Under the pieces are notes generated by a model. That model was not told the DNA's origin. It worked only from the letters and a program-made list of their open reading frames with translations, and searched no databases. Source: Myxococcota bacterium (GTDB taxonomy: Bacteria; Myxococcota_C; UBA6777). Taken from it: a stretch of DNA of 64,000 nt. A program made the translations under genes and the position numbers. This document shows positions 1 through 64,000 of this stretch, one piece after another (within the stretch, counting starts at the first letter, position 1; each line of letters starts with the position of its first letter). The stretch spans positions 1-64,000 of the forward strand of contig JAKLKB010000016.1 in the NCBI GenBank assembly GCA_023150835.1, given 5' to 3'.

Positions 1-115
1 TGGGGACAAGCTCTTTTGACGTGGGGACAAGCTCTTTTGACGTGGGGACAAGCTCTTTTGACGTGGGGACAAGCTCTTTTGACGTGGGGACAAGCTCTTT
101 CGACGTGGGGACAAG
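1..115. repeat. 21-bp tandem repeat, five full copies plus a partial
   Basis: A 21-bp unit beginning TGGGGACAAGCTC is repeated head to tail at 1, 22, 43, 64 and 85, with a truncated sixth copy from 106. The first four copies are identical; the fifth has one T to C change. The array may extend beyond the window start. It can be read as a seven-residue peptide repeat on the + strand, but that reading runs straight into intergenic elements and has no convincing ribosome-binding site, so I treat it as non-coding. Confidence 0.9.
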
Positions 116-182
116 TCTTCATGTACGATATCGTATGATGTACACACAAAGGATCGTACACAGACGCCCTGCCATCGGGCAA

Positions 183-341
183 GCAGCGCAGTGGGTCCCC
201 AAAACTCCCGTGTTCGCGCCGATTCAAGCGAAAGAGTCGTTGCGTGAAAAGACCTGTGATCTCATCGCCCCTCTCGGGGTCAAGGGGGCAAAGCTCCCTT
301 GTGGGGCGTGGGGTGAAACCCCACAAAACCCATCCAACAAG
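183..341 (+). mobile_element. Family A intergenic element (copy A1)
   Basis: This stretch aligns by eye with 16985-17155: it has the CCGTGTTCGCG block, AAGCGA-like block, a GGGGTCAAGGG block and the CTTGTGGGGCGTGGGGTG hairpin arm followed by ACCCCACAAAA. The ends are degenerate. It directly abuts a family B element. No coding capacity. Confidence 0.75.
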
Positions 342-457
342 TCATACGAAATGCGCCCATAGTGTTACCGTAGCGGTGTAGGGGCAGCCCCCTGTGGCTG
401 CCCAAGAATCGGGCGTCTACGCAATATCTTACGATCACACATCGCTCGGATTTCGTG
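342..457 (+). mobile_element. Family B intergenic element (copy B1)
   Basis: Left end is a CATACGAAAT-type terminus and right end CTCGGATTTCGTG. The centre has the family hairpin GGGCAGCC-loop-GGCTGCCC followed by GGGCGTCTAC. It sits immediately right of element A1, forming an A-B composite. It occupies the space downstream of the ahcY stop codon. Confidence 0.75.
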
Positions 458-491
458 TCGGTTCTATCAAAGAGGGGGATTAGAGGGGGGA

Positions 492-1937
492 TTAATAGCG
501 GTAGTGATCAGGTTTGTAGGGGCCTTCGACGGAGACGCCGAGGTAGCCGGCTTGATCTTTGGAGAGCTTGGTGAGTTTCCCGCCGAGTTTTTCGACGTGG
601 AGGCGAGCGACTTCTTCGTCGAGGCGTTTGGGGAGGACGTACACGCCGACGGCGTAGTCTTTTTGGGCGAGTTCGATCTGTGCGAGGACTTGGTTGCTAA
701 AGGAGTTGGACATCACGAAGGAGGGATGGCCTGTTGCGCAACCAAGGTTCACAAGGCGGCCTTCTGCGAGGAGGTACACAGCGCGGCCATTGGGGAGTAC
801 ATACTGATCGACTTGGGGCTTGATGTTGATGTGCTTGATATCGTCGGCGGCTTGGAGTTCTGCGACTTGGATCTCGTTGTCAAAGTGGCCGATGTTGCAG
901 ATGATCGCTTGATCTTTCATGTGGCGGATATGTTCAAGCGAGATGATATCGCGGTTGCCTGTGGCGGTGACGTAGATATCGGCTTGGGGCAAAGCGTCTT
1001 CGACGGTGGTGATCTCGAAGCCTTCCATCAGGGCTTGCAAAGCGCAGATCGGATCGATCTCGGAGATCAGGACGCGAGCGCCGTATTGGCGCATGGAGTG
1101 AGCGCAGCCTTTGCCGACGTCGCCATAGCCGCACACCATCACGACTTTTCCAGCGAGCATCACGTCCATGGCGCGTTTAAGGCCGTCTGCAAGGGATTCA
1201 CGGCAACCATAGAGGTTGTCGAACTTGGATTTGGTCACGGAGTCATTGACGTTGAACGCGGGGAACAGCAGGTCGCCTTTTTTCATACGTTGGTAGAGGC
1301 GGTTGACGCCCGTGGTGGTTTCTTCGGATACACCGCGCACATGGGGAACGATCCCGTGCCAGCGCTTGGGTTCTTCGGGCAGAAGTTTGTACATCAAGCG
1401 CAACAAGCATTGCTCTTCGCGGTTGGTCGTGGTGATCGGCGGAAGCTCTTTGGTGGCCTCGTAGGTTTTTTCCATCTCCAAGCCCAAGTGCAGCCACAAC
1501 GTCGCGTCACCACCGTCATCCACGATCAAGGTCGGGCCTTCGTTGTTGGGGAAGCGGAAACTTTGATCCAAACACCACCAATACTCATCGAGGGTTTCGC
1601 CTTTCCAAGCGAAAACAGGGGTTCCTGCGGCTGCAATCGCCGAAGCAGCGTGGTCTTGCGTCGAAAAGATATTGCAGCTTGACCAGCGCACATCCGCTCC
1701 CAACGCTGTCAACGTCTCGATCAACACAGCCGTTTGGATCGTCATGTGCAACGAACCCGTGATGCGATGGCCTTTCAAGGGCTGTTGTGCGCCGTATTTT
1801 TCACGGATCGCCATCAGGCCCGGCATCTCTTTTTCTGCGATCTCGATCTCTTTGCGGCCCCACTCTGCCAACGAGATATCCGCAACTTTGTAATCCTTGG
1901 CGATGCCAGCTTTTTTTGCACTTGTATCCGAACGCAT
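492..1937 (-). CDS. ahcY: Adenosylhomocysteinase
   Basis: This 481-residue cytosolic enzyme hydrolyses S-adenosylhomocysteine to adenosine and homocysteine, clearing the inhibitory product of methyltransferases. The NAD-binding Rossmann motif GYGDVGKG is at residues 270-277. Substrate-site segments include GSLHMT (61-66), DGGDATLW (141-148) and [11 protein letters not shown] (231-241), and the protein ends in the family-typical KPDHYRY. Its length fits the longer bacterial type, which carries an extra segment around residues 155-200. The start is well supported: GAGGAGAAC lies just upstream of the ATG. It is followed downstream only by repeat elements, and the nearest upstream gene on the same strand is 190 bases away, so it is probably transcribed alone. 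The identification rests on family motifs and is firm. Confidence 0.98.
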
Positions 1938-2127
1938 CAGTTCTCCTCAAAATAGAATAATATCGGCCCCTCAAGAACGCACTCGAAGGCGATGGATCAT
2001 GCAACCCCTCAAGCGATCCCAAGGCGCTGCAAAAAGACTGCAAATGCCTAGCGGCACCTCCCAAAAAAGTCAATACCTTCTTAACGTAGCCCCCACAAAC
2101 CCATCCAACCGCGTCCCCCCGATGGGC

Positions 2128-3189
2128 TTAGAAACCGCCGGACATCATGCGCCAGTTAAAGAGTTTTGCGTAGTTTTCGCGCAAGCGCAGGGCCATCATT
2201 TTGCAGAGAGCTTGGAGAAACAGAGGATCTTTTTCAGCGATGCCATCATGGGAATGGAGCAAGTGTTGGCGCAGAGCGAGCAAGGTAAGAGGCCCTTCGT
2301 GAGCGAAACAGTCCGCAGAGCGGACAGCGTTGTCGGCGACCAAGGCCATCTCTCCGAAGAACTGGCCTTGATGCAAGATCGCAAGGGCTTCTTCGCCGAC
2401 GCCCGGGATGCGTTTGCTGATGCGGGCTTCGCCAGAGAGGATGAAATAGAGGGTATCGCCAAAGTCGCCTTCGTAAAAGACGGCGGCTCCCGAAGGTAGG
2501 TGGACTTCTTCGCCGTGAGCAAAGAGGATCTCGATCTCGGAGTGGCTCAGGCCGATCTGCTCGAAGGCTTGGCGCTTTTCATCATCGCGCATATAGCGAG
2601 CGATCACGGGCAAGGCCCCCGAAGAGCCTGCCCCGACGCCTTCAGGGGGAGCAAACCAAGCGGGGCGAGAAGGGGCTTTGCTGCGCGGGATCTCGGTGAC
2701 AGGGGCTTTGAGAGGGTCTGATCCAAAAAACTTTTTCATTTGTTCGTTGGAGCGTTGGAGCTTGTCGGCCAAGGAGCGCCAAAAGCCGCGATAGACATGA
2801 TAAGCGAATGCCGGATGTTCCGAACAGATCTGTCGCAACGGCTCGTGTTCAATGGACCAAAGCTGCACGTCCGATTGGGCTTTGCAAGCGGATGGATCTT
2901 CTTGGCCGTCGATCATGGGCAATTCGCCGCACAGATCGCCAGCCCGAAGGGTGCCGTAGCTTTGATCACCAAAAGGGGTCGAGGCGTAACTGAGCAAGGT
3001 TCCTTGCAAGATCCCAGACAACAGACGGATCGGCGCGTGCATCTCTTGGAGGACGGTTCCGCTGGGGTGGGCTGGAAAAGAGAGGTGAAAAGAGAGTTGT
3101 TCCCATACAGGATCGGGGGCGCTCGCAAACAGGGCCAACGCACGCACCTTTCGCAGCAAATCCTGCTTCCCTTCGGTCAATGGAATCAT
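2128..3189 (-). CDS. Cyclic nucleotide-binding (Crp-like) domain protein
   Basis: A 353-residue cytosolic protein with two Crp-type beta-roll domains and no DNA-binding helix-turn-helix. The second domain (about residues 215-345) has the phosphate-binding cassette pattern FGEMAL followed by RSA. The first (about 10-140) is a degenerate version containing DLCGELPMI. Such proteins sense cyclic nucleotides or act as regulatory adaptors; the ligand and partner here are not known. I chose the ATG at 3189 rather than the longer frame to 3324 because GAGAGGATTTGG sits immediately before it. It lies 180 bases downstream of the ArsA-type ATPase operon and may be co-transcribed. Domain identity is reasonably sure; function is open. 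Confidence 0.88.
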   Translation of the reverse strand: MIPLTEGKQDLLRKVRALALFASAPDPVWEQLSFHLSFPAHPSGTVLQEMHAPIRLLSGILQGTLLSYASTPFGDQSYGTLRAGDLCGELPMIDGQEDPSACKAQSDVQLWSIEHEPLRQICSEHPAFAYHVYRGFWRSLADKLQRSNEQMKKFFGSDPLKAPVTEIPRSKAPSRPAWFAPPEGVGAGSSGALPVIARYMRDDEKRQAFEQIGLSHSEIEILFAHGEEVHLPSGAAVFYEGDFGDTLYFILSGEARISKRIPGVGEEALAILHQGQFFGEMALVADNAVRSADCFAHEGPLTLLALRQHLLHSHDGIAEKDPLFLQALCKMMALRLRENYAKLFNWRMMSGGF

Positions 3190-3369
3190 CCAAATCCTCT
3201 CTACTGCCTCACCGCAAACCACCCAACACAACGGCTCCATCGTGTGATGGTCTTGTGATCTGCTCCACCAAGCACCGACCTTCAAAACGCCTTTGCTCTT
3301 GGCGAGTATTCTTTGTCTTCCCACCGCAAGTCAAGTTTCCGTCCCCCATCACAAGGTGTGGCTGTTACC

Positions 3370-4545
3370 TCAAGCGACCGCAGCCACAAGGCGAGGCAAC
3401 AGCGCGTCCACAAGGCGAAACAGGCCGCGCAGATCTTCGATATCCTCGCCGAGATGGGGTGCAGCCAGCGCCCACGACTGTTTGCCTGCAAGCATCACCA
3501 AGCGATGATACAGATCGAAGTGTTGTTCGGAAAGTGCGTATTCATGGGCCGCAAGAGGCTCCAGCTTTTCAAACGCATCCTGTAAGCTCATGGGCAAGGT
3601 TCCCCATGATTCGCGTTTTTCAGCGGACAGACTGAGGAAAGAATGTTTGGGATGATCGGCGAGAGAGCGATTTAACAAAAACCCGCCAAAGGGGATGTGG
3701 CGTTCCAACAAGACGCGCTGAAAGTACAAGGCTTCTTCCAAGGCCAATGGATCGGGGCTTGTGACCAAGAGGTGCGAAGATTCAGGCGAGGCCAGAACCC
3801 GCCGAACGGTGTCTGCGTGTTCTTGGAGCGTATCGAAGATGTGCAGCATGAGTCCGACAAACTCTTGGGTATCGGAGAGGAAGCTAAGTCCTGCGACTTG
3901 CTCAAACACGGAATTCAGGAGCTTTCGTGCGCGATTGAGGAAAAAGCCAGAGCTTTCGCTTGGCGCAAAAACCCGCAAGATCCGAGAGTCCAAGAAGCGC
4001 AAGATCTGATCAGGAGCGTTCAGAAAGTCGATGGCGTTTCGAGAGGGCGGAGTATCGAGGACGATCAAGTCGTAGGTTCGACGCGAATAAAACTGGAACA
4101 GGCTTTCTCCAGCCATGTATTCTTGCATCCCCGCCACAAGATGCCGCGTGGCCTGATAGATCCGCGTTTTGTAGATGCGTTCGGCATCTTCGGGAGAAGC
4201 GGACAGCGTGCGGATCATCTCATCAAAGATCGGAAACGGCTGAACCATCCAAAAATCCAAGGAGCCTTGGATATCTTGTTGTTCAGGCACCAATCGAGCG
4301 ATGTCCACGCGCTGAGGGGTGTCGGCGTGTGCAGGCATCCCCAAAGCATCCGCAAGGCGGCGTGCTGGATCGATCGTGACCACCAGCGTTTTGCGCCCAA
4401 GCAGCGCCCCAGCCACCCCCAACGCCGCCGAAGTCGTCGTCTTTCCGACACCACCCGCCCCACAGCACACCACAATCCGCTTGTTTTGCAGCACCCCACG
4501 CAACGCATCACGTGCGGCACCTTGGTTCAAATGTTCGCCTTGCAT
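3370..4545 (-). CDS. ArsA/GET3-family ATPase (second of a pair)
   Basis: A 391-residue SIMIBI-class ATPase of the ArsA/GET3 group. The deviant Walker A motif GAGGVGKTT is at about residues 28-36, and a switch II segment DTPPSRNAIDFL follows, both typical of the family. ArsA proteins drive arsenite export and GET3 targets tail-anchored proteins, but there is no arsB, arsD or arsR nearby, so an arsenic role is not supported. The frame is open upstream to 4737, but that extension reads through a repeat element. The ATG at 4545 would lie 20 bases after the stop of the partner gene if the element inserted at 4578-4759 were removed, so I infer it is the ancestral start; an ATG at 4593 is the alternative. 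It forms a pair with the ATPase at 4778-5731, an arrangement seen in deltaproteobacteria. Confidence 0.85.
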   Translation of the reverse strand: MQGEHLNQGAARDALRGVLQNKRIVVCCGAGGVGKTTTSAALGVAGALLGRKTLVVTIDPARRLADALGMPAHADTPQRVDIARLVPEQQDIQGSLDFWMVQPFPIFDEMIRTLSASPEDAERIYKTRIYQATRHLVAGMQEYMAGESLFQFYSRRTYDLIVLDTPPSRNAIDFLNAPDQILRFLDSRILRVFAPSESSGFFLNRARKLLNSVFEQVAGLSFLSDTQEFVGLMLHIFDTLQEHADTVRRVLASPESSHLLVTSPDPLALEEALYFQRVLLERHIPFGGFLLNRSLADHPKHSFLSLSAEKRESWGTLPMSLQDAFEKLEPLAAHEYALSEQHFDLYHRLVMLAGKQSWALAAPHLGEDIEDLRGLFRLVDALLPRLVAAVA

Positions 4546-4549
4546 CTCT

Positions 4550-4787
4550 TCGTCTGCTTTCTGTTGTTTAGGCCGCTCGTCATCAAGTGTCATGCAGCGT
4601 GACACAGTTGCCCAAAAGCTCCGTGTTCTCGCCATTTCAAGCGACAGAGTTGTCTGTGTGAAAACCCTATGCTCTCTTCGCCTGATACGGGGTCCATAGA
4701 GCCGCGCTCTATGGCGGGGCGTGGGGTGGAACCCCACAAAACCTATTTCGCTGCGCGAGTCGTCTGCTTTCTGTTGTTTAGGCCGCT
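4550..4787 (-). mobile_element. Family A element (copy A2) flanked by a 28-bp direct repeat
   Basis: A perfect 28-bp direct repeat (starting TCGTCTGCTTTCTG) occurs at 4550-4577 and 4760-4787. Between the copies, 4578-4759 holds a family A element: AAGCGACAGAG, GATACGGGGTCC, GGCGGGGCGTGGGGTGG and CCCCACAAAACC in order, with degenerate ends GTGACACAGTTG and CGCGCAG. The right copy contains the stop codon of the ATPase gene at 4778; the left copy is in the 5' region of the downstream ATPase. The simplest reading is an insertion with duplication of flanking DNA. A 28-bp duplication is longer than typical transposon target duplications, so another mechanism is possible. Confidence 0.7.
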
Positions 4788-5731
4788 TGCATCAGCCAAG
4801 GCTCGTCCAAAAAGATCTGCATCAGGGCCGCCATACAAGCTCCGGGCTGCTCGACCCATTGTTCTTCGAGCGTCAACAGCGGTACGCGCCCTTGTTCGGC
4901 GAAGCCTTGTTGCAGCCGCTCCAATGCCTCACGAGCGCGCAAGATCCGCCGCAAACTCCACTCTCCGAGTACTTCGTTTCGGTGCGTCAAGAAGAACTCA
5001 AGCAAAGACTGACGTTCGCTGTCCTCGAATGGATCTTGTGGGATGCGGTTAACGATCACACCTGCGATCGGAACGCGATCACGGCGCAGCCCATCCAGAA
5101 GCTCGAAGGTTTCGGAGACAGGGAGGGGTTCGGGCAGCGTCACTGCCACAGCCCCCGTCACTTTGGTGTCATAAAAATAGTGTTGTGCTTCTTCGATGGC
5201 TGCGCGGATCGGCCCCCCTTGAAAGATCTGCAAAAACGGCTTGGGCAACGAAGTTAGTGCCAAAGCGTGGCCTGTCGCGGGCAGATCCACCAACACAACG
5301 TCGTAATGAGCGCGGCCTGTTTTAGGATCTTTTCGGATATACGGCAACATCCGATAGATCAAGCCCAACTCCTGAAACCCGGGCGCAGCCATCAAAAACC
5401 GCGTCAAATATTTCGAATTCATCGCAGCCTGCGCCATCATCTTGAAGGGAACTTGATCGATCAAAAACTGAAAATGCCCACCACGCGGAGTTAATCGCGC
5501 ACAAGATATCTGCGGCGATATCACATACGGTTCGTCTTTGCGAAACGCATCAGGCCCCCCCAACAACCGCAACAGCGTCGACGGCGATTCGAGATCCCGC
5601 TCCAGATCCAACGCCAACACGCGCTTGCCTTGCTTTGCCGCAACACGCGCCAAAGCCGCCGTGATCGTGGTCTTCCCCACGCCTCCCTTGCCTGTCACCA
5701 TAATAACGCGGCGATCAAATAGCTTCTCCAA
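4778..5731 (-). CDS. ArsA/GET3-family ATPase (first of a pair)
   Basis: A 317-residue ArsA-family ATPase with the deviant P-loop GKGGVGKTT at residues 14-22 and the switch segment DLPATGHALAL. It is the upstream partner of the ATPase ending at 3370. Family knowledge suggests the two may act as a heterodimer, the two nucleotide sites that are fused in canonical ArsA being on separate chains here; that is inference. The frame is open to 5950, but that part reads through a family A element. I prefer the TTG at 5731 because AAAGGGAG is 5 bases upstream and the P-loop is then at the family-typical distance from the N terminus. The 28-bp duplicated segment begins within its last codons. Confidence 0.85.
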   Translation of the reverse strand: MEKLFDRRVIMVTGKGGVGKTTITAALARVAAKQGKRVLALDLERDLESPSTLLRLLGGPDAFRKDEPYVISPQISCARLTPRGGHFQFLIDQVPFKMMAQAAMNSKYLTRFLMAAPGFQELGLIYRMLPYIRKDPKTGRAHYDVVLVDLPATGHALALTSLPKPFLQIFQGGPIRAAIEEAQHYFYDTKVTGAVAVTLPEPLPVSETFELLDGLRRDRVPIAGVIVNRIPQDPFEDSERQSLLEFFLTHRNEVLGEWSLRRILRAREALERLQQGFAEQGRVPLLTLEEQWVEQPGACMAALMQIFLDEPWLMQAA

Positions 5732-5849
5732 GACGACTCCCTTTGCTGCAAAACGAACATCCCAACTTCCGCACTCTTTTAGCAAATCACACCCCACCAC
5801 GCAAGCCAAAAGACGCCCACCATCGCTCCTTTCAATCCATCCTCGGAAT

Positions 5850-6035
5850 GGTTTGTGGGGTTGAATTGGTTTTGTGGGGTTCCACCCCATACCCCGCAAG
5901 GGACGTTCGCCCCTTGACCCCGTGTTGGCGAAAAGAGCGTCACTTTCCAAACCAACGGCTCCGTCGCTTGAGCGGACGCGAACACGGCTTTTTTTGGCAA
6001 CAAGCCACTCTAGTACAAGTCACTTCGCTCTGTCA
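5850..6035 (-). mobile_element. Family A element (copy A3) in the gap before comEC
   Basis: Read on the minus strand this region has TTGCCAAAAAAAGCCGTG, TCAAGCGACGG, AACACGGGGTCAAGGGG, CTTGCGGGGTATGGGGTGG and CCCCACAAAACC, the same block order as 16985-17155. It lies in the 561-base divergent gap 5732-6292 between the ATPase pair and comEC. Apart from this element I see only Pro/Thr-rich open frame and no clear promoter in the gap. Confidence 0.75.
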
Positions 6036-6292
6036 TGAAAAGTCCACCGCTGTCCTCCACCGCGACGATGCCAAAAGACACCCACCATCGCTCCTTTCGA
6101 TCCATCTCTCTGTCCCGTCGCTCTTTTGGGCGAACACCACGCTGCACTCCCCCAACGATGCGCCGCCCCCTAAAGACACATCACTCCCATCCATCCGACC
6201 TTTTCATCGTCGCAACACAAAAGGCACATCCTTTGCGCTCGGCTCCACGCGAACGCCCGCCCATCGACTTTTTCATCCCCGAGGATACCGAG

Positions 6293-9004
6293 ATGCCACC
6301 ATCGCTTTCTTCGTCTATCGACACCACAACAACCGCCCACGCCAGCGCCACAACAGCCGCCCACACCAGCGATCCGATCACCCCCAAACATCGGAGGCTA
6401 AGCGTGCGGCCTTTTTTGGTCTGGCTGCTTTTGTGGGGAGTCGGGTGTTTATGTGGAGAACACCTTTCGATCTCGCCGATCCTTTGGGGGCTTTGTACGA
6501 CGCTCTCGCTTCTTGTCTTGGTGGTGGTGTGGTGGCGCTCTCACGCTTCCACGATGCTTGTGTTGGGTTGGGTGGCGTTTGTGCTTGGGGCATTCTCTCC
6601 GATCCTCTCGATGTCCCGACAAGCCCAAACGATGGACGTGATCACTCCCGCTCTTTTGAACAGACGCCTTTTCTTCGAGGGCGTTCTTCTCCAACCGCTT
6701 CAGCCGCGCCTCGTTCCACCATATCGCTACCCGATCCCAAAACGCCATCTTCGCCATCCCAAGGGCGTTTGCAACCATGTTCCTCACGGTGTAGAGCTTC
6801 CGCCAAGCGATCCGCCCACACATCTGGGTAGCGCGCCCTTTTTGCTTCGACGATGGTCCCGCGAGAGACAAGGCCCTTGGAAGCCGATCCATGAAAAGAT
6901 CATCCTTCAAATCGTCGGTCCCAAGGCATTTTCACGCGGCCAATGGATGCGGCTTTCCTTGAAACTGCGCCAACCTAGACGTTACGCAAATCCGGGACAG
7001 TCCGATCCTTGGCGCGCTCTCGCCGCCGAAGGCATCCGTTATAGCGCTTCCACCAAACACGACACACTCGCTCCGCTCGATATCCCCCAACCCTCCGCCG
7101 TTCTTGCTGCTCTCGATCACCTCCGCCAAGATGCCCGACAATGGCTACAAACCCACGCCCGACAAGCCGAAACACGCGCACTTTTTCTTGCGCTTTTGTT
7201 GGGCGACCGCAGCGAGATCACCCCCAAGCTGCGCGATGACTTTGCGCGCACAGGAACCTCCCATCTGCTCGCCATATCGGGGCTTCACCTTGCATTGGTG
7301 GGTGGGTGCTTCTTTTGGCTGTGGTCTTGGTTGTTGTCCCGCAGTTTGTGGTGCTTGCTGTACACGCGCCCGCGTCGACTCGCTGCGCTGTTGACCTTGC
7401 CACCGACGTATCTGTACGCCTTTTTGAGCGGCCCTTCGGTCTCGACCCAACGGGCTTTGTTGATGATCAACATCGCTCTCTTTGGCGTGATCTTTTTGCG
7501 CAAAGGTGCCGGACTGATCAGCCTTTTCACCGCAGGATGTTTGATCTTGGTGTGGGATCCCAACGCACACACCACCCCTGCTTTCTTGCTGTCCTTTGGT
7601 TCGGTGTTTTGGCTAATGACCCTCAGCACAAACATCCCACATCTCGATGCCTCCGAACCACACGACGCCTCTCCCTTTGTTCGCCGCTGCCGCCAAATCG
7701 CGCATATCGCGTCCCGATGGGTTGGTCTGCCGTTGTTGTCCTCTTTTCTTGTGATGCTTGGAACCTTGCCTGTGTCGTTGGACTTTTCTCCGCACTTTCC
7801 GCTTCATGGGCCGTTGGTGAACCTGATCGCGATCCCGATGTGCGGCTTTCTTTCGGTAGCCTTGGGGTTGTTGGCGCTTTTTCTATCTTGGCTCTGTCCG
7901 CCCCTTGCGATCGCGGTGTTGTGCGTCGCCGATCTTTGTACGGCATGGTTGATCGCGTGGGTGCGCCTGATGGCCTCTTTCCAATCTGCGATCCTTTCGC
8001 TCCCACCGCTGCGTCTCGGTGAGATCTTGGCCTTGCTCTGCTTCTTGCTTGCACTTGCGACATGGCCGAAGATGCCGCGTGTCTCGCTGCTCCTTGTGGC
8101 CTTGATTCCGTTGTTTTTGTTGATCCCACCTATGCGATCGGCACTTCAGCGATCGTTCCGCCCCACCCTCCAAGTCGACTTTCTTGATGTCGGCCAAGGC
8201 GACGCGATCTTCCTCCGCTTTCCGAACCAACAAACCATGCTCGTCGACGCAGGGGGCGAAGCCTTTGCGCCTGTCGATGTCGGAGAACGTGCGATCCTCC
8301 CCTACCTACGCCACCAACGCATCCACCGCCTCGATTATGTCGTGATGTCCCACCCTCATCCCGATCACTTCGGCGGCTTTTTGACGCTATTTCAACACAT
8401 CCCCGTCGGTGAGTTTTGGCACAACCAACAACGCGGCGGGCATCCGCACTATCGCAACCTCCGCGAGATCTTGCACAAACAACGCATCCCCATGCGCAGC
8501 TTTTCTCGCCCCACCACCCGCATGATCGGAGAAGTTCGTCTCGATATCCTTCACCCTTTCCCCGGCCCTCACGAAGGTTCGACCTATTACTGGGCTCTTC
8601 ACGCCAACGACAACTCACTCGTAATGCTTCTCACCTACGGCAATACCCGACTCCTGCTCACGGGCGACATCGAAGAACGCGCCGAAGAGATCCTCACCGA
8701 ACGCTATCCCCACCTGCGCGCCGATCTGCTCAAGATCCCCCACCACGCCAGTCGCACCTCTTCCACCGCCCGTCTGCTCGACCACCTCCAACCGCGCCAT
8801 GCCTTCGCAGGCATCGGACGACAAAATCTCTTCGGCTTCCCCCATCCATCCACCCTCCAACGCTACAAACGCCGTCGTATCCGCCTCTGGCGCACCGATC
8901 TACACGGCATGATCCGCGTCCACATCCGCAAACGCTCCTTCTCGATCCACCCCACCCTTTCGCCCCCCCCACCATCCCGCCCCGACCGCGCAAAGATGCC
9001 GTAA
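6293..9004 (+). CDS. comEC: ComEC/Rec2-type DNA uptake channel
   Basis: A 903-residue inner-membrane protein that should form the channel for single-stranded DNA during natural transformation. The N terminus has two to three membrane segments (about residues 40-100), then a soluble Arg/Pro-rich stretch. The central competence domain with many hydrophobic segments (about 330-610) begins after TGTSHLLAISGLHLALVGG. The C-terminal metallo-beta-lactamase-like domain starts near residue 625 with VDFLDVGQGDA and has the metal motif SHPHPDHFGG near 686-695. I chose the ATG at 6293, preceded by GAGG nine bases upstream; the open frame extends to 6035 through a repeat. The stop codon is two bases from the convergent stop of the next gene. 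No other competence genes are in the window. Confidence 0.93.
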   Translation: MPPSLSSSIDTTTTAHASATTAAHTSDPITPKHRRLSVRPFLVWLLLWGVGCLCGEHLSISPILWGLCTTLSLLVLVVVWWRSHASTMLVLGWVAFVLGAFSPILSMSRQAQTMDVITPALLNRRLFFEGVLLQPLQPRLVPPYRYPIPKRHLRHPKGVCNHVPHGVELPPSDPPTHLGSAPFLLRRWSRERQGPWKPIHEKIILQIVGPKAFSRGQWMRLSLKLRQPRRYANPGQSDPWRALAAEGIRYSASTKHDTLAPLDIPQPSAVLAALDHLRQDARQWLQTHARQAETRALFLALLLGDRSEITPKLRDDFARTGTSHLLAISGLHLALVGGCFFWLWSWLLSRSLWCLLYTRPRRLAALLTLPPTYLYAFLSGPSVSTQRALLMINIALFGVIFLRKGAGLISLFTAGCLILVWDPNAHTTPAFLLSFGSVFWLMTLSTNIPHLDASEPHDASPFVRRCRQIAHIASRWVGLPLLSSFLVMLGTLPVSLDFSPHFPLHGPLVNLIAIPMCGFLSVALGLLALFLSWLCPPLAIAVLCVADLCTAWLIAWVRLMASFQSAILSLPPLRLGEILALLCFLLALATWPKMPRVSLLLVALIPLFLLIPPMRSALQRSFRPTLQVDFLDVGQGDAIFLRFPNQQTMLVDAGGEAFAPVDVGERAILPYLRHQRIHRLDYVVMSHPHPDHFGGFLTLFQHIPVGEFWHNQQRGGHPHYRNLREILHKQRIPMRSFSRPTTRMIGEVRLDILHPFPGPHEGSTYYWALHANDNSLVMLLTYGNTRLLLTGDIEERAEEILTERYPHLRADLLKIPHHASRTSSTARLLDHLQPRHAFAGIGRQNLFGFPHPSTLQRYKRRRIRLWRTDLHGMIRVHIRKRSFSIHPTLSPPPPSRPDRAKMP

Positions 9005-9006
9005 TC

Positions 9007-10713
9007 CTAACGAGGCTTTTTTCGTTGCGGGTGTAGAACAAAAAAGCGGCGACGGCGATCGACTAGAAAGATCGTATCGCCAGCAACCATCGCATCGCCG
9101 ATCCGCGCAGGAGTTTGGCCTTGAAGCTGTTGCAAAGGAAAGGTGCGCAGCAATCGAAGGCTCTTTGCCGAAAAAGCCCGAATACTGAGAGGAAACACCG
9201 CGTACACTTCTCGGCCCTGTCGATCGCTTCCAAAGGCGAGGACCTGCTTTTCGGCTTGGGCCCGATGGGTGGTCTTGCCCGAAGAGATCGCGGCACGCCA
9301 CAGCTTGCCCTGATAGCGCCCTGAAAACAAAAGATGGCGCTCGTCATGCGAAAAAATAGCCCGACTCTCGTATCGTTCGACAGCGAACCTTTGAACGACC
9401 GTACCTTTTTTCAGATCCAACAGGTACGCAAAGACCCGAGGTTGGTTAAAAAGCGTGTGATGTTCGAGCAAAACAACCCGTCGTCCATCCCTACCCCAAA
9501 CAGGAGCCGAAAGCTCGTGCGGATGTTCTAAGATCGCGAGTTCCATGACCTTTCCCGAGGGAAGATGAAAGGACATCACCGCGCTGCGCAACAACGGTCT
9601 CACCGGGAAATCGTCGCTCTCGGACAAGCACAGATTCGGCTCGTCGCGTGGTCCGCTGTCGAGGAAATACAGCGTCTGCGTTGGCAGATCGTAACGCAAG
9701 ATCTCCGCATGACAGGTAAACTGAGGAAGCGGCACAACGCGGTGCAGCCGTCGTGCTGCGACATCCCAACGCACAAGGAAAAAATCAAGCTTTCGAGTGA
9801 AGGGGTCATCGCGCCGAGTGGAAAATAGCAACATCGCGGCGTTTGTCTTGGAATCGAAAGATAACATCCGAAAACTCGCCCCTTTTCGCTCTTCCACCCA
9901 AGTGGATAACGCAGGATATCTCTCCCAAAAATCGTCGAACGATGGCGCTGGAAGCTCTCTGAGCCGTTGCTTTGTGGTGTCCCAGATCCACAACGGCGCG
10001 GGAGAACAGGGATGCCAATGAACAAAATCGACCAACAACAGATGGGGCTGGAGCAAAGGATGCGCACCGATCGAGGAATTGGCGTACGATGGACGCTGGA
10101 TCTCCGTGACCTGCCAAGGCTTGTTTCCCCACCGAACGGAGCGTGAAGACAGGATCTTGAAGGGGGCCCACCGCCGCGAAGTATTCGGACACGTGGCCCG
10201 CCACTCCTTGGCCGAGATGATAAGTTCGGCACCTTCGATCTTTTGGTGTTGGAGTCCTTTCGTCGGATGATAATAGAGATGCCCCCGCCACAAAACGCCT
10301 TGTATCGGTCGCTCTTGTTTTTGCAATATATGCAGTTGTGCTTTGATGTCTTTGATCTCCTTGGTGGATCGCTGTATGGAGATCGGTAGTTGTCGAAGTT
10401 GCTCTTGCACATGGCCTGAGCGAACTTTCCCCTGCCATCGTGCGGGATCACCTCGATAGATTCGGAGTTGCTTTTGTCCTGTGGATACAATGTACTCCGC
10501 CAACACCCGCCGTCGTTGAAGCGTGCGGATCTTCAACGCAAGCGCACGCAATTGCATGATCTCTGCTCGTACCTTCGGCGGGATCGCTGCTTGTGCAGAG
10601 GAGAAGAACACCATCCCCATCCCCATCCCCATCAGCACCATCCCCATCCCCATCCGCCGCCCGATCCACCCGCCCCGTTCCCTCAGATCACCAAACCACC
10701 ACTGCTGCTTCAT
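9007..10713 (-). CDS. Exported protein with C-terminal propeller-like repeats, unknown function
   Basis: A 568-residue protein with an unusual signal peptide: after a WIGRR n-region, the hydrophobic core is a Gly-Met repeat (GMGMVLMGMGMGMVFF) ending SAQA, a good signal peptidase I site. Residues about 45-140 are predicted helical and charged. The remainder has repeated beta-strand patterns such as VVLLEHHT, HLLFSGRYQGKLWRA and AMVAGDTIFLVD that resemble TolB/WD40-like propellers. It is therefore probably periplasmic or surface-exposed. The ATG at 10713 is preceded by GTGAGG. It is convergent with comEC. I do not recognise a named family, and the propeller call is by pattern only. Confidence 0.8.
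   Translation of the reverse strand: MKQQWWFGDLRERGGWIGRRMGMGMVLMGMGMGMVFFSSAQAAIPPKVRAEIMQLRALALKIRTLQRRRVLAEYIVSTGQKQLRIYRGDPARWQGKVRSGHVQEQLRQLPISIQRSTKEIKDIKAQLHILQKQERPIQGVLWRGHLYYHPTKGLQHQKIEGAELIISAKEWRATCPNTSRRWAPFKILSSRSVRWGNKPWQVTEIQRPSYANSSIGAHPLLQPHLLLVDFVHWHPCSPAPLWIWDTTKQRLRELPAPSFDDFWERYPALSTWVEERKGASFRMLSFDSKTNAAMLLFSTRRDDPFTRKLDFFLVRWDVAARRLHRVVPLPQFTCHAEILRYDLPTQTLYFLDSGPRDEPNLCLSESDDFPVRPLLRSAVMSFHLPSGKVMELAILEHPHELSAPVWGRDGRRVVLLEHHTLFNQPRVFAYLLDLKKGTVVQRFAVERYESRAIFSHDERHLLFSGRYQGKLWRAAISSGKTTHRAQAEKQVLAFGSDRQGREVYAVFPLSIRAFSAKSLRLLRTFPLQQLQGQTPARIGDAMVAGDTIFLVDRRRRFFVLHPQRKKPR
10612..10655. repeat. CCCCAT hexamer repeat inside a signal-peptide region
   Basis: Seven CCCCAT-type hexamers, interrupted once by CAGCAC, encode the Gly-Met core of the signal peptide of the gene on the minus strand. 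Slippage in multiples of six would change signal-peptide length without shifting the frame. Confidence 0.85.
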
Positions 10714-10826
10714 GTTGCCTCACCCATCCGAACAGAAAGAACGCCTCACCCAACTCCCACGAAAGCATCGCTGTGCTGGGGCCGATGCGCAAAAGCAAAG
10801 AAAATGCCACCCCCTTTCGTGCGCTC

Positions 10827-10854
10827 TTGACGATGGCAAAACGGCGTGTATAGT
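10827..10854 (+). promoter_or_regulatory. Sigma-70-type promoter for gap
   Basis: TTGACG (10827-10832) and TATAGT (10849-10854) are separated by 16 bases, close to the consensus, and point toward gap, whose start codon is about 88 bases downstream of the -10 box. Confidence 0.6.
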
Positions 10855-10941
10855 GCGCCGCATTCCGCTTAGTGCGCCCTTCGCGTGCGCACGTTCATCA
10901 CACCTGCCTCCGCAGGTCTCCACCCAACACGAGGTGATATC

Positions 10942-11955
10942 ATGGCAATCCGTATTGCTATCAACGGTTTCGGTCGCATTGGTCGTACAGTCCTCCGCCA
11001 CGTCTTGGACAAACACAACGATGTCGAAGTCGTCGCCATCAACGATATCGGCCAACCCCAAGCACTTGTTCATCTGCTCAAGTACGACTCTGTGATGGGC
11101 CGCCTCCCCCAAAACGTCCACCTCGAAGGAAACATCCTGCACATCGAAGGCAAAGGCTCCATTCAGATGATCGCAGAACGCGAACTGACCAACCTTCCGT
11201 GGAAATCGCTTAACTTGGACTTTGTCGTCGAATCTTCGGGCGTCTTCCGTAGCCGCTCCAAACTCGAAAAACACCTCGAAGCCGGCGCTCCCAAAGTCCT
11301 GCTCACCGTCCCCTCCAAAGATCCGATCGACGCCACCATCGTCCTCGGTGTCAACGATCACGACCTCAAAGCCGAACATAAGCTGATCTCCAACGCCTCC
11401 TGCACCACCAACTGCCTCGCACCGATGGCCAAAGTCCTCCACGAAAGCTTCGGCATCGAACACGCCATGATGACCACCATCCACGCCTACACCAACGACC
11501 AACGCATCCTCGATGCCCCCCACGAAGATGCTTATCGCGCCCGCGCTGCCGCCGTCAACATCATCCCCACCACCACAGGCGCTGCCCGCGCTACCGGCCA
11601 AGTCCTCCCCGCACTCCAAGGCCGTATCGATGGCGTTGCCATGCGCGTCCCCGTCCCCAACGGCTCTGTCGTCGACCTCGTCTCTGTCCTCAGCAAAGAA
11701 GTGACTGCCGCCGATATCAACGCCGCCATGAAAGCTGCCGCTCAAGGCCCCCTTAAAGGCATCCTCGAATACACCGAAGATCCCATCGTCTCCACTGATA
11801 TCCTCGGCAACCATCACTCCTCGATCTTTGCCGCTGACTCCACCATGGTCCTCGGTAAAAACGGTCGCATGGTCAAAACCGTCTCGTGGTACGACAACGA
11901 ATTCGGCTACTCCTGCCGCGTCGTTGACCTCCTCAAAAAAGCCGCCTCCCTCTAA
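10942..11955 (+). CDS. gap: Glyceraldehyde-3-phosphate dehydrogenase (type I)
   Basis: A 337-residue cytosolic enzyme that oxidises and phosphorylates glyceraldehyde 3-phosphate in glycolysis. The N-terminal GFGRIGR (residues 9-15) binds the dinucleotide; an Asp after VVAIN (residue 35) suggests NAD rather than NADP preference. The active-site motif ASCTTNCLAP (152-161) places the catalytic Cys at residue 154, and the C-terminal WYDNEFGYSCR is also conserved. The ATG at 10942 follows GAGGTGAT at good spacing; the open frame continues upstream to 10885 but without support. A promoter-like pair lies about 90 bases upstream. No other glycolytic gene is adjacent; the next gene is convergent beyond a repeat element. 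Confidence 0.98.
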   Translation: MAIRIAINGFGRIGRTVLRHVLDKHNDVEVVAINDIGQPQALVHLLKYDSVMGRLPQNVHLEGNILHIEGKGSIQMIAERELTNLPWKSLNLDFVVESSGVFRSRSKLEKHLEAGAPKVLLTVPSKDPIDATIVLGVNDHDLKAEHKLISNASCTTNCLAPMAKVLHESFGIEHAMMTTIHAYTNDQRILDAPHEDAYRARAAAVNIIPTTTGAARATGQVLPALQGRIDGVAMRVPVPNGSVVDLVSVLSKEVTAADINAAMKAAAQGPLKGILEYTEDPIVSTDILGNHHSSIFAADSTMVLGKNGRMVKTVSWYDNEFGYSCRVVDLLKKAASL

Positions 11956-11971
11956 AAAACCACCCCCCCTC

Positions 11972-12115
11972 CAATACGATATCCGAGCGACGTACACAGC
12001 AACGGAGAGCACGTAGACGCCCGATGATTGGGCAGCCCCCTGTGGCTGCCCCTACCTCTTTATGATCGCACGATGGGCGGATCTCGTCTAACTCAACGGG
12101 CGGATCTCGTATTAC
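11972..12115 (+). mobile_element. Family B element (copy B2)
   Basis: Terminal inverted repeats CAATACGATATCCG (left) and CGGATCTCGTATTAC (right) bound a 144-bp unit with the central hairpin GGGCAGCC (12030-12037) / GGCTGCCC (12044-12051). It fills most of the gap between gap and the convergent lipoprotein gene. There is no family A element beside this copy. Confidence 0.8.
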
Positions 12116-12129
12116 AGGTTCGCTGCGCT

Positions 12130-14433
12130 TTATTGAAAAAACACCCGTCGGATCGCACGATTGGCAATCTCTGTGACGTAAAGGTTCTTGTATCCGCCTT
12201 CTTGCACAAACGCGAAGTAGGCCACCCCTGCAAACAACGCAACGGACGGGAGGCCGTCCATAAACCCATGAGCGTCTTGCCCAACAAACGTTGTGACATG
12301 GAAATTGTTGGCGATATCGATCCGCCGAATCTTCGAATACTCCGCAACATACAACATCCCCCCTTCCCACAAGATCCCCAAAGGCGAAGCAATCCCCGCA
12401 TACACGCCAGAACCGTCACTCGATGAGGCCGTTCCATTGCCTGCAACGGTTGAGGTCGCTCCGCTCGACGACAAGACTTTACGGATCCGGTGGTTGCCCG
12501 TGTCGCTCACATAAAGATCCCCCTTGTCGTCCAACGTCAATGAAGACATCAAGCTAAATTGGGCACCCGCGCCGCTTGTTGTGTCGTTTTTGTATCCATA
12601 GGTGCTCCCCGCCAGCGTTGTGACGATAAGACGATCGTCGATTTTACGGATCTTGTAGTTCGCACGATCTGCGATATAAAACACGGACAGCTTAGAATCA
12701 AACACGATATCCACGGGATGGCCAAATTGAGCGGTTTGTGTTGTACCGCCTTTGTCGCCATAGGCGGTTCCTGCGAAGGTTGTGACTTGCCTTTGGGCTG
12801 ATATCTTGCGGATGCGGTGGTTGAACGTGTCCGCAACGTACAGTTCCCCGTTAGGTCCCCACGTCAAACCTTGTGGCCCCCAAAAAGTCGCAGAAGCAGC
12901 CGCACCATCCGCACTTCCACGAGCGCCTGTTCCTGCAAACACGCCCACGCTCCCCGAAGGATAGATCTGGAGGATCTGGTTCTTCGTCGGATCAACTACC
13001 AAGAACCCGCCTCCGGGGTACTTGACGATCCCTGTGGGGTACGCAAACGGCGTGTATGTTGTGTGTGCGCCTCCCGAGATGGTCTCCGTATACGGGCCGC
13101 CTACGCAAACTGAGTTACGGCACACATCACCCGACAGGCACTTGCCGAAGCATCCGGCACAATACCTCGGATCGCTGCGCGTATCTACGCAAGCGAGCGG
13201 GGTTCCACACGCTCTATGTCCAGACATAGGGCAAGAACATTGACCATTCGTACACCGCGCATCGACCGGACAAGCCTGAGCGCACTTCCCACAATGCGCG
13301 TTGTTTGCCAACGTATTCACACACGCGCTGCCGCACAACTGCGTACCGCTCGGACAAGAACAAGCCCCTATTTGGCAAGTACCGCCCGTTGCACAGGCTT
13401 TGTCACACGTTCCGCAATGCTTCGCGTCGGTTTGCAGATCCACACAGACAGTCCCACACACCGTCAAGGGAGCACCGCAAGATGCCACACATGCGCCGTT
13501 TTGACAGACCGTAGTCATTGAGCAAGCCTTCCCACAGGCTCCGCAATGCTTCGGATCTTGCTGCTTGTTCACACAGATACCGTTGCAAAGCTCCGTTCCT
13601 GTAGGGCATCCGCAAGCCCCCTTGGTACAGACTTGACCCGCAGGACAGCTCTTTGCGCACTGGCCGCAATGCTTGGGATCGGTTTGGATATCGACACACC
13701 CTGCACCACAACGCGTCTGCTGTTTTTCGCACGCGATCAAGCAAACTCCGGCCTCGCAGACGTCACCCGCCCCACACACCACCCCACAACGACCGCAGTG
13801 TTTCGCGTTGGTTTGCAAGTCCACACAAAGCGTCCCACAAAACACCTCTTGCTTTGGACAGGCGCAAAGTCCCGCCGTACAAGCAAGGCCCCCACCACAA
13901 GCGTTGTTGCATTGGCCGCAATGCGTCTGACTGGTTTGCACGTTCACACACTGACCACCGCAAAACTTCTCTCCTACGCGACAAGGATCTTCGGGTTCGG
14001 CCTCTTCGATCTCTTGCTCGCTAGGCGGCTGTTCTGCCGCAGCATCGGCTTCTTGTGCAGGTTCGGCGCTCTCTGCGTTCGGCTCTCCTGCCTCTGCGCT
14101 TGTGGATTCTTCGACAACGTTCTCAGGAGCGTTCTCGGTGGTCCCTTCTACGGTCTTCTCAACCTCCCCTTCTGTGGGGGTTTCGCGGCTTTCTTCAACT
14201 GTATCCGAGGGGATTTCAGCGCTTGTCTCGTTGACCTTTTCTAGGGTGGCGTTTTCATTTCGCCCCCACAACACGCACAAGCCGCGCTCGCAATAAGCCG
14301 AAGCATCGAGCTTTTTGCATTCTTCATCAAGCTGACACGTCCACTTTTCGCTTCCATTCGGTAGCTTGGGCGAGTCGACACACCCGATCCCCACAGCACA
14401 CAACATCAAAAAAACAGCCAAACCCCGAAACAT
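12130..14433 (-). CDS. Lipoprotein with seven Stig1-like Cys modules and NHL propeller
   Basis: A 767-residue exported lipoprotein. The signal peptide starts MFRGLAVFLMLCAVG and the lipobox Cys is in GIGCVDS. A Glu/Ala/Pro-rich linker (about residues 55-150) is followed by seven Cys modules of about 42 residues with the pattern C-G-x2-C-V-D-x-Q-T-D-x2-H-C-G-x-C (about 150-445), resembling Stig1-type modules common in myxobacterial exported proteins. The C-terminal half has about six NHL-like blades such as NGELYVADTFNHRIRKI, predicting a six-bladed propeller that could bind a ligand or protein. The ATG at 14433 is preceded by GGGAG; the longer frame to 14832 is antisense noise. It is a close paralogue of the upstream gene at 14604. 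The biological role is unknown. Confidence 0.9.
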   Translation of the reverse strand: MFRGLAVFLMLCAVGIGCVDSPKLPNGSEKWTCQLDEECKKLDASAYCERGLCVLWGRNENATLEKVNETSAEIPSDTVEESRETPTEGEVEKTVEGTTENAPENVVEESTSAEAGEPNAESAEPAQEADAAAEQPPSEQEIEEAEPEDPCRVGEKFCGGQCVNVQTSQTHCGQCNNACGGGLACTAGLCACPKQEVFCGTLCVDLQTNAKHCGRCGVVCGAGDVCEAGVCLIACEKQQTRCGAGCVDIQTDPKHCGQCAKSCPAGQVCTKGACGCPTGTELCNGICVNKQQDPKHCGACGKACSMTTVCQNGACVASCGAPLTVCGTVCVDLQTDAKHCGTCDKACATGGTCQIGACSCPSGTQLCGSACVNTLANNAHCGKCAQACPVDARCTNGQCSCPMSGHRACGTPLACVDTRSDPRYCAGCFGKCLSGDVCRNSVCVGGPYTETISGGAHTTYTPFAYPTGIVKYPGGGFLVVDPTKNQILQIYPSGSVGVFAGTGARGSADGAAASATFWGPQGLTWGPNGELYVADTFNHRIRKISAQRQVTTFAGTAYGDKGGTTQTAQFGHPVDIVFDSKLSVFYIADRANYKIRKIDDRLIVTTLAGSTYGYKNDTTSGAGAQFSLMSSLTLDDKGDLYVSDTGNHRIRKVLSSSGATSTVAGNGTASSSDGSGVYAGIASPLGILWEGGMLYVAEYSKIRRIDIANNFHVTTFVGQDAHGFMDGLPSVALFAGVAYFAFVQEGGYKNLYVTEIANRAIRRVFFQ

Positions 14434-14465
14434 CGCAAACTCCCACAACAACGGCCTTCCCAAAC

Positions 14466-14556
14466 ACACCGATCCTGAAAGGCCGATACACCGTTTCTGA
14501 AAGGCACAATACACTGATCTTGAAAGACACAATGCACCAACCGCGAAAAAGACGCC
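14466..14556. repeat. Four imperfect 23-bp repeats upstream of a lipoprotein gene
   Basis: Units starting at 14466, 14488, 14511 and 14534 share ACACCGAT-x3-TGAAAGGC-ACAAT with decreasing similarity. They lie 33-123 bases upstream of the lipoprotein start at 14433 and downstream of its paralogue, so they are placed as possible operator or activator sites. The function is a guess. Confidence 0.55.
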
Positions 14557-14603
14557 CCACACAGCACAAGGACTGTCCCTATGGCCTTCCCAGATCATCA
14601 AGA

Positions 14604-16772
14604 TCATCGCATCCAGATCCGACGCAACGCTCGATTCAGCCCATCCGCCACGTACAGCGAGCCTGAAAGCCACAAGATATCGGTGGGTTGATAGAATTGT
14701 GCGTCGAGTACGCCGCCATCTTTGTAACCCGGCGTCTTTCCGATCAGCGTGCTGACTTGGTTGGTGGCGGGGTCGAACTTGCGGATGCGATGGTTGTCGC
14801 GATCTGCGATGTACAAGGATCGTCCGTCCCATGCCAGCCCCATCGGAAAGCGAAACTTTGCGGATCCTGCGGTTCCATCGGTGAGGCCGAAACCACCCGC
14901 TGCCACCGTGAACACCTTCTTTGCGTTGAGATCGATCTTGCGGATACGATGGGATAAATAATCGCTTACGTACAGGTTTCCTTGACCGTCAAGCGCAAGT
15001 CCCAAAGGATAGTGAAACTGCGCAGTGGTCAACGAGGTGCCATCGCTCGTTCCCACTTTCCCGTTGCCCGCAAACGTCGAGACCTCGCCCAACAGCGTGA
15101 TCTGACGGATTCGGTTGTTCGCCATATCCGCAACATAAAACACCTTGGCATTCGCATCATAGACGATGCCTCGCGGAAAGTGGAACTGCGCTTTTTCTCT
15201 TGTTCCTTCTTTGTCCCCCAACGTCGACCCAGCAAACAAACCCACGCCCTTCGTCGGATCCACAAAGCGGATCTTGTGGTTCGAAGTATCCGAGATAAAC
15301 ACAACACGATTCGGCCCTTCGGCGATTCCACAAGGATCGGAAAGCTTGGCCGTGAGCGGATTGGCGCTATTTTGGTCCCCCACCACCGATCCCGCCCACG
15401 TCCCCGAAAGATTCGGTCCCGAAACCAACAGCACCTGATCTTTGTTGCGATCCCCAACCAACAAGCCTGTATGCGAAACATACCCCAGCGCGCAAGGATA
15501 GCTAAACGGCGAAGTGACGGCGGGCGCGATCGGCCCTGCCATCGTCGTCACATACGGAGTCTTGCGACAGCCCCCACCGACACAAAGCTCTCCCGCGAGA
15601 CAGGACTTTCCGCACGTTCCGCAATGACTGTTCGATTCTTTGAGATCGACGCATTCGCCTTTGCAATGTGCCAGCGCCGCGTTGGAACACACACAGGAGC
15701 CGCCCACGCAACTCGCGTTGCTCGCACAAGCATCCTCGCACTTACCGCAGTGCTTGGCGTCCGTCTTCACGTCGACACACTCTCCTTTGCACTCTTGCCG
15801 TCCACTCGCGCACGAGCACGCCCCATTTTGACAAGTCGCCCCCACCGAACAAACGCTGCCACACGCTCCACAATTCTTCGGATCGATCATCACATCCGCG
15901 CAGACGTTGGCACACGCAGTCGCTGGTTTGACACACGCAGACACACACGCACCACCTTGGCATAACGGCGCAGCATCCGCCCCACAAGACTGCCCACAGT
16001 CCCCACAATGCGAAGGATCCGTTCGGATATCGACGCAAATACCGCCACAATCTTTCTTGCTCCCCGCACATCCGCAAAATCCGTTGAGACATCCTTGATC
16101 GTTTCGACAAGCCTGACCACACTTCCCACAATGCCTCGGATCTTGCTTGGGATCCACACAAGACATCCCACAACGTATCTCCCCCGTTTTGCAAGGCGTT
16201 TGACACAGCCCGCCCGCACAGATTTGGCCCGACAAGCACGCGGCATCGCACACTCCGCAATGTTGCGCGCTCGCTTGGATATCCACACACACACCGCCAC
16301 ACAAACGCCCACCATTCGGGCAAGAACAGATCCCTCGCTGGCACACCTCAACGGCCTCACAAGCATTGTTGCACTGACCGCAATGCTTTGGGTCGGTTTG
16401 GGTATCGACGCAAGCGCCCGCGCAAAACCACTTCCCCTCCGCACAAGGATTCTCTGGCTCCGCCTCTTGGGCCTCTTGTTCGGTCAGTTCGCTTTCCACC
16501 CCAGTATCGGGTTTCTCTGGCGATTCCACTACAGCTTCTTGAGGCTCGACAGCGATCTGTTCTTCCGCACCGTAAGGCTCTGTTGTCGAAGCATCACCGC
16601 GCTTCCAAAACACACACAGCCCCTGTTCGCAATGCGCCCCAACACCGAGCTTTTCGCATTCTTTGTTTTCTTGGCAAGGCCACAAGGCGCTACCTTCGGG
16701 AAGTGTCGGAGATTGCGTACAGCCCCACCACACCACACCACAAAAAACACACCACGCAACCATTCGCCACAT
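14604..16772 (-). CDS. Paralogous lipoprotein with seven Stig1-like Cys modules and NHL propeller
   Basis: A 722-residue lipoprotein with the same architecture as the gene at 12130-14433. The signal peptide MWRMVAWCVFCGVVWWGC ends at a lipobox-like WWGC. An N-terminal CQENKECEKL segment and an acidic Gln/Glu linker are followed by seven Cys modules (for example CGGVCVDIQASAQHCG) and about six NHL blades (for example GQGNLYVSDYLSHRIRKI). AGGAG six bases before the ATG at 16772 supports this start over 16793. The two genes are in tandem on the same strand with a 170-base gap that holds a direct-repeat array, so they probably arose by duplication but can be regulated separately. Predicted location is the outer membrane or cell surface. 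The function is unknown. Confidence 0.9.
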   Translation of the reverse strand: MWRMVAWCVFCGVVWWGCTQSPTLPEGSALWPCQENKECEKLGVGAHCEQGLCVFWKRGDASTTEPYGAEEQIAVEPQEAVVESPEKPDTGVESELTEQEAQEAEPENPCAEGKWFCAGACVDTQTDPKHCGQCNNACEAVEVCQRGICSCPNGGRLCGGVCVDIQASAQHCGVCDAACLSGQICAGGLCQTPCKTGEIRCGMSCVDPKQDPRHCGKCGQACRNDQGCLNGFCGCAGSKKDCGGICVDIRTDPSHCGDCGQSCGADAAPLCQGGACVSACVKPATACANVCADVMIDPKNCGACGSVCSVGATCQNGACSCASGRQECKGECVDVKTDAKHCGKCEDACASNASCVGGSCVCSNAALAHCKGECVDLKESNSHCGTCGKSCLAGELCVGGGCRKTPYVTTMAGPIAPAVTSPFSYPCALGYVSHTGLLVGDRNKDQVLLVSGPNLSGTWAGSVVGDQNSANPLTAKLSDPCGIAEGPNRVVFISDTSNHKIRFVDPTKGVGLFAGSTLGDKEGTREKAQFHFPRGIVYDANAKVFYVADMANNRIRQITLLGEVSTFAGNGKVGTSDGTSLTTAQFHYPLGLALDGQGNLYVSDYLSHRIRKIDLNAKKVFTVAAGGFGLTDGTAGSAKFRFPMGLAWDGRSLYIADRDNHRIRKFDPATNQVSTLIGKTPGYKDGGVLDAQFYQPTDILWLSGSLYVADGLNRALRRIWMR

Positions 16773-16984
16773 CGAACGCTCCTGCTTAACCAAGCCGCCA
16801 AATCTCGGCTCCCTCTTTTGCTCTTATGGCACAAGACGCTTCTCGCGCCAAGGCTTTGCGCCTGCCTTCGCCCAACCTCCTACGCCCCACCAAAGACCCA
16901 CAGGCGCTTGCAAAAATCCCCAAGATGTGCTTTTTTCCCCTTCTTTCCTCCAACTTGACGGAGCGGACCTCGATTCTTATACGG

Positions 16985-17155
16985 ATAGGAGTGACGCAGT
17001 TGGCAAAAAAAGCCGTGTTCGCGAACGCCCAAGCGACAGGGTCGTTGGCGTGAAAAACCAGCGATCTGTTCGCCAATACGGGGTCAAGGGGCGACAGTCC
17101 CTTGTGGGGCGTGGGGTGACACCCCACAAAAACGACCCAACTGCGTAAGTCCTAT
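16985..17155 (+). mobile_element. Family A element, best complete copy (A4)
   Basis: A 171-bp unit with terminal inverted repeats ATAGGAGTGACGCAGTTGG (left) and CCAACTGCGTAAGTCCTAT (right), matching at 17 of 19 positions when one is reverse-complemented. Internal landmarks in order are AAAAAAAGCCGTGTTCGCG, CCAAGCGACAGGG, ATACGGGGTCAAGGGG and TTGTGGGGCGTGGGGTGA with ACCCCACAA as a hairpin arm. No open frame. Size and ends are those of a MITE-like element whose transposase is not in the window. The rest of the gap 16773-16984 shows nothing I recognise. Confidence 0.85.
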
Positions 17156-17250
17156 ACAAAATCCGAGTGATGTGCGATCAACGGGTCACTCGGAGATGCC
17201 CGATTCTTGGGCAGCCGCAGGGGGCAGCCCCTACACCTTTACGATCACAC
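17156..17250 (+). mobile_element. Family B element (copy B3), abutting A4
   Basis: The left end ACAAAATCCGAGTGATGTG directly follows element A4. The GGGCAGCC-type hairpin, GCAGCCGCAGGGGGCAGC, and the TTTACGATCACAC block are present; the right terminus is degraded just before the Rieske gene. Confidence 0.65.
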
Positions 17251-17271
17251 AACCAGCGGGCCTCGATCCCC

Positions 17272-17649
17272 ATGCAAGAAGCACATACCCCGTCCACCGC
17301 TTGGCACCTACTCGCCCACTCCAACGAGATCCCCGAAGGCATGTGCCTGCAAGTCGGATTGGCGGGGCGTTCCTTGCTCGTCTGTAAAGTCAACGGGCAG
17401 ATCTATTGCGTCGAAGATCGCTGCTCTCACCGCGATATCCCGCTGCATCGGGGCTGGCTCGAAGGCTATTTGTTTGCTTGCCCCCTTCATGGAGCCACCT
17501 TCGATATCCGCAATGGATCTCCTTGTCGACTCCCCGCAACGCGACCGATCGCCAGCTTCCCCATCCAAATCGACGAACAACAGCGCGTCTTTGTCGCATT
17601 GCCTGAGCCACCCACCAAACAACCCAAATCCCCCCAACCTCCGAGGTAA
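17272..17649 (+). CDS. Rieske [2Fe-2S] ferredoxin-like protein
   Basis: A 125-residue small soluble Rieske protein. Cluster ligands are in CSH (Cys51, His53) and CPLH (Cys70, His73), the canonical C-x-H...C-x2-H arrangement, followed by GATFDIRNG. Stand-alone proteins of this size resemble the ferredoxin component of dioxygenases or NirD-type subunits and carry single electrons. Its oxidase partner is not in the window; the FNR-like reductase at 33542 is far away. I chose the ATG at 17272 because the upstream extension to 17167 reads through a repeat. It ends six bases before gshB on the same strand, so the two are probably co-transcribed, which hints at a redox link. Confidence 0.9.
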   Translation: MQEAHTPSTAWHLLAHSNEIPEGMCLQVGLAGRSLLVCKVNGQIYCVEDRCSHRDIPLHRGWLEGYLFACPLHGATFDIRNGSPCRLPATRPIASFPIQIDEQQRVFVALPEPPTKQPKSPQPPR

Positions 17650-17655
17650 CCGCGC

Positions 17656-18630
17656 ATGACAGTACAGATCGGCATCGTCATGGACCCCCTTCAAAGTATC
17701 AAAGTCGCCAAGGATACGACCTTTGCGATGATGCTCGCCGCACAAAGTCGTGGCTGGGATCTTTGGTACATGGAACAAGGCGATATCTGGGTCAAAGACG
17801 GCTCCCCCCACGCCCGTATGCGCCAAGTCCGAGTCCAAGACCATCCCCTCCATTGGTTCGATATCCTCTCCGACAAGATCGCCCCACTTCGCGATCTTGA
17901 CACGATCTTGATGCGCAAAGATCCCCCCTTTGATATGGAATACATCTACACCACGTATGCCCTCGAACGTGCCGAAACAGAGGGCGTTTTGGTCTTCAAC
18001 AAACCTCAAGCCCTCCGCGATGCCAACGAAAAATTCTATCTCTCTTGGTTTCCACAATGCGCCCCCGAAACGCTGATCACCCGCAGTTCCGCCCAGATCA
18101 AAGACTTTGTGCAACAACATTACCGCGCCGTCCTCAAGCCCCTCGATGGCATGGGCGGAGCCTCGATCTTTTCCCTCAAAGCTGATGATCCCAACCTCAA
18201 CGTCTGCATCGAAACCGTCACCCGCCTCGGACGGGCTTTTGCGATGGTCCAACAATACGTCCCTGAGATCACCCTCGGCGATAAGCGACTTTTGCTGATC
18301 GATGGAGAACCCGCCCCCTACGTCCTCGCACGAATCCCCCAAGGAACGGACTTTCGCGGCAATCTCGCAGTCGGCGGAAAAGGCGTCGCGCAGCCCACTT
18401 CCGAGCGCGACCGCTGGATCGCCCAACAAGTCGGCCCCACTCTTCGCGAAAAAGGCATGATCTTCGTTGGACTGGATATCATCGGCGATTATCTCACCGA
18501 GATCAACGTCACCAGCCCCACAGGTATGCGCGAGATCAACAAAGCCTACGACACCGATCTCGGCGGCCAGCTCATGGACGCCATCCAACGCAAGCTCGAC
18601 GCTCGCCCCCCATCGAATCTGCGCAAATAA
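17656..18630 (+). CDS. gshB: Glutathione synthetase
   Basis: A 324-residue ATP-grasp ligase that joins glycine to gamma-glutamylcysteine to make glutathione, in the cytosol. Recognisable segments are the N-terminal IGIVMDPLQSIK, the nucleotide-binding KPLDGMGGASIF, and the metal-binding EINVTSPTGMREIN near the C terminus, all typical of GshB. The length equals that of well-studied GshB proteins (about 315). The ATG at 17656 has GAGGTAAC upstream, partly within the end of the Rieske gene. No gshA is in the window. Confidence 0.97.
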   Translation: MTVQIGIVMDPLQSIKVAKDTTFAMMLAAQSRGWDLWYMEQGDIWVKDGSPHARMRQVRVQDHPLHWFDILSDKIAPLRDLDTILMRKDPPFDMEYIYTTYALERAETEGVLVFNKPQALRDANEKFYLSWFPQCAPETLITRSSAQIKDFVQQHYRAVLKPLDGMGGASIFSLKADDPNLNVCIETVTRLGRAFAMVQQYVPEITLGDKRLLLIDGEPAPYVLARIPQGTDFRGNLAVGGKGVAQPTSERDRWIAQQVGPTLREKGMIFVGLDIIGDYLTEINVTSPTGMREINKAYDTDLGGQLMDAIQRKLDARPPSNLRK

Positions 18631-18633
18631 ACT

Positions 18634-18805
18634 TGTGTTTGTGGGGTTTCACCCCATAGGCGTTAGGTGAAGCCACAGATGGCCCCTCTTACGAGATCCG
18701 CAGGGCGTGTGATCGTAAAACGTAGGGGCAGCCCACTGTGGCTACCCAACCACAGGGCGTCTACAACGAATCGCACCGACCCTTCGTGTACACATTCTCG
18801 GTGCT
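18634..18805 (+). mobile_element. A-B composite remnant (A9 fragment and B4)
   Basis: 18634-18660 holds only the GTTTGTGGGGTTTCACCCC end of family A. After a short spacer a family B copy runs from about 18688 (TTACGAGATCCG) with the core GGGGCAGCC and GGCTACCC, GGGCGTCTAC, and a degraded right end near CTCGGTGC. It occupies most of the gap between gshB and the convergent maf gene. Confidence 0.65.
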
Positions 18806-18839
18806 CGCGTCATCCACCCTCATCCGATCAAGGCGACGC

Positions 18840-19430
18840 TCACTCCCAAGGATAAAACAAGCCGAATCGTTCGAGCAGCGAGACCACCGCCATCAAGGGA
18901 AGTCCGATGATCGCCGTGTAATCCTCGCCTTCGATCGATTCAAACAAAGCGATGCCTTCGGACTCGATCTTGAAGGAACCCGCACAATCAAGGGGCTGAT
19001 CTCGCTCGACATAGCGCTTGATCTGATCTTCGCGTAGCGTCCGCATCTTCAGCGTATGCAATGAGGTGTGCGTGTGGATCTCGCCGCTTTGCGCATCCAC
19101 CAGCGACACCGCCGTCCAAAGCTGCAACGAACGCCCCGACATCGCACGCAACTGCGCACACGCCCGCTCTACCGTCACAGGTTTATGCAAGATCATCTCC
19201 CCCAACGCAGCGACCTGATCGCTTCCCAAGATCAGCGCATCGGAAAAACGCTCACACAACGCTTTGGCTTTGGCTTCGGCCAAGACCTGCGAAAGACGGC
19301 GAGGATCGGACTCTTGCGCATGAAACGGAGACTCATCGAGGCCCGAAGCATGGGCTTGATGAGGGAGTCCGATCTGGCGAAGAAGTGTGCGTCGATAAGA
19401 AGAGGTGGAGGCGAGAACGATGGGGCGCAT
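18840..19430 (-). CDS. maf: Maf/YhdE family nucleoside triphosphate pyrophosphatase
   Basis: A 196-residue cytosolic house-cleaning enzyme of the Maf family, which hydrolyses non-canonical or free dTTP/UTP-type nucleotides to monophosphates. The N-terminal LASTSSYRRTLL matches the substrate-binding signature, and GSDQVA carries the catalytic Asp region. Later motifs include DCAGSFKIESEGIALFE and a final IIGLP segment. The ATG at 19430 overlaps the TAA stop of the upstream lipoprotein gene by one base, implying translational coupling. The frame is open to 19706 but that part overlaps the lipoprotein and is Pro/His/Arg-rich noise. Which Maf subfamily, and so which exact nucleotide, cannot be decided by eye. 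Confidence 0.95.
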   Translation of the reverse strand: MRPIVLASTSSYRRTLLRQIGLPHQAHASGLDESPFHAQESDPRRLSQVLAEAKAKALCERFSDALILGSDQVAALGEMILHKPVTVERACAQLRAMSGRSLQLWTAVSLVDAQSGEIHTHTSLHTLKMRTLREDQIKRYVERDQPLDCAGSFKIESEGIALFESIEGEDYTAIIGLPLMAVVSLLERFGLFYPWE

Positions 19431-22063
19431 TAGCGGAGGCGGCGGCGGATGAACGGCAGGACCAACAAGAGCAACATCCAGAACGGAAGTTGTGGGGCTT
19501 GTTGGGGAGCGACGTGGCAACCAAAGGCAGGAGCTTGTGTGGGGCCTTGTTGGGGAGCGGTGGAAGTGCGTTCGTCGGTGAGGCTTTGTTGGGTGGTGGA
19601 CCACTCGACTTGGCGAGTGTTGCCTTGGGCGTCCGTCACACGGACTTGGAGGGTGGGTTGTTGGAGTTCTTTGAGGGGAAGGGTTCCACCCGTGATCTCT
19701 TGCCATTGACCGTTGATCTTGGCCTCGTAGCGGAGTTCTTCGCGAGAAGAAACAGCGTCGTTGCCAGCCACGCGCAACACACCGTCTTTTTGGGTGAGTT
19801 TCAATTGGGGCGCGATTGGGTCGAACGTGAATTCGACTTTGACGGGTTCTTCTTCAAGCGAGCGATATTCGCCCTTGAGACGGGCGCGTAGGTGCACGGT
19901 GTGTTTTCCAAGCAAGTTGAGGAAGCGGTTGCGGACAGTCAACACGCCATCGGGTGCAGTGTGGAAGCCCGACCATGCGCCATAATCCACAAAGTATTGA
20001 TATTCAAGCTCGTGGGGTCCGAGGTACTGAGGAACAAACAAGCGAACTTCTCCTGTGGGGGTCAGCTTTCCATTGATCGTCTTGGTCCAACCGGGGTTTT
20101 GGGTGTCGAGCTGTGCGGTGGTCATCGGACGCGGCAACAGCGGCACGCTGCTCGAGTACTTCATCGTCAACGCCAAGGTCAGCCAGTCTTTGCCGACGCC
20201 ATCGCGTGTGATCCCGTCGATGTTGATGGTGATCGGCACACCAAGGGCTTTGGAGATGCTGTCGGAGATATCGATCGGGAAGCTGATCTTGTTGGTTCCG
20301 AGGACTTGGGTGATCAAGGTCAGCAAGGTGGGCAAGAGGCTGTTGATATCGCTTGCATCGACAAGGTTGGCTTGTTCAATGCGGGCGTTTTGGAGGTTCA
20401 GACGATCCGTATCGAAAGCCGCTTCGAGCGAATTGTTGGGGGTTGCGATCAGCGAAAGGCCAAGATCCATATCCACAACAAGGCGGAACAACCGAACAAA
20501 TCGATCATGCAACAACACCGACAACGAGATCCCCATATCGGGGACGTACAGTTGCAACGTCGAATCGGTTTTGCCGCCGACTTGTTGGCCCGTACCGAAC
20601 TGGACTTTGGGGGCTTGGGTGGGTTGGAGCTCGAGCATGACGGGCGCATCTTGGGGGACGAGCTTGGTCAGGTTGGGCGCAAGCAACGAGAAGATCCCGG
20701 CATTCAGGGGGAAGGCTCCACCGCTCAGTTTATGAACATCCGAGGAGTTGACCCGAATGCACAACAGACCTGTCTGATAGACAGCCCACATCATGCGGTT
20801 GGTGGCGGCTTTGGAAAGCGAGGCCGCAAGGTGATATTGCCCGTTCAGTTCAGGATAAGTAGAGGGTTTGTCTTGGGGTTCGGGACGTGCAGGAACGCAT
20901 TTGTTGTTGGGGCTGGCTTCAAAGCCCGTATCCATCGCGAGATTCAAACCGCCTTTGACCACGCTCAGCAACGTTCCGGGGCGCATCAACAAACCAAGCG
21001 GCGTGGCACGATCCAGACCGGGGATACCAAAACCGCCAACAATCGGCGCAAGTGGAACTTGCATCTCTGCCTTGAGTTCTGCAAGCAGATCGTAGTTGGC
21101 CAGTTGTTTGCCGATCTCTGCCTCAAGAAGGTTTGTCAGCGGCCCCATCAACAATGATTGCAAAATTGAACTATTGATCAGTCCCTCCACCAAGTTCAGG
21201 ATCGTGTTGCAGATGCTTGAACCCAAATCGATCGTCACGTCTTGATTGATCACGGGGATAGTGAACAGCCCGATCTTCAGTCCCGTACAAGTCGTTTTGA
21301 ATTGGATAGTTGGTTTATCCAACTGCAAGCTGTTCGGTACATACTCCATCCCAACCTTTCCTGTGGTTGTGTTGGTGACAAATTGAAACGCAAGTGTACC
21401 CTTGATCTTGCCTACGGAGATGCTTGTGTTGGTCAGACTCAAACGGCCGTTGCCACAAGCGTCTCCGCCAAAAGTGTTTCGCAACGCCCCACACACGGAA
21501 ATCGTAGAAGAAGAGGTACGAAGCTGAGCGTTCGGGATATCGAAGCTGATCTCTACCTTGTCAGGCTCGGTTAGCTTTACTCCTAACGTGTTTGTGCCGA
21601 TGCTTCCACAAAAATTGAGTCCCGCTAATTTCATGTAATACCAAAAGTCCGGACTTTTATTGCCTGGTGGCAGCGGCCCTTTACATTCAGGATGCCCTCC
21701 AAAACCCGGAACCCCGCTGTAGGTCGTCGAACAATTCGAATTGACGGGTTCGGCCTTCTTCCCACTTGGATCTGTGCTAAAGATTTGATCTCCCAAGGAG
21801 ATTCCTTTTGAGCAGTCGAGGCTCTGCCCTGCTTTTTTGAGCGCCGCTTCGAGGATCGGCTTGAGGTTTTGTGCGATAAAGTCAAAACCTTGCTGTGTAA
21901 TCCGTGTACGAATGCCGTTGGCAAGAGGCGTTCCCTTGAATTTGTAGTTGGGATCTCCCCCACACGTCGAGGCACATCCTCCGCACCCCAAGCCACTTCC
22001 CGAACAACTCGCGAGAAGCATGGCCAGCCCAAAAAAGGCTACCCGAAAATCCATGCGCTTCAT
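19430..22063 (-). CDS. Large lipoprotein with a MYXO-CTERM-like C-terminal tail
   Basis: An 877-residue exported protein with a lipoprotein signal peptide (FFGLAMLLASC, lipobox Cys about residue 20) followed by a Cys/Gly-rich segment GCGGCASTCGG. The body has long amphipathic beta and helix patterns with recurrent Leu/Ile spacing (for example GLSLIATPNN and ISDSISKALGVPITINID), which by eye could be a lipid-binding TULIP-like fold, though I hold that weakly. Near the end an Ig-like region precedes the tail FGC, a Pro-rich stretch, LPFWMLLLLVLP and RRRLR, a sorting-tail pattern like MYXO-CTERM. The ATG at 22063 has AAGGAGG upstream. It is the first gene of a two-gene unit with maf. Having both a lipobox and a C-terminal anchor is odd. 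Confidence 0.85.
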   Translation of the reverse strand: MKRMDFRVAFFGLAMLLASCSGSGLGCGGCASTCGGDPNYKFKGTPLANGIRTRITQQGFDFIAQNLKPILEAALKKAGQSLDCSKGISLGDQIFSTDPSGKKAEPVNSNCSTTYSGVPGFGGHPECKGPLPPGNKSPDFWYYMKLAGLNFCGSIGTNTLGVKLTEPDKVEISFDIPNAQLRTSSSTISVCGALRNTFGGDACGNGRLSLTNTSISVGKIKGTLAFQFVTNTTTGKVGMEYVPNSLQLDKPTIQFKTTCTGLKIGLFTIPVINQDVTIDLGSSICNTILNLVEGLINSSILQSLLMGPLTNLLEAEIGKQLANYDLLAELKAEMQVPLAPIVGGFGIPGLDRATPLGLLMRPGTLLSVVKGGLNLAMDTGFEASPNNKCVPARPEPQDKPSTYPELNGQYHLAASLSKAATNRMMWAVYQTGLLCIRVNSSDVHKLSGGAFPLNAGIFSLLAPNLTKLVPQDAPVMLELQPTQAPKVQFGTGQQVGGKTDSTLQLYVPDMGISLSVLLHDRFVRLFRLVVDMDLGLSLIATPNNSLEAAFDTDRLNLQNARIEQANLVDASDINSLLPTLLTLITQVLGTNKISFPIDISDSISKALGVPITINIDGITRDGVGKDWLTLALTMKYSSSVPLLPRPMTTAQLDTQNPGWTKTINGKLTPTGEVRLFVPQYLGPHELEYQYFVDYGAWSGFHTAPDGVLTVRNRFLNLLGKHTVHLRARLKGEYRSLEEEPVKVEFTFDPIAPQLKLTQKDGVLRVAGNDAVSSREELRYEAKINGQWQEITGGTLPLKELQQPTLQVRVTDAQGNTRQVEWSTTQQSLTDERTSTAPQQGPTQAPAFGCHVAPQQAPQLPFWMLLLLVLPFIRRRLR

Positions 22064-22205
22064 AAAAACCTCCTTGCCACAAAAATGCCGTTCAAACATA
22101 AGGGAGAGCGATGGGTGTACCCCTCGACAGATACTTTTGCGCGGGGTAGACCTTACACACGACAGATCAGTCCCCCACAGTAGTCGAGAAAGAAATCACC
22201 TGTCA

Positions 22206-22880
22206 ATGCTATCCCTGCGAATCCTCTCCCAAAAGCCCTTCCTTACGCCCCTTGCTCTCTGCTTGTTCGGGCTTGTAATCCTTGCCTTTTGTTTCGCTAG
22301 CTGCGCCACCTCCTCCACCCAACAAAAAAAAACCACCGCGATCCCTTTTCAACTTCACGAAGAACCCCAATGCACCCGCTTTTACGACCAACGCACAGGC
22401 TTGCGCTTTTGTACCCCACCGCAAACCACGCTGCGCTTTCTGGCTCTGGATCCCGATCCTTTTGGAACGCGCTTTGAGGTGATCTTGCAAAGTCCCGCAT
22501 CACTCGTCGAGATCCAGCTCCGCAAAGATCCCTTGCTCGCCGAAAGCACCCCCGAAGAAGCCCTTGATGCCCCTTGGCTCTTGCGCTACGGCATCGCTTA
22601 TGCCGAACGGCGCGGAGTCCACACCAAAGATATCCAATCACAGACCCTTCATCCCAAGCGTGCCGCCTTTTTTCAAGCCGATGCTGCGGTCTGGTTGGCG
22701 TTCCCACTCCGCGATCCCCACTTCGCCCGCGAAGAAGTCCTCGTCCTCGCACAACGTCCCCTCATCCGCTATCTGATCAGCTTGCGTATCAGCACAAAAG
22801 CCCAATCGCCCGAGAACTTCGACGACCTCCACCACACCCTCCAAACCTTCCTCCAAGCCCTCCGACTCAAACCCTCCTAA
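22206..22880 (+). CDS. Putative lipoprotein, unknown function
   Basis: A 224-residue protein with an N-terminal hydrophobic segment LTPLALCLFGLVILAFCF and lipobox FASC, so probably a lipoprotein. The mature part alternates charged and hydrophobic residues and contains RFCTPPQTTLRFLALDPDPFG and a C-terminal amphipathic helix ending LQTFLQALRL. I recognise no family. The ATG at 22206 was chosen because it starts the signal peptide; the open frame upstream overlaps the divergent lipoprotein gene. It stands alone between a divergent neighbour and a family B element. Confidence 0.75.
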   Translation: MLSLRILSQKPFLTPLALCLFGLVILAFCFASCATSSTQQKKTTAIPFQLHEEPQCTRFYDQRTGLRFCTPPQTTLRFLALDPDPFGTRFEVILQSPASLVEIQLRKDPLLAESTPEEALDAPWLLRYGIAYAERRGVHTKDIQSQTLHPKRAAFFQADAAVWLAFPLRDPHFAREEVLVLAQRPLIRYLISLRISTKAQSPENFDDLHHTLQTFLQALRLKPS

Positions 22881-22883
22881 TCA

Positions 22884-23007
22884 GAAGAAATCCGCTCGTT
22901 GCGTACCCAGAAAGCGTAGGGGCTGCCCCCGTGGCTGCCCAAGGACAGGGCGTCTACAGCGGATCGCACCTACCCTCCGATCACACGTCTCTTGGATATC
23001 GTATCAC
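22884..23007 (+). mobile_element. Family B element (copy B5)
   Basis: Left end GAAGAAATCCG and right end TTGGATATCGTATCAC are inverted relatives. The core has GGGGCTGCCCCCGTGGCTGC and GGGCGTCTACAGC. It fills the gap between convergent genes ending at 22880 and 23020. Confidence 0.75.
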
Positions 23008-23019
23008 GCTTTGGAACGC

Positions 23020-24564
23020 TCAATCTGTTCGAGGTTTTGGGGCGCGTTTTGTTGTCGGGCGTGTGGTCGAAGATCCATCAAATAATTTTTTGAGCGTCGG
23101 ATCTTTTTGTAGAGCCTTGAACAGCTCCAAGAAGCTAAAACCAAGGGCTTCAACAGCCCCCGACAGATACAAGTACACAAAGACTTGATCGGTGCTTGCC
23201 CACTCATAGGCTTGCGCACTTGAAACGCGGCTACGTTGGACATAACCGAACCCATACGCCACATTCAAACCGAGGTTGACAGATCCCCGACCCACCTTCA
23301 AACCGACGCTCGTCGTCATTCCGATCGCGTTGAGGTACGGCACACACGCCCGAAGATTACACCCCGCTGTATCGGGTTCGATCGAGACAGTTGGATTGCT
23401 TAGTCCCAACACCACGCGACTTGCAGCAGTCAGGTTGGTGTACACCCCAAAACGCCAAGGGATCGTCGGTGTGAGGTAGACTTCAGCCCCCACATTCACA
23501 TTCATCACAAAGTTGCGCCGCACTCGGTTCGGATACGCAAACAACTCGACATCTTGCGCCGTCATCTGGGCAGGATCGAGGATATCGAATTCTTGTGGAA
23601 GATAAAACGAAAGATCCACCGCAAACAACAGCCGCTCGTTCGGACGCCACGAAGATCCGATCCGAAACTCCCACGGCAAGGGAGGCTGCGCACCAATGTT
23701 TTCTTTCTCAATCAACCGCGTCTCCGTTGTCGTCGGAGCGTTCGGCACAACCGAAAAGCGATGCCGCTGCAAACGAAACGTCCCCAAACCAAACAAGCGA
23801 AACGATGACAAACTCGCCATCCACCCCAAACGCCATTGTGGGCTGATCTCCCACAACAACCCCAAACGCACTTGCAAACTCCCTGAGACCGAAAGCAGCG
23901 TACTGTTCAGACTGTATGCCTCATTTTGGCGACACACTCCTTGTTGGCAAATCCCCTCCGTTCCGCCTTGTGACACGATCCAATGATAAAGCTGATGCGC
24001 ATAATACGCCGATATGCCGAGCGATACGGTGCCAAATCGCCTCGATAGCGTCGGCCCTGCCAACAACACTTGTTGCTGACGCTGTAAAACATACATCACC
24101 TGCCCCGCATTTCCCGCATCCAAGCCCTCTTCCAGATGCTCCCTTAACTGCCAAGGCACCAAGATCGATAACCCCGCCCCCCACACAGGACGGCCTGATT
24201 CATCCTTCGGGCCAAACAACGTCGCGATCCCCACAGATGCCGGAATGCTCGTCAAACTCAAGTGTTGCAGATCCGTTGTCGCTTCGCTGTTCACCAGCTT
24301 CAAACCCTTGTGACGTATCCGATACTCTAATCCATAGATCGGCAAACTCACTTCCAACTGCAATTGACGCAGTTGCGACAAACCCGCCGGATTGTAAAAA
24401 CCCGCCGTCGGATCATCTGCGATCGCTGTAAACGCCCCTCCCATCCCCAACGCACGCTGCCCCACGATCAGATCCTGATACTGCAACAACTGCCCTTCTG
24501 CTCGCGCACCCCACCCCCACCACACACACCACACGCACAAAAAAAACAACCGCCGACCGACCAA
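23020..24564 (-). CDS. FadL/OmpP1-type outer-membrane transport protein
   Basis: About 514 residues with a signal peptide rich in Trp and Val (FFLCVWCVWWGWGARA) and a mature start like GQRALGMGGAFTAIADD followed by FYNPAGLSQL, the hallmark N-terminal hatch of FadL/OmpP1 channels for long-chain fatty acids and other hydrophobic compounds. The rest has alternating aromatic beta-strand patterns expected of a 14-stranded barrel. The final third contains two Cys near GCNLRACVPYL. The start is uncertain: a TTG at 24564 with GGGAG upstream gives a normal signal peptide, while the frame is open to a GTG at 24645 and an ATG at 24633. The transported substrate is not predictable from context. Confidence 0.85.
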   Translation of the reverse strand: MVGRRLFFLCVWCVWWGWGARAEGQLLQYQDLIVGQRALGMGGAFTAIADDPTAGFYNPAGLSQLRQLQLEVSLPIYGLEYRIRHKGLKLVNSEATTDLQHLSLTSIPASVGIATLFGPKDESGRPVWGAGLSILVPWQLREHLEEGLDAGNAGQVMYVLQRQQQVLLAGPTLSRRFGTVSLGISAYYAHQLYHWIVSQGGTEGICQQGVCRQNEAYSLNSTLLSVSGSLQVRLGLLWEISPQWRLGWMASLSSFRLFGLGTFRLQRHRFSVVPNAPTTTETRLIEKENIGAQPPLPWEFRIGSSWRPNERLLFAVDLSFYLPQEFDILDPAQMTAQDVELFAYPNRVRRNFVMNVNVGAEVYLTPTIPWRFGVYTNLTAASRVVLGLSNPTVSIEPDTAGCNLRACVPYLNAIGMTTSVGLKVGRGSVNLGLNVAYGFGYVQRSRVSSAQAYEWASTDQVFVYLYLSGAVEALGFSFLELFKALQKDPTLKKLFDGSSTTRPTTKRAPKPRTD

Positions 24565-24730
24565 TTCGCACTCCCATCGACCGATGATACCACGCTTCTC
24601 CCAAACGCCCCGCAACAACGACTCCTTGGGCATACCGCACCGCACACACCTTCTTTTTTAACTCACTCTCTCACGATGCGCCACCCCCGCTATCGCACAA
24701 CTCGACACGCACCCCACCCCACCGCACGAC

Positions 24731-24760
24731 TTGACAGCTCGCCCACTCTCGCGCTAACAA
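24731..24760 (+). promoter_or_regulatory. Possible sigma-70 promoter for the FHA-like gene
   Basis: TTGACA (24731-24736) and TAACAA (24755-24760) are 18 bases apart. The -35 box is perfect but the -10 is weak. It lies about 170 bases before the start at 24927 in an otherwise featureless divergent gap. Confidence 0.4.
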
Positions 24761-24926
24761 AAACAACGGTGCGCGAACCACGCACATACCCTGTTCGTCG
24801 TTCCCCACACGTTCGTTCTTTCGCTCTCTTGCTCTTGCCATCCATCACTCTCCACCCAAAGGGAAGATCTCACTCCGATATCCCTCCCCACACCCAACCA
24901 CGATGGTTCGATGGAGGCTTCATCTC

Positions 24927-25484
24927 ATGAACACATGGCTACACCAATTCCTCGGTATCCCCGCTGAACAAGGCCCGTCCCTTGAGATCCAATTCCGCCT
25001 ACACGATACGATCCTCTACCAAACTTCTCTTGAATACGGACAATCCTTCTCCATCGGTCGCTCTGCCCAAAACGACTTCGCCCTCGAAACCCCCCTTCTC
25101 CCAATGGATCACTTCACGCTTGTTCAATTCCACGCCAAAGGTGCCCTGATCCAATTCACTTCCACCATGCGAGGCTTTCTTCAACGCGGCAAAACATGGC
25201 AGTGCCTCGATGAACTCAAACACACCCACAAGATCCACCCCACACCCCAAGGCTACCGCTTACAACTCCCCCTCGGAGCCGCGCTTTTCCTCCATCTCGA
25301 CCAACTTCAAATCTGCGCCCGTTGGTCCCATCAACCCCGACATTGGGACTCTTCCGCTCCCTTCCAACGCCGATGGAACCTCAACCGCTCCGAAGATATC
25401 CCCCTCGGCTTCGCACGCATCCTCCCCTCCTCTCCCCCGCCCACTTCGCCCTCACCACACACCCACTTCCACCACCCTCTTTAA
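24927..25484 (+). CDS. FHA-like domain protein
   Basis: A 185-residue cytosolic protein. Residues 38-75 read GQSFSIGRSAQNDFALE followed by a His-containing segment DHFTLVQF, which matches the start of an FHA fold (G-R and S/N-x2-H type positions). FHA domains bind phosphothreonine peptides. The rest, including a Pro/His-rich C terminus, is not recognisable, and a full FHA domain with its later NG motif is not obvious, so this could be a diverged FHA. The ATG at 24927 follows GGAGG. Its stop codon overlaps that of the convergent GNAT gene within TTAA. The Ser/Thr kinase at 44545 could in principle supply its ligand; that is speculation. Confidence 0.65.
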   Translation: MNTWLHQFLGIPAEQGPSLEIQFRLHDTILYQTSLEYGQSFSIGRSAQNDFALETPLLPMDHFTLVQFHAKGALIQFTSTMRGFLQRGKTWQCLDELKHTHKIHPTPQGYRLQLPLGAALFLHLDQLQICARWSHQPRHWDSSAPFQRRWNLNRSEDIPLGFARILPSSPPPTSPSPHTHFHHPL

Positions 25485-26179
25485 GCAGAGGCTTCGCGTT
25501 CGCGCTTCTGTTGGGCGTAATGCTCTCGCCTTCTTTGGCGGCGAGAGATGTACGTATTCTTGGGCTTTTGTGAACCCAAACGCTTTTTCAGATACAAGCG
25601 CTCGACCTCCCAATACTCCATATCGCTGCTGTCAATAAACCAATCTTCGTAGCCATGTTTATGATAAAAGCGCCGTGTCTTCGCATAATGCTCACTTTTG
25701 GAGCTTTCTGCTTCTGTCCACACGATCACTTCGGCAGTAGGATCGAGCGATACCAACTCTTTTTCGAGGCGTTCGAGCAGTGCGGTCCCGATCCCCGCAC
25801 CGTGATGATCAGGATCGACCGCCAACCAGATCAACTCAACACGGCTTGCTGCCGGGATCGAACCGGGCGTGTAGTATTGAATAAATCCCACGCCCACACC
25901 ATCCATCTCTGCGACAAATCCGGGACATTCGTCGAGATCTTCGTCGATCTCTTCGAGCGCTTCTTCGTCGAACCATTCCGGCAGACGATGGGCGATCGCC
26001 GACATCGCTTTGCGATCTGCTTTGGGCCGTAACGCCCGAACACGCAGCCCACTTTTCGAGGAGGTCTCTTTCGAGAGGGCCTCTTTCGAGAGGGCCTCTT
26101 TCGAGGAGGTCTCTTTCGAGAGGGCCTCTTTCGAGGAGGTCTTGGAGGAGTGCGGGGTGGTTGGTTTTTTCTTCGGCAC
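25481..26179 (-). CDS. GNAT-family N-acetyltransferase with repetitive N-terminal tail
   Basis: A 232-residue acetyltransferase-like protein. Motif A, with the acetyl-CoA loop HHGAGIG (residues 125-131), follows the strand VELIWLAV; a second conserved segment FYHKHGYEDW is at 171-180. Residues about 12-42 are a five-residue repeat of SSKEA and LSKET, encoded by six 15-bp DNA repeats, which precedes a normal GNAT start. The last 30 residues are very basic (YISRRQRRREHY), perhaps nucleic-acid or ribosome binding. The start codon is GTG with GAGGG nine bases upstream. The acetyl acceptor cannot be predicted. Confidence 0.88.
   Translation of the reverse strand: MPKKKPTTPHSSKTSSKEALSKETSSKEALSKEALSKETSSKSGLRVRALRPKADRKAMSAIAHRLPEWFDEEALEEIDEDLDECPGFVAEMDGVGVGFIQYYTPGSIPAASRVELIWLAVDPDHHGAGIGTALLERLEKELVSLDPTAEVIVWTEAESSKSEHYAKTRRFYHKHGYEDWFIDSSDMEYWEVERLYLKKRLGSQKPKNTYISRRQRRREHYAQQKREREASA
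26056..26145. repeat. Six 15-bp tandem repeats within the GNAT gene
   Basis: Units of the form TCGAG(A/G)(A/G)GG(C/T)CTCTT begin at 26056, 26071, 26086, 26101, 26116 and 26131. They encode alternating SSKEA/LSKET pentapeptides in the N-terminal tail. The 15-bp period keeps the frame, so copy number can vary without inactivating the gene. Confidence 0.9.
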
Positions 26180-26282
26180 GGTCTTTTCCCTCGTAGGATG
26201 GAGATATCGGGTTTACGCGCTGGATAAAGAGATGATGGTACGCATCCTTTCCACAAGGTCAAGCGCACAAAAAACACACCAA

Positions 26283-26455
26283 TAATACGAAATCCGCCCG
26301 TTGTGTTATCGTAAAAATGTTTGGGCAGCCCCCCGTGTCTGCCCGACCACAGGGCGGTTCGCGAACACTTGGACCAACTCAATCGATTCGTTTCGCTGAC
26401 AACACGACTCTTGCCCCTACATGATGCGATCACACTTCTCTCGGATATCGTATTG
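26283..26455 (+). mobile_element. Family B element, long copy (B6)
   Basis: A 173-bp unit with terminal inverted repeats TAATACGAAATCCG and CGGATATCGTATTG. The core GGGCAGCCCCCCGTGTCTGC and the block GGGCGGTTCGCGAAC are present; the latter also forms the core of element A10, suggesting exchange between families. It dominates the 400-base divergent gap 26180-26580. Confidence 0.8.
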
Positions 26456-26580
26456 TTTCTTGCGCCTTCTTGGAGTCTTGTTGACGCCTCTTCACAAGGC
26501 GACGCAAGATGGTTAACCTAGGCCGCGTTTCGTCAAGAAGCCGAGGTTGTTTTCGGCCTCACCTTAGGGAGTTTTGCATC

Positions 26581-27369
26581 GTGAATCTCGAACAGTTCTT
26601 CCAATTGCTGCGACCGACACAACAAAACGCCCGCGAACAAGAGCACAAACTACGCGATGCCATCGAATCTTGGGAACAACGCGCATTCTCCATCAACGCT
26701 GCCATCGGTCTTTTACGCGCTGCCCTCCATCTCCAACAACAGCACGAAGACCTTTTGCTCCAACAACGAGCAGCACTCTCTTCGGCCTGTGACGATCACC
26801 CGTCCACTGCCCTTGCTGCGGCATTGATCGAACAATCCCGCCACCACCAACACTTGCACACCTACACCCTTCGAGCAGTCTATCGGCAACTCCTCGAACA
26901 AAAAAAACAACTCCTCCAACAAGGCCAAGAACACTTCCTCCCCGTGATCCAGTCCCTCCCCAACGACCGAAAAGAGCGCATACTCCGACTCTTCCAACAA
27001 AGCCAACACGATATCCAACAAGTCGCGGTCTCCCGCCAAGAAGTCGCTGCGCTGCGCGAACTCGAAGAACAACTCCAACGCCCTCTCTCCCATCCCACCA
27101 CCGCTGAATCAACCACACCATCAAGTCCTCCCACACCATCAAGTCCTCCCACACCATCAAGTCCTCCCACACCACCGATTCCTCCCACACCACCGATTCC
27201 TCCCACACCACCGATTCCTCCCACAGCAGCTACGTCCCCACACGAGGCGCTTTCGTTTATAGCCCTTGAGCAACATATTCAGGGCCTTTTGCAGACACTG
27301 TCCACACCCCACACAACGATCGAACACTCCCTCCCGATTGTGGAGAGGAGCGAAGGAGCGACCGGTTGA
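26581..27369 (+). CDS. Coiled-coil protein with Pro-rich repeat linker, unknown function
   Basis: A 262-residue soluble protein. Residues 1-175 are Gln/Leu/Glu-rich and strongly helical, likely coiled coil (for example LLEQKKQLLQQGQEHF). Residues about 180-215 are six copies of a six-residue Pro repeat, SSPPTP three times then PIPPTP three times. A short helical C terminus follows. There is no signal peptide. The GTG start at 26581 is chosen because AGGGAG lies nine bases before it. Its stop overlaps the TTG start of the M16 peptidase (TTGA), so it is the first gene of an operon and is probably translated together with the peptidase. No family recognised. Confidence 0.78.
   Translation: MNLEQFFQLLRPTQQNAREQEHKLRDAIESWEQRAFSINAAIGLLRAALHLQQQHEDLLLQQRAALSSACDDHPSTALAAALIEQSRHHQHLHTYTLRAVYRQLLEQKKQLLQQGQEHFLPVIQSLPNDRKERILRLFQQSQHDIQQVAVSRQEVAALRELEEQLQRPLSHPTTAESTTPSSPPTPSSPPTPSSPPTPPIPPTPPIPPTPPIPPTAATSPHEALSFIALEQHIQGLLQTLSTPHTTIEHSLPIVERSEGATG
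27118..27225. repeat. Six 18-bp tandem repeats encoding a Pro linker
   Basis: Three copies of an 18-bp unit starting CCATCAAGTCC and three of a variant starting CCACCGATTCC run without gaps from 27118 to 27225. The change of variant half way suggests two rounds of local duplication. Confidence 0.9.
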
Positions 27370-29921
27370 ACGACACACTCGAAAACGGGCTACGCGTGAT
27401 CTTGGCCCCCACACAAGCCGCACCTGTTGTCGCCATCCAAGCATGGATCGGCGTTGGAAGCGCCGATGAAACCGAAGAAGAAGCAGGACTCGCCCACTTT
27501 CACGAACACATGCTGTTCAAAGGCACGGCCCGCCGAAAAGTCGGGCAGATCGCCCAAGATGTCGAAAGTGCTGGCGGCGATATCAACGCATGGACTTCGT
27601 TCGACGAAACGGTGTACCATATCACCCTACCTGCGGCCTTTTACAAAGAAGGACTCGATATCTTGGCGGACGTTCTTCAACACTCTTCTTTCGATGCCGA
27701 GGAGATGAAGAAAGAGTCCGAAGTGATCTTGGAAGAGATCAAACGCAGCCAAGACATGCCCACCCAACAGCTCGGCCAAAAATTGTTCTCTCTGTCTTTC
27801 TTGGAACACACTTACAGACGCCCGATTATCGGGTATGAGTCGACGGTCAAAGGCTTTGGCCGCGAAGAGATGTTGCGCTTCTATCGCAAGTGGTACGTCC
27901 CCAACAACATCGTCCTCGTGATCGCAGGGGACTTCGAAGTGGACGAAGCCAAGGCCCTTGTGAAGTCGTTGTTTGGCGAGATGCAAGGCCAAGCCAATCC
28001 ACGCCAACGCCCCAACGAGCCGCCCCAAACAGAGACCCGCTTTGCTCTGATGCAAGAAGACACCCAAGAAAGCTACATCCAACTTGGCTTTCATGGCCCT
28101 GCCCTCCGTGACACCGACCTTTACGCGATGGAGATGCTTGCAGTCATCCTCGGACAAGGCGAAAGCAGCCGACTCGATCGTGAACTCTTGCGCAAACAAG
28201 AACTTGTCAACAGCGCATGGTCTTACGCATACAGCCCCAAAGATATCGGCCTCTTTCTTACAGGGGCCTCACTTCCACCCGGCAAAGAGCGCGAAGCAAC
28301 CGCCTCTTTGATCGAACAGATCGTGCGCCTACAGCATACGCCACCAACGCAAGCCGAAGTCGAAAAAGCCCGTACCGTCGTCGAAAGCAGCGCGATCTAT
28401 CAGCGTGAAACGGTCCAAGGCATCGCCCGCACGCTCGGCTTTTATCAGTTGCTTGCAGGCGATCTTGCTTTTGAAGAAAACTTTTATCGCGGCATCGCCC
28501 GCGTTCAACCCAAGGATATCCAGCAAGTCGCCGCCCGCTACCTCAAGCCCGAACGCACCACCGCTGTGGTGATGATCCCCAAAGAACAACAGCCTCCCGC
28601 CCTTTCTGCCGAAGATATCCGCGCCTTCTTTGCCGAAAGCAACCAAAAATACGCCGTCATCCATCGCCCTGCCGCCCACCAACCCACCCTCCACACCCTC
28701 GCAAACGGTATCCGTGTGGTCCTCAAAACCAACCGCCACGCTCCTTTGGTGTCCTTGCGCGCTGCGATGCTTGGCGGCTTACGCTTTGAGTCCGAACAAG
28801 ACAACGGGATCACTCAACTCACCGCCCGCCTTCTCTCCAAAGGCACCAGCAGCATCGATGCCGAACAACTCGCCGAGATCACCGATGCGATGGCGGGTTC
28901 CGTCGGCGGCTTTTCCGGGCGAAACTCCATCGGCTTACGCGGAACGTTTTTACGCAAAAACTTCGATCGCGGCCTCGACCTCTTCACCGATTGTTTGCTC
29001 GATCCGATCTTCCCTGACGAAGAAGTCGAACGCGAACGCCGCCTTACCCTCGAAGATATCCGCGCCTCCGAAGATCAACTCGCTTACAAAGCCTTCCAAC
29101 TCTTTCATCGTACACTTTATGACGCACACCCTTATCGCCTCCCTGCCACCGGCTCTATCGAAAGCGTCACCGCTCTCCAACGCGAACAGATCGTCCAATA
29201 CTACGGGCAGATCCGCACTCCCCAAAACCTCGTGCTATCCGTAGTCGGCGATATCGACAACGACGAAACCCTCCAACTTCTCGAAGATCGCCTCGCTCAC
29301 CTCGAATCCCGCGAGTTCATCCAACCCCAACTCCCCGTCGAACAAGGCCCCCAAGATATCCGAACTGCCGAAGAATACAAAGAGCGTATGCAAGCTCACC
29401 TTGTCCTCGGCTTTTTTGGCATCACCCTCTTTGATCCCGACCGCTACCCCATCGATGTCATGAATGCCATCCTCGCAGGGCAAGGTGGACGACTCTTTCT
29501 CGAACTGCGCGACAAACTCTCCCTCGCCTACTCCGTCTCTTCTTTTTCCTCTGAACTCCTCGAACCCGGATACTTCGCCGTCTACATCGGCACCAGCGCC
29601 AACAAACTCGAACAAGCCCGCGAAGGCATCCTCCGCGAACTTCAACGCATCTGCGATGAACCCGTCACTCCCGAAGAATTGGAACGCACCAAACGCCATC
29701 TCATCGGCTCCCACGCGATCTCTCTTCAAAAGAACGGCGCACAAGCCAACAGCTTCGCTCTCAACGAGCTTTACGGACTCGGTTTTGACAACCACAGCCG
29801 CTATCCCGAGATCATCCGCGCCGTCACCCAAGACGATATCCAGCGTGTCGCTCGACGGCTCTTGCGCCTCGATCGCTACGTCCTCTCCATCGTCCGTCCA
29901 CCCAAAGAACAGGACGCCTGA
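27366..29921 (+). CDS. M16-family zinc peptidase with two peptidase domains
   Basis: An 851-residue protein with two M16 (pitrilysin-like) halves fused in one chain. The first half has the inverted zinc motif HFHEH (His44, Glu47, His48) and a downstream Glu at about residue 124 in VILEEI. The second half, from about residue 430 (LANGIRVVLKTNRHAPLVSL), lacks the motif and is the usual inactive partner domain. Relatives are often annotated as insulinase-like peptidases. No clear signal peptide is seen, so it may be cytosolic; related proteins are often exported. The start is TTG with AAGGAG upstream, overlapping the stop of the coiled-coil gene. The stop is three bases from the next gene, so this is one operon. 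Confidence 0.93.
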   Translation: MNDTLENGLRVILAPTQAAPVVAIQAWIGVGSADETEEEAGLAHFHEHMLFKGTARRKVGQIAQDVESAGGDINAWTSFDETVYHITLPAAFYKEGLDILADVLQHSSFDAEEMKKESEVILEEIKRSQDMPTQQLGQKLFSLSFLEHTYRRPIIGYESTVKGFGREEMLRFYRKWYVPNNIVLVIAGDFEVDEAKALVKSLFGEMQGQANPRQRPNEPPQTETRFALMQEDTQESYIQLGFHGPALRDTDLYAMEMLAVILGQGESSRLDRELLRKQELVNSAWSYAYSPKDIGLFLTGASLPPGKEREATASLIEQIVRLQHTPPTQAEVEKARTVVESSAIYQRETVQGIARTLGFYQLLAGDLAFEENFYRGIARVQPKDIQQVAARYLKPERTTAVVMIPKEQQPPALSAEDIRAFFAESNQKYAVIHRPAAHQPTLHTLANGIRVVLKTNRHAPLVSLRAAMLGGLRFESEQDNGITQLTARLLSKGTSSIDAEQLAEITDAMAGSVGGFSGRNSIGLRGTFLRKNFDRGLDLFTDCLLDPIFPDEEVERERRLTLEDIRASEDQLAYKAFQLFHRTLYDAHPYRLPATGSIESVTALQREQIVQYYGQIRTPQNLVLSVVGDIDNDETLQLLEDRLAHLESREFIQPQLPVEQGPQDIRTAEEYKERMQAHLVLGFFGITLFDPDRYPIDVMNAILAGQGGRLFLELRDKLSLAYSVSSFSSELLEPGYFAVYIGTSANKLEQAREGILRELQRICDEPVTPEELERTKRHLIGSHAISLQKNGAQANSFALNELYGLGFDNHSRYPEIIRAVTQDDIQRVARRLLRLDRYVLSIVRPPKEQDA

Positions 29922-29924
29922 ACC

Positions 29925-30578
29925 ATGTTGGAAGCCTTCTTGATCCAAACCCTCTGGATATGGGTCTTGCTCGCTGTCTTTGGACTGCCTTTCCTCGCCG
30001 TCCGCTTCTCCCAATGGCAAGCCACGCAGCGCTTTGTCCAAGCCCGTCAAGTCGAGCTTTCCAACCCCATCGATGCTTCCGCACGTTACCAACTCGCCAG
30101 TCTTTTCCTCAAACAACGCCGCTTCGCCAAAGCCCTCCCTCTCCTCGAAGAAGCCTACAAGATCCAACAGCAACGCCCTTCCCCTAACCCTCGCCTCCTC
30201 GACGACCTCGCCCGCGTCTACCTCCGACAACAACGCATCGACGATGCTCTCCCCCTCCTCAAAACCTCCCTACAACTCGACCCCCAAGGCAACCAAGGCG
30301 AAACCTTCCTTTTGCTCGGAAAAGCCTTCGCACAAAAAGCCGATCTCGAACGCGCCCGTGAATGCTTCCTCCACACCCAACAAGCCAACACGTCTCTCGC
30401 TGAACCCGTCTTCCGACTCGCTTGTCTCGATGCCGCACAAAACAAACACCCCGAAGCCCAACAGCGCCTTCGCCTCTTCCTCAAAGAAGCCGCACACCTT
30501 CCGCCCTTTCTTCGCCGACGAAACCGCTTCTGGGTCATCGCCATGCGCCTCTTCCCCTTCTCTTCCTTTTTGGCTTAA
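29925..30578 (+). CDS. Membrane-anchored TPR protein
   Basis: A 217-residue protein with one N-terminal membrane segment (WIWVLLAVFGLPFLAV, about residues 11-26) and then about four tetratricopeptide-like helical pairs, for example RYQLASLFLKQRRFAKALPLLEEA. The C-terminal 25 residues are basic and hydrophobic. Such proteins serve as inner-membrane scaffolds. The start codon lies three bases after the M16 peptidase stop, so the two are co-translated or at least co-transcribed. Its partner is unknown. Confidence 0.85.
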   Translation: MLEAFLIQTLWIWVLLAVFGLPFLAVRFSQWQATQRFVQARQVELSNPIDASARYQLASLFLKQRRFAKALPLLEEAYKIQQQRPSPNPRLLDDLARVYLRQQRIDDALPLLKTSLQLDPQGNQGETFLLLGKAFAQKADLERARECFLHTQQANTSLAEPVFRLACLDAAQNKHPEAQQRLRLFLKEAAHLPPFLRRRNRFWVIAMRLFPFSSFLA

Positions 30579-30599
30579 ACTTCTCTTCGCTTTTTTCTT

Positions 30600-30784
30600 G
30601 TAGGAGAGGAGGGCGCAGTCGGGCTTGTTTTGTGGGGCTGGAACCCCACGCCCCGCAAGGGATCTCGGCTCCCTTGACCCCGTGTAGACGAAGAGAGCAC
30701 AAGTGTTTCAACACAACCACTCTGTCGCTTGAAGTATCGCGAACACGGGGATTTTCGTCCACAACGCAACTCTTCTCTCCTACA
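30600..30784 (-). mobile_element. Family A element (copy A5) within an operon gap
   Basis: Terminal inverted repeats TTGTAGGAGAGGAGGGCGCAG (split here as TTGTAGGAGAGG then AGGGCGCAG) and CAACTCTTCTCTCCTACAA flank a reverse-oriented family A core: CCCCACGCCCCGCAAGGGA, CCCTTGACCCCGTGT and TCGCGAACACGGGG. It separates the TPR gene from the YkgJ-type gene and would appear in the operon mRNA as a hairpin. Confidence 0.75.
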
Positions 30785-30799
30785 AAAAGGACAGCCGCC

Positions 30800-31375
30800 T
30801 TGCCACACGACCTCCAAACCAAATACCGCGCATGGCTCGCCAAGATCGCAGAACTTGGCGCTCGCCAAGAGGCTCTCTACGGCGCGCAGATCCGATGCCG
30901 AAAAGGTTGTTTCTCTTGTTGTCGCCCCCCTGACACCCTTTTCCAAATCGAGGCCCCCTCTCTCCAACAAGCGGTCCGCGACTTGGCCCCACCCGCCAAA
31001 CAACGCCTTCAATCGAGGCTTTCCGCTTACAAAGCGGGAGAGCAAGAGCTTTGCCCCCTCCTCGAAGACGGCGGATGTACCGTCTACGAAGCACGCCCTG
31101 TCATCTGCCGTACACACGGCTACGGCGTGATGCTCCAAGACGAACAAGGAGCCTTCCTTTCGTGGTGTCATCTCAACTTCGATCAGGTCGAACCCAGCGC
31201 AGAAGTCGCCTTCAACGTCGAACACCTCAACACCGTTCTTTCTGTCATGACCCGCATGGGATGGCCCCATGCTGAGCCTCGCCCCGCCCTTGTCGAGATC
31301 CTCGAACAGGCCCTTGATACCTCTCCCCCCTCCACGATATCCCCCGCAACACCGCCCAAAGGACACATCCCATGA
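30800..31375 (+). CDS. YkgJ-family cysteine cluster protein
   Basis: A 191-residue soluble protein with a Cys cluster CRKGCFSCC (Cys33, 37, 40, 41), then CPLLEDGGCTVYEARPVICR, the spacing typical of YkgJ (zinc or iron chelate cluster) proteins, whose function is poorly known. The TTG at 30800 is chosen for its AAAAAGGA upstream; the open frame to 30422 overlaps the TPR gene and a repeat. The stop overlaps the ATG of the PTS enzyme I gene (ATGA), so they are translationally coupled. An additional Cys at SWCHL may be a further ligand. Confidence 0.85.
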   Translation: MPHDLQTKYRAWLAKIAELGARQEALYGAQIRCRKGCFSCCRPPDTLFQIEAPSLQQAVRDLAPPAKQRLQSRLSAYKAGEQELCPLLEDGGCTVYEARPVICRTHGYGVMLQDEQGAFLSWCHLNFDQVEPSAEVAFNVEHLNTVLSVMTRMGWPHAEPRPALVEILEQALDTSPPSTISPATPPKGHIP

Positions 31376-33381
31376 TCCGCCTCCAAGGGATCGCGGTTTG
31401 TGGCGGCAAAGCTCACGGATACGCCCTACTCTGGCCGACAGCCGTCGCCCCTCACAACGCGGCCTTACAACCACACACACACCCTCACAACGCCACACCA
31501 CCCGACGCGCTCGCCCCTCGATACCTTCCACGCTCGTTCAACGAAAACGCCGTTCCATCCGCACAAAACGCATACAACCAGCCGATTGCTGCAAGCCAAA
31601 TCGAACAACAGCGCCAGCGATTCGACCAAGCCCGCGCACACGTCGCCGCCCAACTCCTACACACCCAAGAGCGGCTCACTGCCTCCTTGGGACCGCAAGA
31701 AGCGGCGATCTTCGATGCCCAAGCCGCCTTTCTCGAAGATGACAGCTTTTTGTCGATCTTCCACGATGCCCTTACCTACGGGCTTTGCGCAGAGGACGCC
31801 TTGCAGCACGCTCTGCACCACAACGAAGCGCTGTTTTTGTCGATGGCCTCGCCTACCTTGCGAGATCGCGTGGTTGATCTGCGCGATGTCTGGCGGCGTG
31901 TGATGTCACAGCTACGCGCAGACTCGCCTTCTACCCGCTCGGATCAGCCCGACACGGCTCCGCTTTCGCTCCTGCACTCGCCTCCACGAGCGTTGCTTTT
32001 CCAAAGCCCCGTGATCCTCGTCGGGCGCGAGATCTACCCTTCGATCTTGGCCGATATCACGAGCGGATGTATCCAAGGCATCCTCACCGAAGAAGGCGGC
32101 CCCACCAGCCACACAGCCATCCTCGCCCAAGCCTTGCAGATCCCCTACATCACAGGTATCAAGGGCCTCTGCGCGGCTGTTCGTTCGGATATCCCTCTCG
32201 CGCTCGACGGAAAAACAGGAGAGGTCTGGATCGAACCCGATGCCACGACTTTTTCCACCGCCCTCCCAAGCCCACCCATCCCCACGCAAGACGCCACAAC
32301 GAAAGACCACGGCAAGACCCTCCCAAACCCAACCACCCCATCCATCGAGATATCCTCCCCATCCATCGAGATATCCGCGAGCATATCCTCCACACGATCG
32401 CAGCCCGCTCTTTCCCATCCCACCACCGCTTGCGGCCAAAAAGTGATCTTGCGCGCCAATCTCAGCCTACTGTCCGAGCTTTCCGAATACAAACAGCGAT
32501 CCGCCCAAGGCATCGGCTTGTTTCGCACAGAGTTTCTCTTTCTCCGTGAGACTTCTTGGCCCAGCGAAGATGCTCAGTTCGCCTTGTACCGCCAGATCGT
32601 CGAAAAGATCGCCCCCGAAGAAGTGACCTTCCGCTGCGTTGATATCGGCGCAGACAAACCGTTGGGTTGTTTCCCGATCCCCCCGGAAAACAATCCACAG
32701 CTTGGATGGCGGGGAGTGCGGATATTGCTTGATCATCGCGCACTTTTTATCGAGCAGCTTCAAGCCTTTTTGCGTGCCTCTGTCCACGGGCGTTTGCGCG
32801 TGATGATCCCGATGATCTCGACCTACGAGGAGATCCAGATCGTGCGCCAATGCTTCCAAGAAGCCCAAGACAACTTGCGAAAACGTGGCCTCTCCTTCGA
32901 TCCAACTGTCCCGCTGGGGATCATGGTCGAAACCCCTGCTGCGGCCCTTGCGTTGCCTCATCTTATGCCTTGCGTGGACTTCCTTTCTGTCGGAACCAAC
33001 GACCTGCTCCAATTCGTCATGGCTGTCGATCGCAACCACACGCAGCTACACCATCTCTTTCAACCCTTGCATCCGGGCTTTTTGCGCCTTCTTTCACGGA
33101 TCGCAAACTCCGCCTCCCAAGCCAAATGCCCTCTCTCGATCTGCGGCGAGATCGCTGCAAATCCCCTGTTTCTACCGATCTGGCTTGGCTTAGGCTTCCG
33201 CGAATTCAGCGTGACCCCACACGCCATCCCTCCACTCCAACACCGCCTCCAATCTCTCCACCTCCAAGAAGCCCAACACACCGCCCAAATCGCCCTCTCC
33301 CTCCCTTCGAGCGAACAGATCCACACCCTTCTCGAAACCCCACACAATGCCCTCAACACACCTCCCCCCTCTCACCTGTGA
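31372..33381 (+). CDS. ptsI: PTS phosphoenolpyruvate-protein phosphotransferase (enzyme I)
   Basis: A 669-residue enzyme I, which transfers phosphate from PEP to HPr, in the cytosol. The phosphohistidine is in GGPTSHTAILA (His247). The PEP-binding TIM-barrel part begins near residue 358 with GIGLFRTEFLFL (380-391) and has VGTNDLLQ and the catalytic-Cys motif SICGEIA. It is about 90 residues longer than usual, because of a His/Pro-rich insert near residues 25-65 and a linker near 290-350 with a duplicated SIEIS motif. No HPr or enzyme II gene is in the window. In organisms lacking sugar permeases it may serve a regulatory phosphotransfer system; that is inference. Start overlaps the YkgJ-type gene. 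Confidence 0.95.
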   Translation: MIRLQGIAVCGGKAHGYALLWPTAVAPHNAALQPHTHPHNATPPDALAPRYLPRSFNENAVPSAQNAYNQPIAASQIEQQRQRFDQARAHVAAQLLHTQERLTASLGPQEAAIFDAQAAFLEDDSFLSIFHDALTYGLCAEDALQHALHHNEALFLSMASPTLRDRVVDLRDVWRRVMSQLRADSPSTRSDQPDTAPLSLLHSPPRALLFQSPVILVGREIYPSILADITSGCIQGILTEEGGPTSHTAILAQALQIPYITGIKGLCAAVRSDIPLALDGKTGEVWIEPDATTFSTALPSPPIPTQDATTKDHGKTLPNPTTPSIEISSPSIEISASISSTRSQPALSHPTTACGQKVILRANLSLLSELSEYKQRSAQGIGLFRTEFLFLRETSWPSEDAQFALYRQIVEKIAPEEVTFRCVDIGADKPLGCFPIPPENNPQLGWRGVRILLDHRALFIEQLQAFLRASVHGRLRVMIPMISTYEEIQIVRQCFQEAQDNLRKRGLSFDPTVPLGIMVETPAAALALPHLMPCVDFLSVGTNDLLQFVMAVDRNHTQLHHLFQPLHPGFLRLLSRIANSASQAKCPLSICGEIAANPLFLPIWLGLGFREFSVTPHAIPPLQHRLQSLHLQEAQHTAQIALSLPSSEQIHTLLETPHNALNTPPPSHL

Positions 33382-33389
33382 CGCAACAC

Positions 33390-33460
33390 CCCTCAACACG
33401 GGGTCAAGGAGCGACAGTCTATGGCGGGGCGTGGGGCCGCGCCCCAGATCAAACAGCCCC
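33390..33460 (+). repeat. Family A element fragment (A7)
   Basis: AACACGGGGTCAAGGAGCGAC followed by a GGCGGGGCGTGGGG arm matches the right half of family A. The left half and hairpin partner are missing. It lies in the 160-base gap between ptsI and the flavoprotein gene. Confidence 0.6.
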
Positions 33461-33541
33461 CACCAGATCAGATCCGCAAGCCTCCACACGCATCACAACG
33501 CGCACACGATATCGTGTTTGATCAAGTGAGCGAGAAAAAAG

Positions 33542-34240
33542 ATGCAAACAAACCTCTTTTCCATCCACGACAATCAGGCTCTTTCTCCAACCGTTCGCCG
33601 CCTGCGACTACAGCCCCACAATGGCTTTTTCTATCGTGCGGGACAATATATCGAGATCGGCTTTCCTGATGCCCACAACACCGCGCCTCGCGACTTTTTT
33701 CCTTTCTCCTTGGCCTCTGCCCCCGAAGATCCGTACCTTGAACTCTGCATCCGTACACCACAAGGCCATCCTCTCACCAGCCGCCTCGAACAAGCCCATG
33801 ATGGCGATCCTCTCTGGCTCAAAGGCCCTTCTGGGCGCTTTTTCTATGCGTCCCCTCCAAAACGTCCGATCTTTTTGATCGCCACAGGTACAGGGATCGC
33901 TCCCTTGCGCTCGATCTATCGCTCTCAAGAACGCATCCACGCCGAACCTTCCGAAGTGATCTTGCTCTTTGGCGTGCGAAACCCATCAGAGATCTTGTAT
34001 TCCGCCGAATGGAAGGACGCCTTGGGCGATCGATTTGTCCCGATCCTCTCTCAACCAGACGGCTCGTGGGCAGGCGAAAAAGGCCGAATATCCAGCTTTT
34101 TGGAGCGATCAATCCATCACTTTGCATGGCACGACTATGATTACTATCTCTGCGGTCAACCCGAGCTGTTAACCTCGACCAAACACTTTCTCTCCGCCCA
34201 AAACGTCCCCCAAGACCACATCCACCATGAACGCTGGTAA
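33542..34240 (+). CDS. FNR-like NAD(P)H flavin oxidoreductase
   Basis: A 232-residue ferredoxin reductase-type flavoprotein without an iron-sulfur domain. The FAD-binding barrel has FPFSLAS (the RxYS-like motif, with Phe in place of Arg/Tyr) and a GPSGRFFY segment. The NAD(P) domain has GTGIAPLRSIY and the later YYLCGQPEL. These modules pass electrons from NAD(P)H to a ferredoxin or oxygenase; the stand-alone Rieske protein at 17272 is a conceivable partner but 16 kb away. The ATG at 33542 follows GAGCGAG, which is a modest ribosome-binding site. It appears to be a single-gene unit. Confidence 0.9.
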   Translation: MQTNLFSIHDNQALSPTVRRLRLQPHNGFFYRAGQYIEIGFPDAHNTAPRDFFPFSLASAPEDPYLELCIRTPQGHPLTSRLEQAHDGDPLWLKGPSGRFFYASPPKRPIFLIATGTGIAPLRSIYRSQERIHAEPSEVILLFGVRNPSEILYSAEWKDALGDRFVPILSQPDGSWAGEKGRISSFLERSIHHFAWHDYDYYLCGQPELLTSTKHFLSAQNVPQDHIHHERW

Positions 34241-34361
34241 AAAGCCGAAAGGTGCAGGGATATCAGGCTTCGCATCAGCCTCGGCACAGACACGAATTGA
34301 GGTTTTGTTCGCTGCTTCATACCAAATCACGGCTCCGCTCGCTTGGATTCCCTGCCGCTCT

Positions 34362-34405
34362 CCCCTCGCCTCTACGAAGTAGGGCGAGGGGTGTCGCGAA
34401 GCGAC
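34362..34405. repeat. REP-like double hairpin
   Basis: Two adjacent perfect hairpins: CCCCTCGCC (34362-34370) pairs with GGCGAGGGG (34383-34391) enclosing an inner CTAC/GTAG stem, and GTCGC (34393-34397) pairs with GCGAC (34401-34405). It lies between convergent genes and could help end transcription, though no T-run follows. A family B-type end, CTCGGATATCGT, is just to its right. Confidence 0.75.
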
Positions 34406-34436
34406 GGGGTGAGGGTGAATTCTCTCGGATATCGTC

Positions 34437-36071
34437 TTATTGCGCTGCTGCTTGGGGGCTTTGCAACACGGTGCGAACAGAAAGGCCATCTTGCTCAAAG
34501 ACGACGCCCCATTCGAGCACCTCGACGTTTTTCGTGGTGGGGCGACTTGTTGCGGACGCACTTGCTTTTGTACTGCCACCCGAACGAACCCCTCCTGCTT
34601 CAAACAAGCGTCGAAGAAAGGCAAATGCTTTTTCGCTGCTTTTTGCATCAGACCGCGAACCCATCGGATCGAACCATCGGCGTAAAACCGAGGCTGTCAT
34701 CAACGGGATCACTGAAAAGTCGATCCGCAGCCTTCGATCGCGTTCAGATATCCGCATCGCGATCGGATCGAAGAAAGACCGTCGTTTGGACTCGTACTGT
34801 CCTCGCCATGCCTCATAAGCCTTCTTCTCCGCAGGTGTAATCCGCATGATCTCAAGTTCCCGCAAAGGCGTCATAAAGCGCAAACTTCCGTAATACTCCG
34901 AAAAGATCCGATCGCCTTCCAGCCACAAGCCGCCTCCATCGGGGATCTTCGGCACGATATCCAATCGTCGAGCCGTGTGTTTTCCTTGCAAGAGCATCGT
35001 TCGACGAAGGGCCGTCTGTTGGCGGATCTGCTCTCTTACCTGCGCTCGTCTCCATTGCAACACGCGGAGGTGTGGGCTTCCCAACAACCGCAACGCTTCG
35101 TCTCCCATCAACAAAAACACCCGCTCTTCCGAATCATACAGATAACGCATCCGAAAGAATCGGTACTGATCCAACGCAGCAAGCGATTCTTTCGGCTCGT
35201 AGCGTGCGTGGGCCACACGACGCAAAGCGGCCACCGAGTTGCTCAACGCCACCACATCCCCCATCACCATCACAAAAGACGATATCTCCCGATGCGCCGA
35301 AGCAACGCCCGCATACATCAGATCCTCGATCTCCCCTTGAACCTTCGTCACCACACGGCCCGTTGCAAAACATCGCAAAGCCTCGCGAAATCCCTTGGGA
35401 TCGCTTGTTTGAAACAGCAAGGTGATATCCGTCCCTTCGACGAAATCCACATCTCCCCCTGTCATCGCAACACCTCGGATCTTTTTGGAGGCTACAGACT
35501 TCGAGAACTCAACCACATCAAAACAAAGCTGGCGCTGGTATCGCCGCAACACACGAGAAACGATGTCTTGCCTTTCTGCCGACGTCTGCTTGCTTACGGC
35601 TCCCTTCGCCAAACGCCCTTCTTTCGAGGGCCTCTCCAAGCCTTGCGCAAAACGCCCATTTTCGGACAATATCGCCATCCCTTGCACAAAACGCCCATTT
35701 TCGGACAACATCGCCATCCCTTGCGCAAAGTGCCCAAACGACGGAAAGAACACAGCATATTGATCCTGCGGCAACAGCTTCGCCAGCTCGTCCACCGCGA
35801 TCTTTTTGCCAAAGATCGGCAGCGTAAAATTGTACGGCAAAAGATGAATCCCTCGGATATCTTGGATCGAGACTTCTGCTTTTTGTGGCGAACCAGCACC
35901 AGCATACGCAAGCATCGGCAACAAACAACACGCCCCCATCCACACCAAAACCACACAAGCCATCCACAGACGCAGCAAAAACAATCGATGTTCGGGGCAT
36001 ATCGCATCCTCCCATGCCCGAGCCGTCGGCCTACTCGCCTCCAAAACAACCTGCTCTCTTCTCACCAACAT
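34437..36071 (-). CDS. Exported or membrane-anchored protein, unknown function
   Basis: A 544-residue protein with a long N-terminal region followed by a hydrophobic segment WMACVVLVWMGACCLLPMLA and AYAGA, a possible cleavage site. The mature part includes IRGIHLLPYNFTLPIFG, VMVMGDVVALSNSVAALRRV and long basic helices, reminiscent of a family of uncharacterised myxobacterial periplasmic proteins, but I cannot name it. Residues about 115-160 carry a 13-residue tandem repeat (GMAMLSENGRF type). The ATG at 36071 has GAGAGGAACGGG upstream; the frame is open to 36113. It is convergent with the flavoprotein gene and divergent from the Ser/Thr-rich gene. Confidence 0.75.
   Translation of the reverse strand: MLVRREQVVLEASRPTARAWEDAICPEHRLFLLRLWMACVVLVWMGACCLLPMLAYAGAGSPQKAEVSIQDIRGIHLLPYNFTLPIFGKKIAVDELAKLLPQDQYAVFFPSFGHFAQGMAMLSENGRFVQGMAILSENGRFAQGLERPSKEGRLAKGAVSKQTSAERQDIVSRVLRRYQRQLCFDVVEFSKSVASKKIRGVAMTGGDVDFVEGTDITLLFQTSDPKGFREALRCFATGRVVTKVQGEIEDLMYAGVASAHREISSFVMVMGDVVALSNSVAALRRVAHARYEPKESLAALDQYRFFRMRYLYDSEERVFLLMGDEALRLLGSPHLRVLQWRRAQVREQIRQQTALRRTMLLQGKHTARRLDIVPKIPDGGGLWLEGDRIFSEYYGSLRFMTPLRELEIMRITPAEKKAYEAWRGQYESKRRSFFDPIAMRISERDRRLRIDFSVIPLMTASVLRRWFDPMGSRSDAKSSEKAFAFLRRLFEAGGVRSGGSTKASASATSRPTTKNVEVLEWGVVFEQDGLSVRTVLQSPQAAAQ
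35641..35740. repeat. 39-bp coding tandem repeat, about 2.5 copies
   Basis: A 39-bp unit starting CCTTGCGCAAAACGCCC occurs at 35641-35679 and 35680-35718 with three mismatches, and partly at 35719-35740. It encodes the 13-residue repeat in the protein on the minus strand and keeps the frame. Confidence 0.85.
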
Positions 36072-36600
36072 CCCGTTCCTCTCGATAAAAACAGCCAAAT
36101 AGATCCCATACATCTTCGCTTTCTCCGCAGCCTACGAGCCAAACCATCGACACCGTGCGCAAACCACCCCTCGCATCAAGCGGCTCACCGCTCCAAGCGG
36201 CTCACCGCTCCAAGCCACCGATTCAAACCGATACAGCGGACAAGATCAACCCACACCCCAAGAAGCCCCGCGATCGACGAAACGCCACACAAAACAAACA
36301 AATCCAACGACCCACCCGCTTCTGCCGCGATCTCGTCCAAAGAACGTCTCTCACCCGACACGAGACGCTCTCCTGCCCCTTGCGCTTGCTTGTGCCTTGC
36401 CACACAATGCCCCCTGTTTCTCAAGCAAAAAAACGCGCAACCTCAAACAAGCGTGCAGCGAAAATACAGACAACACTTCTTGCCACCGAAAGGCCACCAC
36501 ACGGCCCATAACACATTGAAACAACGGTGAAGAATCAAGAATTTGAACAGGCGCGGTGAGCGGTTCACCCACGCCGACCAAGGATTACAAGGAGCCACAC
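36072..36600. other. Gap of 529 bases between divergent genes
   Basis: At 36179-36212 a 17-bp unit with the dyad AGCGGCTCACCGCT occurs twice in tandem, and a related dyad GGTGAGCGGTTCACC lies at 36554-36569, about 30 bases before the next start codon. These may be operator sites. Short open frames on both strands here lack ribosome-binding sites and I do not call them. No clear promoter boxes were found. Confidence 0.4.
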
Positions 36601-38628
36601 ATGTCATCCATCCGCCGATCAAATAACGACCAACAAGCCCAACAGGCCCGTCAGGCCCAACAAGCCCAACAAACCAAACAAGCGGCCCAAACCCAACAAA
36701 CCAAGCAAACCACCCCCGCCCAAAACACCTCCCCCCGCGATTCTTTTACCACCAAAAACGAGTCCAAAGGCAACATCCTCACAGGACGCACCACCACCAC
36801 CGAACGTTCCCACGAACTGAACGGTAGCAAGTACACCAGCGCCAACACCCAAACCACCGGCATCACCGGCAAATCGACCACGATGTCCAAAGGCGTCGAA
36901 CGCGCTGATGGCTCCTCCCAAAGCCGCGAAGTCAAAACCGATTACGGGATGCTTGGCAACAAAACGGGCGTCTCCACCACCAGCACCAAAAGCACCAGCG
37001 ATCTCACCGAAACCAACAAACTTTCCACCACCTACGCTCGCGACGGCAAAGTGACGTCCCAAAGCGCCAGCCAAAAACTCGAAGAAAACTACAAACTCGA
37101 CGACCTCAAACTGTCCACCTCCATCGAGTCCAAAACCTCCACTTCCGAAGCCAAAAATGGCGGTATCTTCGGCGAAAACAAACGCACCACCTCCAGCGAA
37201 ACCAACACGTCCAGCATCGAAGACAAAAACACCGCTCACTCCACTTCCGAAACCACCTCCAAAGAACAAGCCTTTGCTCGTGACGGCAAGATCACGATGT
37301 CCAAAGACACGCACACCCTCTCCGAAACCAACAAAAAAGATGGCAAAAGCACCACCTTTGAAACTTCTTCCGAAACCACCAAAACTCAAAGCCCCCGTGA
37401 CCGCGAGCTAACCTTCCAATCCACCACCGACAAAAGCACCACCGAACACAAAAATGGCTGGAAAACGGAATCCTCCACCACCAAAGAATCCGGCCAAAAG
37501 TTCACCACCACCGCCCAAAACGGCGAATCCAACACCAAGTTTGAAGACGGCAAACTCACCACCAAAGGCGGCTTTGAGTACAAAAACACCCACAGCAGCA
37601 CCAAAACCACCGTCTCCGCTGAACGCGAACTCTACAAAGGCAACGAAGACCTTCACAAACAACGCCAAGCCACCAACAAAAACATCTCCAACGCCCAATC
37701 CATCGCCAAAGAAGTCTTCGGCTCCAAAGAACTCAGCCCCAAGATCGACACCGACACCCACAAACGCTCCGAAACCATCAGCGCCGCTGGCTACGAACGC
37801 ACTGAAACCCACTCCGCCAATGCCTCGGTCTGGGAAAACCAAAAAGACTGGGTCAAAAGCGGCGATCTCGCCAAAGACGGCTACGAAGCGAAGCTCTCCA
37901 CCGATGTCAAAGTCCTCAACGCAAGCGGTTCTGCCACCACCAACGTCAAACTCGGCGGCCTCAACAACGAAGTCTCCGGCAAACTCAGCGGCCAACTCGC
38001 TGTCCTTGATGCCAACGTCTCTGGAAACTATACCAAATCCCTCGCCAAGATCGGCGATGCCGAGATCACCGCTGGCGTCGAAGGCAAAGGCCGCGCATTC
38101 GTCGGTGCTGACGGCTCCTTGGAAGGAAAAGTGACGGCATCGATCTATCCGCCCGAAGCTGCCGTCACTTTGAAAGGCGAAGCCTTTGCAGGGGCCAAAC
38201 TCGAAGGCGAAGTCAAAGGCCACGCGGGTCCGTTCTCTGTCACCGCTTCGGGTTCCTTGAATGCTGGCGCTGGCGTCGAAGGCGGTTTGGATGTCGGTCT
38301 CTCCGATGGAAAACTTCGCTTCCAAGCCAACTTGGGCGCAACCTTGGGCATCGGCGCGAGCGGCAATGTCGCTGTCGAAGTCGATGTCGCACAGATCGCC
38401 AAGATCGGCGTCGAAGGCGCAAAAGTCGTCGGCAAAGAGATCCACAAAGCCGCTGTCAACACCTTCGACGCAACAGGTGACGGCAAACTCGGACTCGATG
38501 ATGCCCGTGCCATCGGCAGCGCCGCCGTCAACACCGTCGGCCAAGGACTCAGCGATGCACGCGATGCCATCGGCTCGGGCTTGAGCAGCATGGGCAATAG
38601 CATCAGCAACGCCTTCTCTGGCTGGTGA
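36601..38628 (+). CDS. Large Ser/Thr/Lys-rich repetitive protein with C-terminal EF-hand-like loop
   Basis: A 675-residue protein with no signal peptide. Residues about 8-45 are Gln-rich (repeats of QQAQQ type). Residues about 45-400 are dominated by Ser, Thr, Lys, Glu and Asn with imperfect repeats that recur around RDGK(I/V)T, ETNK and SETTS. Residues about 430-600 are Gly/Ala/Val-rich beta-strand patterns such as VSGKLSGQLAVLDANVSGNY. Near 623 there is DATGDGKLGLDD, a near-perfect calcium-binding EF-hand or dockerin-type loop, followed by a final amphipathic helix ending SNAFSGW. AAGGAG precedes the ATG at 36601. I do not recognise the family; candidates are a surface or matrix protein exported by a non-Sec route, or a toxin-like protein with its delivery region. 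It precedes the TPR/methyltransferase trio. Confidence 0.82.
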   Translation: MSSIRRSNNDQQAQQARQAQQAQQTKQAAQTQQTKQTTPAQNTSPRDSFTTKNESKGNILTGRTTTTERSHELNGSKYTSANTQTTGITGKSTTMSKGVERADGSSQSREVKTDYGMLGNKTGVSTTSTKSTSDLTETNKLSTTYARDGKVTSQSASQKLEENYKLDDLKLSTSIESKTSTSEAKNGGIFGENKRTTSSETNTSSIEDKNTAHSTSETTSKEQAFARDGKITMSKDTHTLSETNKKDGKSTTFETSSETTKTQSPRDRELTFQSTTDKSTTEHKNGWKTESSTTKESGQKFTTTAQNGESNTKFEDGKLTTKGGFEYKNTHSSTKTTVSAERELYKGNEDLHKQRQATNKNISNAQSIAKEVFGSKELSPKIDTDTHKRSETISAAGYERTETHSANASVWENQKDWVKSGDLAKDGYEAKLSTDVKVLNASGSATTNVKLGGLNNEVSGKLSGQLAVLDANVSGNYTKSLAKIGDAEITAGVEGKGRAFVGADGSLEGKVTASIYPPEAAVTLKGEAFAGAKLEGEVKGHAGPFSVTASGSLNAGAGVEGGLDVGLSDGKLRFQANLGATLGIGASGNVAVEVDVAQIAKIGVEGAKVVGKEIHKAAVNTFDATGDGKLGLDDARAIGSAAVNTVGQGLSDARDAIGSGLSSMGNSISNAFSGW

Positions 38629-38938
38629 TCCACCGCTTCCTACCCCAAACCACCCTGCTCTCTTCTGTCCTATCACCCGCCCGCACAACCCTCCTTGCTT
38701 CGCCGAAACTTTCTTCGCGCCTCCCCCTCTTCCACAACCTCTTTCTTTCTTCCACCATCCTATGCTACAACACGCAGCATTGACCGCTCTTTCTCGTCCA
38801 CACCAACCCAGTCCAGAGGCCACACACAAACCACCGCATTCCACCCGACGGATGGGCGTATCCATCACCCAACACCAATCTCTCCCGCACACTGAGGCGT
38901 TGGGCGCGAATGCCGATCACCACACACAGGAGCATCGG
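38629..38938 (+). other. Gap of 310 bases before the first TPR gene
   Basis: Pyrimidine-rich (CTTTCTTTCTTCCACC near 38740) with a TATGCT box at 38761 but no good -35 partner. Beyond AGGAG at 38928-38932 before the TPR start, I see no element, hairpin or repeat. Confidence 0.4.
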
Positions 38939-40324
38939 ATGTCCAATCCTTCTACTCTCAAGCAACAAGCCTACGAAAGACTCCAAGCACGCGACGCCGA
39001 AGGCGCACGCGCTCTCTTCCTCCAAGCCGCCGCCGAAGAGGGCATCCACCTCGATCTGCTCGTTCGCCGCGCCAATCAACACCTCCACGACGACCAAGTC
39101 CCCGAAGCTGCCCAACTCTACCTCCAGATCCTCGACGCCAACCCCACCGACAAAGACGCTCTCTTGGGCCTTGCGCGCATCTCCATGTTTGTCGGAAAGT
39201 TCGATGAAGCCGAATCCTACGCCACAGGCGCTCTCCGCGTCGCTCCCGACGAAGGCTTGGTCTACACCTTGTTTGGTCTCCTCCACGAATCCCGCAACCA
39301 ACTCGACCAAGCCGAACAACAGATGGCCAAAGGAGCCGATCTCAGCCCTCACGACTTCCTCCCCGTCTTCAATTATGGCCGTCTACTCGCTCTTTTGGAA
39401 CACTATGATCAAGCCATCCCCCTCCTGTTGCGCGCCACCGAGATCGACCCCCAACACTACGCTGCCTTCTACACTCTCGGCACCGCGCTCACCCTCAACG
39501 GCATGCACAAAGAGGCCGTCGCTGCCTTCAACCAAGCCATGAAGATCGCACCCAAAAACCTCGATGTCTACGCCACGCTCGCCGATGTCCTGCTCCGAAA
39601 CAAAGACCCCGAGATGGCTCTCCATATCCTCAACGCCGGCATGAACGAGTGTGGCGAACACCCTTCCCTCCTCGAAAAAGCCGCTGTCCTCTGCGTCGGC
39701 ACCAACAAGATCGCCAACGCCGTCCAATACTTCGAAAAGATCACACAACAACTCCCCACCTACGCCCAAGCTTGGCTCAACCTCGCCAACCTCTACATCC
39801 TCACACAAAATCTCGAAAAGTCCGAAACCGCCGCCAAACAAGTCCTCTCCTTCGACCCCAACAACTGGCAAGCCCACTACCACCTCGGCAACCTCTACGA
39901 AGTCCTCAACCTCCTCGACCGCGCCGAAGCCTCCCTCCGAAAAGCCTCCGACCTCGCACCCAACGATACCCGTCCTTGGAGCAACTTGGGCCTCGTCCTT
40001 CTTCGACAAGACGACACCTTCAAAACCAAAGAAGCCATCCACATCCTCGAAAAAGCCGTCGAGATCGCACCACCCAACGAATTCCGACCCGCCTACAACC
40101 TCGCCCTCGCCCTCGTCAAAGACAACCGCACCGCCCGTGCCCGCGAACTCCTCAAAGAACTCGAAACCAAAGTCCCCCAAGACAACGAGGCTTGGGATGA
40201 ACTCCAACACCTCCAACACACCCTCTTCTCCGATGCCGATGCCGTCAAAATGAATCTCGCCATCTCCTCGATGATGTGGGACGCTCGACGCAAAGCCAAA
40301 AAAGACGACGACTCCCAAGAATAA
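38939..40324 (+). CDS. TPR repeat protein (large paralogue)
   Basis: A 461-residue soluble protein of about eleven tandem tetratricopeptide repeats, for example AWLNLANLYILTQNLEKSE and HYHLGNLYEVLNLLDRAEA, with an acidic, Lys/Asp-rich C terminus (KKDDDSQE). TPR arrays bind partner proteins. AGGAG precedes the ATG at 38939; the open frame to 38762 is not supported. The N-terminal 250 residues align by eye with the smaller TPR protein at 42126, including the shared FNYGRLL in the same context. The methyltransferase gene follows 73 bases later on the same strand. Confidence 0.92.
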   Translation: MSNPSTLKQQAYERLQARDAEGARALFLQAAAEEGIHLDLLVRRANQHLHDDQVPEAAQLYLQILDANPTDKDALLGLARISMFVGKFDEAESYATGALRVAPDEGLVYTLFGLLHESRNQLDQAEQQMAKGADLSPHDFLPVFNYGRLLALLEHYDQAIPLLLRATEIDPQHYAAFYTLGTALTLNGMHKEAVAAFNQAMKIAPKNLDVYATLADVLLRNKDPEMALHILNAGMNECGEHPSLLEKAAVLCVGTNKIANAVQYFEKITQQLPTYAQAWLNLANLYILTQNLEKSETAAKQVLSFDPNNWQAHYHLGNLYEVLNLLDRAEASLRKASDLAPNDTRPWSNLGLVLLRQDDTFKTKEAIHILEKAVEIAPPNEFRPAYNLALALVKDNRTARARELLKELETKVPQDNEAWDELQHLQHTLFSDADAVKMNLAISSMMWDARRKAKKDDDSQE

Positions 40325-40397
40325 CCCCCCTTTCTGCATACAGCACATTCTCCTTCCTTCATTCCTTCATCTCATACAACGAAAGGCAAGATGACCG

Positions 40398-41924
40398 ATG
40401 ACGACTTGGTCGAATGGCTATCGAACCGATGTCACTTATACACACGGTGTGTATCGAGAGATGACCCCGTTGCTTTTGGATTATGCTTCTTTGTGCCGAG
40501 GATACTTGCCCTTGCGCGAAGAAGAAAGCTTTACTTTCTGCGAGCTTGGATGCGGACATGGCGTCACGACCAGCCTTTTGGCCGCCGCCAATCCTCAAAG
40601 CGCCTTTTACGCCAACGACTTCAACCCCAACCATATCGCCACCGCACGCCATACCACCCAAGTAGCGGGACTTTCCAATATCGACTTTTACGATGATAGC
40701 TTTCAAGATTTTCTCCATGCTGATCTTCCGACTTTTGATTATATCGTTTTGCATGGAGTCTATTCTTGGGTCGCCGAACGCGAACGCAAAGCCATCCAAG
40801 CCTTTATCGAAAAGAAGCTACGCCCCGGTGGATTGGTCTATATCAGCTACAACACGCTCCCGGGCTGGGCCGCCCTTATGCCGATGCGCCAACTGATGGT
40901 CCAATACGCACAACGCTCCACCGCCGCCACTTGGCCGCAAAAGGTCCAAGACGCCTACCACCAGATCAAAGACCTCGCCAACCGCGATGTCCGCTTCTTT
41001 GAAGCCAACCCCGCAGCACGCCAATGGATCACCGATATCGAAGGCTCCGACCTCAACTACCTCCCCCACGAATACCTCAACGCCGCTTGGGAACCCATGT
41101 ACTTCAGCCAGATCGCCCGCGAACTCGCCGAGGCCAAAGTCAGCTACCTCGGACCCGCCTCCCAACTCGATCAGCTCGACTTTCTGAACCTCAACAACAG
41201 CACCATCGACGAACTCGCTTCCCTCCAAGATATCCCTTTCCGCGAAGATATCCGTGACTTCTACGTCAACCGCCGTTTTCGCAAGGATATCTTTGCGCGG
41301 GGCCTCTTTCCTCTCCCTGACGCCGAACAGATCGAATACCTTTCCTCGATGCGCTTTGTCCTCGCTGTCGCCCGTGAAACCGTCTCTTTGGAGCATCGCT
41401 TTACTGTCGGAACCCTGACGCTGTTGGCCCATGTCTACGAACCCATCGTCGATCTTCTTGCCCAAGGCCCCACATACCTCAGCGAGATCGTCGCCTTCAT
41501 GCACGAAAAAGGCGTCGAATCCAGCAAAGTCCACCAAGCACTGCGCTTGTTGACGGGCCTTGGCTACACCATGCCCCTTGTCTCCGAAGCCACCGTCGAT
41601 GCTCGCAAACAAAGCACCGACCGCTTTAATTCCTTTGTCATCTACCGCTCTCGCTTTTATAGCCAGATCAACTACCTCGCTTCTCCTCTGACGGGTGGCC
41701 CTGTGCATCTTAGCCGCATCTCACAGCTTTTCTTACTCGCCGAACGCGAACAACGCGAACCCATCGACCTGATCTGGGGCCTGCTTTCTTCCCAAGGCCA
41801 AACCATGATCAAAGACGGCGTAAGCCTCGAAACTCCCGAAGAAAATATCGCTTGGCTCCAAGAACTTCACGCCGAATTCCACCGCATGACCTTGCCTGCT
41901 CTGCATCGCCTTGGCATCGAATAG
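40398..41924 (+). CDS. Class I SAM-dependent methyltransferase with C-terminal regulatory domain
   Basis: A 508-residue methyltransferase. Motif I FCELGCGHG (residues 47-55) binds S-adenosylmethionine; FYANDFNPNHI supplies the acidic residue of strand 2 and FDYIVLHGVYSWV follows. The C-terminal half (about 210-505) is the long helical domain found in the MethyTransf_Reg type of methyltransferase regulatory domain. The substrate is unknown; such enzymes often modify glycans, lipids or proteins. The ATG at 40398 has AAAGG 11 bases upstream; another ATG seven bases earlier is out of frame. It is sandwiched between two paralogous TPR genes, which suggests that the TPR proteins present or recruit the substrate. 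That link is inference. Confidence 0.9.
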   Translation: MTTWSNGYRTDVTYTHGVYREMTPLLLDYASLCRGYLPLREEESFTFCELGCGHGVTTSLLAAANPQSAFYANDFNPNHIATARHTTQVAGLSNIDFYDDSFQDFLHADLPTFDYIVLHGVYSWVAERERKAIQAFIEKKLRPGGLVYISYNTLPGWAALMPMRQLMVQYAQRSTAATWPQKVQDAYHQIKDLANRDVRFFEANPAARQWITDIEGSDLNYLPHEYLNAAWEPMYFSQIARELAEAKVSYLGPASQLDQLDFLNLNNSTIDELASLQDIPFREDIRDFYVNRRFRKDIFARGLFPLPDAEQIEYLSSMRFVLAVARETVSLEHRFTVGTLTLLAHVYEPIVDLLAQGPTYLSEIVAFMHEKGVESSKVHQALRLLTGLGYTMPLVSEATVDARKQSTDRFNSFVIYRSRFYSQINYLASPLTGGPVHLSRISQLFLLAEREQREPIDLIWGLLSSQGQTMIKDGVSLETPEENIAWLQELHAEFHRMTLPALHRLGIE

Positions 41925-41929
41925 ACACC

Positions 41930-42095
41930 AACACGGGGCCAAGTGGGCCGTGACAAGGAAGCGGGCCGCTACCACGCCCCACAAAATAAGCCAACTGCAT
42001 CATACGATCTCCGCCTGTTTCGCACACGAAAAACGTAGAAACCCCCTGTGGCTGCCCGACCACAGGGCGTCTACAGCTTCTCTCGAATATCGTAG
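41930..42095 (+). mobile_element. A-B composite (A8 fragment and B7)
   Basis: 41930-42000 holds the right half of family A (AACACGGGGCCAAG, CCACGCCCCACAAAA, CCAACTGCA). A family B copy follows at once from CATACGATCTCCG (42001) to TCGAATATCGTAG (42095), with GTGGCTGCC and GGGCGTCTACAGC inside. It separates the methyltransferase and the second TPR gene. Confidence 0.7.
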
Positions 42096-42125
42096 AAGCC
42101 CCGTCCTAAAAAGAAAGAAAGCAAA

Positions 42126-42893
42126 ATGTCCGAATCCATCGAATCTTTACGCAAACGCGCAGCCGAAGCACTCCAAGTACGCGACCTTGAGACGGCCCGT
42201 CAACTCTACGAAGAAGCTGCCGCTGAACAAGGCTTTGATATCCAAGCCACCTTACGACAAGGTCTGATGCTTTTGGAAGGAAAGTCTTTTCAAGAAGCCG
42301 TCGCGCTTTTGCTGCGTGTCGTCGAAGCCTGCCCGCTCGAAGTGGATGCTTTGCTTGGTCTGACACGCGTCTCGCTTTTTCTCGGTCGCCTCCAAGACGC
42401 CGAAAACTACCTCGTCGGAGCCAAACATCTCGCCCCTGAACACGGGGTGGTGTACGCCCTACAAGGTCTTTTGCACGAGATCAAAGGTCAACTTGCCGAA
42501 GCCTTGGCTTGCGCAGAACAAGCCGCCGCCCTTCAACCCAACGACTTCCTTGTCTCCTTCAATTATGGCCGACTCTTGGGCCAAGATCGCCGTTACGAAC
42601 AGGCTGCCGAACAACTCTTACAAGCCATTAAACAAAAGCCTGATAGCTACGAAGCCCATTACGCGCTGGGCATTACCTACGTCCAACGCGGCCTTTTGAC
42701 ATCCGCCATCGCGATCTTTGAGACCGCCCTCAAACTCGCCCCCACCGATCCTGACGCTTACGCCACTCTCGCCGATGTCCTTGTCCGCGCCAATGATCCC
42801 GCCCAAGCCCGCGAAGTCCTTGACGAAGGCATCCGCTTTTGCGGCCCTCATCCCGGACTCCTCCAAAAACGCGACACCCTCCCAACCGCATAA
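42126..42893 (+). CDS. TPR repeat protein (small paralogue)
   Basis: A 255-residue soluble TPR protein with about six repeats (for example EAHYALGITYVQRGLLTSAI). The order of repeats, and phrases such as ALLGLTRVSLFLGRLQDAE and DAYATLADVLVRANDP, match the first 270 residues of the larger paralogue at 38939, so one is probably a duplicate that lost or gained repeats. AAAGAAAGCAAA upstream of the ATG is a weak ribosome-binding site. It is the last gene of the TPR/methyltransferase/TPR trio, although an intergenic element now lies before it. Confidence 0.9.
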   Translation: MSESIESLRKRAAEALQVRDLETARQLYEEAAAEQGFDIQATLRQGLMLLEGKSFQEAVALLLRVVEACPLEVDALLGLTRVSLFLGRLQDAENYLVGAKHLAPEHGVVYALQGLLHEIKGQLAEALACAEQAAALQPNDFLVSFNYGRLLGQDRRYEQAAEQLLQAIKQKPDSYEAHYALGITYVQRGLLTSAIAIFETALKLAPTDPDAYATLADVLVRANDPAQAREVLDEGIRFCGPHPGLLQKRDTLPTA

Positions 42894-42924
42894 ATCTTTT
42901 CGCCGTCCCAGTCCATCCTTGCGA

Positions 42925-44319
42925 TCAAAGATCGGTACATCCCGACAAGCATGAGACAGCTTGCGTTTGTGCAGCAGTAAAAGGCTTGTCTTTCAGCGGA
43001 ATCCTCGGTTGCTGTAGCAGGAGAACGACCACAGTCGTTCCCCCCAACAACACCAGAAGCCCACCGGCACCAAATAAGATATCTGCCGCGATCACTTTAT
43101 GATAACCATCCATCCACGGGCGGCTGATCTGCACAGCCGTCACCTCTGCGGCACTCACTTTCCCTTGGCTCTCTGCAAAGTCCTTCGATCCCAACGCACC
43201 CAGACCGATCCCTGTCCCGATCGCAAGAACCCCCACCCCCGCAACCACCCAACCCGCAACCAGCAGCGGAGAGATCGGTTTCGGCAGTGGTTTCGGGCGG
43301 CTTCGCGGCTTGGAGGCAAGCTGCAATGCCGCCAACATCGTGCGTGCGCTTTGCTGACGCGCAGCTGTTTTTGTGCTCTTGTGGGCGAGGTATCTTTGCA
43401 ACAGCACGATCGCCTGTTTTTGGGAAGGCGGTTTCTTTTCTTGCGCAAACACCCGCCCTCGCCAGTACAACAGCTCTCCTTGGATCTCCAAGACTTCTTT
43501 TCCCATCCCCTTCACTTCTTCTTCTGCTTCTCGAAAAAAAGAAAGAGCTTGCTCCCCTGCCCCTTCTCTTACCGCCTCGATTCCTCTTTGCATAAACAAG
43601 GTTGCGCTCTCGATCCGAACGACCTGTTCTTCTTCTTCGGCTTTTTTTTGCCAAAAGATCCGAAGTTCCTGTTTTTTGATTTTTTGCAGCAATTTTTTCG
43701 CATTTTGATAAAGCAACAGCTTTTCCGAAGATCCGCCCGCAGTTTTGGCCTCCAATCGAAAAGAACGTGCTTCAAAAAGATGATACAACGAGCTTTTGGA
43801 GACATCCTGATTTTTCCAGCCCAACACTAATTTATAACGCGGCAACCATCGCGTCATCTCCAAAAGCCGTTCTTTTTCAAAGGCTAAACCCAACATCCGC
43901 AACACTTGCTCATGCGCAAGATGTTCCAATCGCGGAACCGAGGCTTTGACGGTCTTTTCTAGCGACTCAACTCGACCCACACTCGACTTCACATAACTTT
44001 CCCACAACTGCTTTGCTTGCGTCCAGTGTTCCCAACCTCCGATCGAATAATGGCAAAATCCTAAATAAAATCGTAAACCATTACGAAACGGTTCCCACTT
44101 TTCTTCTCGCGGCAACAAGATCCGAGCGCTTTGAAACAATTCCAGCGCCGCGTCGTATCTCTTTTCCGAATACGCTTGCATCCCTTTTGAATAGGCTTCG
44201 ATCGCTGGATGAGATTGCGCAAACGCACGCCCTGAATCCGATCCCACCCCAAACAAAAAAACGACAAAGCAACAGAAACGAAGCAGCCCACCAAAAAAGC
44301 CGCGCCCGCGCCCATCCAA
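42925..44319 (-). CDS. Exported helical (TPR-like) protein with C-terminal membrane pair
   Basis: About 464 residues. A signal-peptide core FCCFVVFLFGVGS is followed by RAFA and a helical, TPR-like region (AIEAYSKGMQAYSEKRYDAALELFQ). Later helices are Glu/Lys/Gln-rich. Near the C terminus two hydrophobic segments, LLVAGWVVAGVGVLAIG and LFGAGGLLVLLGGTTVVVLLL, suggest a membrane hairpin. The gene follows the kinase on the same strand and is probably in its operon. The start is uncertain: the frame is open to an ATG at 44523, but most of that extension is family A element A6, and even the signal-peptide n-region overlaps its end. I give a TTG at 44319 as the best compromise. The original start may have been replaced by the element. 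Confidence 0.65.
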   Translation of the reverse strand: MDGRGRGFFGGLLRFCCFVVFLFGVGSDSGRAFAQSHPAIEAYSKGMQAYSEKRYDAALELFQSARILLPREEKWEPFRNGLRFYLGFCHYSIGGWEHWTQAKQLWESYVKSSVGRVESLEKTVKASVPRLEHLAHEQVLRMLGLAFEKERLLEMTRWLPRYKLVLGWKNQDVSKSSLYHLFEARSFRLEAKTAGGSSEKLLLYQNAKKLLQKIKKQELRIFWQKKAEEEEQVVRIESATLFMQRGIEAVREGAGEQALSFFREAEEEVKGMGKEVLEIQGELLYWRGRVFAQEKKPPSQKQAIVLLQRYLAHKSTKTAARQQSARTMLAALQLASKPRSRPKPLPKPISPLLVAGWVVAGVGVLAIGTGIGLGALGSKDFAESQGKVSAAEVTAVQISRPWMDGYHKVIAADILFGAGGLLVLLGGTTVVVLLLQQPRIPLKDKPFTAAQTQAVSCLSGCTDL

Positions 44320-44440
44320 GCGACACCGTTGTCTGTGTGGAAAACGCTGCTCTCTTCGCTGGTATGGGCCCAAAAGGGCGGCGCTCCCTTGCGGGGCGTG
44401 GAGCAGAGTCCCACAAAAACGGTCCAACCACGCCATCGCA
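44284..44440 (+). mobile_element. Family A element (copy A6) overlapping a gene start
   Basis: Blocks CCAAAAAAGCCGCGCCCGCG, ATCCAAGCGACACCG, TGGTATGGGCCCAAAAGGG and CTTGCGGGGCGTGGAG match family A in order. Its left end overlaps the sequence encoding the signal-peptide n-region of the gene ending at 42925, and its right end lies about 100 bases from the kinase stop codon. Confidence 0.7.
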
Positions 44441-44544
44441 AAACAACGCCGCGCTCGTTGTAACGTCCCCAAAAAGCAACTGCTTGTTTTTCTGTGCTTT
44501 ACTTGGTCGTTTTTCTGATTCATGATCCGCCTATCAACAACATC

Positions 44545-46797
44545 TTATTCCTCAACAAACTGACACACCAACGGAGCCTCTTCTGGCGTCATAATCAGCG
44601 GAGCCACCAGATGCACTTCTTGTTCACGCACCGCCTTCCACACAAACGAGCAATGGCGCGTTCCTTTCCGAAAACGAAAGGAATAGTTTTTTCCCCAGCT
44701 TCCCCAAAAGATCGGTTTGCCTTTCAACCTGCGCTTTCCGTTGCGTCCTGTATAAAGCGCAAATCCTCTTTCGTTGGCTTTCCATTTGAGCGGCACTTGC
44801 GACAGTTTGCGCATCTCTTGTTGCAGCGTCGCTCGTTCTTTTGCGCTCCATGTTCTCGCCTTTTGTAAAACGCCGAACCATCGACCCGCCTCTCGGCAAT
44901 CGGCGCTTCCTGCGGGCAAGGCCAGCTTCTCGCAACCTGCTTTCTCTTTTGCACTTTGTGCCAAAAGACGCACCACTTCCACAAAAAGAGGGGTGTTTTC
45001 TTTGAACTTCTCTTTGATGGAGTGCAACAATTCGTATGCTTCTTTCCACTTTTTTTGTTTGATTTCTTGCTTTGCTCGCATAAGCAAGCCCGCCGAAGAA
45101 GGCGGCTCCACGGGCCGAACCGCTGCACGCATCGCGGATGGCCGAGCCTCCGCTACACGTACAAGCGCTGGCTGTTCTTCGCGCCGCTTTGCAGGCCGAA
45201 TGTCTTGCCCGACAGGCTTTTTTCGCTCCAAGGCGTGATGTATCGCCCCTGTTTGTGGGGGTTTCTTGCTTGTTGCGTGGGATCGCTCAGACGGAGGCGT
45301 GGGGCGCACCGCCTCCATCCGCGAAAAACCACCCCACATCCAAAACAGCACTCCGCCTATCGCCACAGCGCCCAATCCGCCCAAGATCACGGTACTTCGG
45401 CGCGCCGAAGTCGGGACTTCCGCCAGAAAAGAATCATGCGGCGCGACCTTGGGTGGGCCAAACGGAAGCGAAGACGATGCCTGTGTGGGCGTATCTGTCG
45501 CCACAGGTCGCTCTTTTGTTTGCTCCCAAAGCGAGTGACTTTCTCGATCAAAAGAAGCGGGTTTTTCTTCGGAAACAACCAAGATCCCCCCGCTTCTGCC
45601 CGATGAATCTTCTGTTTGAGACGATCCCCGTTCCAACGTGGCTTGGGCCTGAACGGCTTTACGCTCCGAGGCCTGTCCTGTTCGCAGCGGCAATGTCGAA
45701 CCGATCCAATCCTCGGCATCTCCCCCTTCTTCGGATCGGCTCGCTTCCCTCCCCTGTTGCACAGGCGCTTCCCTCCCCCGTTCCACAGGCAAAAAGACCA
45801 CTTTGTGACTCGCGGATCTGGACGCTGGCTCAGAGAGCGAGCTTTTGTGGCTTGCGGATCTGGACGCTGGATCGGACAGTGAGCTTGTGAGTGCATCGCG
45901 AAACGCCATCGCCGAGGGAAAGCGATCGTCAACATCTTTCGACAAAGCGCACGCCACCACCGATTCGAGCGCTTCTGAAAAAAAGGCTTCTGGACATAAG
46001 TCTCGAAGCATCGGTGCTTTTTCCGCACGATGCTTTTCTAAGATCTCTTGCGCACTGTTTCCATCAAACGGTAGATTCCCTGTCAAAGCCCAAGCCAACA
46101 TCACACCCGCCGCATAGATATCCGTCGCAGGCCCGATCTGCTGAAGATCGCCGCGCACTTGTTCTGGAGCCATAAAGAAGGGCGTCCCCATCATGATCCC
46201 CGAACGTGTCAATTGCTGCGTCGCTTCCGCCTTCGCGATCCCAAAGTCCAAGATCTTCACCATCTCCATCCCATGATGGTGGATCAACATGACGTTTTGA
46301 GGCTTTAGATCCCGATGCACGATGTTTTTTCGGTGGACGTATTGCAGGCCATCCAATAACTGCGCAAAGACCTTTTGCACTTTTTCTGACGGCAAACGCT
46401 TCTTGCTTTCCGCCTCCACGATCTGCTGTAGCGTCCGACCATCCAGCCATTCCATCACCAGATAATGCCCCAATCGCTCGATCCATCCGTACTCGAATGT
46501 CCTCACCACATGCGGATGCTGCATCTCTGTCTGTAGCTTGGCTTCGCGCTCAAAACGCGCCACGATCGTCGCTTGGTTGGTCAGTTCTTCACGCAACACC
46601 TTGATCGCAACAGGGATCTGCGTTTCATGGATACACCCTTGGTACACCGTACCGAATCCCCCCGAACTCAGCGGACGCACCAACCGATACGTTCCACCAA
46701 GTGTCTGGAGATACATACTACAGTTGCGGCAAAACAAACTGCCATTCAAGTTCGCTGTCTGGCAGTTTGGACATGCGAAAAGCTCATGGTTGCTCAT
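44545..46797 (-). CDS. Serine/threonine protein kinase with N-terminal zinc ribbon and one membrane segment
   Basis: A 750-residue Hanks-type kinase. A zinc ribbon CPNC...CRNC (Cys9, 12, 23, 26) precedes the kinase domain (about 37-305): glycine loop SSGGFGTVYQG, Lys66 in AIK, HRDLKPQN (161-168), DFG (184-186) and APE (210-212), all intact. A linker with duplicated SASHK motifs and many Ser/Thr follows, then one membrane segment (469-488) and a helical extracytoplasmic domain. The TM order means the kinase faces the cytosol and the C terminus the periplasm. The ATG at 46797 starts the zinc ribbon and has AAGGG upstream. It is divergent from the MopE-like gene at 47164. Its targets are unknown; FHA proteins at 24927 and 62153 are candidates. 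Confidence 0.95.
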   Translation of the reverse strand: MSNHELFACPNCQTANLNGSLFCRNCSMYLQTLGGTYRLVRPLSSGGFGTVYQGCIHETQIPVAIKVLREELTNQATIVARFEREAKLQTEMQHPHVVRTFEYGWIERLGHYLVMEWLDGRTLQQIVEAESKKRLPSEKVQKVFAQLLDGLQYVHRKNIVHRDLKPQNVMLIHHHGMEMVKILDFGIAKAEATQQLTRSGIMMGTPFFMAPEQVRGDLQQIGPATDIYAAGVMLAWALTGNLPFDGNSAQEILEKHRAEKAPMLRDLCPEAFFSEALESVVACALSKDVDDRFPSAMAFRDALTSSLSDPASRSASHKSSLSEPASRSASHKVVFLPVERGREAPVQQGREASRSEEGGDAEDWIGSTLPLRTGQASERKAVQAQATLERGSSQTEDSSGRSGGILVVSEEKPASFDRESHSLWEQTKERPVATDTPTQASSSLPFGPPKVAPHDSFLAEVPTSARRSTVILGGLGAVAIGGVLFWMWGGFSRMEAVRPTPPSERSHATSKKPPQTGAIHHALERKKPVGQDIRPAKRREEQPALVRVAEARPSAMRAAVRPVEPPSSAGLLMRAKQEIKQKKWKEAYELLHSIKEKFKENTPLFVEVVRLLAQSAKEKAGCEKLALPAGSADCREAGRWFGVLQKARTWSAKERATLQQEMRKLSQVPLKWKANERGFALYTGRNGKRRLKGKPIFWGSWGKNYSFRFRKGTRHCSFVWKAVREQEVHLVAPLIMTPEEAPLVCQFVEE

Positions 46798-46883
46798 GCA
46801 AAAGACGCCCTTTGTCCAAAAAGTACCGTGTGCGCGCTCTGCCTCCTGTGCGCCTTCGTTCTTGATCGTGTATGTGATCTTGC

Positions 46884-46912
46884 GTCGACTCCCCTCTCCT
46901 GCGCGAGTCGAC
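46884..46912. promoter_or_regulatory. Inverted repeat in the kinase/lipoprotein divergent gap
   Basis: GTCGACT (46884-46890) and AGTCGAC (46906-46912) form a 7-bp perfect inverted repeat with a 15-base centre, 87 bases before the kinase start codon. It could be an operator. In the rest of the 366-base gap 46798-47163 I see no good promoter boxes. Confidence 0.4.
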
Positions 46913-47163
46913 ACCTCCACAACACAAACACCCAACAAACGGACTTCCTCCTTGGAAGACTGTGTTTGTCTTTAGCACGCTCTGGTTTGTCTTGCCAAGT
47001 TGCTTGCTCTCTCCTTCTTGCAAAAAGTCCCTGCTCTCACCTGTTCTCCTCAGACAAAAAGCTCCATCGAAGCCCTCTGTTCTTCCGAGAAAAAAAGTTG
47101 CACACCTTGCGGTGCGCGTATATCTTCGTGCGTCGTACTTCTTGACTTGGAGCTTTTTGTTCA

Positions 47164-49500
47164 ATGAAATCTGTGTGGCGGGTCTGTTGGCTGCTCTTGT
47201 GTTGGAACTTCTTGACGTGCGCCCCACCGCCACCTCCCGATCTGGATCTTTATCCCTGCGAACAAGACTCCGATTGCCAACTCCCCAACGGGCGGATACT
47301 TCAATGTTGCCAAGATCAAAGCCTTCGCCGATGTTGCGTCCCCAACCAAGACTATTGCTGTCGCTCGGATGGAAAGCCCCAGATCTGCCCGATATCTCCG
47401 CCTTATCCACCTCAAACACCTTGTCAAGACGGAAAGCTCTCTTTCGATGGCACCCGATGGAACCCTTGCCTTGGCGCTGTCTCTGAACAAAAAGAGCGCT
47501 GCAACGGCCTCGATGACGATTGCGACGGCCAGATCGACGAAGATTGGCCCCTCAAAGGCACCCGCTGTTTTGTCGGGCCTCCTCTCTCCAATTGCGAAGT
47601 CGGCGGGTCTTGGATCTGCGATCCTTCCGACCCAAACGAGCTGATCTGTTCTGCGCGGCAACCACTCACTTCTTCTGCAAGCATCGAGATCTGCGACAAC
47701 AAAGACAACGATTGTGACGGAAGCGCTGAACAAAAAGCCTGCTATCCGCCTTCTTCAGGGCAATGCCCTTTCCCCGTCGACGCCAAACAAGAATGTTGCC
47801 GCTTCTTCGTTCGTAGCAGCGAGGAATGTGTGGGTTGCGTCCTTGCCCAAAACCAAACACCTTCTGATCGCTCTTCCGCTTATCTCTGTCACGGCCTTTG
47901 TCAGGCAGGCATACAACGTTGTTCCTCCGATCAAACCTTTGGCGAGTGCAACCAACCCATCCTCCCAAAGCCCGAAGAATGCGACAACAAAGACAACGAC
48001 TGTGACGGCCTTGTCGACGAAGGTTGCCCATGCGATCAGATCGGCGCTTTCCGACCCTGTTATCAAGGACGCCCGGGAACCCTCGGATGGTCGGGAGATC
48101 CACGCGATCCTCTTCGCCTTGCCTTGCTCTATACCTTTGGAACACTCGGACGTATCGGCGCAACCTGCCGATTTGGCATACAAAAGTGCATCGCAGACGC
48201 CAGCGGTCGACGCCGTTGGGATCACCAATGCGTCCAACAGATCACCAACGAAACCAAAGACTGCACCTCTCCCCAAACACCCGACAACAACTGCGATGGA
48301 CATGTGGACCCGCAAACCCCCTCTTGCCCTTGCACTGAGGGCACACAACGCCTCTGCTACACCGGCCCTATTGGAACTGAGTACAAAGGCATCTGTACAA
48401 CAGGCACACAATCCTGCAAAGACGGTCGATGGACTTCTTGCGAGGGACAAAAAACCCCTTCGCTGCTTGAGATCTGCGGCAATCTCCAAGACGACAATTG
48501 CAACGGGCTGATCGATGAGTTCTGTCCCTGCCAGCCAGAACAAACACCACTCTCTTGCTACACGGGACCCCCACAAACGCTCGACCCTTCCACCCAAAAA
48601 CCGCGTGGAAACTGCAAAGCAGGGAAACAATCTTGTTTTAAAACCCCCGATGGTCGGAGTTATTGGGAAGCCAAGTGCGAAGGCCAGATCACGCCCACCC
48701 CAGAGTCTTGCAACGCCCAAGACGACGACTGCGACGGCCAAGTCGACAACATACACGTGCTCGACAACGACACCTTTCGCTCTGTACCGCTCCAACGCAG
48801 ATGCTCTTACATCGAACCCGATCCAGCCAAAAAGACCGAAGGCATCGGCCTTTGCAAAGCAGATTATCAGCAGTGCCGCGACGGCGCATGGACTCCTTGC
48901 CAAGGCGGCCAATCCCCCCGCCCCGATATCTTCGGACGCGCCTGCTCATCCGCCAGCACCAAAGAACCCGACACCAATTGCGACGGACTCAGCGAACCCT
49001 GTTGCCCGAACAATTGTAGTGCCGGAGACGAGTGTGCGCCTTGTGGCGTCTCCCGCTGCGAACGGAACTCTTGTAGCACCAAGTGCCCTGACAACTGCGC
49101 CTCCGACAACGACTGCCTCAAAACTGTTTGCGCGGACAAGATCTTTTGCATCAACAGCCGCTGCAACAGCCGACCCTACGCTTGTTCCGACACTCCTTGC
49201 TCTTCCAACAACGACTGCTACTGCCGCCCCAAATACAACCTCTGCCTCTTGGGGCGATGTGTTCACCCAGATATCTGCCCAACCACTTGCAGCCGCGACG
49301 AAGATTGCAACCAACACCCCGCCTGCCTAAGCCAACAACGCAACGAATGTGTCCAAGGTATTTGTGCCTCTCGTGAGCGTGGCTTTCCTGCTTGCCCAGC
49401 CCAATGCACCGATCACGAAGCCTGTCAAGTCCCCGCTTGTGGAGAACGCCTCGCTTGCCTCCAAGGCTCCTGCCAAAAAATCCCCCCACTCCCCCCCTAA
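47164..49500 (+). CDS. MopE-like Cys-rich lipoprotein (left flank of the array)
   Basis: A 778-residue lipoprotein: signal peptide VCWLLLCWNFLTC with the lipobox Cys followed by a run of Pro. The mature protein has at least six copies of the MopE-type metal-binding motif, for example CNGLDDDCDGQIDE, CDNKDNDCDGLVDE, CGNLQDDNCNGLIDE and CNAQDDDCDGQVD, plus a C-terminal set of CSSNNDCYC-type knots. In MopE of methanotrophs such segments are linked to copper binding, but here only the repeated Asp-rich CDG motif is seen. Likely location is the cell surface or outer membrane. It converges with the leftward lipoprotein trio 44 bases away. The ATG at 47164 has GGAG 11 bases upstream. Confidence 0.9.
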   Translation: MKSVWRVCWLLLCWNFLTCAPPPPPDLDLYPCEQDSDCQLPNGRILQCCQDQSLRRCCVPNQDYCCRSDGKPQICPISPPYPPQTPCQDGKLSFDGTRWNPCLGAVSEQKERCNGLDDDCDGQIDEDWPLKGTRCFVGPPLSNCEVGGSWICDPSDPNELICSARQPLTSSASIEICDNKDNDCDGSAEQKACYPPSSGQCPFPVDAKQECCRFFVRSSEECVGCVLAQNQTPSDRSSAYLCHGLCQAGIQRCSSDQTFGECNQPILPKPEECDNKDNDCDGLVDEGCPCDQIGAFRPCYQGRPGTLGWSGDPRDPLRLALLYTFGTLGRIGATCRFGIQKCIADASGRRRWDHQCVQQITNETKDCTSPQTPDNNCDGHVDPQTPSCPCTEGTQRLCYTGPIGTEYKGICTTGTQSCKDGRWTSCEGQKTPSLLEICGNLQDDNCNGLIDEFCPCQPEQTPLSCYTGPPQTLDPSTQKPRGNCKAGKQSCFKTPDGRSYWEAKCEGQITPTPESCNAQDDDCDGQVDNIHVLDNDTFRSVPLQRRCSYIEPDPAKKTEGIGLCKADYQQCRDGAWTPCQGGQSPRPDIFGRACSSASTKEPDTNCDGLSEPCCPNNCSAGDECAPCGVSRCERNSCSTKCPDNCASDNDCLKTVCADKIFCINSRCNSRPYACSDTPCSSNNDCYCRPKYNLCLLGRCVHPDICPTTCSRDEDCNQHPACLSQQRNECVQGICASRERGFPACPAQCTDHEACQVPACGERLACLQGSCQKIPPLPP

Positions 49501-49544
49501 GACAACACTCGCATCTACTCACAAAAGCACGCCTTCCTGCCGAG

Positions 49545-51266
49545 CTATTCGCACTTTTTCGCGCCTGCTGCGGGATTGTACGCCTGCCCGGGTGGGCAGC
49601 GACATGTGCTGATCTCGTCTTGCTTGTACCATGCGTACCGAAAATATTGCACTGTGTTGTCTGTAAATCGCACAAACCCCGTAAACTCGTACTCTTTGGG
49701 CCGTATATTGACTTTTTTTACATAGCACTTGCTGTTTTCGCAACGCGCACCGCTTGTCAAACAATCTTCGACTTTCGTGCAACTTGTTGCGCCACCTGTC
49801 ATAGGCTCGTAGCATTCTCCGTTTGAGCAGATCCCACCCACAACCCCCTGACTTACACAATCCGCGTGGCTCACACACAATCGCGCTTGATAGCTGCTGT
49901 TCCATGTCTGTGTGTGGGTTCGCTCCTCGTTCTTCAACAATACGCTCTGTGAGTACTTCATCCAAGAACAAGTCGTCTCGATCGGAAGATCCCGACTATA
50001 CCGCCTTGCCGACAACTCATCGTAACACGAGCCTTTCAAACAGCGATCGCTCTCTTTGTCTTGACACTCCTTGTCTTGCGTACAAGCCGAACCCTCCAAA
50101 TCCAACCGCTTCTCGTGGCATTTGTTGTCTTGGCACACATAGCGACAAGACGCTGGATCTTTTGCATCTTTGCAATTGCCCGTAGGATCGCAGTCTTCGT
50201 CTTTCACGCACGAGGTCTCTGCGATCAGCTTACCCGCCAACCGAAACAAGATACACCTCGCAGGTGCTTTGCCTTCTTCATGCACACGAAACGGATAATA
50301 CACGCACTCTGGCTCAAACTGGCCTCGCTGCGCCTGACAGTTCTTGTAAGCCTCCTGATTCACCGCCTTAAAGTAGCAGTATTTTTGACCGTTGACTTCC
50401 AAACATTTTTTCGTTGCATCCGCATCATCCACCGCGATCCCTCGGCAATCGCTGTCTTGTGTGCAAGACGACGCCTGTCCCGCTCCGTCCTTGTAGCGGA
50501 TCACGCAGAACCCGCCCTCACACTTATCGCCCCCAACACCCGCACAATCCGCATCTTGACGGCACAGGATATCGTACTCACGATGTTGCTTTTTTAACGT
50601 ATCGCAGTAAGCCGCTTCGCATTCAAAATTCGCCGAACATACGACGTTTGAGAAAGTCACCAGATCAAGCTGCGTCAGCGGTGTTTTCGGCGGATAATCG
50701 TTCTTGATCACCAAACGATACCGCTTCTCAAGCTCCAACCTATCCCCCGAACCGTTCGCATCGCCACCGTGTAATTTCTTAACAAACTTTCCGTCCTGAT
50801 CGAGTTCTTCGACCAAAAACTCTTTGCATGTGTTGTTTCCAACGCGAAAGATCTTCGGCGCTTTTCCTGCCCCTTGCCCACAAGTCACTTCCAAAAGCCC
50901 ACACCCAAGGCTTTTGCTGGTGCATACACCGTTCACGATCTTTTCTGCGCTCACCACCTTAAACGTCTCGATCCCGCACTTCAGTTCGGCCTGTTCTCCA
51001 TTGATCGACAACGCGCAATTGTCTCCATCTTTTCCTGTATCTCCTTTGTCGCCTTGTTTGCCGGTCTCCCCATCGATCCCATTTTTCCCGTTGGTTCCGT
51101 CCTTTCCCGGACGCAGCACATAACTCTCTTCTCCACACTTCAACGTCGCTGTACCATCTCCATTCTTTTGTAACGTGCACGTTGGGCCGCAACCTTGCAC
51201 AAAGACCATCCCCCACGCGCACAACACAAGACCTGCGCACCTCAAACACCATCGCATCGACTTCAT
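49545..51266 (-). CDS. Collagen-like Cys-rich lipoprotein, subfamily I (third of leftward trio)
   Basis: A 573-residue lipoprotein. Signal peptide CAGLVLCAWGMVFVQGC; the lipobox Cys is followed by GPTC and a two-cysteine module NGDGTATLKCGEESY, then a collagen-like Gly-X-Y stretch of about nine triplets (GKDGTNGKNGIDG). Several CxxDxDC knots follow (CTQDSDCRG, CVKDEDCDP, CTKVEDCLTS). The C-terminal domain YEFTGFVRFTDNTVQYFRY ending in CRCPPGQAYNP is shared with the two upstream genes. The ATG at 51266 has AAGGAGG upstream, better than the frame start at 51359. It is the longest of the trio because it has extra Cys knots. Surface-exposed and disulfide-rich by prediction; function unknown. Confidence 0.88.
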   Translation of the reverse strand: MKSMRWCLRCAGLVLCAWGMVFVQGCGPTCTLQKNGDGTATLKCGEESYVLRPGKDGTNGKNGIDGETGKQGDKGDTGKDGDNCALSINGEQAELKCGIETFKVVSAEKIVNGVCTSKSLGCGLLEVTCGQGAGKAPKIFRVGNNTCKEFLVEELDQDGKFVKKLHGGDANGSGDRLELEKRYRLVIKNDYPPKTPLTQLDLVTFSNVVCSANFECEAAYCDTLKKQHREYDILCRQDADCAGVGGDKCEGGFCVIRYKDGAGQASSCTQDSDCRGIAVDDADATKKCLEVNGQKYCYFKAVNQEAYKNCQAQRGQFEPECVYYPFRVHEEGKAPARCILFRLAGKLIAETSCVKDEDCDPTGNCKDAKDPASCRYVCQDNKCHEKRLDLEGSACTQDKECQDKESDRCLKGSCYDELSARRYSRDLPIETTCSWMKYSQSVLLKNEERTHTQTWNSSYQARLCVSHADCVSQGVVGGICSNGECYEPMTGGATSCTKVEDCLTSGARCENSKCYVKKVNIRPKEYEFTGFVRFTDNTVQYFRYAWYKQDEISTCRCPPGQAYNPAAGAKKCE

Positions 51267-51349
51267 CCGCAACCTCCTTCGATTGACCGTTTCTTCAAAT
51301 ATCCCTACACACCGAAACCTACACGGATATCTCGCTGCCGCGTGTCTTC

Positions 51350-52720
51350 TCAGCGGCATTGATTATTTTCTGGATCAAACACCGTCCCTTCGGGGCAATA
51401 GCAACGTTGAATCACTTCATCCGCCGAAGCATACAGATCAAAACGAAAAAATTGTCTCGAACCATCGACGAAATCCACATACCCCGAAAGCTCATAGCGC
51501 GGATCTGCGCCGCTTCGCTTATCGAGACTTTCCCAGATCGCACGATTGCGCTCGGGTTCGTTCGGATAAAACAGCGTTTGTGTCGTCCTCACCCAGCCGC
51601 AAAATGAATTCCCGGGAAACATCCGCTCATAAATAATTTCTGTTGAGGCTGTTTCTTTTTTGCGAAATCTTCCTGAAAAACGAAACACCACACAACGCCC
51701 TCGTGGCTGTTCTTCTCCTTTGACCAGTTCATGCCGTGGGAACGGATAAAACGCACATTCATGCTCAAATTGTGCACGCGTTAATTCGCAGTAACGGCGC
51801 TTTTCCACGCTGACCTGCCGCCGATAACACACCCCACTTGCCCGCTCGCAAAAAAATCGCTCCGCCGCTTTCCCTTCCTCCAAACAATCGCTGTCTTGAC
51901 GACACACCAAACCACCCTTCTCTCGCCGCTCATAGCACAATTTGTTGCTTTGCAAACAAATTGTCTCTTGTCCTGCACAGGGCTGTTGGGCGCACGAGAT
52001 ATCGTACGTTCCTTTCTCTTCTAATTCTTGGCAATACTGCGCGTTGCATTCTTTGTCTTTGTTGCAATTCACATTCGAATAAGTCTTCAATTCGACTGGA
52101 TTTGCTTCGTAGCTCGCTCCGATCTTCTGCCCGATACGCAAACGGTAATACCGCTCAAGAACAAGCTGCTCTCCGGTGCGTGTCGCTGTCCCGCTTCTCA
52201 ACACGTTCAAGACTTTCCCATCGCTTGACGGGGTGCTGACTTCCGCTATCTCAAAAAAATGGCAGACCCCACCGCCTACCACAAAACTTTGCTCTGCTCC
52301 ATCATGCAAGCACCGCACGATCACTTGTTCGCAACCTCCCCCAAGATCCTTGCTTTCAAAACGGCACGTCTTTTCTGCTGATAACACTTCTCCGTTTAAT
52401 ACGATAAAACTTTGTCTTTCTTTCTGATCAAAACCTTTGCATCGTAGCACACCTGTTCGTGGATCTTGCGCTGCTGCAGTAAACGTGCAATTCGCCGCTC
52501 CTTGCGCTCCTTGGACTCCTTGCGTTCCTTTCTCACCAACCAAACCATCCTTGCCTTCTGTGCCGTTCGCACCCGACTTCCATGTATAGTCGGTTCCCTG
52601 ACAAGTGATCTGTTCCACCCCGTCTCCTCTCTTTTCCCAACGACAAGGAGCCCCACCACAGCTTTGCAATCCGATCCAAAAAACGCCCACAACACCAAAG
52701 CTCCACCACCTGACACGCAT
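51350..52720 (-). CDS. Collagen-like Cys-rich lipoprotein, subfamily I (second of leftward trio)
   Basis: A 456-residue lipoprotein. Signal peptide FGVVGVFWIGLQSC; GGAPC follows the lipobox Cys, then the two-cysteine module RGDGVEQITCQGTDY and a short Gly-X-Y stretch (GANGTEGKDGLVGEKG). The middle has CxxDSDC knots. The C-terminal domain contains CAFYPFPRHE, GRCVVFRFSGRFR, FCGWVRTTQTLFYPNEPER and FVDGSRQFFRFDLYA, ending CYCPEGTVFDPE; the same landmarks are found in the two neighbours. GGGAGGCAAAG precedes the ATG at 52720; the frame extends to 52882 into the upstream gene. It lies 28 bases after the upstream gene and 83 before the next, so the trio looks like an operon. Confidence 0.88.
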   Translation of the reverse strand: MRVRWWSFGVVGVFWIGLQSCGGAPCRWEKRGDGVEQITCQGTDYTWKSGANGTEGKDGLVGEKGTQGVQGAQGAANCTFTAAAQDPRTGVLRCKGFDQKERQSFIVLNGEVLSAEKTCRFESKDLGGGCEQVIVRCLHDGAEQSFVVGGGVCHFFEIAEVSTPSSDGKVLNVLRSGTATRTGEQLVLERYYRLRIGQKIGASYEANPVELKTYSNVNCNKDKECNAQYCQELEEKGTYDISCAQQPCAGQETICLQSNKLCYERREKGGLVCRQDSDCLEEGKAAERFFCERASGVCYRRQVSVEKRRYCELTRAQFEHECAFYPFPRHELVKGEEQPRGRCVVFRFSGRFRKKETASTEIIYERMFPGNSFCGWVRTTQTLFYPNEPERNRAIWESLDKRSGADPRYELSGYVDFVDGSRQFFRFDLYASADEVIQRCYCPEGTVFDPENNQCR

Positions 52721-52748
52721 CTTTGCCTCCCGTCTCGAACCGTCTGTT

Positions 52749-54182
52749 CTATTCGCATTGCCCTGTTGTTGGATTGAATGTTTGCTTTTCAGGAGGACAA
52801 GAGCAGCTTTGCCAAAAAGCCTCTGCATTTGCATAAAATTCATGAAAAAAGTATTTTCGTGTACCATCCACAAACTCTGCAAACCCAGAGAAAAAATGCG
52901 AAGAATCGCTCCGTTCCCCCCGATCCACCGTTTCCCAGATCGATTTGTTTCGCTCAGTTTGACCGAGATAAAACAAAGTTTGGATGACTTTCACCCAATT
53001 ACACGGCGTCCCTCCAGGAGTCGCACGCGAATAAACGACCTCGCCCCCAGAAGAAGGCACTCGCCTCAAACCGCCCGAAAACCGAAACAACAAACACTTT
53101 CCCGTACCTTCTCCTGCACGATCCTCCGCAAAAGGATAGAACACACACAAACCTTCGACCAATTGTCCGCGCGCCAAACGACAATAGTCGTATTCTTTCT
53201 GCTTGATCTTCCGCCGATAACAATCCCCACGCAGCGCATCACAGAACACACGTCCCAATGCCAGCGCCTCTTTTTCCGTTGTCTCTCCCACGCAGTCTGC
53301 ATCCGTAGTACAACCAAAACCCGTAACTTTTTCATAACAAAGACCCACTTGTTTTCCTTTTTCATCCACAAATTCTCGGCAAAAGTCTGTATTCTCACCA
53401 CAGTCTGCTTGCACTGAAACCATCCGACAGCTTTGATCATAGGCTCCAATCAAGACGCGGGGAGGAGACGTAAATCGATCTCGGAAAGCCCCTTGTGTTC
53501 GCAAGACGTCACAATAGCTTGGATTACATTCGGATGCAGAATGGCAACGATAACGCGAAAAAGAGTACAGCCCGGGCGTTTGGGTGGCTTGTATATTTTT
53601 TGAGCGCAACGTGAATTGGTATCGCTCATGGATATCCAGCCCAGTTCCGGGGCGATTGGGCGCCCCGTTGCGCAAGATCTCGCCCGTTGCTTTACCGTCT
53701 TTATCGAGCTTTTCGATCGAAAAAGTATTACAAGAATTCACACCGATTTGAAATCGACTTTGTTCGCTACCTTCACCGCAGATCACCTCAAAGGCCCCGC
53801 AGTCCGCATCCAACACCTCAAATCGACAAGCTCCTGCCGCCTGAAAGCCATCCCCGTTCAAAACAACCCACTCTTTGCTGTACTCTTTTTCTCCTGCCCC
53901 TTTGCATCGCAACATGCCTGTTCGTGGATCTGTCTGAGAGCGCAAAAACACACAGTTGGCCTCACCCGATGGCCCCGCTTCACCTTTCCCACCATGAGTT
54001 CCCTGCGCCCCGTCCGGCCCCACTTTTCCTTCCGCACCGTCTCGAACGGTGTAGCTTACCCCACCGCAGACCCACGTCACCTGACCATTTGTACTCGACC
54101 AATTGCAGCGCTCGCCTTGGCATCCTTCAAACACCCAAAACAGCAGAAAAAAACACCACCCCAACCTCCTCCACACAACCAT
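52749..54182 (-). CDS. Collagen-like Cys-rich lipoprotein, subfamily I (first of leftward trio)
   Basis: A 477-residue lipoprotein. Signal peptide LGWCFFLLFWVFEGC; QGERC follows, then the module NGQVTWVCGGVSY and a Gly-X-Y stretch (GAEGKVGPDGAQGTHGGKG) of about nine triplets. A region of Cys knots leads to the subfamily C-terminal domain: CVFYPFAED, GKCLLFRFSGGLRR, PCNWVKVIQTLFYLGQTER and FVDGTRKYFFHEFYA, ending CSCPPEKQTFNP. AAGGGAG lies before the ATG at 54182. Upstream is a 900-base gap with repeats. A weak sigma-54-like pair AGGCAT-N5-TTGG lies in that gap on the minus strand but its -12 element lacks the key C. Confidence 0.88.
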   Translation of the reverse strand: MVVWRRLGWCFFLLFWVFEGCQGERCNWSSTNGQVTWVCGGVSYTVRDGAEGKVGPDGAQGTHGGKGEAGPSGEANCVFLRSQTDPRTGMLRCKGAGEKEYSKEWVVLNGDGFQAAGACRFEVLDADCGAFEVICGEGSEQSRFQIGVNSCNTFSIEKLDKDGKATGEILRNGAPNRPGTGLDIHERYQFTLRSKNIQATQTPGLYSFSRYRCHSASECNPSYCDVLRTQGAFRDRFTSPPRVLIGAYDQSCRMVSVQADCGENTDFCREFVDEKGKQVGLCYEKVTGFGCTTDADCVGETTEKEALALGRVFCDALRGDCYRRKIKQKEYDYCRLARGQLVEGLCVFYPFAEDRAGEGTGKCLLFRFSGGLRRVPSSGGEVVYSRATPGGTPCNWVKVIQTLFYLGQTERNKSIWETVDRGERSDSSHFFSGFAEFVDGTRKYFFHEFYANAEAFWQSCSCPPEKQTFNPTTGQCE

Positions 54183-54321
54183 CACACCGCTCCCTTCGCC
54201 TTGTGACCGCTATTTCGCGAAACTCAAACGTGCCCACCACACCTGACACAAACACGACGACGCTATTTCGGCCCTTTCCAAAAACTATGCCTATCACTAT
54301 TTTCCTTATCCCAACACACAC

Positions 54322-54429
54322 CTCTTTGCAAACCCCACCAAACCATACCGCTTTTGACATTCACAGCCCTGCACAGGCGGGCGATGAGGCGTCACAACTC
54401 TTTGCAAGCCCCACCAAACCATACCGCTT
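54322..54429. repeat. Pair of 32-bp direct repeats in the central gap
   Basis: 54322-54353 and 54398-54429 share 31 of 32 bases, beginning CTCTTTGCAA and ending ACCATACCGCTT, with 44 bases between them. They lie at the hinge between the leftward and rightward trios (gap 54183-55081) and may be regulatory or recombination sites. Confidence 0.8.
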
Positions 54430-54647
54430 GGCCTTCGCCCTCTCTGCCGCTTGCTCCCCACAAAAGCGCTTTCTGCCTCGCGCCCACTCACCGCGAGATC
54501 AGCCCAGTACACGATCAAGCACGAAATCGTACGCGATCGTGCACTCGCCGCCCTCCCAGTCTTTTCAGCGTTGGCTCGTTAAAACCCCCCACATCCGCGA
54601 CATACCTAACGGCGCTGCCGCCTTTGGAAAACGTCTGCTCCTTTGCC

Positions 54648-54765
54648 ATAGGAGTGACGCAGTGGAAAAGGGAAAGCGTGAAGAATCAAACCATTGTAGG
54701 GGCGGTTCGCGAACCGCCCGCGCCCGAACGTTGGCCTTTTTCGTATCGAACTGCGTCAGTCCTAT
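54648..54765 (+). mobile_element. Family A end, palindromic-core variant (A10)
   Basis: A 118-bp unit with terminal inverted repeats ATAGGAGTGACGCAG (54648-54662) and CTGCGTCAGTCCTAT (54751-54765). The core is different from other A copies: a near-perfect palindrome GGGCGGTTCGCGAACCGCCC at 54704-54723. It shares ends with A4 but not the interior, so the family mobilises by its ends. Confidence 0.85.
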
Positions 54766-54852
54766 GCCACAGAGGTTCCAACCAACTGCATCACGCCTCT
54801 TCGAGATCTCTATCAACACAACAGGCACACGCTTTGCTGAGGCCACACCCCA

Positions 54853-54961
54853 CCCTGTTTTGGGTAAGTACCACTTGTTGCCAAAAACCCCGTGATCGCG
54901 CCACCCCAAGCGGTGGCGCTGCTGGTTTTTTCAAAACAACGCTCGCTCAGCCAAAACAGGG
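54853..54961 (+). terminator. Hairpin with T-run inside a larger inverted repeat
   Basis: GCGCCACC (54898-54905) and GGTGGCGC (54912-54919) form an 8-bp stem with a 6-base loop, followed by T6 at 54926-54931: a Rho-independent terminator shape on the + strand. It is enclosed by the inverted repeat CCCTGTTTTGG (54853-54863) / CCAAAACAGGG (54951-54961). It lies about 150 bases before the rightward trio, so it might act as an attenuator or simply insulate the trio. The remaining gap sequence shows no open frame I trust. Confidence 0.5.
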
Positions 54962-55081
54962 CCAAGAGGTTCGGGTCCTCTCGCAGTACCCCACCCCACA
55001 ACACAAACCAGCAGCGTCCATCTGCGCGGAAAACAAAGCGACCGCAGCCACGATGTCTTGCCGCCATCATAGGAGTTCTCG

Positions 55082-56380
55082 ATGAAAAAACTTCCTTTCC
55101 ACGTATTCTATACGGCAAGTGTTCTGAAATTTTCGTTCTTTTTTTTCGCTTTTTCTTTACTTTTTTCGTCTGTGGCTTGCTCTCCTCCGTGCACGATCAC
55201 CCCACGCACTGACGGAAGCGCAGAACTTCGATGCGGCGGTCAAACCTATGATATCAAAAACGGAAAAGACGGAGCCAGCGGAAAAGACGGAGCCAGCGGA
55301 AAAGACGGAGCCAGCGGAAAAGACGGAGCCAGCGGAAAAGACGGAGCCAGTTGCTCATTCAAAAAGGAAGCGGATGGAACAGGCACCGTGACCTGCGGAA
55401 GCGAACCCCCCGTCAAAGTCGCATTGCCCGAAAATACTCTCTTGAATGGCATCCCCTACCATGTATTCCAAAACATGCAAGACGGCTTCACGGTAGTGAA
55501 ATTGACCGAAAATGGCGTATACGACGGCGTTTTAGATCCCGAGAAAGATGTCTTTGATCTCACCAAAACTTTCGTCGTGATGTTTTCGATCAAATCCACG
55601 ACCTTCCAACCACGCTACAACAGAATTCTCGAAACCCCTTCGACATTGGTCTGTTCAAGCGACACGGATTGCCCGGCTGGAGGCTCTTGTCGAATCAAGC
55701 AAGTTTGCAAAGAAGACGGAGAATGCCTGCAAAGCACCGCCAAATGCGAGATCCCTCAAGGTGAAACACAAGGGTTTTGCAGCACCAATTGTAAAAAAGA
55801 CGAAGACTGCCTCGCAAAAGGAGCAACCTGTACCCAAGGAAATTGCACAAAGGCTTTCTGTACTGTATGCACCGATGACGTGGATTGCCCTGTGAATACG
55901 CGATGTAAAAATTCTCGCTGCGAATCCTCCGAAACCGTCAACAACATCGGCATCTACAGCCTCGCGAACGCCGTTCCCTGCGAAGGAACCAGCCCAGACG
56001 CGAAGAATCTTAGTTGCACCACAAAAGGCTCCTCTTTTTGCGATCTTGAAGAGAACAAATGCGTACATTTTCGACTGGCTCGCGAACGTTTAGACGAATT
56101 TGTCGTGCAGTGGTCAATGATCCAGATCATACCACAAAGAACTGTTTTTCTTCGCCTTCTCAGCTTCTGCGATGCCTCGATCGAATTTATCTTGGGGCGA
56201 AAACTCGATCCCGTTTTTTATCAAAAATTTATCTGGGGCAACCTCGGAACACCGGGTGTAGACAAGTTCCAATTTATCGGAACATTGAGTTTGCCGGGTT
56301 ATGGAAATAAATCACGATACACATGGCAAGCGCATTTCAAAACCGATGGATATCAAGAAAAATGCGGACTCGCTCCCTAA
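55082..56380 (+). CDS. Collagen-like Cys-rich lipoprotein, subfamily II (first of rightward trio)
   Basis: A 432-residue lipoprotein. Signal peptide FFFFAFSLLFSSVAC; SPPC follows the lipobox Cys, then the two-cysteine module TDGSAELRCGGQTYDI and five identical GKDGAS hexapeptides (collagen-like). Then come a second Cys module, a domain starting NGIPYHVFQNMQDGFTVV, and three CxxDxDC knots (CSSDTDCPAGGSC). The C-terminal domain (RLARERLDEFVVQWSMIQ, YTWQAHFKTDGYQEKC) is shared with the next two genes but not with the leftward trio. GGAG precedes the ATG at 55082. Lower GC, with A-rich codons, than most of the window, a possible sign of different ancestry. Confidence 0.9.
   Translation: MKKLPFHVFYTASVLKFSFFFFAFSLLFSSVACSPPCTITPRTDGSAELRCGGQTYDIKNGKDGASGKDGASGKDGASGKDGASGKDGASCSFKKEADGTGTVTCGSEPPVKVALPENTLLNGIPYHVFQNMQDGFTVVKLTENGVYDGVLDPEKDVFDLTKTFVVMFSIKSTTFQPRYNRILETPSTLVCSSDTDCPAGGSCRIKQVCKEDGECLQSTAKCEIPQGETQGFCSTNCKKDEDCLAKGATCTQGNCTKAFCTVCTDDVDCPVNTRCKNSRCESSETVNNIGIYSLANAVPCEGTSPDAKNLSCTTKGSSFCDLEENKCVHFRLARERLDEFVVQWSMIQIIPQRTVFLRLLSFCDASIEFILGRKLDPVFYQKFIWGNLGTPGVDKFQFIGTLSLPGYGNKSRYTWQAHFKTDGYQEKCGLAP
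55262..55351. repeat. Five 18-bp near-identical tandem repeats (collagen-like)
   Basis: The unit GGAAAAGACGGAGCCAGC starts at 55262, 55280, 55298, 55316 and 55334; the first four are identical and the fifth differs only in its last base. It encodes GKDGAS. Identity at synonymous sites indicates very recent expansion. Confidence 0.95.
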
Positions 56381-56419
56381 TCAAAGCCACGACGCTGTAA
56401 TAAATAAGGTATGCTCTCG

Positions 56420-57601
56420 ATGCAAAAAAACACACGACGCTCTATTTTTACGCCTTCTTTTTTTCTCAAGATCAGCTTTTTGCTGCTTGTTCTGGGCGGC
56501 GCATCGTCTTGTGGTGCGCCATGCTCACTCAAAGAAAACGCCGATGGCAGCGCGTTGTTGACATGTGGCGATCAGTCCTACACCATCCGCAGCGGCAAAG
56601 ACGGCGCACAAGGCCGCTCTTGTGAAATGAAAGACAACCTTGACGGCAGCGCAACCATCGCCTGTGGAGATCAGCTTTATCTGATACGCAAAGGCCAAGA
56701 CGGTCTCAACGGAAAAGACGGCCAAAGTTGCAATCTGCGCGACAACGGAAACGATAGCGTGACCATCCTGTGCGGCACGCAAGAATATACCCTACCCCGA
56801 ACGACCGATACCATCAAAGGAATCCCCTACACTGTCTTTCAACAGCTTTCGGATGGTATTACGGTGATTCGCTTAAAAAAAGACGGCAGTTTTTCACATG
56901 TCCACGATGCAGCGAAGGACGTATTGGATCTCACAGAACCGTTCGTTTTGTTGTTCTCATTAAAAGTGCCTTGGGAAACAGTCTTTTATCCCAAAGTCGA
57001 GATCAAAGCAACCTGCACCACAAGCCAAGATTGTCTTGCTGTAGGGGCAGAGTGCCGCAATGGCCGTTGTTCATCTTGTAGTGCGAATAGCGATTGTCCA
57101 AATGATTCTTATTGTGCAAATGCAGAGTGTCGCAGTAACTTACCAGAAAATAATCCTAATTTCTTTATCTTAAGCCACCTGTCTTGCGATGGAGCCACAC
57201 ACGAAGAACGAAATGCGAATTGCAAAACCAAACAAATGGAGTTTTGCGATGAAGAAACCCGTCGTTGTGCGCATACAGATATGATGAGAAAAAGAGATGG
57301 ATTTAATCGACATCGTGTTGAACTTTTTTATACGCTACCTTATCGGCAAAATCTTTATTACGTGCAAGACTCCTGTAACTTTAGCAAGTTGTTGGCCGAG
57401 CGCAACATCGCTCAACCCATTATCGCCTCTTACTGGACTAATTTTGGAGACAAGGCGGGAAATGTGGAGATCGTCGCTCAATTTGGCAAAATCGAAAAAA
57501 TGGAGAAAGAGGGCCGCCCCTATGGCGCACAGATCCGCTATGTTTGGAAAAGTAAATTCAGCATCGCCAACTACGCTCAGAAATGCCTGACGTTGCCCTA
57601 A
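56420..57601 (+). CDS. Collagen-like Cys-rich lipoprotein, subfamily II (second of rightward trio)
   Basis: A 393-residue lipoprotein. Signal peptide SFLLLVLGGASSC; GAPC follows. It has three two-cysteine modules in a row (ADGSALLTCGDQSYTIRSG, LDGSATIACGDQLYLIRKG, NDSVTILCGTQEYTL) separated by very short GKDG or GQDGLNGKDG linkers. Then GIPYTVFQQLSDGITVIRL matches the domain after the collagen-like part in the previous gene. Knots CTTSQDCLAVGAEC and CSANSDCPNDSYC lead to the subfamily II C-terminal domain (RYVWKSKFSIANYAQKC). The ATG at 56420 is nine bases inside the longest frame (56411) and is better spaced from AAGG. It starts 39 bases after the previous gene. Confidence 0.88.
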   Translation: MQKNTRRSIFTPSFFLKISFLLLVLGGASSCGAPCSLKENADGSALLTCGDQSYTIRSGKDGAQGRSCEMKDNLDGSATIACGDQLYLIRKGQDGLNGKDGQSCNLRDNGNDSVTILCGTQEYTLPRTTDTIKGIPYTVFQQLSDGITVIRLKKDGSFSHVHDAAKDVLDLTEPFVLLFSLKVPWETVFYPKVEIKATCTTSQDCLAVGAECRNGRCSSCSANSDCPNDSYCANAECRSNLPENNPNFFILSHLSCDGATHEERNANCKTKQMEFCDEETRRCAHTDMMRKRDGFNRHRVELFYTLPYRQNLYYVQDSCNFSKLLAERNIAQPIIASYWTNFGDKAGNVEIVAQFGKIEKMEKEGRPYGAQIRYVWKSKFSIANYAQKCLTLP

Positions 57602-57700
57602 ATGGGCCTACGGGCCTACGCATCTTCTAGCGACTGGATTGGCCCACTCCACGGACACAAACACACGCAACACCTCTCCCAAATGGCAAGGAGTCTTTCC

Positions 57701-59011
57701 ATGTCGTGTAAAGAAAAAACCTTTTTAGTACGGTACTTACGAGCATTTTTTTTGACTTTCGCACTCGCTCTCTTGTTCGGAGCTCCCGCATGTTCGCCAC
57801 CTTGTACGCTGACGCCAAACGGCGACAAAACAACAACGCTTCGCTGCGGTGATCAAACCCACACCATCGCAAACGGAAAAGATGGAACGAACGGCCAAAA
57901 CGGTCAAAGCTGTGCGCTGAGCAACAACCCAGACGGAACCGCAACTCTGCGGTGTGACGACGGGAAAGAATACAAGATCAGCAGCGGAAAAGACGGAACA
58001 GACGGCAAAAGCTGCTCCTTAAAAGATCAACCCGACGGAACCGCACTGCTCACCTGCGGCACAGAATCTTTCACAGTACATCGCGGACAAGAAAAAGATC
58101 TTTTTGGCGTACCACAAAAGATCTTCGAGTCTTTGCCCGAAGGACTCCATCTTTTCTTGTTTAAAGAGGATGGTAGCTTTCAAAAAGTCTTTGACAAAAG
58201 CAAAGACACGCTCGATCTTTCAAAGCCGCACCTTGTTGTCGTTATCCTAGAAAAATCATGGAATCCATACTATACGCTACCCAAAGCAAGCTCGACTCGG
58301 ACTTGTATCCAAGATACTGAATGTCCTGCATCAGGAGTATGCCGTATCAAAAAGATTTGTAAATCAGATAACGATTGCCAACTATTTCGTAGCTTATGCA
58401 AGATCAATCCCGGTGAGCAAGAAGGCTTTTGCGAAAAAAATTGCCTATTCAACGAAGATTGCGAAGCCAACGGTGCCGTTTGTAGCACAGGTGTTTGCGA
58501 CAAAGGTGTCTGCTCAAGCTGTGCAAACAACAATGACTGCCCAACAGGTACATCGTGCCGAAACTCGATCTGCGAAGGCGAGATCAACACCAACCTCATC
58601 GCCTACAATACGAGCAACGTAGCGTGCGCAGGAACCACAGAAAAAGCCAAAAACGAATTTTGTAAAAACAACAGCCTTGAATTATGTGACACAACCTTGA
58701 ACCGTTGCGCCCACACGCGGTTGGCCCGCATTGAACTCGCAGAATTTTCCCACCAATGGGCGTCTTTCTTGGTGCTCCCCCATCGTCGCGTGCTTTGGAG
58801 GGTCTATGACGCATGTGTTCTTTCTCGGTACTTCTACTCACGAAAAGTTCCGAGGGATACCCTTGAACGCCTTTTTTGGAGAGCTTTCGGGGACAACCAA
58901 GGAAACGTCGAGTATGTCGTGAGGATCCCTGTGCTGGAAACGCAAACCAACGTGCGCTACGAACTCAAAGCGAAGATGACGCTCGGAGACTACTCGCAAC
59001 GGTGTTTTTGA
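57701..59011 (+). CDS. Collagen-like Cys-rich lipoprotein, subfamily II (third of rightward trio)
   Basis: A 436-residue lipoprotein. Signal peptide FFLTFALALLFGAPAC; SPPC follows. Three two-cysteine modules (KTTTLRCGDQTHTIANG, PDGTATLRCDDGKEYKISSG, PDGTALLTCGTESFTVHRG) alternate with GKDGTNGQNGQ and GKDGTDGK linkers. The next domain starts FGVPQKIFESLPEGLHLFLF, matching GIPY-VFQ of its neighbours. Knots CIQDTECPASGVC and CANNNDCPTGTSC precede the shared C-terminal domain (RLARIELAEFSHQWASFLV, MTLGDYSQRC). AAGGAG precedes the ATG at 57701; the frame to 57602 is unsupported. Convergent with the second MopE-like gene 13 bases away. Confidence 0.9.
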   Translation: MSCKEKTFLVRYLRAFFLTFALALLFGAPACSPPCTLTPNGDKTTTLRCGDQTHTIANGKDGTNGQNGQSCALSNNPDGTATLRCDDGKEYKISSGKDGTDGKSCSLKDQPDGTALLTCGTESFTVHRGQEKDLFGVPQKIFESLPEGLHLFLFKEDGSFQKVFDKSKDTLDLSKPHLVVVILEKSWNPYYTLPKASSTRTCIQDTECPASGVCRIKKICKSDNDCQLFRSLCKINPGEQEGFCEKNCLFNEDCEANGAVCSTGVCDKGVCSSCANNNDCPTGTSCRNSICEGEINTNLIAYNTSNVACAGTTEKAKNEFCKNNSLELCDTTLNRCAHTRLARIELAEFSHQWASFLVLPHRRVLWRVYDACVLSRYFYSRKVPRDTLERLFWRAFGDNQGNVEYVVRIPVLETQTNVRYELKAKMTLGDYSQRCF

Positions 59012-59024
59012 GAGCGTGCAAACG

Positions 59025-60458
59025 CTAAGGCGCGGTCGAGCAGCGCGAGCGTACGCACGTGGTCAATCCTTTGGAATAACAGTCATTTCTTTTGCACTCG
59101 GTATCGCTGAAACAAGAGGAAGGACAAAGACAAGTATCGTCAGGGATCCCGTCGCAATCTTCGTCGACGCCGTTTCCAGTCTGCCCAGCCCCGCATTGTT
59201 CGGGCTTTGGCGTAATCTCGCCTAAACAATTGCTCCATTTTCCATCGATACACTCGCGATATCCAGAAGAACAAGGCGGATTTTTCGGATGAACGGAAGA
59301 GCACTCTACCCGAAGGACGCCTCCTGATGGCCGATTGTCCACTCTTCCATCGCAGTCGTCATCGAACCCGTTGCACTCTTCTTCTTTTGGCTTATCGAAC
59401 TCGCATACGACCCGACCATCGATACATTTGGGGACTCCTGTCGCGCAAGCACCGAGCTTTTGCGTATCCTTGCAGACTCCCGTTGGATATTCAGGAAAAT
59501 ACCACGGAGGCTCGTCGGTTTGACCGTCGTCGTTGTTGTCTTTGCCATCGCACAACTCCAGGCGACAAAAAGCCCCGTTATCGATTTTCCCGTCGCAGTC
59601 ATCATCGATCTTGTTTCCGCAGATCTCTTCTTTCGGAGTGATCGCTCCACGACACGGCTCCCATCGACCATTTTCGCAGTATTGCCCACCCACAGCACAA
59701 GGCCCCTTGCATTCGTAATCTGCGCCGCCTCGCAGCACGCATCCTGCGGTGTCTGCGGGGTAGCAAGGGCGGAACAGCAGACTTAGATACTCTTTCCCAT
59801 ACGGATCTTTTTTCTTGACTCGGTCGATCAATCCGTCACAATCGTCGTCTTCGTTGTTGCACTCTTCGGGCTTTGGAAGGATCTGCTCACGGCAGGCCGT
59901 CCACTTTCCATCCTGACAGTTGCGGATGCCGCCTTTGCATCGCGCCCCGTCACGCAGCGTTCCTTCGGGTCCGTCGTAGCAACTTTGCGGCGTATCGGGG
60001 TCGAGTCCTTCGTCGATCTGGCCGTCGCAATTGTCGTCGTGACCGTTGCAATCTTCCTCCACAGCTTTGCAGACATATCTCCCGCCTTCGCAACGTTGAA
60101 CACCACAGGACTTGTCGTACTTAGGCGTGGAAGAGCAAAGGATCTCGCCTTCTTTTTTTTGGGGGATCAGCCCTTCATCGATCTGGCCGTTGCAGTTGTT
60201 GTCCAGACCGTCGCAGATCTCCTCACCGATCGGTACTTTTGTAGACTGGCAGATCCCAAGCGTGCTTGGATCGCTGTCGCGCTTACAGCAAAACAAGCCA
60301 GAGCCAAAAGCCCCCAAACACTCTTCGCTGTGTTGGCACTTTCGCCCTTGCAAGCGCAACTCCTCCACCGCTGGGGATATCGTGCAACTCCACAGCAAAA
60401 AAACAAACCAGCCACAAGCCATCTTGAAGTACAGGCTGCGTCGCCTCTTTGCTTTCAC
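59025..60458 (-). CDS. MopE-like Cys-rich lipoprotein (right flank of the array)
   Basis: About 477 residues. An n-region KAKRRR precedes ACGWFVFLLWSC, a lipobox. Six MopE-type motifs follow: CDGLDNNCNGQIDE, CNGHDDNCDGQIDE, CNNEDDDCDGLID, CGNKIDDDCDGKID, CDGKDNNDDGQTDE (here the second Cys is replaced by Asp) and CNGFDDDCDGRVD. The C terminus ends in Cys knots (CFSDTECKRNDC). The GTG at 60458 is preferred because AAGGA lies ten bases upstream and it starts the signal peptide; the frame is open to 60512. It faces the rightward trio, as the gene at 47164 faces the leftward trio. A TTGTTT-N16-TAAGAT pair upstream might be its promoter. Confidence 0.88.
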   Translation of the reverse strand: MKAKRRRSLYFKMACGWFVFLLWSCTISPAVEELRLQGRKCQHSEECLGAFGSGLFCCKRDSDPSTLGICQSTKVPIGEEICDGLDNNCNGQIDEGLIPQKKEGEILCSSTPKYDKSCGVQRCEGGRYVCKAVEEDCNGHDDNCDGQIDEGLDPDTPQSCYDGPEGTLRDGARCKGGIRNCQDGKWTACREQILPKPEECNNEDDDCDGLIDRVKKKDPYGKEYLSLLFRPCYPADTAGCVLRGGADYECKGPCAVGGQYCENGRWEPCRGAITPKEEICGNKIDDDCDGKIDNGAFCRLELCDGKDNNDDGQTDEPPWYFPEYPTGVCKDTQKLGACATGVPKCIDGRVVCEFDKPKEEECNGFDDDCDGRVDNRPSGGVLRVECSSVHPKNPPCSSGYRECIDGKWSNCLGEITPKPEQCGAGQTGNGVDEDCDGIPDDTCLCPSSCFSDTECKRNDCYSKGLTTCVRSRCSTAP

Positions 60459-60630
60459 CCAAGCACCATCCTTCCCACGCTCCGAGAGATCCCATACAGA
60501 CCACTCTCCCAAAGACTCACGACACGATCCGTTTCACACAGGCCCCTATCTTAGCCTGCTTTGTTTGGAAAACAACCTCTTTCTTCTGCAACAAAACGAT
60601 GACAACCTTTTTCACCCACAAGCCCAAGGA

Positions 60631-60862
60631 GCGCAGATCACTTTCTTGCCCACAAACAAGCACACGCGGCGCAGATCACTTTCTTGCCCACAAACAAGCA
60701 CACGCGGCGCAGATCACCTTTTTCATGCACAAGCAAGCACACGCGGCGCAGATCACCTTTTTCATGCACAAACAGGCAAAAGTCGCGCAGATCACTCTTT
60801 TTGTGTACGAGCAAGCACGGATCGCGTTCTCGTTCATGCACAACGCGAGCACGATCCTTTTT
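60631..60862. repeat. Six imperfect 38-39-bp tandem repeats upstream of a sigma-54 promoter
   Basis: Units begin with GCGCAGATCAC at 60631, 60669, 60707, 60746 and 60785, with a degenerate sixth from 60824. Most end in CAAGCACACGCG. The first two are identical, 38 bp each; the next three are 39 bp. The array ends at a T-run about 75 bases before the -24 box at 60937, the usual zone for enhancer-binding sites of sigma-54 activators. The 39-bp units also read as 13-residue peptide repeats on either strand, but the 38-bp units break that frame, so I favour a DNA-binding role. Confidence 0.7.
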
Positions 60863-60936
60863 TTTTTTCGTGAGAAACATCACACGATCAAAAATAAACA
60901 TAGATTTATCAAGTGGATATAGTTTTATTTTTTCGA

Positions 60937-60950
60937 GGCACAAAGATTGC
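60937..60950 (+). promoter_or_regulatory. Sigma-54 (-24/-12) promoter
   Basis: GGCAC at 60937-60941, five bases, then TTGC at 60947-60950: this matches the -24/-12 consensus GGCAC-N5-TTGC exactly (the preceding base is A instead of T). Predicted transcription would start near 60961 and cover the genes at 61032 and 61402. The activator is probably the one encoded at 62153. Confidence 0.7.
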
Positions 60951-61031
60951 CCTAGTGCGAAAGCGTCGGCAGCAAAAAAGATTGCAAAAAGAAAAAGCTG
61001 ACAAAAAAGCAAACCAACAAAGGAGACGATC

Positions 61032-61313
61032 ATGAAAGCACAATCCACGGCCATCCTGACAAGCGCAACCACTTTGATTGTCGGCGCTGCTTTTGCAGCC
61101 TGTGTTGCCCTCAGCGTCTCCAAGCCCCAAGCAACACAACGCATCAAAAGCGCCCCCGCTACGGCACAAACCGTCACCTTCACAGAACAAGAAGTTCCTC
61201 ATGTGATGGGTTATCCTCAACGTCGGATCCAAACCGTTTCTTTCGAAGAAAAAGAAGTTCCGATGGTCTTGATCGAGCGCCCATCGAAGCCTGCGACCCT
61301 CGCACGAAAATAA
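61032..61313 (+). CDS. Small single-pass membrane or exported protein
   Basis: A 93-residue protein. An N-terminal hydrophobic segment LTSATTLIVGAAFAACVALSV (given here as LTSATTLIVGAAFAA then CVALSV) is followed by a Lys/Thr/Glu-rich tail with two similar motifs, TVTFTEQEVPHV and TVSFEEKEVPMV, spaced about 25 residues. AAGGAG precedes the ATG at good distance, so it is very probably translated. It lies directly under the sigma-54 promoter. No family recognised. It could be a periplasm-facing anchor or a small regulatory peptide. Confidence 0.8.
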   Translation: MKAQSTAILTSATTLIVGAAFAACVALSVSKPQATQRIKSAPATAQTVTFTEQEVPHVMGYPQRRIQTVSFEEKEVPMVLIERPSKPATLARK

Positions 61314-61401
61314 AACATCTTTTTTCTCTCAACAAAAATTCCCACTAAAAAAGGTTCTGAAAAACGCCTTAAAAAAGGCAACACACGAAAGGAAAAAAGC
61401 C

Positions 61402-62118
61402 ATGAAAAAGCAACATGCACTGATGACCGTGACGATGGGATTGAGCTGCTGGTTTCTTGCTGCTTGCGGGGTGGGTCCCGCCCCCGATGCGCCCCAGACC
61501 TCTGCCGCCCAATACGTCCAAGGTCTCGGCCTCGTACTCAAAAAAGATGCCCCCTTCGCGAAACTCCGCGACCAACTGACGCTCACTGCCCAACTCATGC
61601 TGACGCCGATGCAACGAGGCCCCTTTCAAATGAACCCTCAAAATGGCCTCGCTCCCGAGCAAACCGTGCCTGAATCCTTGGAGGTTCCGCTCCGCTTGAA
61701 CCAAGAATACACCGCACCGATGCGAAACGATATCCAGATCCCCGGAACCGCAGCCTTGCGACGCTGCGAGCCCAAACGCGAAGGTATCGTGACTTCCCGC
61801 GATCCACAAGACTGGAGCTGCGGAGAGCCGATGGAGAAAAATCCCGCTGATCCCGCATCACTCCAGATCTTTTGGGAACTCCAAGACAACCATGCCAAAA
61901 AGCTGGCCCGATTGTTCCTCTTCGCAAACCAACGCAACATCGAGCTCCTCGGCATCGGCGAAAATCCAAGCATCGCAGACCACGCTTCCAACGAAGAATT
62001 CACGGTGCTCTATCTCAAACCCTCTGAAGCTGGAACTTACACCCAAACCTTCTTCCTCAAGCATGAACAAACACTTTTCCGCCTCGATATCCACTACAAT
62101 ATCTATAACCTCCGATAA
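61402..62118 (+). CDS. Putative lipoprotein downstream of the sigma-54 promoter
   Basis: A 238-residue protein with signal peptide LMTVTMGLSCWFLAAC and lipobox LAAC (Cys22). The mature part has a conserved-looking Trp-Cys patch (DPQDWSCGEPMEKN) and a C-terminal beta-rich region LFRLDIHYNIYNLR. I recognise no family. GAAAGGAAAAAAG precedes the ATG. It is 88 bases from the small protein at 61032 on the same strand and probably in the same transcript; the gap holds a small GCCTT/AAGGC hairpin. It converges with the activator gene. Confidence 0.82.
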   Translation: MKKQHALMTVTMGLSCWFLAACGVGPAPDAPQTSAAQYVQGLGLVLKKDAPFAKLRDQLTLTAQLMLTPMQRGPFQMNPQNGLAPEQTVPESLEVPLRLNQEYTAPMRNDIQIPGTAALRRCEPKREGIVTSRDPQDWSCGEPMEKNPADPASLQIFWELQDNHAKKLARLFLFANQRNIELLGIGENPSIADHASNEEFTVLYLKPSEAGTYTQTFFLKHEQTLFRLDIHYNIYNLR

Positions 62119-62152
62119 TCCCCTTCGTTTTCCTCCCCCGATCTTCCCCTGC

Positions 62153-63595
62153 TCAACTTTTTTTGTTTAAACCATACTTGCGCATTCGATTATAAGCCCA
62201 CCCTTTTGTAATCCCGAGAGCTTCCGCAGCGTGCGGGACATCCCACCGATACAGTTCCAAAGCATCCAACAACAAGCGCTGTTCGACTTCTTCGAGAGTT
62301 TCTTTGAGGGGGCGGACTTGCCCGTTTAGTAGCGGCGAGAGCGAAACCACTCGGTTGCCATCCGAAGCTTGCAAAAAAGAATGTCCCTCTTTCAATGAAG
62401 GGGCATGACTCTCAGCGCGGCTGTCTTCTTCGATCGGAAACAGATTAAAATCTTCGGGTTCGAGGACGGGGCCGTCCGCCATCGCAGCGGTCCCTTCAAG
62501 AGCGTTTTTCAGCTGGCGGACGTTTCCGGGCCAGATGTAGGACGAAAACATCTCCAACGTCGCCTGAGAAAGCAACAACGGTCGCCCGTCTGAAAAGAGC
62601 GGTAACCATTGCTCACACAACAAAGGGATATCTTCTCGACGCTCACGCAGCGGAGGAACGTCAAGGTGGACTACCGAGATGCGATAAAACAGATCGGATC
62701 GAAAGTGATTCTTTTTGACCTCCTCTCGCAGATCGCGGTTGGTAGCGGCGATCAGACGAAAATCAACAGCGCATTGTGACCCTCCGATGGGTCGAATCTT
62801 TTTTTCGGACAAAACAGAAAGCAATTTTTTTTGTGCATCTGGACTCAGTTCTCCAAGTTCGTCAAGAAAAAGAGTGCCTCCATCTGCTTGTTCAAAGAAG
62901 CCCTTGTGGGCTTTGTTTGCACCCGTAAAAGCATCTTTTACATAACCGAACATCTCGGATTCAAAGAGGTTCTCCGGGATCGCGCCGCAGTTCACTTCGA
63001 CAAAAGGCCCCTCGGCTCGCTTGCTTTGAAGGTGGAGAGCCTTTGCGACGCTGGTCTTTCCAACGCCCGTTTCGCCTGTCAACAAGACGGCCACTTCACG
63101 ATCGCCCAAGCGCTCAATCAAAGAAAAGATCTTTCGCATCGCAGGGCTTTGACCGAGAAGAGAGCCACTTTTGTCTTGGAAATGGATCTGGATATCGCGC
63201 TTGCGTTGTTGGGAGCGCAACTCCAACACAGTATCCCCGATCTTTAATCGAACCCCGGGAACAAGATAGCCTTCTAATATCTGGACTTCGTTGACAAAGA
63301 TGCCGTTGCGGCTTTGCAGATCGCGGATATGCAAACCTTTTTCTGTAATGCGTAGCTGACAATGCGTCGAGCTGACCATCTTATCTTCTTTCAAACAGAG
63401 TTCGCACCAATCTCCTCGCCCGGCGTGGATGATCTCATGCTCCAATTGGAGGATCTCTCCTTTATTCGGGCCGTGGACAACGGCCAAAGACAGCGCATCG
63501 ACCGAGAGTTTGGAAAAACGTGATCGATGCGCTCCTTCGTCGATCATCGTCGTGTTCGCGTCCTTGGTTCGGCGGATCTGCATTTTTTCGTCCAT
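62153..63595 (-). CDS. FHA-domain sigma-54-dependent transcriptional activator
   Basis: A 480-residue bacterial enhancer-binding protein. The N-terminal FHA domain (about 35-128) has GR (59-60), SSTH (75-78) and RNG (96-98), so it can bind phosphothreonine. The AAA+ domain (about 145-375) has Walker A GETGVGKT (174-181), Walker B TLFLDE (241-246) and the arginine-finger region FRSDLFYR. The sigma-54 contact loop reads DAFTGA (221-226), not the usual GAFTGA. A Fis-type helix-turn-helix (about 450-478) ends the protein. GAGGGAAG precedes the ATG. FHA activators of this type respond to Ser/Thr kinases in myxobacteria, so the kinase at 44545 is a reasonable partner. Confidence 0.96.
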   Translation of the reverse strand: MDEKMQIRRTKDANTTMIDEGAHRSRFSKLSVDALSLAVVHGPNKGEILQLEHEIIHAGRGDWCELCLKEDKMVSSTHCQLRITEKGLHIRDLQSRNGIFVNEVQILEGYLVPGVRLKIGDTVLELRSQQRKRDIQIHFQDKSGSLLGQSPAMRKIFSLIERLGDREVAVLLTGETGVGKTSVAKALHLQSKRAEGPFVEVNCGAIPENLFESEMFGYVKDAFTGANKAHKGFFEQADGGTLFLDELGELSPDAQKKLLSVLSEKKIRPIGGSQCAVDFRLIAATNRDLREEVKKNHFRSDLFYRISVVHLDVPPLRERREDIPLLCEQWLPLFSDGRPLLLSQATLEMFSSYIWPGNVRQLKNALEGTAAMADGPVLEPEDFNLFPIEEDSRAESHAPSLKEGHSFLQASDGNRVVSLSPLLNGQVRPLKETLEEVEQRLLLDALELYRWDVPHAAEALGITKGWAYNRMRKYGLNKKS

Positions 63596-63928
63596 ACGTA
63601 CTTCCCTCTTTGCCCTCTATGACACGAAACTTCCTAAAGCAAGATGCCCTTTGCACAGCATCGGACGTTGCGATACAGCGATCGACAACCAACACACCGT
63701 GTATACAACAAGCGATTCGCCTTCTCAAGGCACCATTCGGACTTATGCGGTTGAACGATTTTGTGGGGCGGGGTACCACACCCCGCCTCCTTACCTTGGC
63801 TGTGCCCTGAACCATCGAGCAAACGACGATCGAACAAGGCTCGCAAAAAACAACGAGACGAATAGAGATTTGCTCGATCGGAACCATTTGCAGATGCGGT
63901 GTCTGATACAAGAACCTGTGAACTCTTG
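63596..63928. other. Gap upstream of the activator gene
   Basis: A hairpin GGCGGGGT (63767-63774) / ACCCCGCC (63780-63787), preceded by TTTTGTGG, resembles the end of family A. Short open frames here have no ribosome-binding site. No promoter boxes for the activator gene that I would defend. Confidence 0.4.
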
Positions 63929-64000
63929 ATAGGACTTACGCAGTTGAAAAGGGAAACCCTGAGATATCAGAACGTTGTAGGGGCGATTCGCGAACCGCCC
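63929..64000 (+). mobile_element. Family A end with palindromic core (A11), cut by the window end
   Basis: ATAGGACTTACGCAGTTG at 63929 is a family A end, and GGGGCGATTCGCGAACCGCC at the very end of the window is the palindromic core of A10. The right end is outside the window. Confidence 0.8.

Follow-up and report, generated by a model that had tools for sequence, protein, structure and literature searches.

Collagen-like proteins on bacterial surfaces have been described in several systems. In Legionella, Lcl is a surface-exposed trimer, in which a collagen stalk is followed by a C-terminal glycosaminoglycan-binding head (PMC11162425). In Burkholderia, the Bucl types are diverse in their non-collagen domains, and the number of Gly-X-Y (GXY) repeats varies between strains (PMC4565658). 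A window of 64,000 nucleotides from a Myxococcota bacterium, which belongs to a 70-kb contig in a genome of 7.56 Mb and 239 contigs, contains six genes whose products appear to be a lineage-private variant of such proteins. As in Lcl, the streptococcal proteins Scl1 and Scl2, and Bucl, a GXY tract separates the N-terminal region from a C-terminal head of non-collagen type, and the products are predicted to be exported. They differ from Lcl, Scl, and Bucl in that the GXY tracts are much shorter, that two-Cys modules lie within the tract or on both sides of it, that the predicted anchor is of the lipoprotein type rather than an LPXTG signal or an amphipathic helix, that the heads of one subfamily (I) have no Pfam match, and that the genes are clustered as two divergent trios. 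A literature search found no paper on collagen-like proteins of the Myxococcota or on the PF19079 repeat.

Likenesses to three further systems were noted. Surface repeats of the PF19079 and TIGR04203 types resemble the inner six proteins, in that a short DG...T..L/I module alternates with GKDG collagen-like links, but the module of the present proteins has an invariant Cys pair, and the matches were weak (E = 0.21 and 0.59, and 0.0044 on a family member encoded elsewhere in the genome, on contig C75) and all below the curated cut-offs (10.8 and 12.3 bits for PF19079, compared with 27). Cys-rich repeats in a protein predicted to lie at the cell surface also recall the TraA-type myxobacterial receptor, and the myxobacterial Cys-rich repeat model TIGR04201 matched one inner protein, II1, with E = 0.016 and 15.4 bits, below its cut-off of 25. 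TraA is not known to carry a collagen tract or to be a lipoprotein. The genes that flank the six share PF11617 motifs with MopE of Methylococcus capsulatus, whereas none were found in the inner six. The copper site of MopE* consists of His132, His203, and a kynurenine formed from Trp130 (PMC3423442). When the flanking proteins were compared with the solved MopE* chains, in a search run without a positive control, no sequence match was obtained at E ≤ 1.

Open reading frames for all eight genes were found at the positions and in the directions given by the initial annotation, namely a MopE-motif gene read rightward, three genes read leftward, three read rightward, and a MopE-motif gene read leftward. 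The left flanking gene (47164-49500, plus strand) encodes an exported, Cys-rich protein of 778 residues with six PF11617 motifs (E = 8.9e-16), and the right one (59025-60458, minus strand) an exported, Cys-rich protein with five (E = 9.4e-19). Trio I lies on the minus strand and encodes two collagen-like candidate lipoproteins, I1 (49545-51266; 573 residues, with extra Cys-rich inserts in the head) and I2 (51350-52720; 456 residues), and a collagen-like, lipoprotein-like protein, I3 (52749-54185; 478 residues). A divergent intergenic region of 896 bases (54186-55081), to which no gene was assigned, separates it from trio II, which lies on the plus strand and encodes the collagen-like candidate lipoprotein II1 (55082-56380; 432 residues), the candidate lipoprotein II2 (56411-57601; 396 residues), and the lipoprotein-like II3 (57602-59011; 469 residues in the longest reading frame), the last two with three Cys modules each and short GXY links. 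The true start of II3 is probably near 57683-57701, inside the longest reading frame. The gaps within the trios are as short as operons would show (28 and 83 bases in trio I; 30 and, counted to the inner ATG of II3, about 80-100 in trio II), and purine-rich, GGAG-like sites were found upstream of I1, I2, I3, and II1. No promoter was recognised between the trios in a scan for sigma-70 promoters, and no Rfam element reached the gathering score in the block. Upstream of the right MopE-motif gene lies a tandem array of about five copies of a 39-bp unit (60619-60818).

All six inner proteins were found to have an N-terminal hydrophobic signal with a Cys, a Cys module, GXY triplets, a further Cys module, and a long Cys-rich C-terminus. 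A lipobox had been attributed to each of them; I1, I2, II1, and II2 conform to the strict PS51257-type pattern, but I3 (FEGC) and II3 (APAC) have only a lipobox-like sequence. Lipidation and surface location of the inner proteins are predicted from such signal-sequence patterns alone. The two-Cys module said to be common to the six was recovered in each, in two to three copies of the form C..DGxxxLxCGxxxY; it is about 25-29 residues long, with C-x3-C followed by L-x-C-G and an aromatic residue. Pairwise module scores were compared with those of Cys-preserving shuffles (2000 per pair), and module 1 of trio I, set against that of trio II, beat the shuffles in most pairs. None of the 2000 shuffles reached the real score when I1 was paired with II1, II2, or II3, while I2 and I3 stood out less from the shuffles when paired with II3. 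Module 1 is homologous between the trios, indicating a common N-terminal origin.

The GXY stretch had likewise been assigned to all six proteins. Uninterrupted runs of 10, 9, and 9 triplets are present in I1, I2, and I3, and one of 10 in II1, but II2 and II3 have only about four triplets, in runs broken by Cys modules; the continuous tract typical of bacterial collagen-like proteins is therefore present in the first four and doubtful in II2 and II3. Scores of the Pfam Collagen model did not reach its cut-off in four of the inner proteins (16.6-23.7 bits, compared with 27.2), where the matches were limited to the GXY tract, and II2 and II3 gave no match. Weak model matches over this tract also link the inner proteins to SclA, SclB, and Lcl. 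The EB module (PF01683) scored 17.8 bits on II2, below the curated cut-off of 24.3. The collagen tract of II1 is encoded by a perfect tandem repeat of five 18-bp units (55261-55350), as is known from bacterial collagen-like proteins, and tracts of this type can shift in length by slippage. A phage origin was considered and not supported: PHROG tail-fibre matches centred on the GXY tract, and a search of viral contigs returned no relative.

The C-terminal domains of the two trios differ, as had been proposed; profile-profile comparison of the heads aligned just 63 columns (probability 6.5, E = 0.0056). The subfamily I heads matched no Pfam family at a meaningful E-value, and neither of the two head types was recognised by the libraries searched. 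Structure models reached a mean pLDDT of 55 for I2 (about 70-83 in the central part) and 44 for II1. A fold search with the subfamily I model returned nothing significant (best Foldseek E = 0.39), and the best VIA-align hits, to immunoglobulin-like domains with Z = 4.5, were not usable. The models were too poor for a structural identification of the heads.

Genome searches at the class and phylum levels covered five genomes, all of one family, and a pattern-based scan for subfamily I across 84,980 species genomes returned only Myxococcota bacterium KLAP109, a metagenome-assembled genome (MAG) of a sister species. Among these five genomes and in this one scan for subfamily I, the inner-protein family is restricted to the lineage. 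In the sister assembly, which is 86% complete, contig C130 carries the genes in the same order as the window, i.e., those for a TPR protein, a methyltransferase, a second TPR protein, a kinase, the PF11617 protein, I1, and I2, and it stops inside I3, of which the C-terminal 82 residues are present at the contig end. The orthologs are 93% identical in amino acid sequence for I1 (dN/dS 0.07), 94% for I2 (dN/dS 0.12), and 88% for the left PF11617 protein, found in the same place (dN/dS 0.24). Between the two species, I1 and I2 are under purifying selection, not fast diversification, and the lengths of their GXY tracts are kept. Recurrence of the full flank/trio/trio/flank order is borne out for the left half, but the right half was not found, the assembly breaking off where it does. 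Sister DNA showed no match to 54186-64000 except a dispersed 118-bp repeat, and only short, low-identity, kinase-like matches to the 5.6 kb beyond 64000; given the completeness of the assembly, the missing right half could be an assembly gap. The right contig end gave only a 255-bp match of 98% identity, at two contig edges, which is perhaps a repeat and is uninformative. A search for synteny in other genera, anchored on the methyltransferase gene (40398-41924), gave no match at E 1e-30.

Within each trio, the paralogs share about 30-40% identity where they can be aligned (40% over aligned residues for I2 and I3, with saturated dS; 37% for II1 and II3, with dS about 3). Divergence of this order indicates that the paralogs are far older than the split of the sister species, and that the family was probably expanded by old duplications. 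The initial description of a repeatedly expanded family of candidate surface lipoproteins with two subfamilies was upheld, as was the statement that the block is not a simple recent inverted duplication, since inverted DNA matches are short and lie nearly all inside the Cys-rich MopE-motif genes. Scattered single homologues, which had been named as evidence against a conserved array, do occur, on contig C75 of the same genome beside a caspase-domain gene (with a 100% identical protein on contig C64 of the sister) and on contig C47 of the sister, but the left half of the array keeps its order. No PF11617 gene neighbours these single members in the stretches read. The DNA of contigs C75 and C64 is 98.5-99.3% identical, compared with about 90-94% in the array region; the difference could stem from strong conservation, from a recent transfer, or from cross-contamination between the two MAGs.

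A 324-residue candidate lipoprotein from a second genus (genome G002, contig C524) has three Cys-module/GXY units and another C-terminus, indicating that the combination of module and stalk is more widespread than the heads. Another collagen-like family was encountered as tandem pairs of exported proteins (L102, 5012-8905; L103, 5763-9343), in which a short GXY tract occurs together with repeats similar to the LbR_Ice_bind beta-roll; the genes of this family on contig C69 adjoin a PF11617-motif gene. In genome G004, a collagen-like candidate lipoprotein of 237 residues with a different C-terminal domain (L106, 1639-2352) scored above the cut-off of the Collagen model.

We consider it rather probable that the locus comprises two divergent operons of paralogous exported lipoproteins, whose predicted adhesin or recognition heads would be anchored in the outer membrane, and that an unlinked PF11617 gene converges on each. 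Trio I, read leftward, and trio II, read rightward, would each be co-transcribed as a single three-gene operon. A lipidated Cys would anchor each inner protein, probably in the outer membrane, with a disulphide-bonded Cys module at the base and above it a short GXY stalk, of about 10 triplets in four of the proteins, that may trimerise; in II2 and II3, the stalk is probably not long enough to form a stable helix. The stalk would be followed by one or two more Cys modules, and the Cys-rich C-terminal head might bind a ligand on other cells, prey, or matrix. The proposal of adhesion or recognition by lipid-anchored, stalked heads is modelled on Lcl. Old duplications would have given rise to two trios with different heads.

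The initial annotation placed the lipoprotein genes in a cassette held between the two MopE-like proteins, and all eight products might even form a single surface complex, with the whole array selected in its mirror symmetry. A PF11617 gene is present at either side, and the left one has stayed beside trio I since the species split. However, at least 70 PF11617 frames were found in this genome (150 of 456 candidates scored), a very large expansion that, with about 6,500 genes estimated from genome size, puts the motif in at least one gene per hundred. The flanking genes converge on the trios, tail to tail, at distances of 44 and 13 bases, and are therefore separate transcription units, not co-transcribed with them. 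Their products are only 27% identical to each other, which could be explained by the common repeat motif, single family members lack a PF11617 neighbour in the stretches read, and no right half was detected in the sister, although that assembly stops inside I3. The claim of a cassette held by its flanks was not sustained, and a single complex is quite unlikely; because PF11617 genes are so common in this genome, the MopE-like frame is probably not a functional unit. The inner proteins might instead be periplasmic or secreted Cys-rich metal-binding proteins rather than adhesins, as their high Cys content and the description of their PF11617 neighbours as putatively metal-binding would allow. 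This is highly improbable, as the site proven to bind copper in MopE* is not PF11617 (PMC3423442), the flanks lack a sequence match to the solved protein, and the layout of GXY tract and head is a better fit for bacterial collagen-like surface proteins.

Two further alternatives concern how the two operons of candidate surface lipoproteins work and how they came together. The three products of each trio might be distinct chains that assemble into one heterotrimer, as in C1q, in which three neighbouring collagen-like chains have an N-terminal Cys region, a collagen stalk, and a C-terminal head. The occurrence of three paralogs per operon, twice, agrees with this, as do the GXY lengths of trio I, which are equal within one triplet and, in I1 and I2, conserved in the sister. 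The stalks of trio II are unequal in length, however, and charge-pair counting, a crude measure, was neutral, with no ABC composition preferred over homotrimers; such chain pairing is very unlikely. The fuller version, that the trios specify two heterotrimeric collagen-stalk receptors standing back to back, with independently evolved C1q-like logic and heads that diversify as a recognition system, has a slighter chance still. The other alternative starts from a 118-bp interspersed repeat in the intergenic region (54648-54766, plus strand), which has the features of a MITE, being short and multi-copy with terminal inverted repeats. Its ends, ATAGGA(G/C)T(T/G)ACGCAGTT, are about 17 bp long and enclose a GC-rich inner palindrome, GGGCGGTTCGCGAACCGCCC; the predicted fold is very stable (z = -6.5). 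At least 40 copies are present in this genome and about 40 in the sister, some with 3-bp target-site duplications (GCC at 54648-54766) and others without. A second copy in the same orientation lies at 63929-64046 of the contig (L107, 3930-4047), so that the pair brackets the right half, and the repeat may have helped to assemble the array. Recombination at such repeats would then have built it, with trio II and its MopE-motif gene as a later arrival beside an older left half. The G+C content of trio II (47-49%, compared with 51-58% in other window genes measured outside the array) points the same way, as does the lack of matching DNA in the sister for the right half and for the 5.6 kb beyond 64000. 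This history is nevertheless unlikely, as the G+C content of trio I is low as well (50-51%), copies of so common a repeat may lie close by through chance, and the sister assembly is incomplete and broken within I3.

In genomes that carry the PF11617 motif in dozens of genes, MopE-motif neighbours mean little. The inner proteins would represent a family of Cys-rich surface lipoproteins with collagen stalks, private to a lineage whose phylum is sampled here by five genomes. Should the stalks of a trio prove heteromeric, the trios would offer a bacterial counterpart of C1q and the collectins, and a tractable system for the study of partner choice among collagen chains.

Follow-up and report, generated by a model that had tools for sequence, protein, structure and literature searches.

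The 64,000-nucleotide window analyzed here, positions 1-64000 of one contig in a 7.56-Mb draft genome from the Myxococcota, raises a simple question. It holds a gene for a sigma-54 activator that carries an FHA domain, and this gene lies next to a two-gene lipoprotein operon with a tract of tandem repeats upstream. Does the activator, itself perhaps controlled by phosphorylation, drive that operon by binding to those repeats? The first-pass annotation had proposed just this: a self-contained, phospho-regulated circuit, in which six repeats resemble an enhancer for a near-consensus -24/-12 promoter.

The order of the features is easily described (Table 1). A minus-strand gene encoding MopE-type motifs, whose true start is probably nearer 60422, is followed by a divergent noncoding region of ~520-610 bp that runs to the 93-aa open reading frame. 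Two plus-strand genes come next, and then the activator gene, which is convergent with the lipoprotein gene across a gap of 34 bp. The repeat array shares its noncoding region with the MopE-motif gene, whose upstream region this also is. Relatives were sought in 98 genomes, one of them from the same genus and three more from the same family; the remainder share with the source genome only its domain.

Table 1. Coordinates of the features at the locus (window positions)
Feature	Position	Strand	Basis
Divergent gene, secreted/lipoprotein-like, with MopE-type metal-binding motifs	59025..60512	-	PF11617, five stretches; ORF
Tandem array, five units of 38, 38, 39, 39 and ~39 bp	60631..60818	+	TRF, unit list, alignment
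Predicted intrinsic terminator: 39-nt hairpin (60819-60857) akin to the repeat unit, then T11 (60858-60868)	60819..60868	+	Folding, T-run scan
Rival sigma-70-like promoter, TAAACA-17-TATAGT, 9/12	60895..60923	+	Promoter scan
Candidate sigma-54 -24/-12 promoter, GGCACAAAGATTGC, expected start near 60961	60937..60950	+	Motif match, GGCAC-N5-TTGC
93-aa orphan protein, one N-terminal hydrophobic segment	61032..61313	+	ORF; ribosome-binding site AAGGAG 61020-61025
238-aa orphan lipoprotein, lipobox LAAC	61402..62118	+	ORF
FHA - AAA+ sigma-54 activator - Fis-type HTH, 480 aa	62153..63595	-	FHA, Sigma54_activat and HTH_8 domains

The identity proposed for the activator held. The protein matches the sigma-54 activation domain (PF00158, 1.8e-64), the FHA domain (PF00498, 6.3e-12) and HTH_8 (1.8e-7), all intact, with the lid also present. 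The Walker A and B motifs read GETGVGKT and GGTLFLDE, in conserved aligned columns. Here, then, are the AAA+ sigma-54 interaction domain, the Walker motifs and the C-terminal HTH of an enhancer-binding protein (bEBP), in a genome that also encodes rpoN (PF04552, E 1.2e-65, at G000:C83). Within the FHA domain, residues G59 R60, S75, H78 and N97 G98 are invariant across 15 aligned sequences; they are the phosphothreonine-binding residues of FHA domains.

One position is unusual. The motif that contacts sigma-54 reads DAFTGA instead of GAFTGA (codon 62933-62935), and the other 16 of the 17 aligned rows, one of which is a duplicate contig, have GAFTGA. Among the 17 PF00158 proteins that were read, from 19 hits over 100 bits, 11 carry GAFTGA, two GAFTDA, and one each GAYTGA, GAFTNA and DAFTGA; one is without the motif. 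In the survey of Francke et al., aspartate at the first position of the motif is counted as putatively functional only (PMC3162934). A study of NorR describes aspartate at the second glycine as making the protein constitutively active (PMC2941729), a result that bears on GAFTDA and not on the DAFTGA of the window activator.

The case for phospho-regulation comes from the neighborhood. Two Pkinase genes, divergent from the activator gene, lie immediately beyond the window (contig positions 64139-66019 and 66249-68213), and both of these Ser/Thr kinase genes encode N-terminal CxxC pairs. The arrangement recurs. A kinase lies no more than two genes away from 13 of 31 FHA activators, against 8/108 genes in control regions (from G003 and G004 only, hand-picked at arbitrary coordinates; p 2e-5). 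The 31 are those recognized by regular expression among 37 loci, with L087 left out because it duplicates L086. The kinase regular expressions and the longest-ORF gene caller are crude, of course, and were applied in identical form to the controls. Measured by distance, a kinase lies within ~1.1 kb at 13 of 20 FHA-activator loci, two of which are the same sequence, and within 3.1 kb at 15. The same kinase expression gave no hit across 218,549 bp taken from other loci of the same genome.

This linkage does not extend far. In distant named genomes, a kinase stands in the flanks examined at only 2 of 13 FHA-activator loci, these having been chosen from 80 named because the match extended into the FHA region or almost to it. 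Since the linkage is strong in the activator's own family and sparse at a distance, it is better seen as a property of the family than of FHA activators at large. Within the family, the two adjoining kinase genes and the recurrence of kinases elsewhere give the idea that this activator may be phospho-regulated strong support from gene content.

Jelsbak et al. reportedly described FHA-domain sigma-54 enhancer-binding proteins from Myxococcus xanthus in 2005. The window activator resembles these in joining an FHA domain to a sigma-54 activator; it differs from them in the close linkage of its family to kinase genes, and in its own DAFTGA. FHA activators are thus already known from Myxococcus, and the window activator adds a kinase-linked member. 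M. xanthus likewise abounds in both kinds of protein, with 99 predicted Ser/Thr kinases and 53 predicted bEBPs (PMC4320627). A search of the open literature by title returned no paper on a pair formed by a Ser/Thr kinase and an FHA bEBP, which is not proof of absence.

These observations suggest a set of regulatory genes, running from Ser/Thr kinase to FHA activator, next to a lipoprotein operon of two orphan genes. Either or both of the divergent kinases would be phosphorylated, and the activator's FHA domain would then bind them; alternatively, the kinases may phosphorylate a ligand of that domain. At the activator's targets, its AAA+ ring would open sigma-54 polymerase; the likeliest local target would be the promoter upstream of the operon. 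That the whole works in this way we hold tentatively, as a little short of an even chance.

Both products of the operon are orphans. The 93-aa protein has no Pfam or NCBIfam match, and a search of five family genomes gave no significant relative (best other E 0.146). The 238-aa lipoprotein likewise has no Pfam or NCBIfam match, and was found in its own genome only among the 98 searched. A single-sequence structure model (pLDDT 56.5) predicts, at low confidence, that the C-terminal half is beta-rich; it matched nothing in the PDB at E 0.001 or better.

The operon has two candidate promoters. The sigma-54 candidate, GGCACAAAGATTGC, has its GGCAC-N5-TTGC core 82 bp 5' of the 93-aa reading frame. 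It carries both invariant dinucleotides, GG (-24) and GC (-12), separated by 10 bases, in a TGGCAC/TTGC context. The element claimed by the first-pass annotation is there, but "near-consensus" overstates it: the site agrees with 9/12 positions of the sigma-54 consensus, a level that 28 sites reach on the two strands of the window. As in the typical architecture described in PMC4641369, the GG/GC elements are correctly spaced, the site is intergenic and an activator gene is adjacent; unlike that architecture, no dyad-type activator site was found, and the repeats upstream have a direct rather than an inverted arrangement.

The exact core gives a mixed answer. It occurs 25 times in 7.56 Mb, both strands counted, against 38 for a control with the core reversed; the exact core is thus not enriched genome-wide. 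At that frequency, a single strand of the 519-bp region would be expected to hold ~0.0009 exact cores, for a site that was, of course, found by looking. Exact cores were called intergenic in 6/25 cases, against 2/30 of the reversed sites (the 30 of 38 whose loci are given; p 0.076). This rises to 8/25 outside genes (p 0.018) if two window sites reclassified by hand are counted, those at 60937 and 54824, both of which the ORF caller had placed inside spurious reading frames. From sequence, then, a sigma-54 promoter upstream of the operon is plausible.

The second candidate lies 14 bp upstream of the first. Here, the operon would be transcribed from a sigma-70-type promoter, the sigma-54-like site would be a chance match, and the activator would act elsewhere. 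The sigma-70-like site sits within an AT-rich stretch, and the abundance of sigma-54-like sites at the 9/12 level speaks for this alternative as well. However, the sigma-70-like site is weak, with 0.7 such sites expected by chance in shuffles and 0.3 for a smaller region; promoters of this lineage are uncharacterized; and the exact sigma-54 core is rare. We regard this alternative as rather unlikely.

If the sigma-54 candidate is the promoter, does the neighboring activator control it? A family rule, that FHA activators adjoin sigma-54-driven genes, looked promising in a first look, where 12 intergenic sigma-54-like sites in 36 kb stood against 22 in 236 kb of coding sequence. The effect disappeared with control regions, and the rule was dropped. 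Sites scoring at least 10/12 accompany 3/60 genes within one place of an FHA activator and 7/115 within two places, against 8/172 in controls. These controls, and those for the lipoprotein comparison below, likewise come from hand-picked stretches of G003 and G004, and L087 was again left out. The circuit as a self-contained unit thus loses the backing that the family might have given it, and it is the adjacency of the two genes that speaks for control of the operon by its neighbor. The gene caller omits reading frames below 120 aa, so that the window's own site was left uncounted in this test.

A convergent lipoprotein gene, as in the window, does accompany FHA activators more often (6/31) than control pairs (6/167). 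With two orthologous loci set aside, the figures are 5/29 against 6/167, with p 0.012 as the best of six comparisons; the other five gave p 0.14 or higher. The association is weak.

The repeats were to be the link between activator and promoter. Tandem Repeats Finder (TRF) gives the array a period of 39 with scores of 160-225, and five units are clear, starting at 60631 (38), 60669 (38), 60707 (39), 60746 (39) and 60785. Alignment places degenerate copies at the edges, near 60596 and at 60819-60857. Of the six repeats originally claimed, five therefore stand, but the sixth, at 60819-60857, is a hairpin followed by T11 and reads as a terminator. Its stem has 14 pairs in 16 positions and contains GC, and the 11 T come directly after it. 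The computed folding energy is -18.3 kcal/mol (z -4.2), with 0/200 shuffles as good. When both window strands were scanned for T-run hairpins, it ranked first among the 13 present (-18.5 in that scan). A stock terminator scan does not list it, presumably because of its internal mismatches. Judged by these features, it would stop plus-strand transcription ahead of the operon promoter.

Could the repeats nevertheless be upstream activating sites, bound by the FHA activator and looping to the -24/-12 promoter so that the lipoprotein operon is driven? The distance is right, since the array spans the stretch from 119 to 306 bp ahead of the -24 element. The array is intergenic, the activator is encoded by the next gene, and the weak excess of convergent lipoproteins points the same way. 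The repeats themselves, however, lend this reading no support. Dyad symmetry does not exceed that of dinucleotide shuffles at half-widths of 10 and 14. At a half-width of 20 the result is marginal, with 10% of shuffles as good, and is centered at the promoter-proximal end; the sole dyad copy is the terminator copy. By arithmetic, the unit length equals 3.6-3.7 turns of B-DNA, which is not a whole number, so that successive copies would face different sides of the helix.

Nor does the unit recur elsewhere in the genome. It has one full match genome-wide, and the 22 other hits (E 0.68 or worse) are at chance level. In four family genomes, all of the matches listed for the array fall within MopE repeats of the neighboring gene. 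A search for the array at other FHA-activator loci found a similar 39-bp array at none of the 19 scanned; some have unrelated arrays. The terminator nature of the unit nearest the promoter, and the commonness of comparable intergenic arrays described below, also count against an enhancer. The role of enhancer thus fared poorly, and we consider it improbable.

Intergenic minisatellites offer a comparison. They consist of direct tandem copies, with identical neighbors and degenerate ends. The window array has these same features: its copies are direct, the 38-mers at 60631 and 60669 are identical, as recent slippage might leave them, its ends are degenerate, and the genome holds others. Apart from them it has one oddity, a last copy that forms a strong terminator-like hairpin. 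In ~426 kb of material from this genome, made up of the window and the loci with some overlap, TRF found other intergenic arrays at window positions 1-119, at L081 and at L147, and one at a gene edge at L074; two more lay in 300 kb of control regions. The ~426 kb also holds genic arrays. Intergenic tandem arrays are thus common in this genome, and this one exceeds chance as a repeat. An intergenic minisatellite is the simplest reading. The tract would have arisen by slippage within the divergent region. Its copy nearest the promoter would have become, or begun as, an intrinsic terminator, and this may shield the operon promoter against plus-strand read-through.

Two other readings of the array were tried and rejected. 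Three reading frames span it, and the 38-bp spacings break frame between the first units, which disposes of a coding repeat. A structured RNA is disfavored by folding (z -0.76 on the plus strand, +0.91 on the minus strand), values that are compatible with an unstructured RNA. Such an RNA is the subject of a third alternative, in which array and terminator form a small plus-strand gene whose repetitive, unstructured product ends at ~60868. Its GAUCACCU repeats are similar to the 16S rRNA 3' end and might base-pair with ribosome-binding sites. In a post hoc comparison with random 39-mers from the window, two units surpassed 98% of them in their match to the 16S 3' tail. The plus-strand terminator is strong, and no plus-strand gene lies just upstream that it might serve. 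Against this stand the lack of a promoter-like site upstream, the unremarkable folding, the Rfam search (two matches only, both below the gathering score and neither inside the array), and the four family genomes, which give no homologue among the matches listed. This alternative is quite improbable.

The boldest proposal combines these ideas. The array, as direct repeats prone to slippage, might be an enhancer tuned by copy number, or a repetitive regulatory RNA that stops at its own terminator, within a circuit leading from Ser/Thr kinase through FHA activator to sigma-54, with lipoprotein expression varying heritably with the number of repeats. This is very unlikely indeed. If the repeats did set the strength of an enhancer, sigma-54 control would gain a tunable switch of a new kind, but the evidence so far points the other way. 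The locus overall is ordinary, with an orphan lipoprotein operon, a plausible promoter and a repeat tract of a common kind. Its larger interest lies in the company that the activator keeps. Kinase-linked FHA activators recur in this family, itself sparsely sampled, and the family is therefore a useful test bed for the route from Ser/Thr phosphorylation to sigma-54 promoters.

Another exact GGCAC-N5-TTGC core occurs at 54824-54837, in a noncoding stretch. Here, three lipoprotein-like genes follow in a row (55082-59011), each carrying collagen-like GKDG repeats together with cysteine-rich segments, and the core lies ~245 bp upstream of the first of them (55082). The genome holds 25 exact sites in all, and two of these 25 thus lie upstream of lipoprotein genes of this cluster.

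Between the repeat array and the candidate sigma-54 promoter lies TATCAAGTGGATA, which departs from the IHF consensus by one mismatch. Tandem arrays are found in other intergenic regions of the same genome, with periods of 34-48 bp, and some of these contain GCGATC and GGCGGGC-like segments.

A MITE- or REP-like element also recurs here, bounded by terminal inverted repeats (ACTTACGCAGTT...AACTGCGTAAGT). By pattern count, its core, GTAGGGGCGNTTCGCGAACCGCCC, has 74 copies genome-wide, against 0 for the reversed pattern.

Coordinates of these features in the window and at other loci of its genome (G000)
Feature	Position	Remark
IHF-like site, TATCAAGTGGATA	60907-60919	between array and candidate sigma-54 promoter
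Intergenic tandem array	L074 2275-2453	G000
Intergenic tandem array	L081 1643-1795	G000
Intergenic tandem array	L147 2749-2866	G000
MITE- or REP-like element, ~115 bp	54651-54765	first copy in window
MITE- or REP-like element	63932-64000, on to C136:64045 (same contig)	second copy, crosses window end
MITE- or REP-like element, partial copy	at 63739	

Three other activators of this genome (loci L107, L116 and L118) have GAFTNA or GAFTDA in place of the sigma-54 contact motif GAFTGA. These may, by analogy, be natural always-on variants, because NorR is reported to have become constitutive when D or N replaced the same glycine (PMC2941729).

G004, another genome of the family, encodes ~20 FHA activators, all full-length proteins that share 41-50% identity with the one in the window; in the genome of the window and in that of its genus mate, the number is one or two. 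The abundance of these activators in G004 is a lineage-specific expansion.
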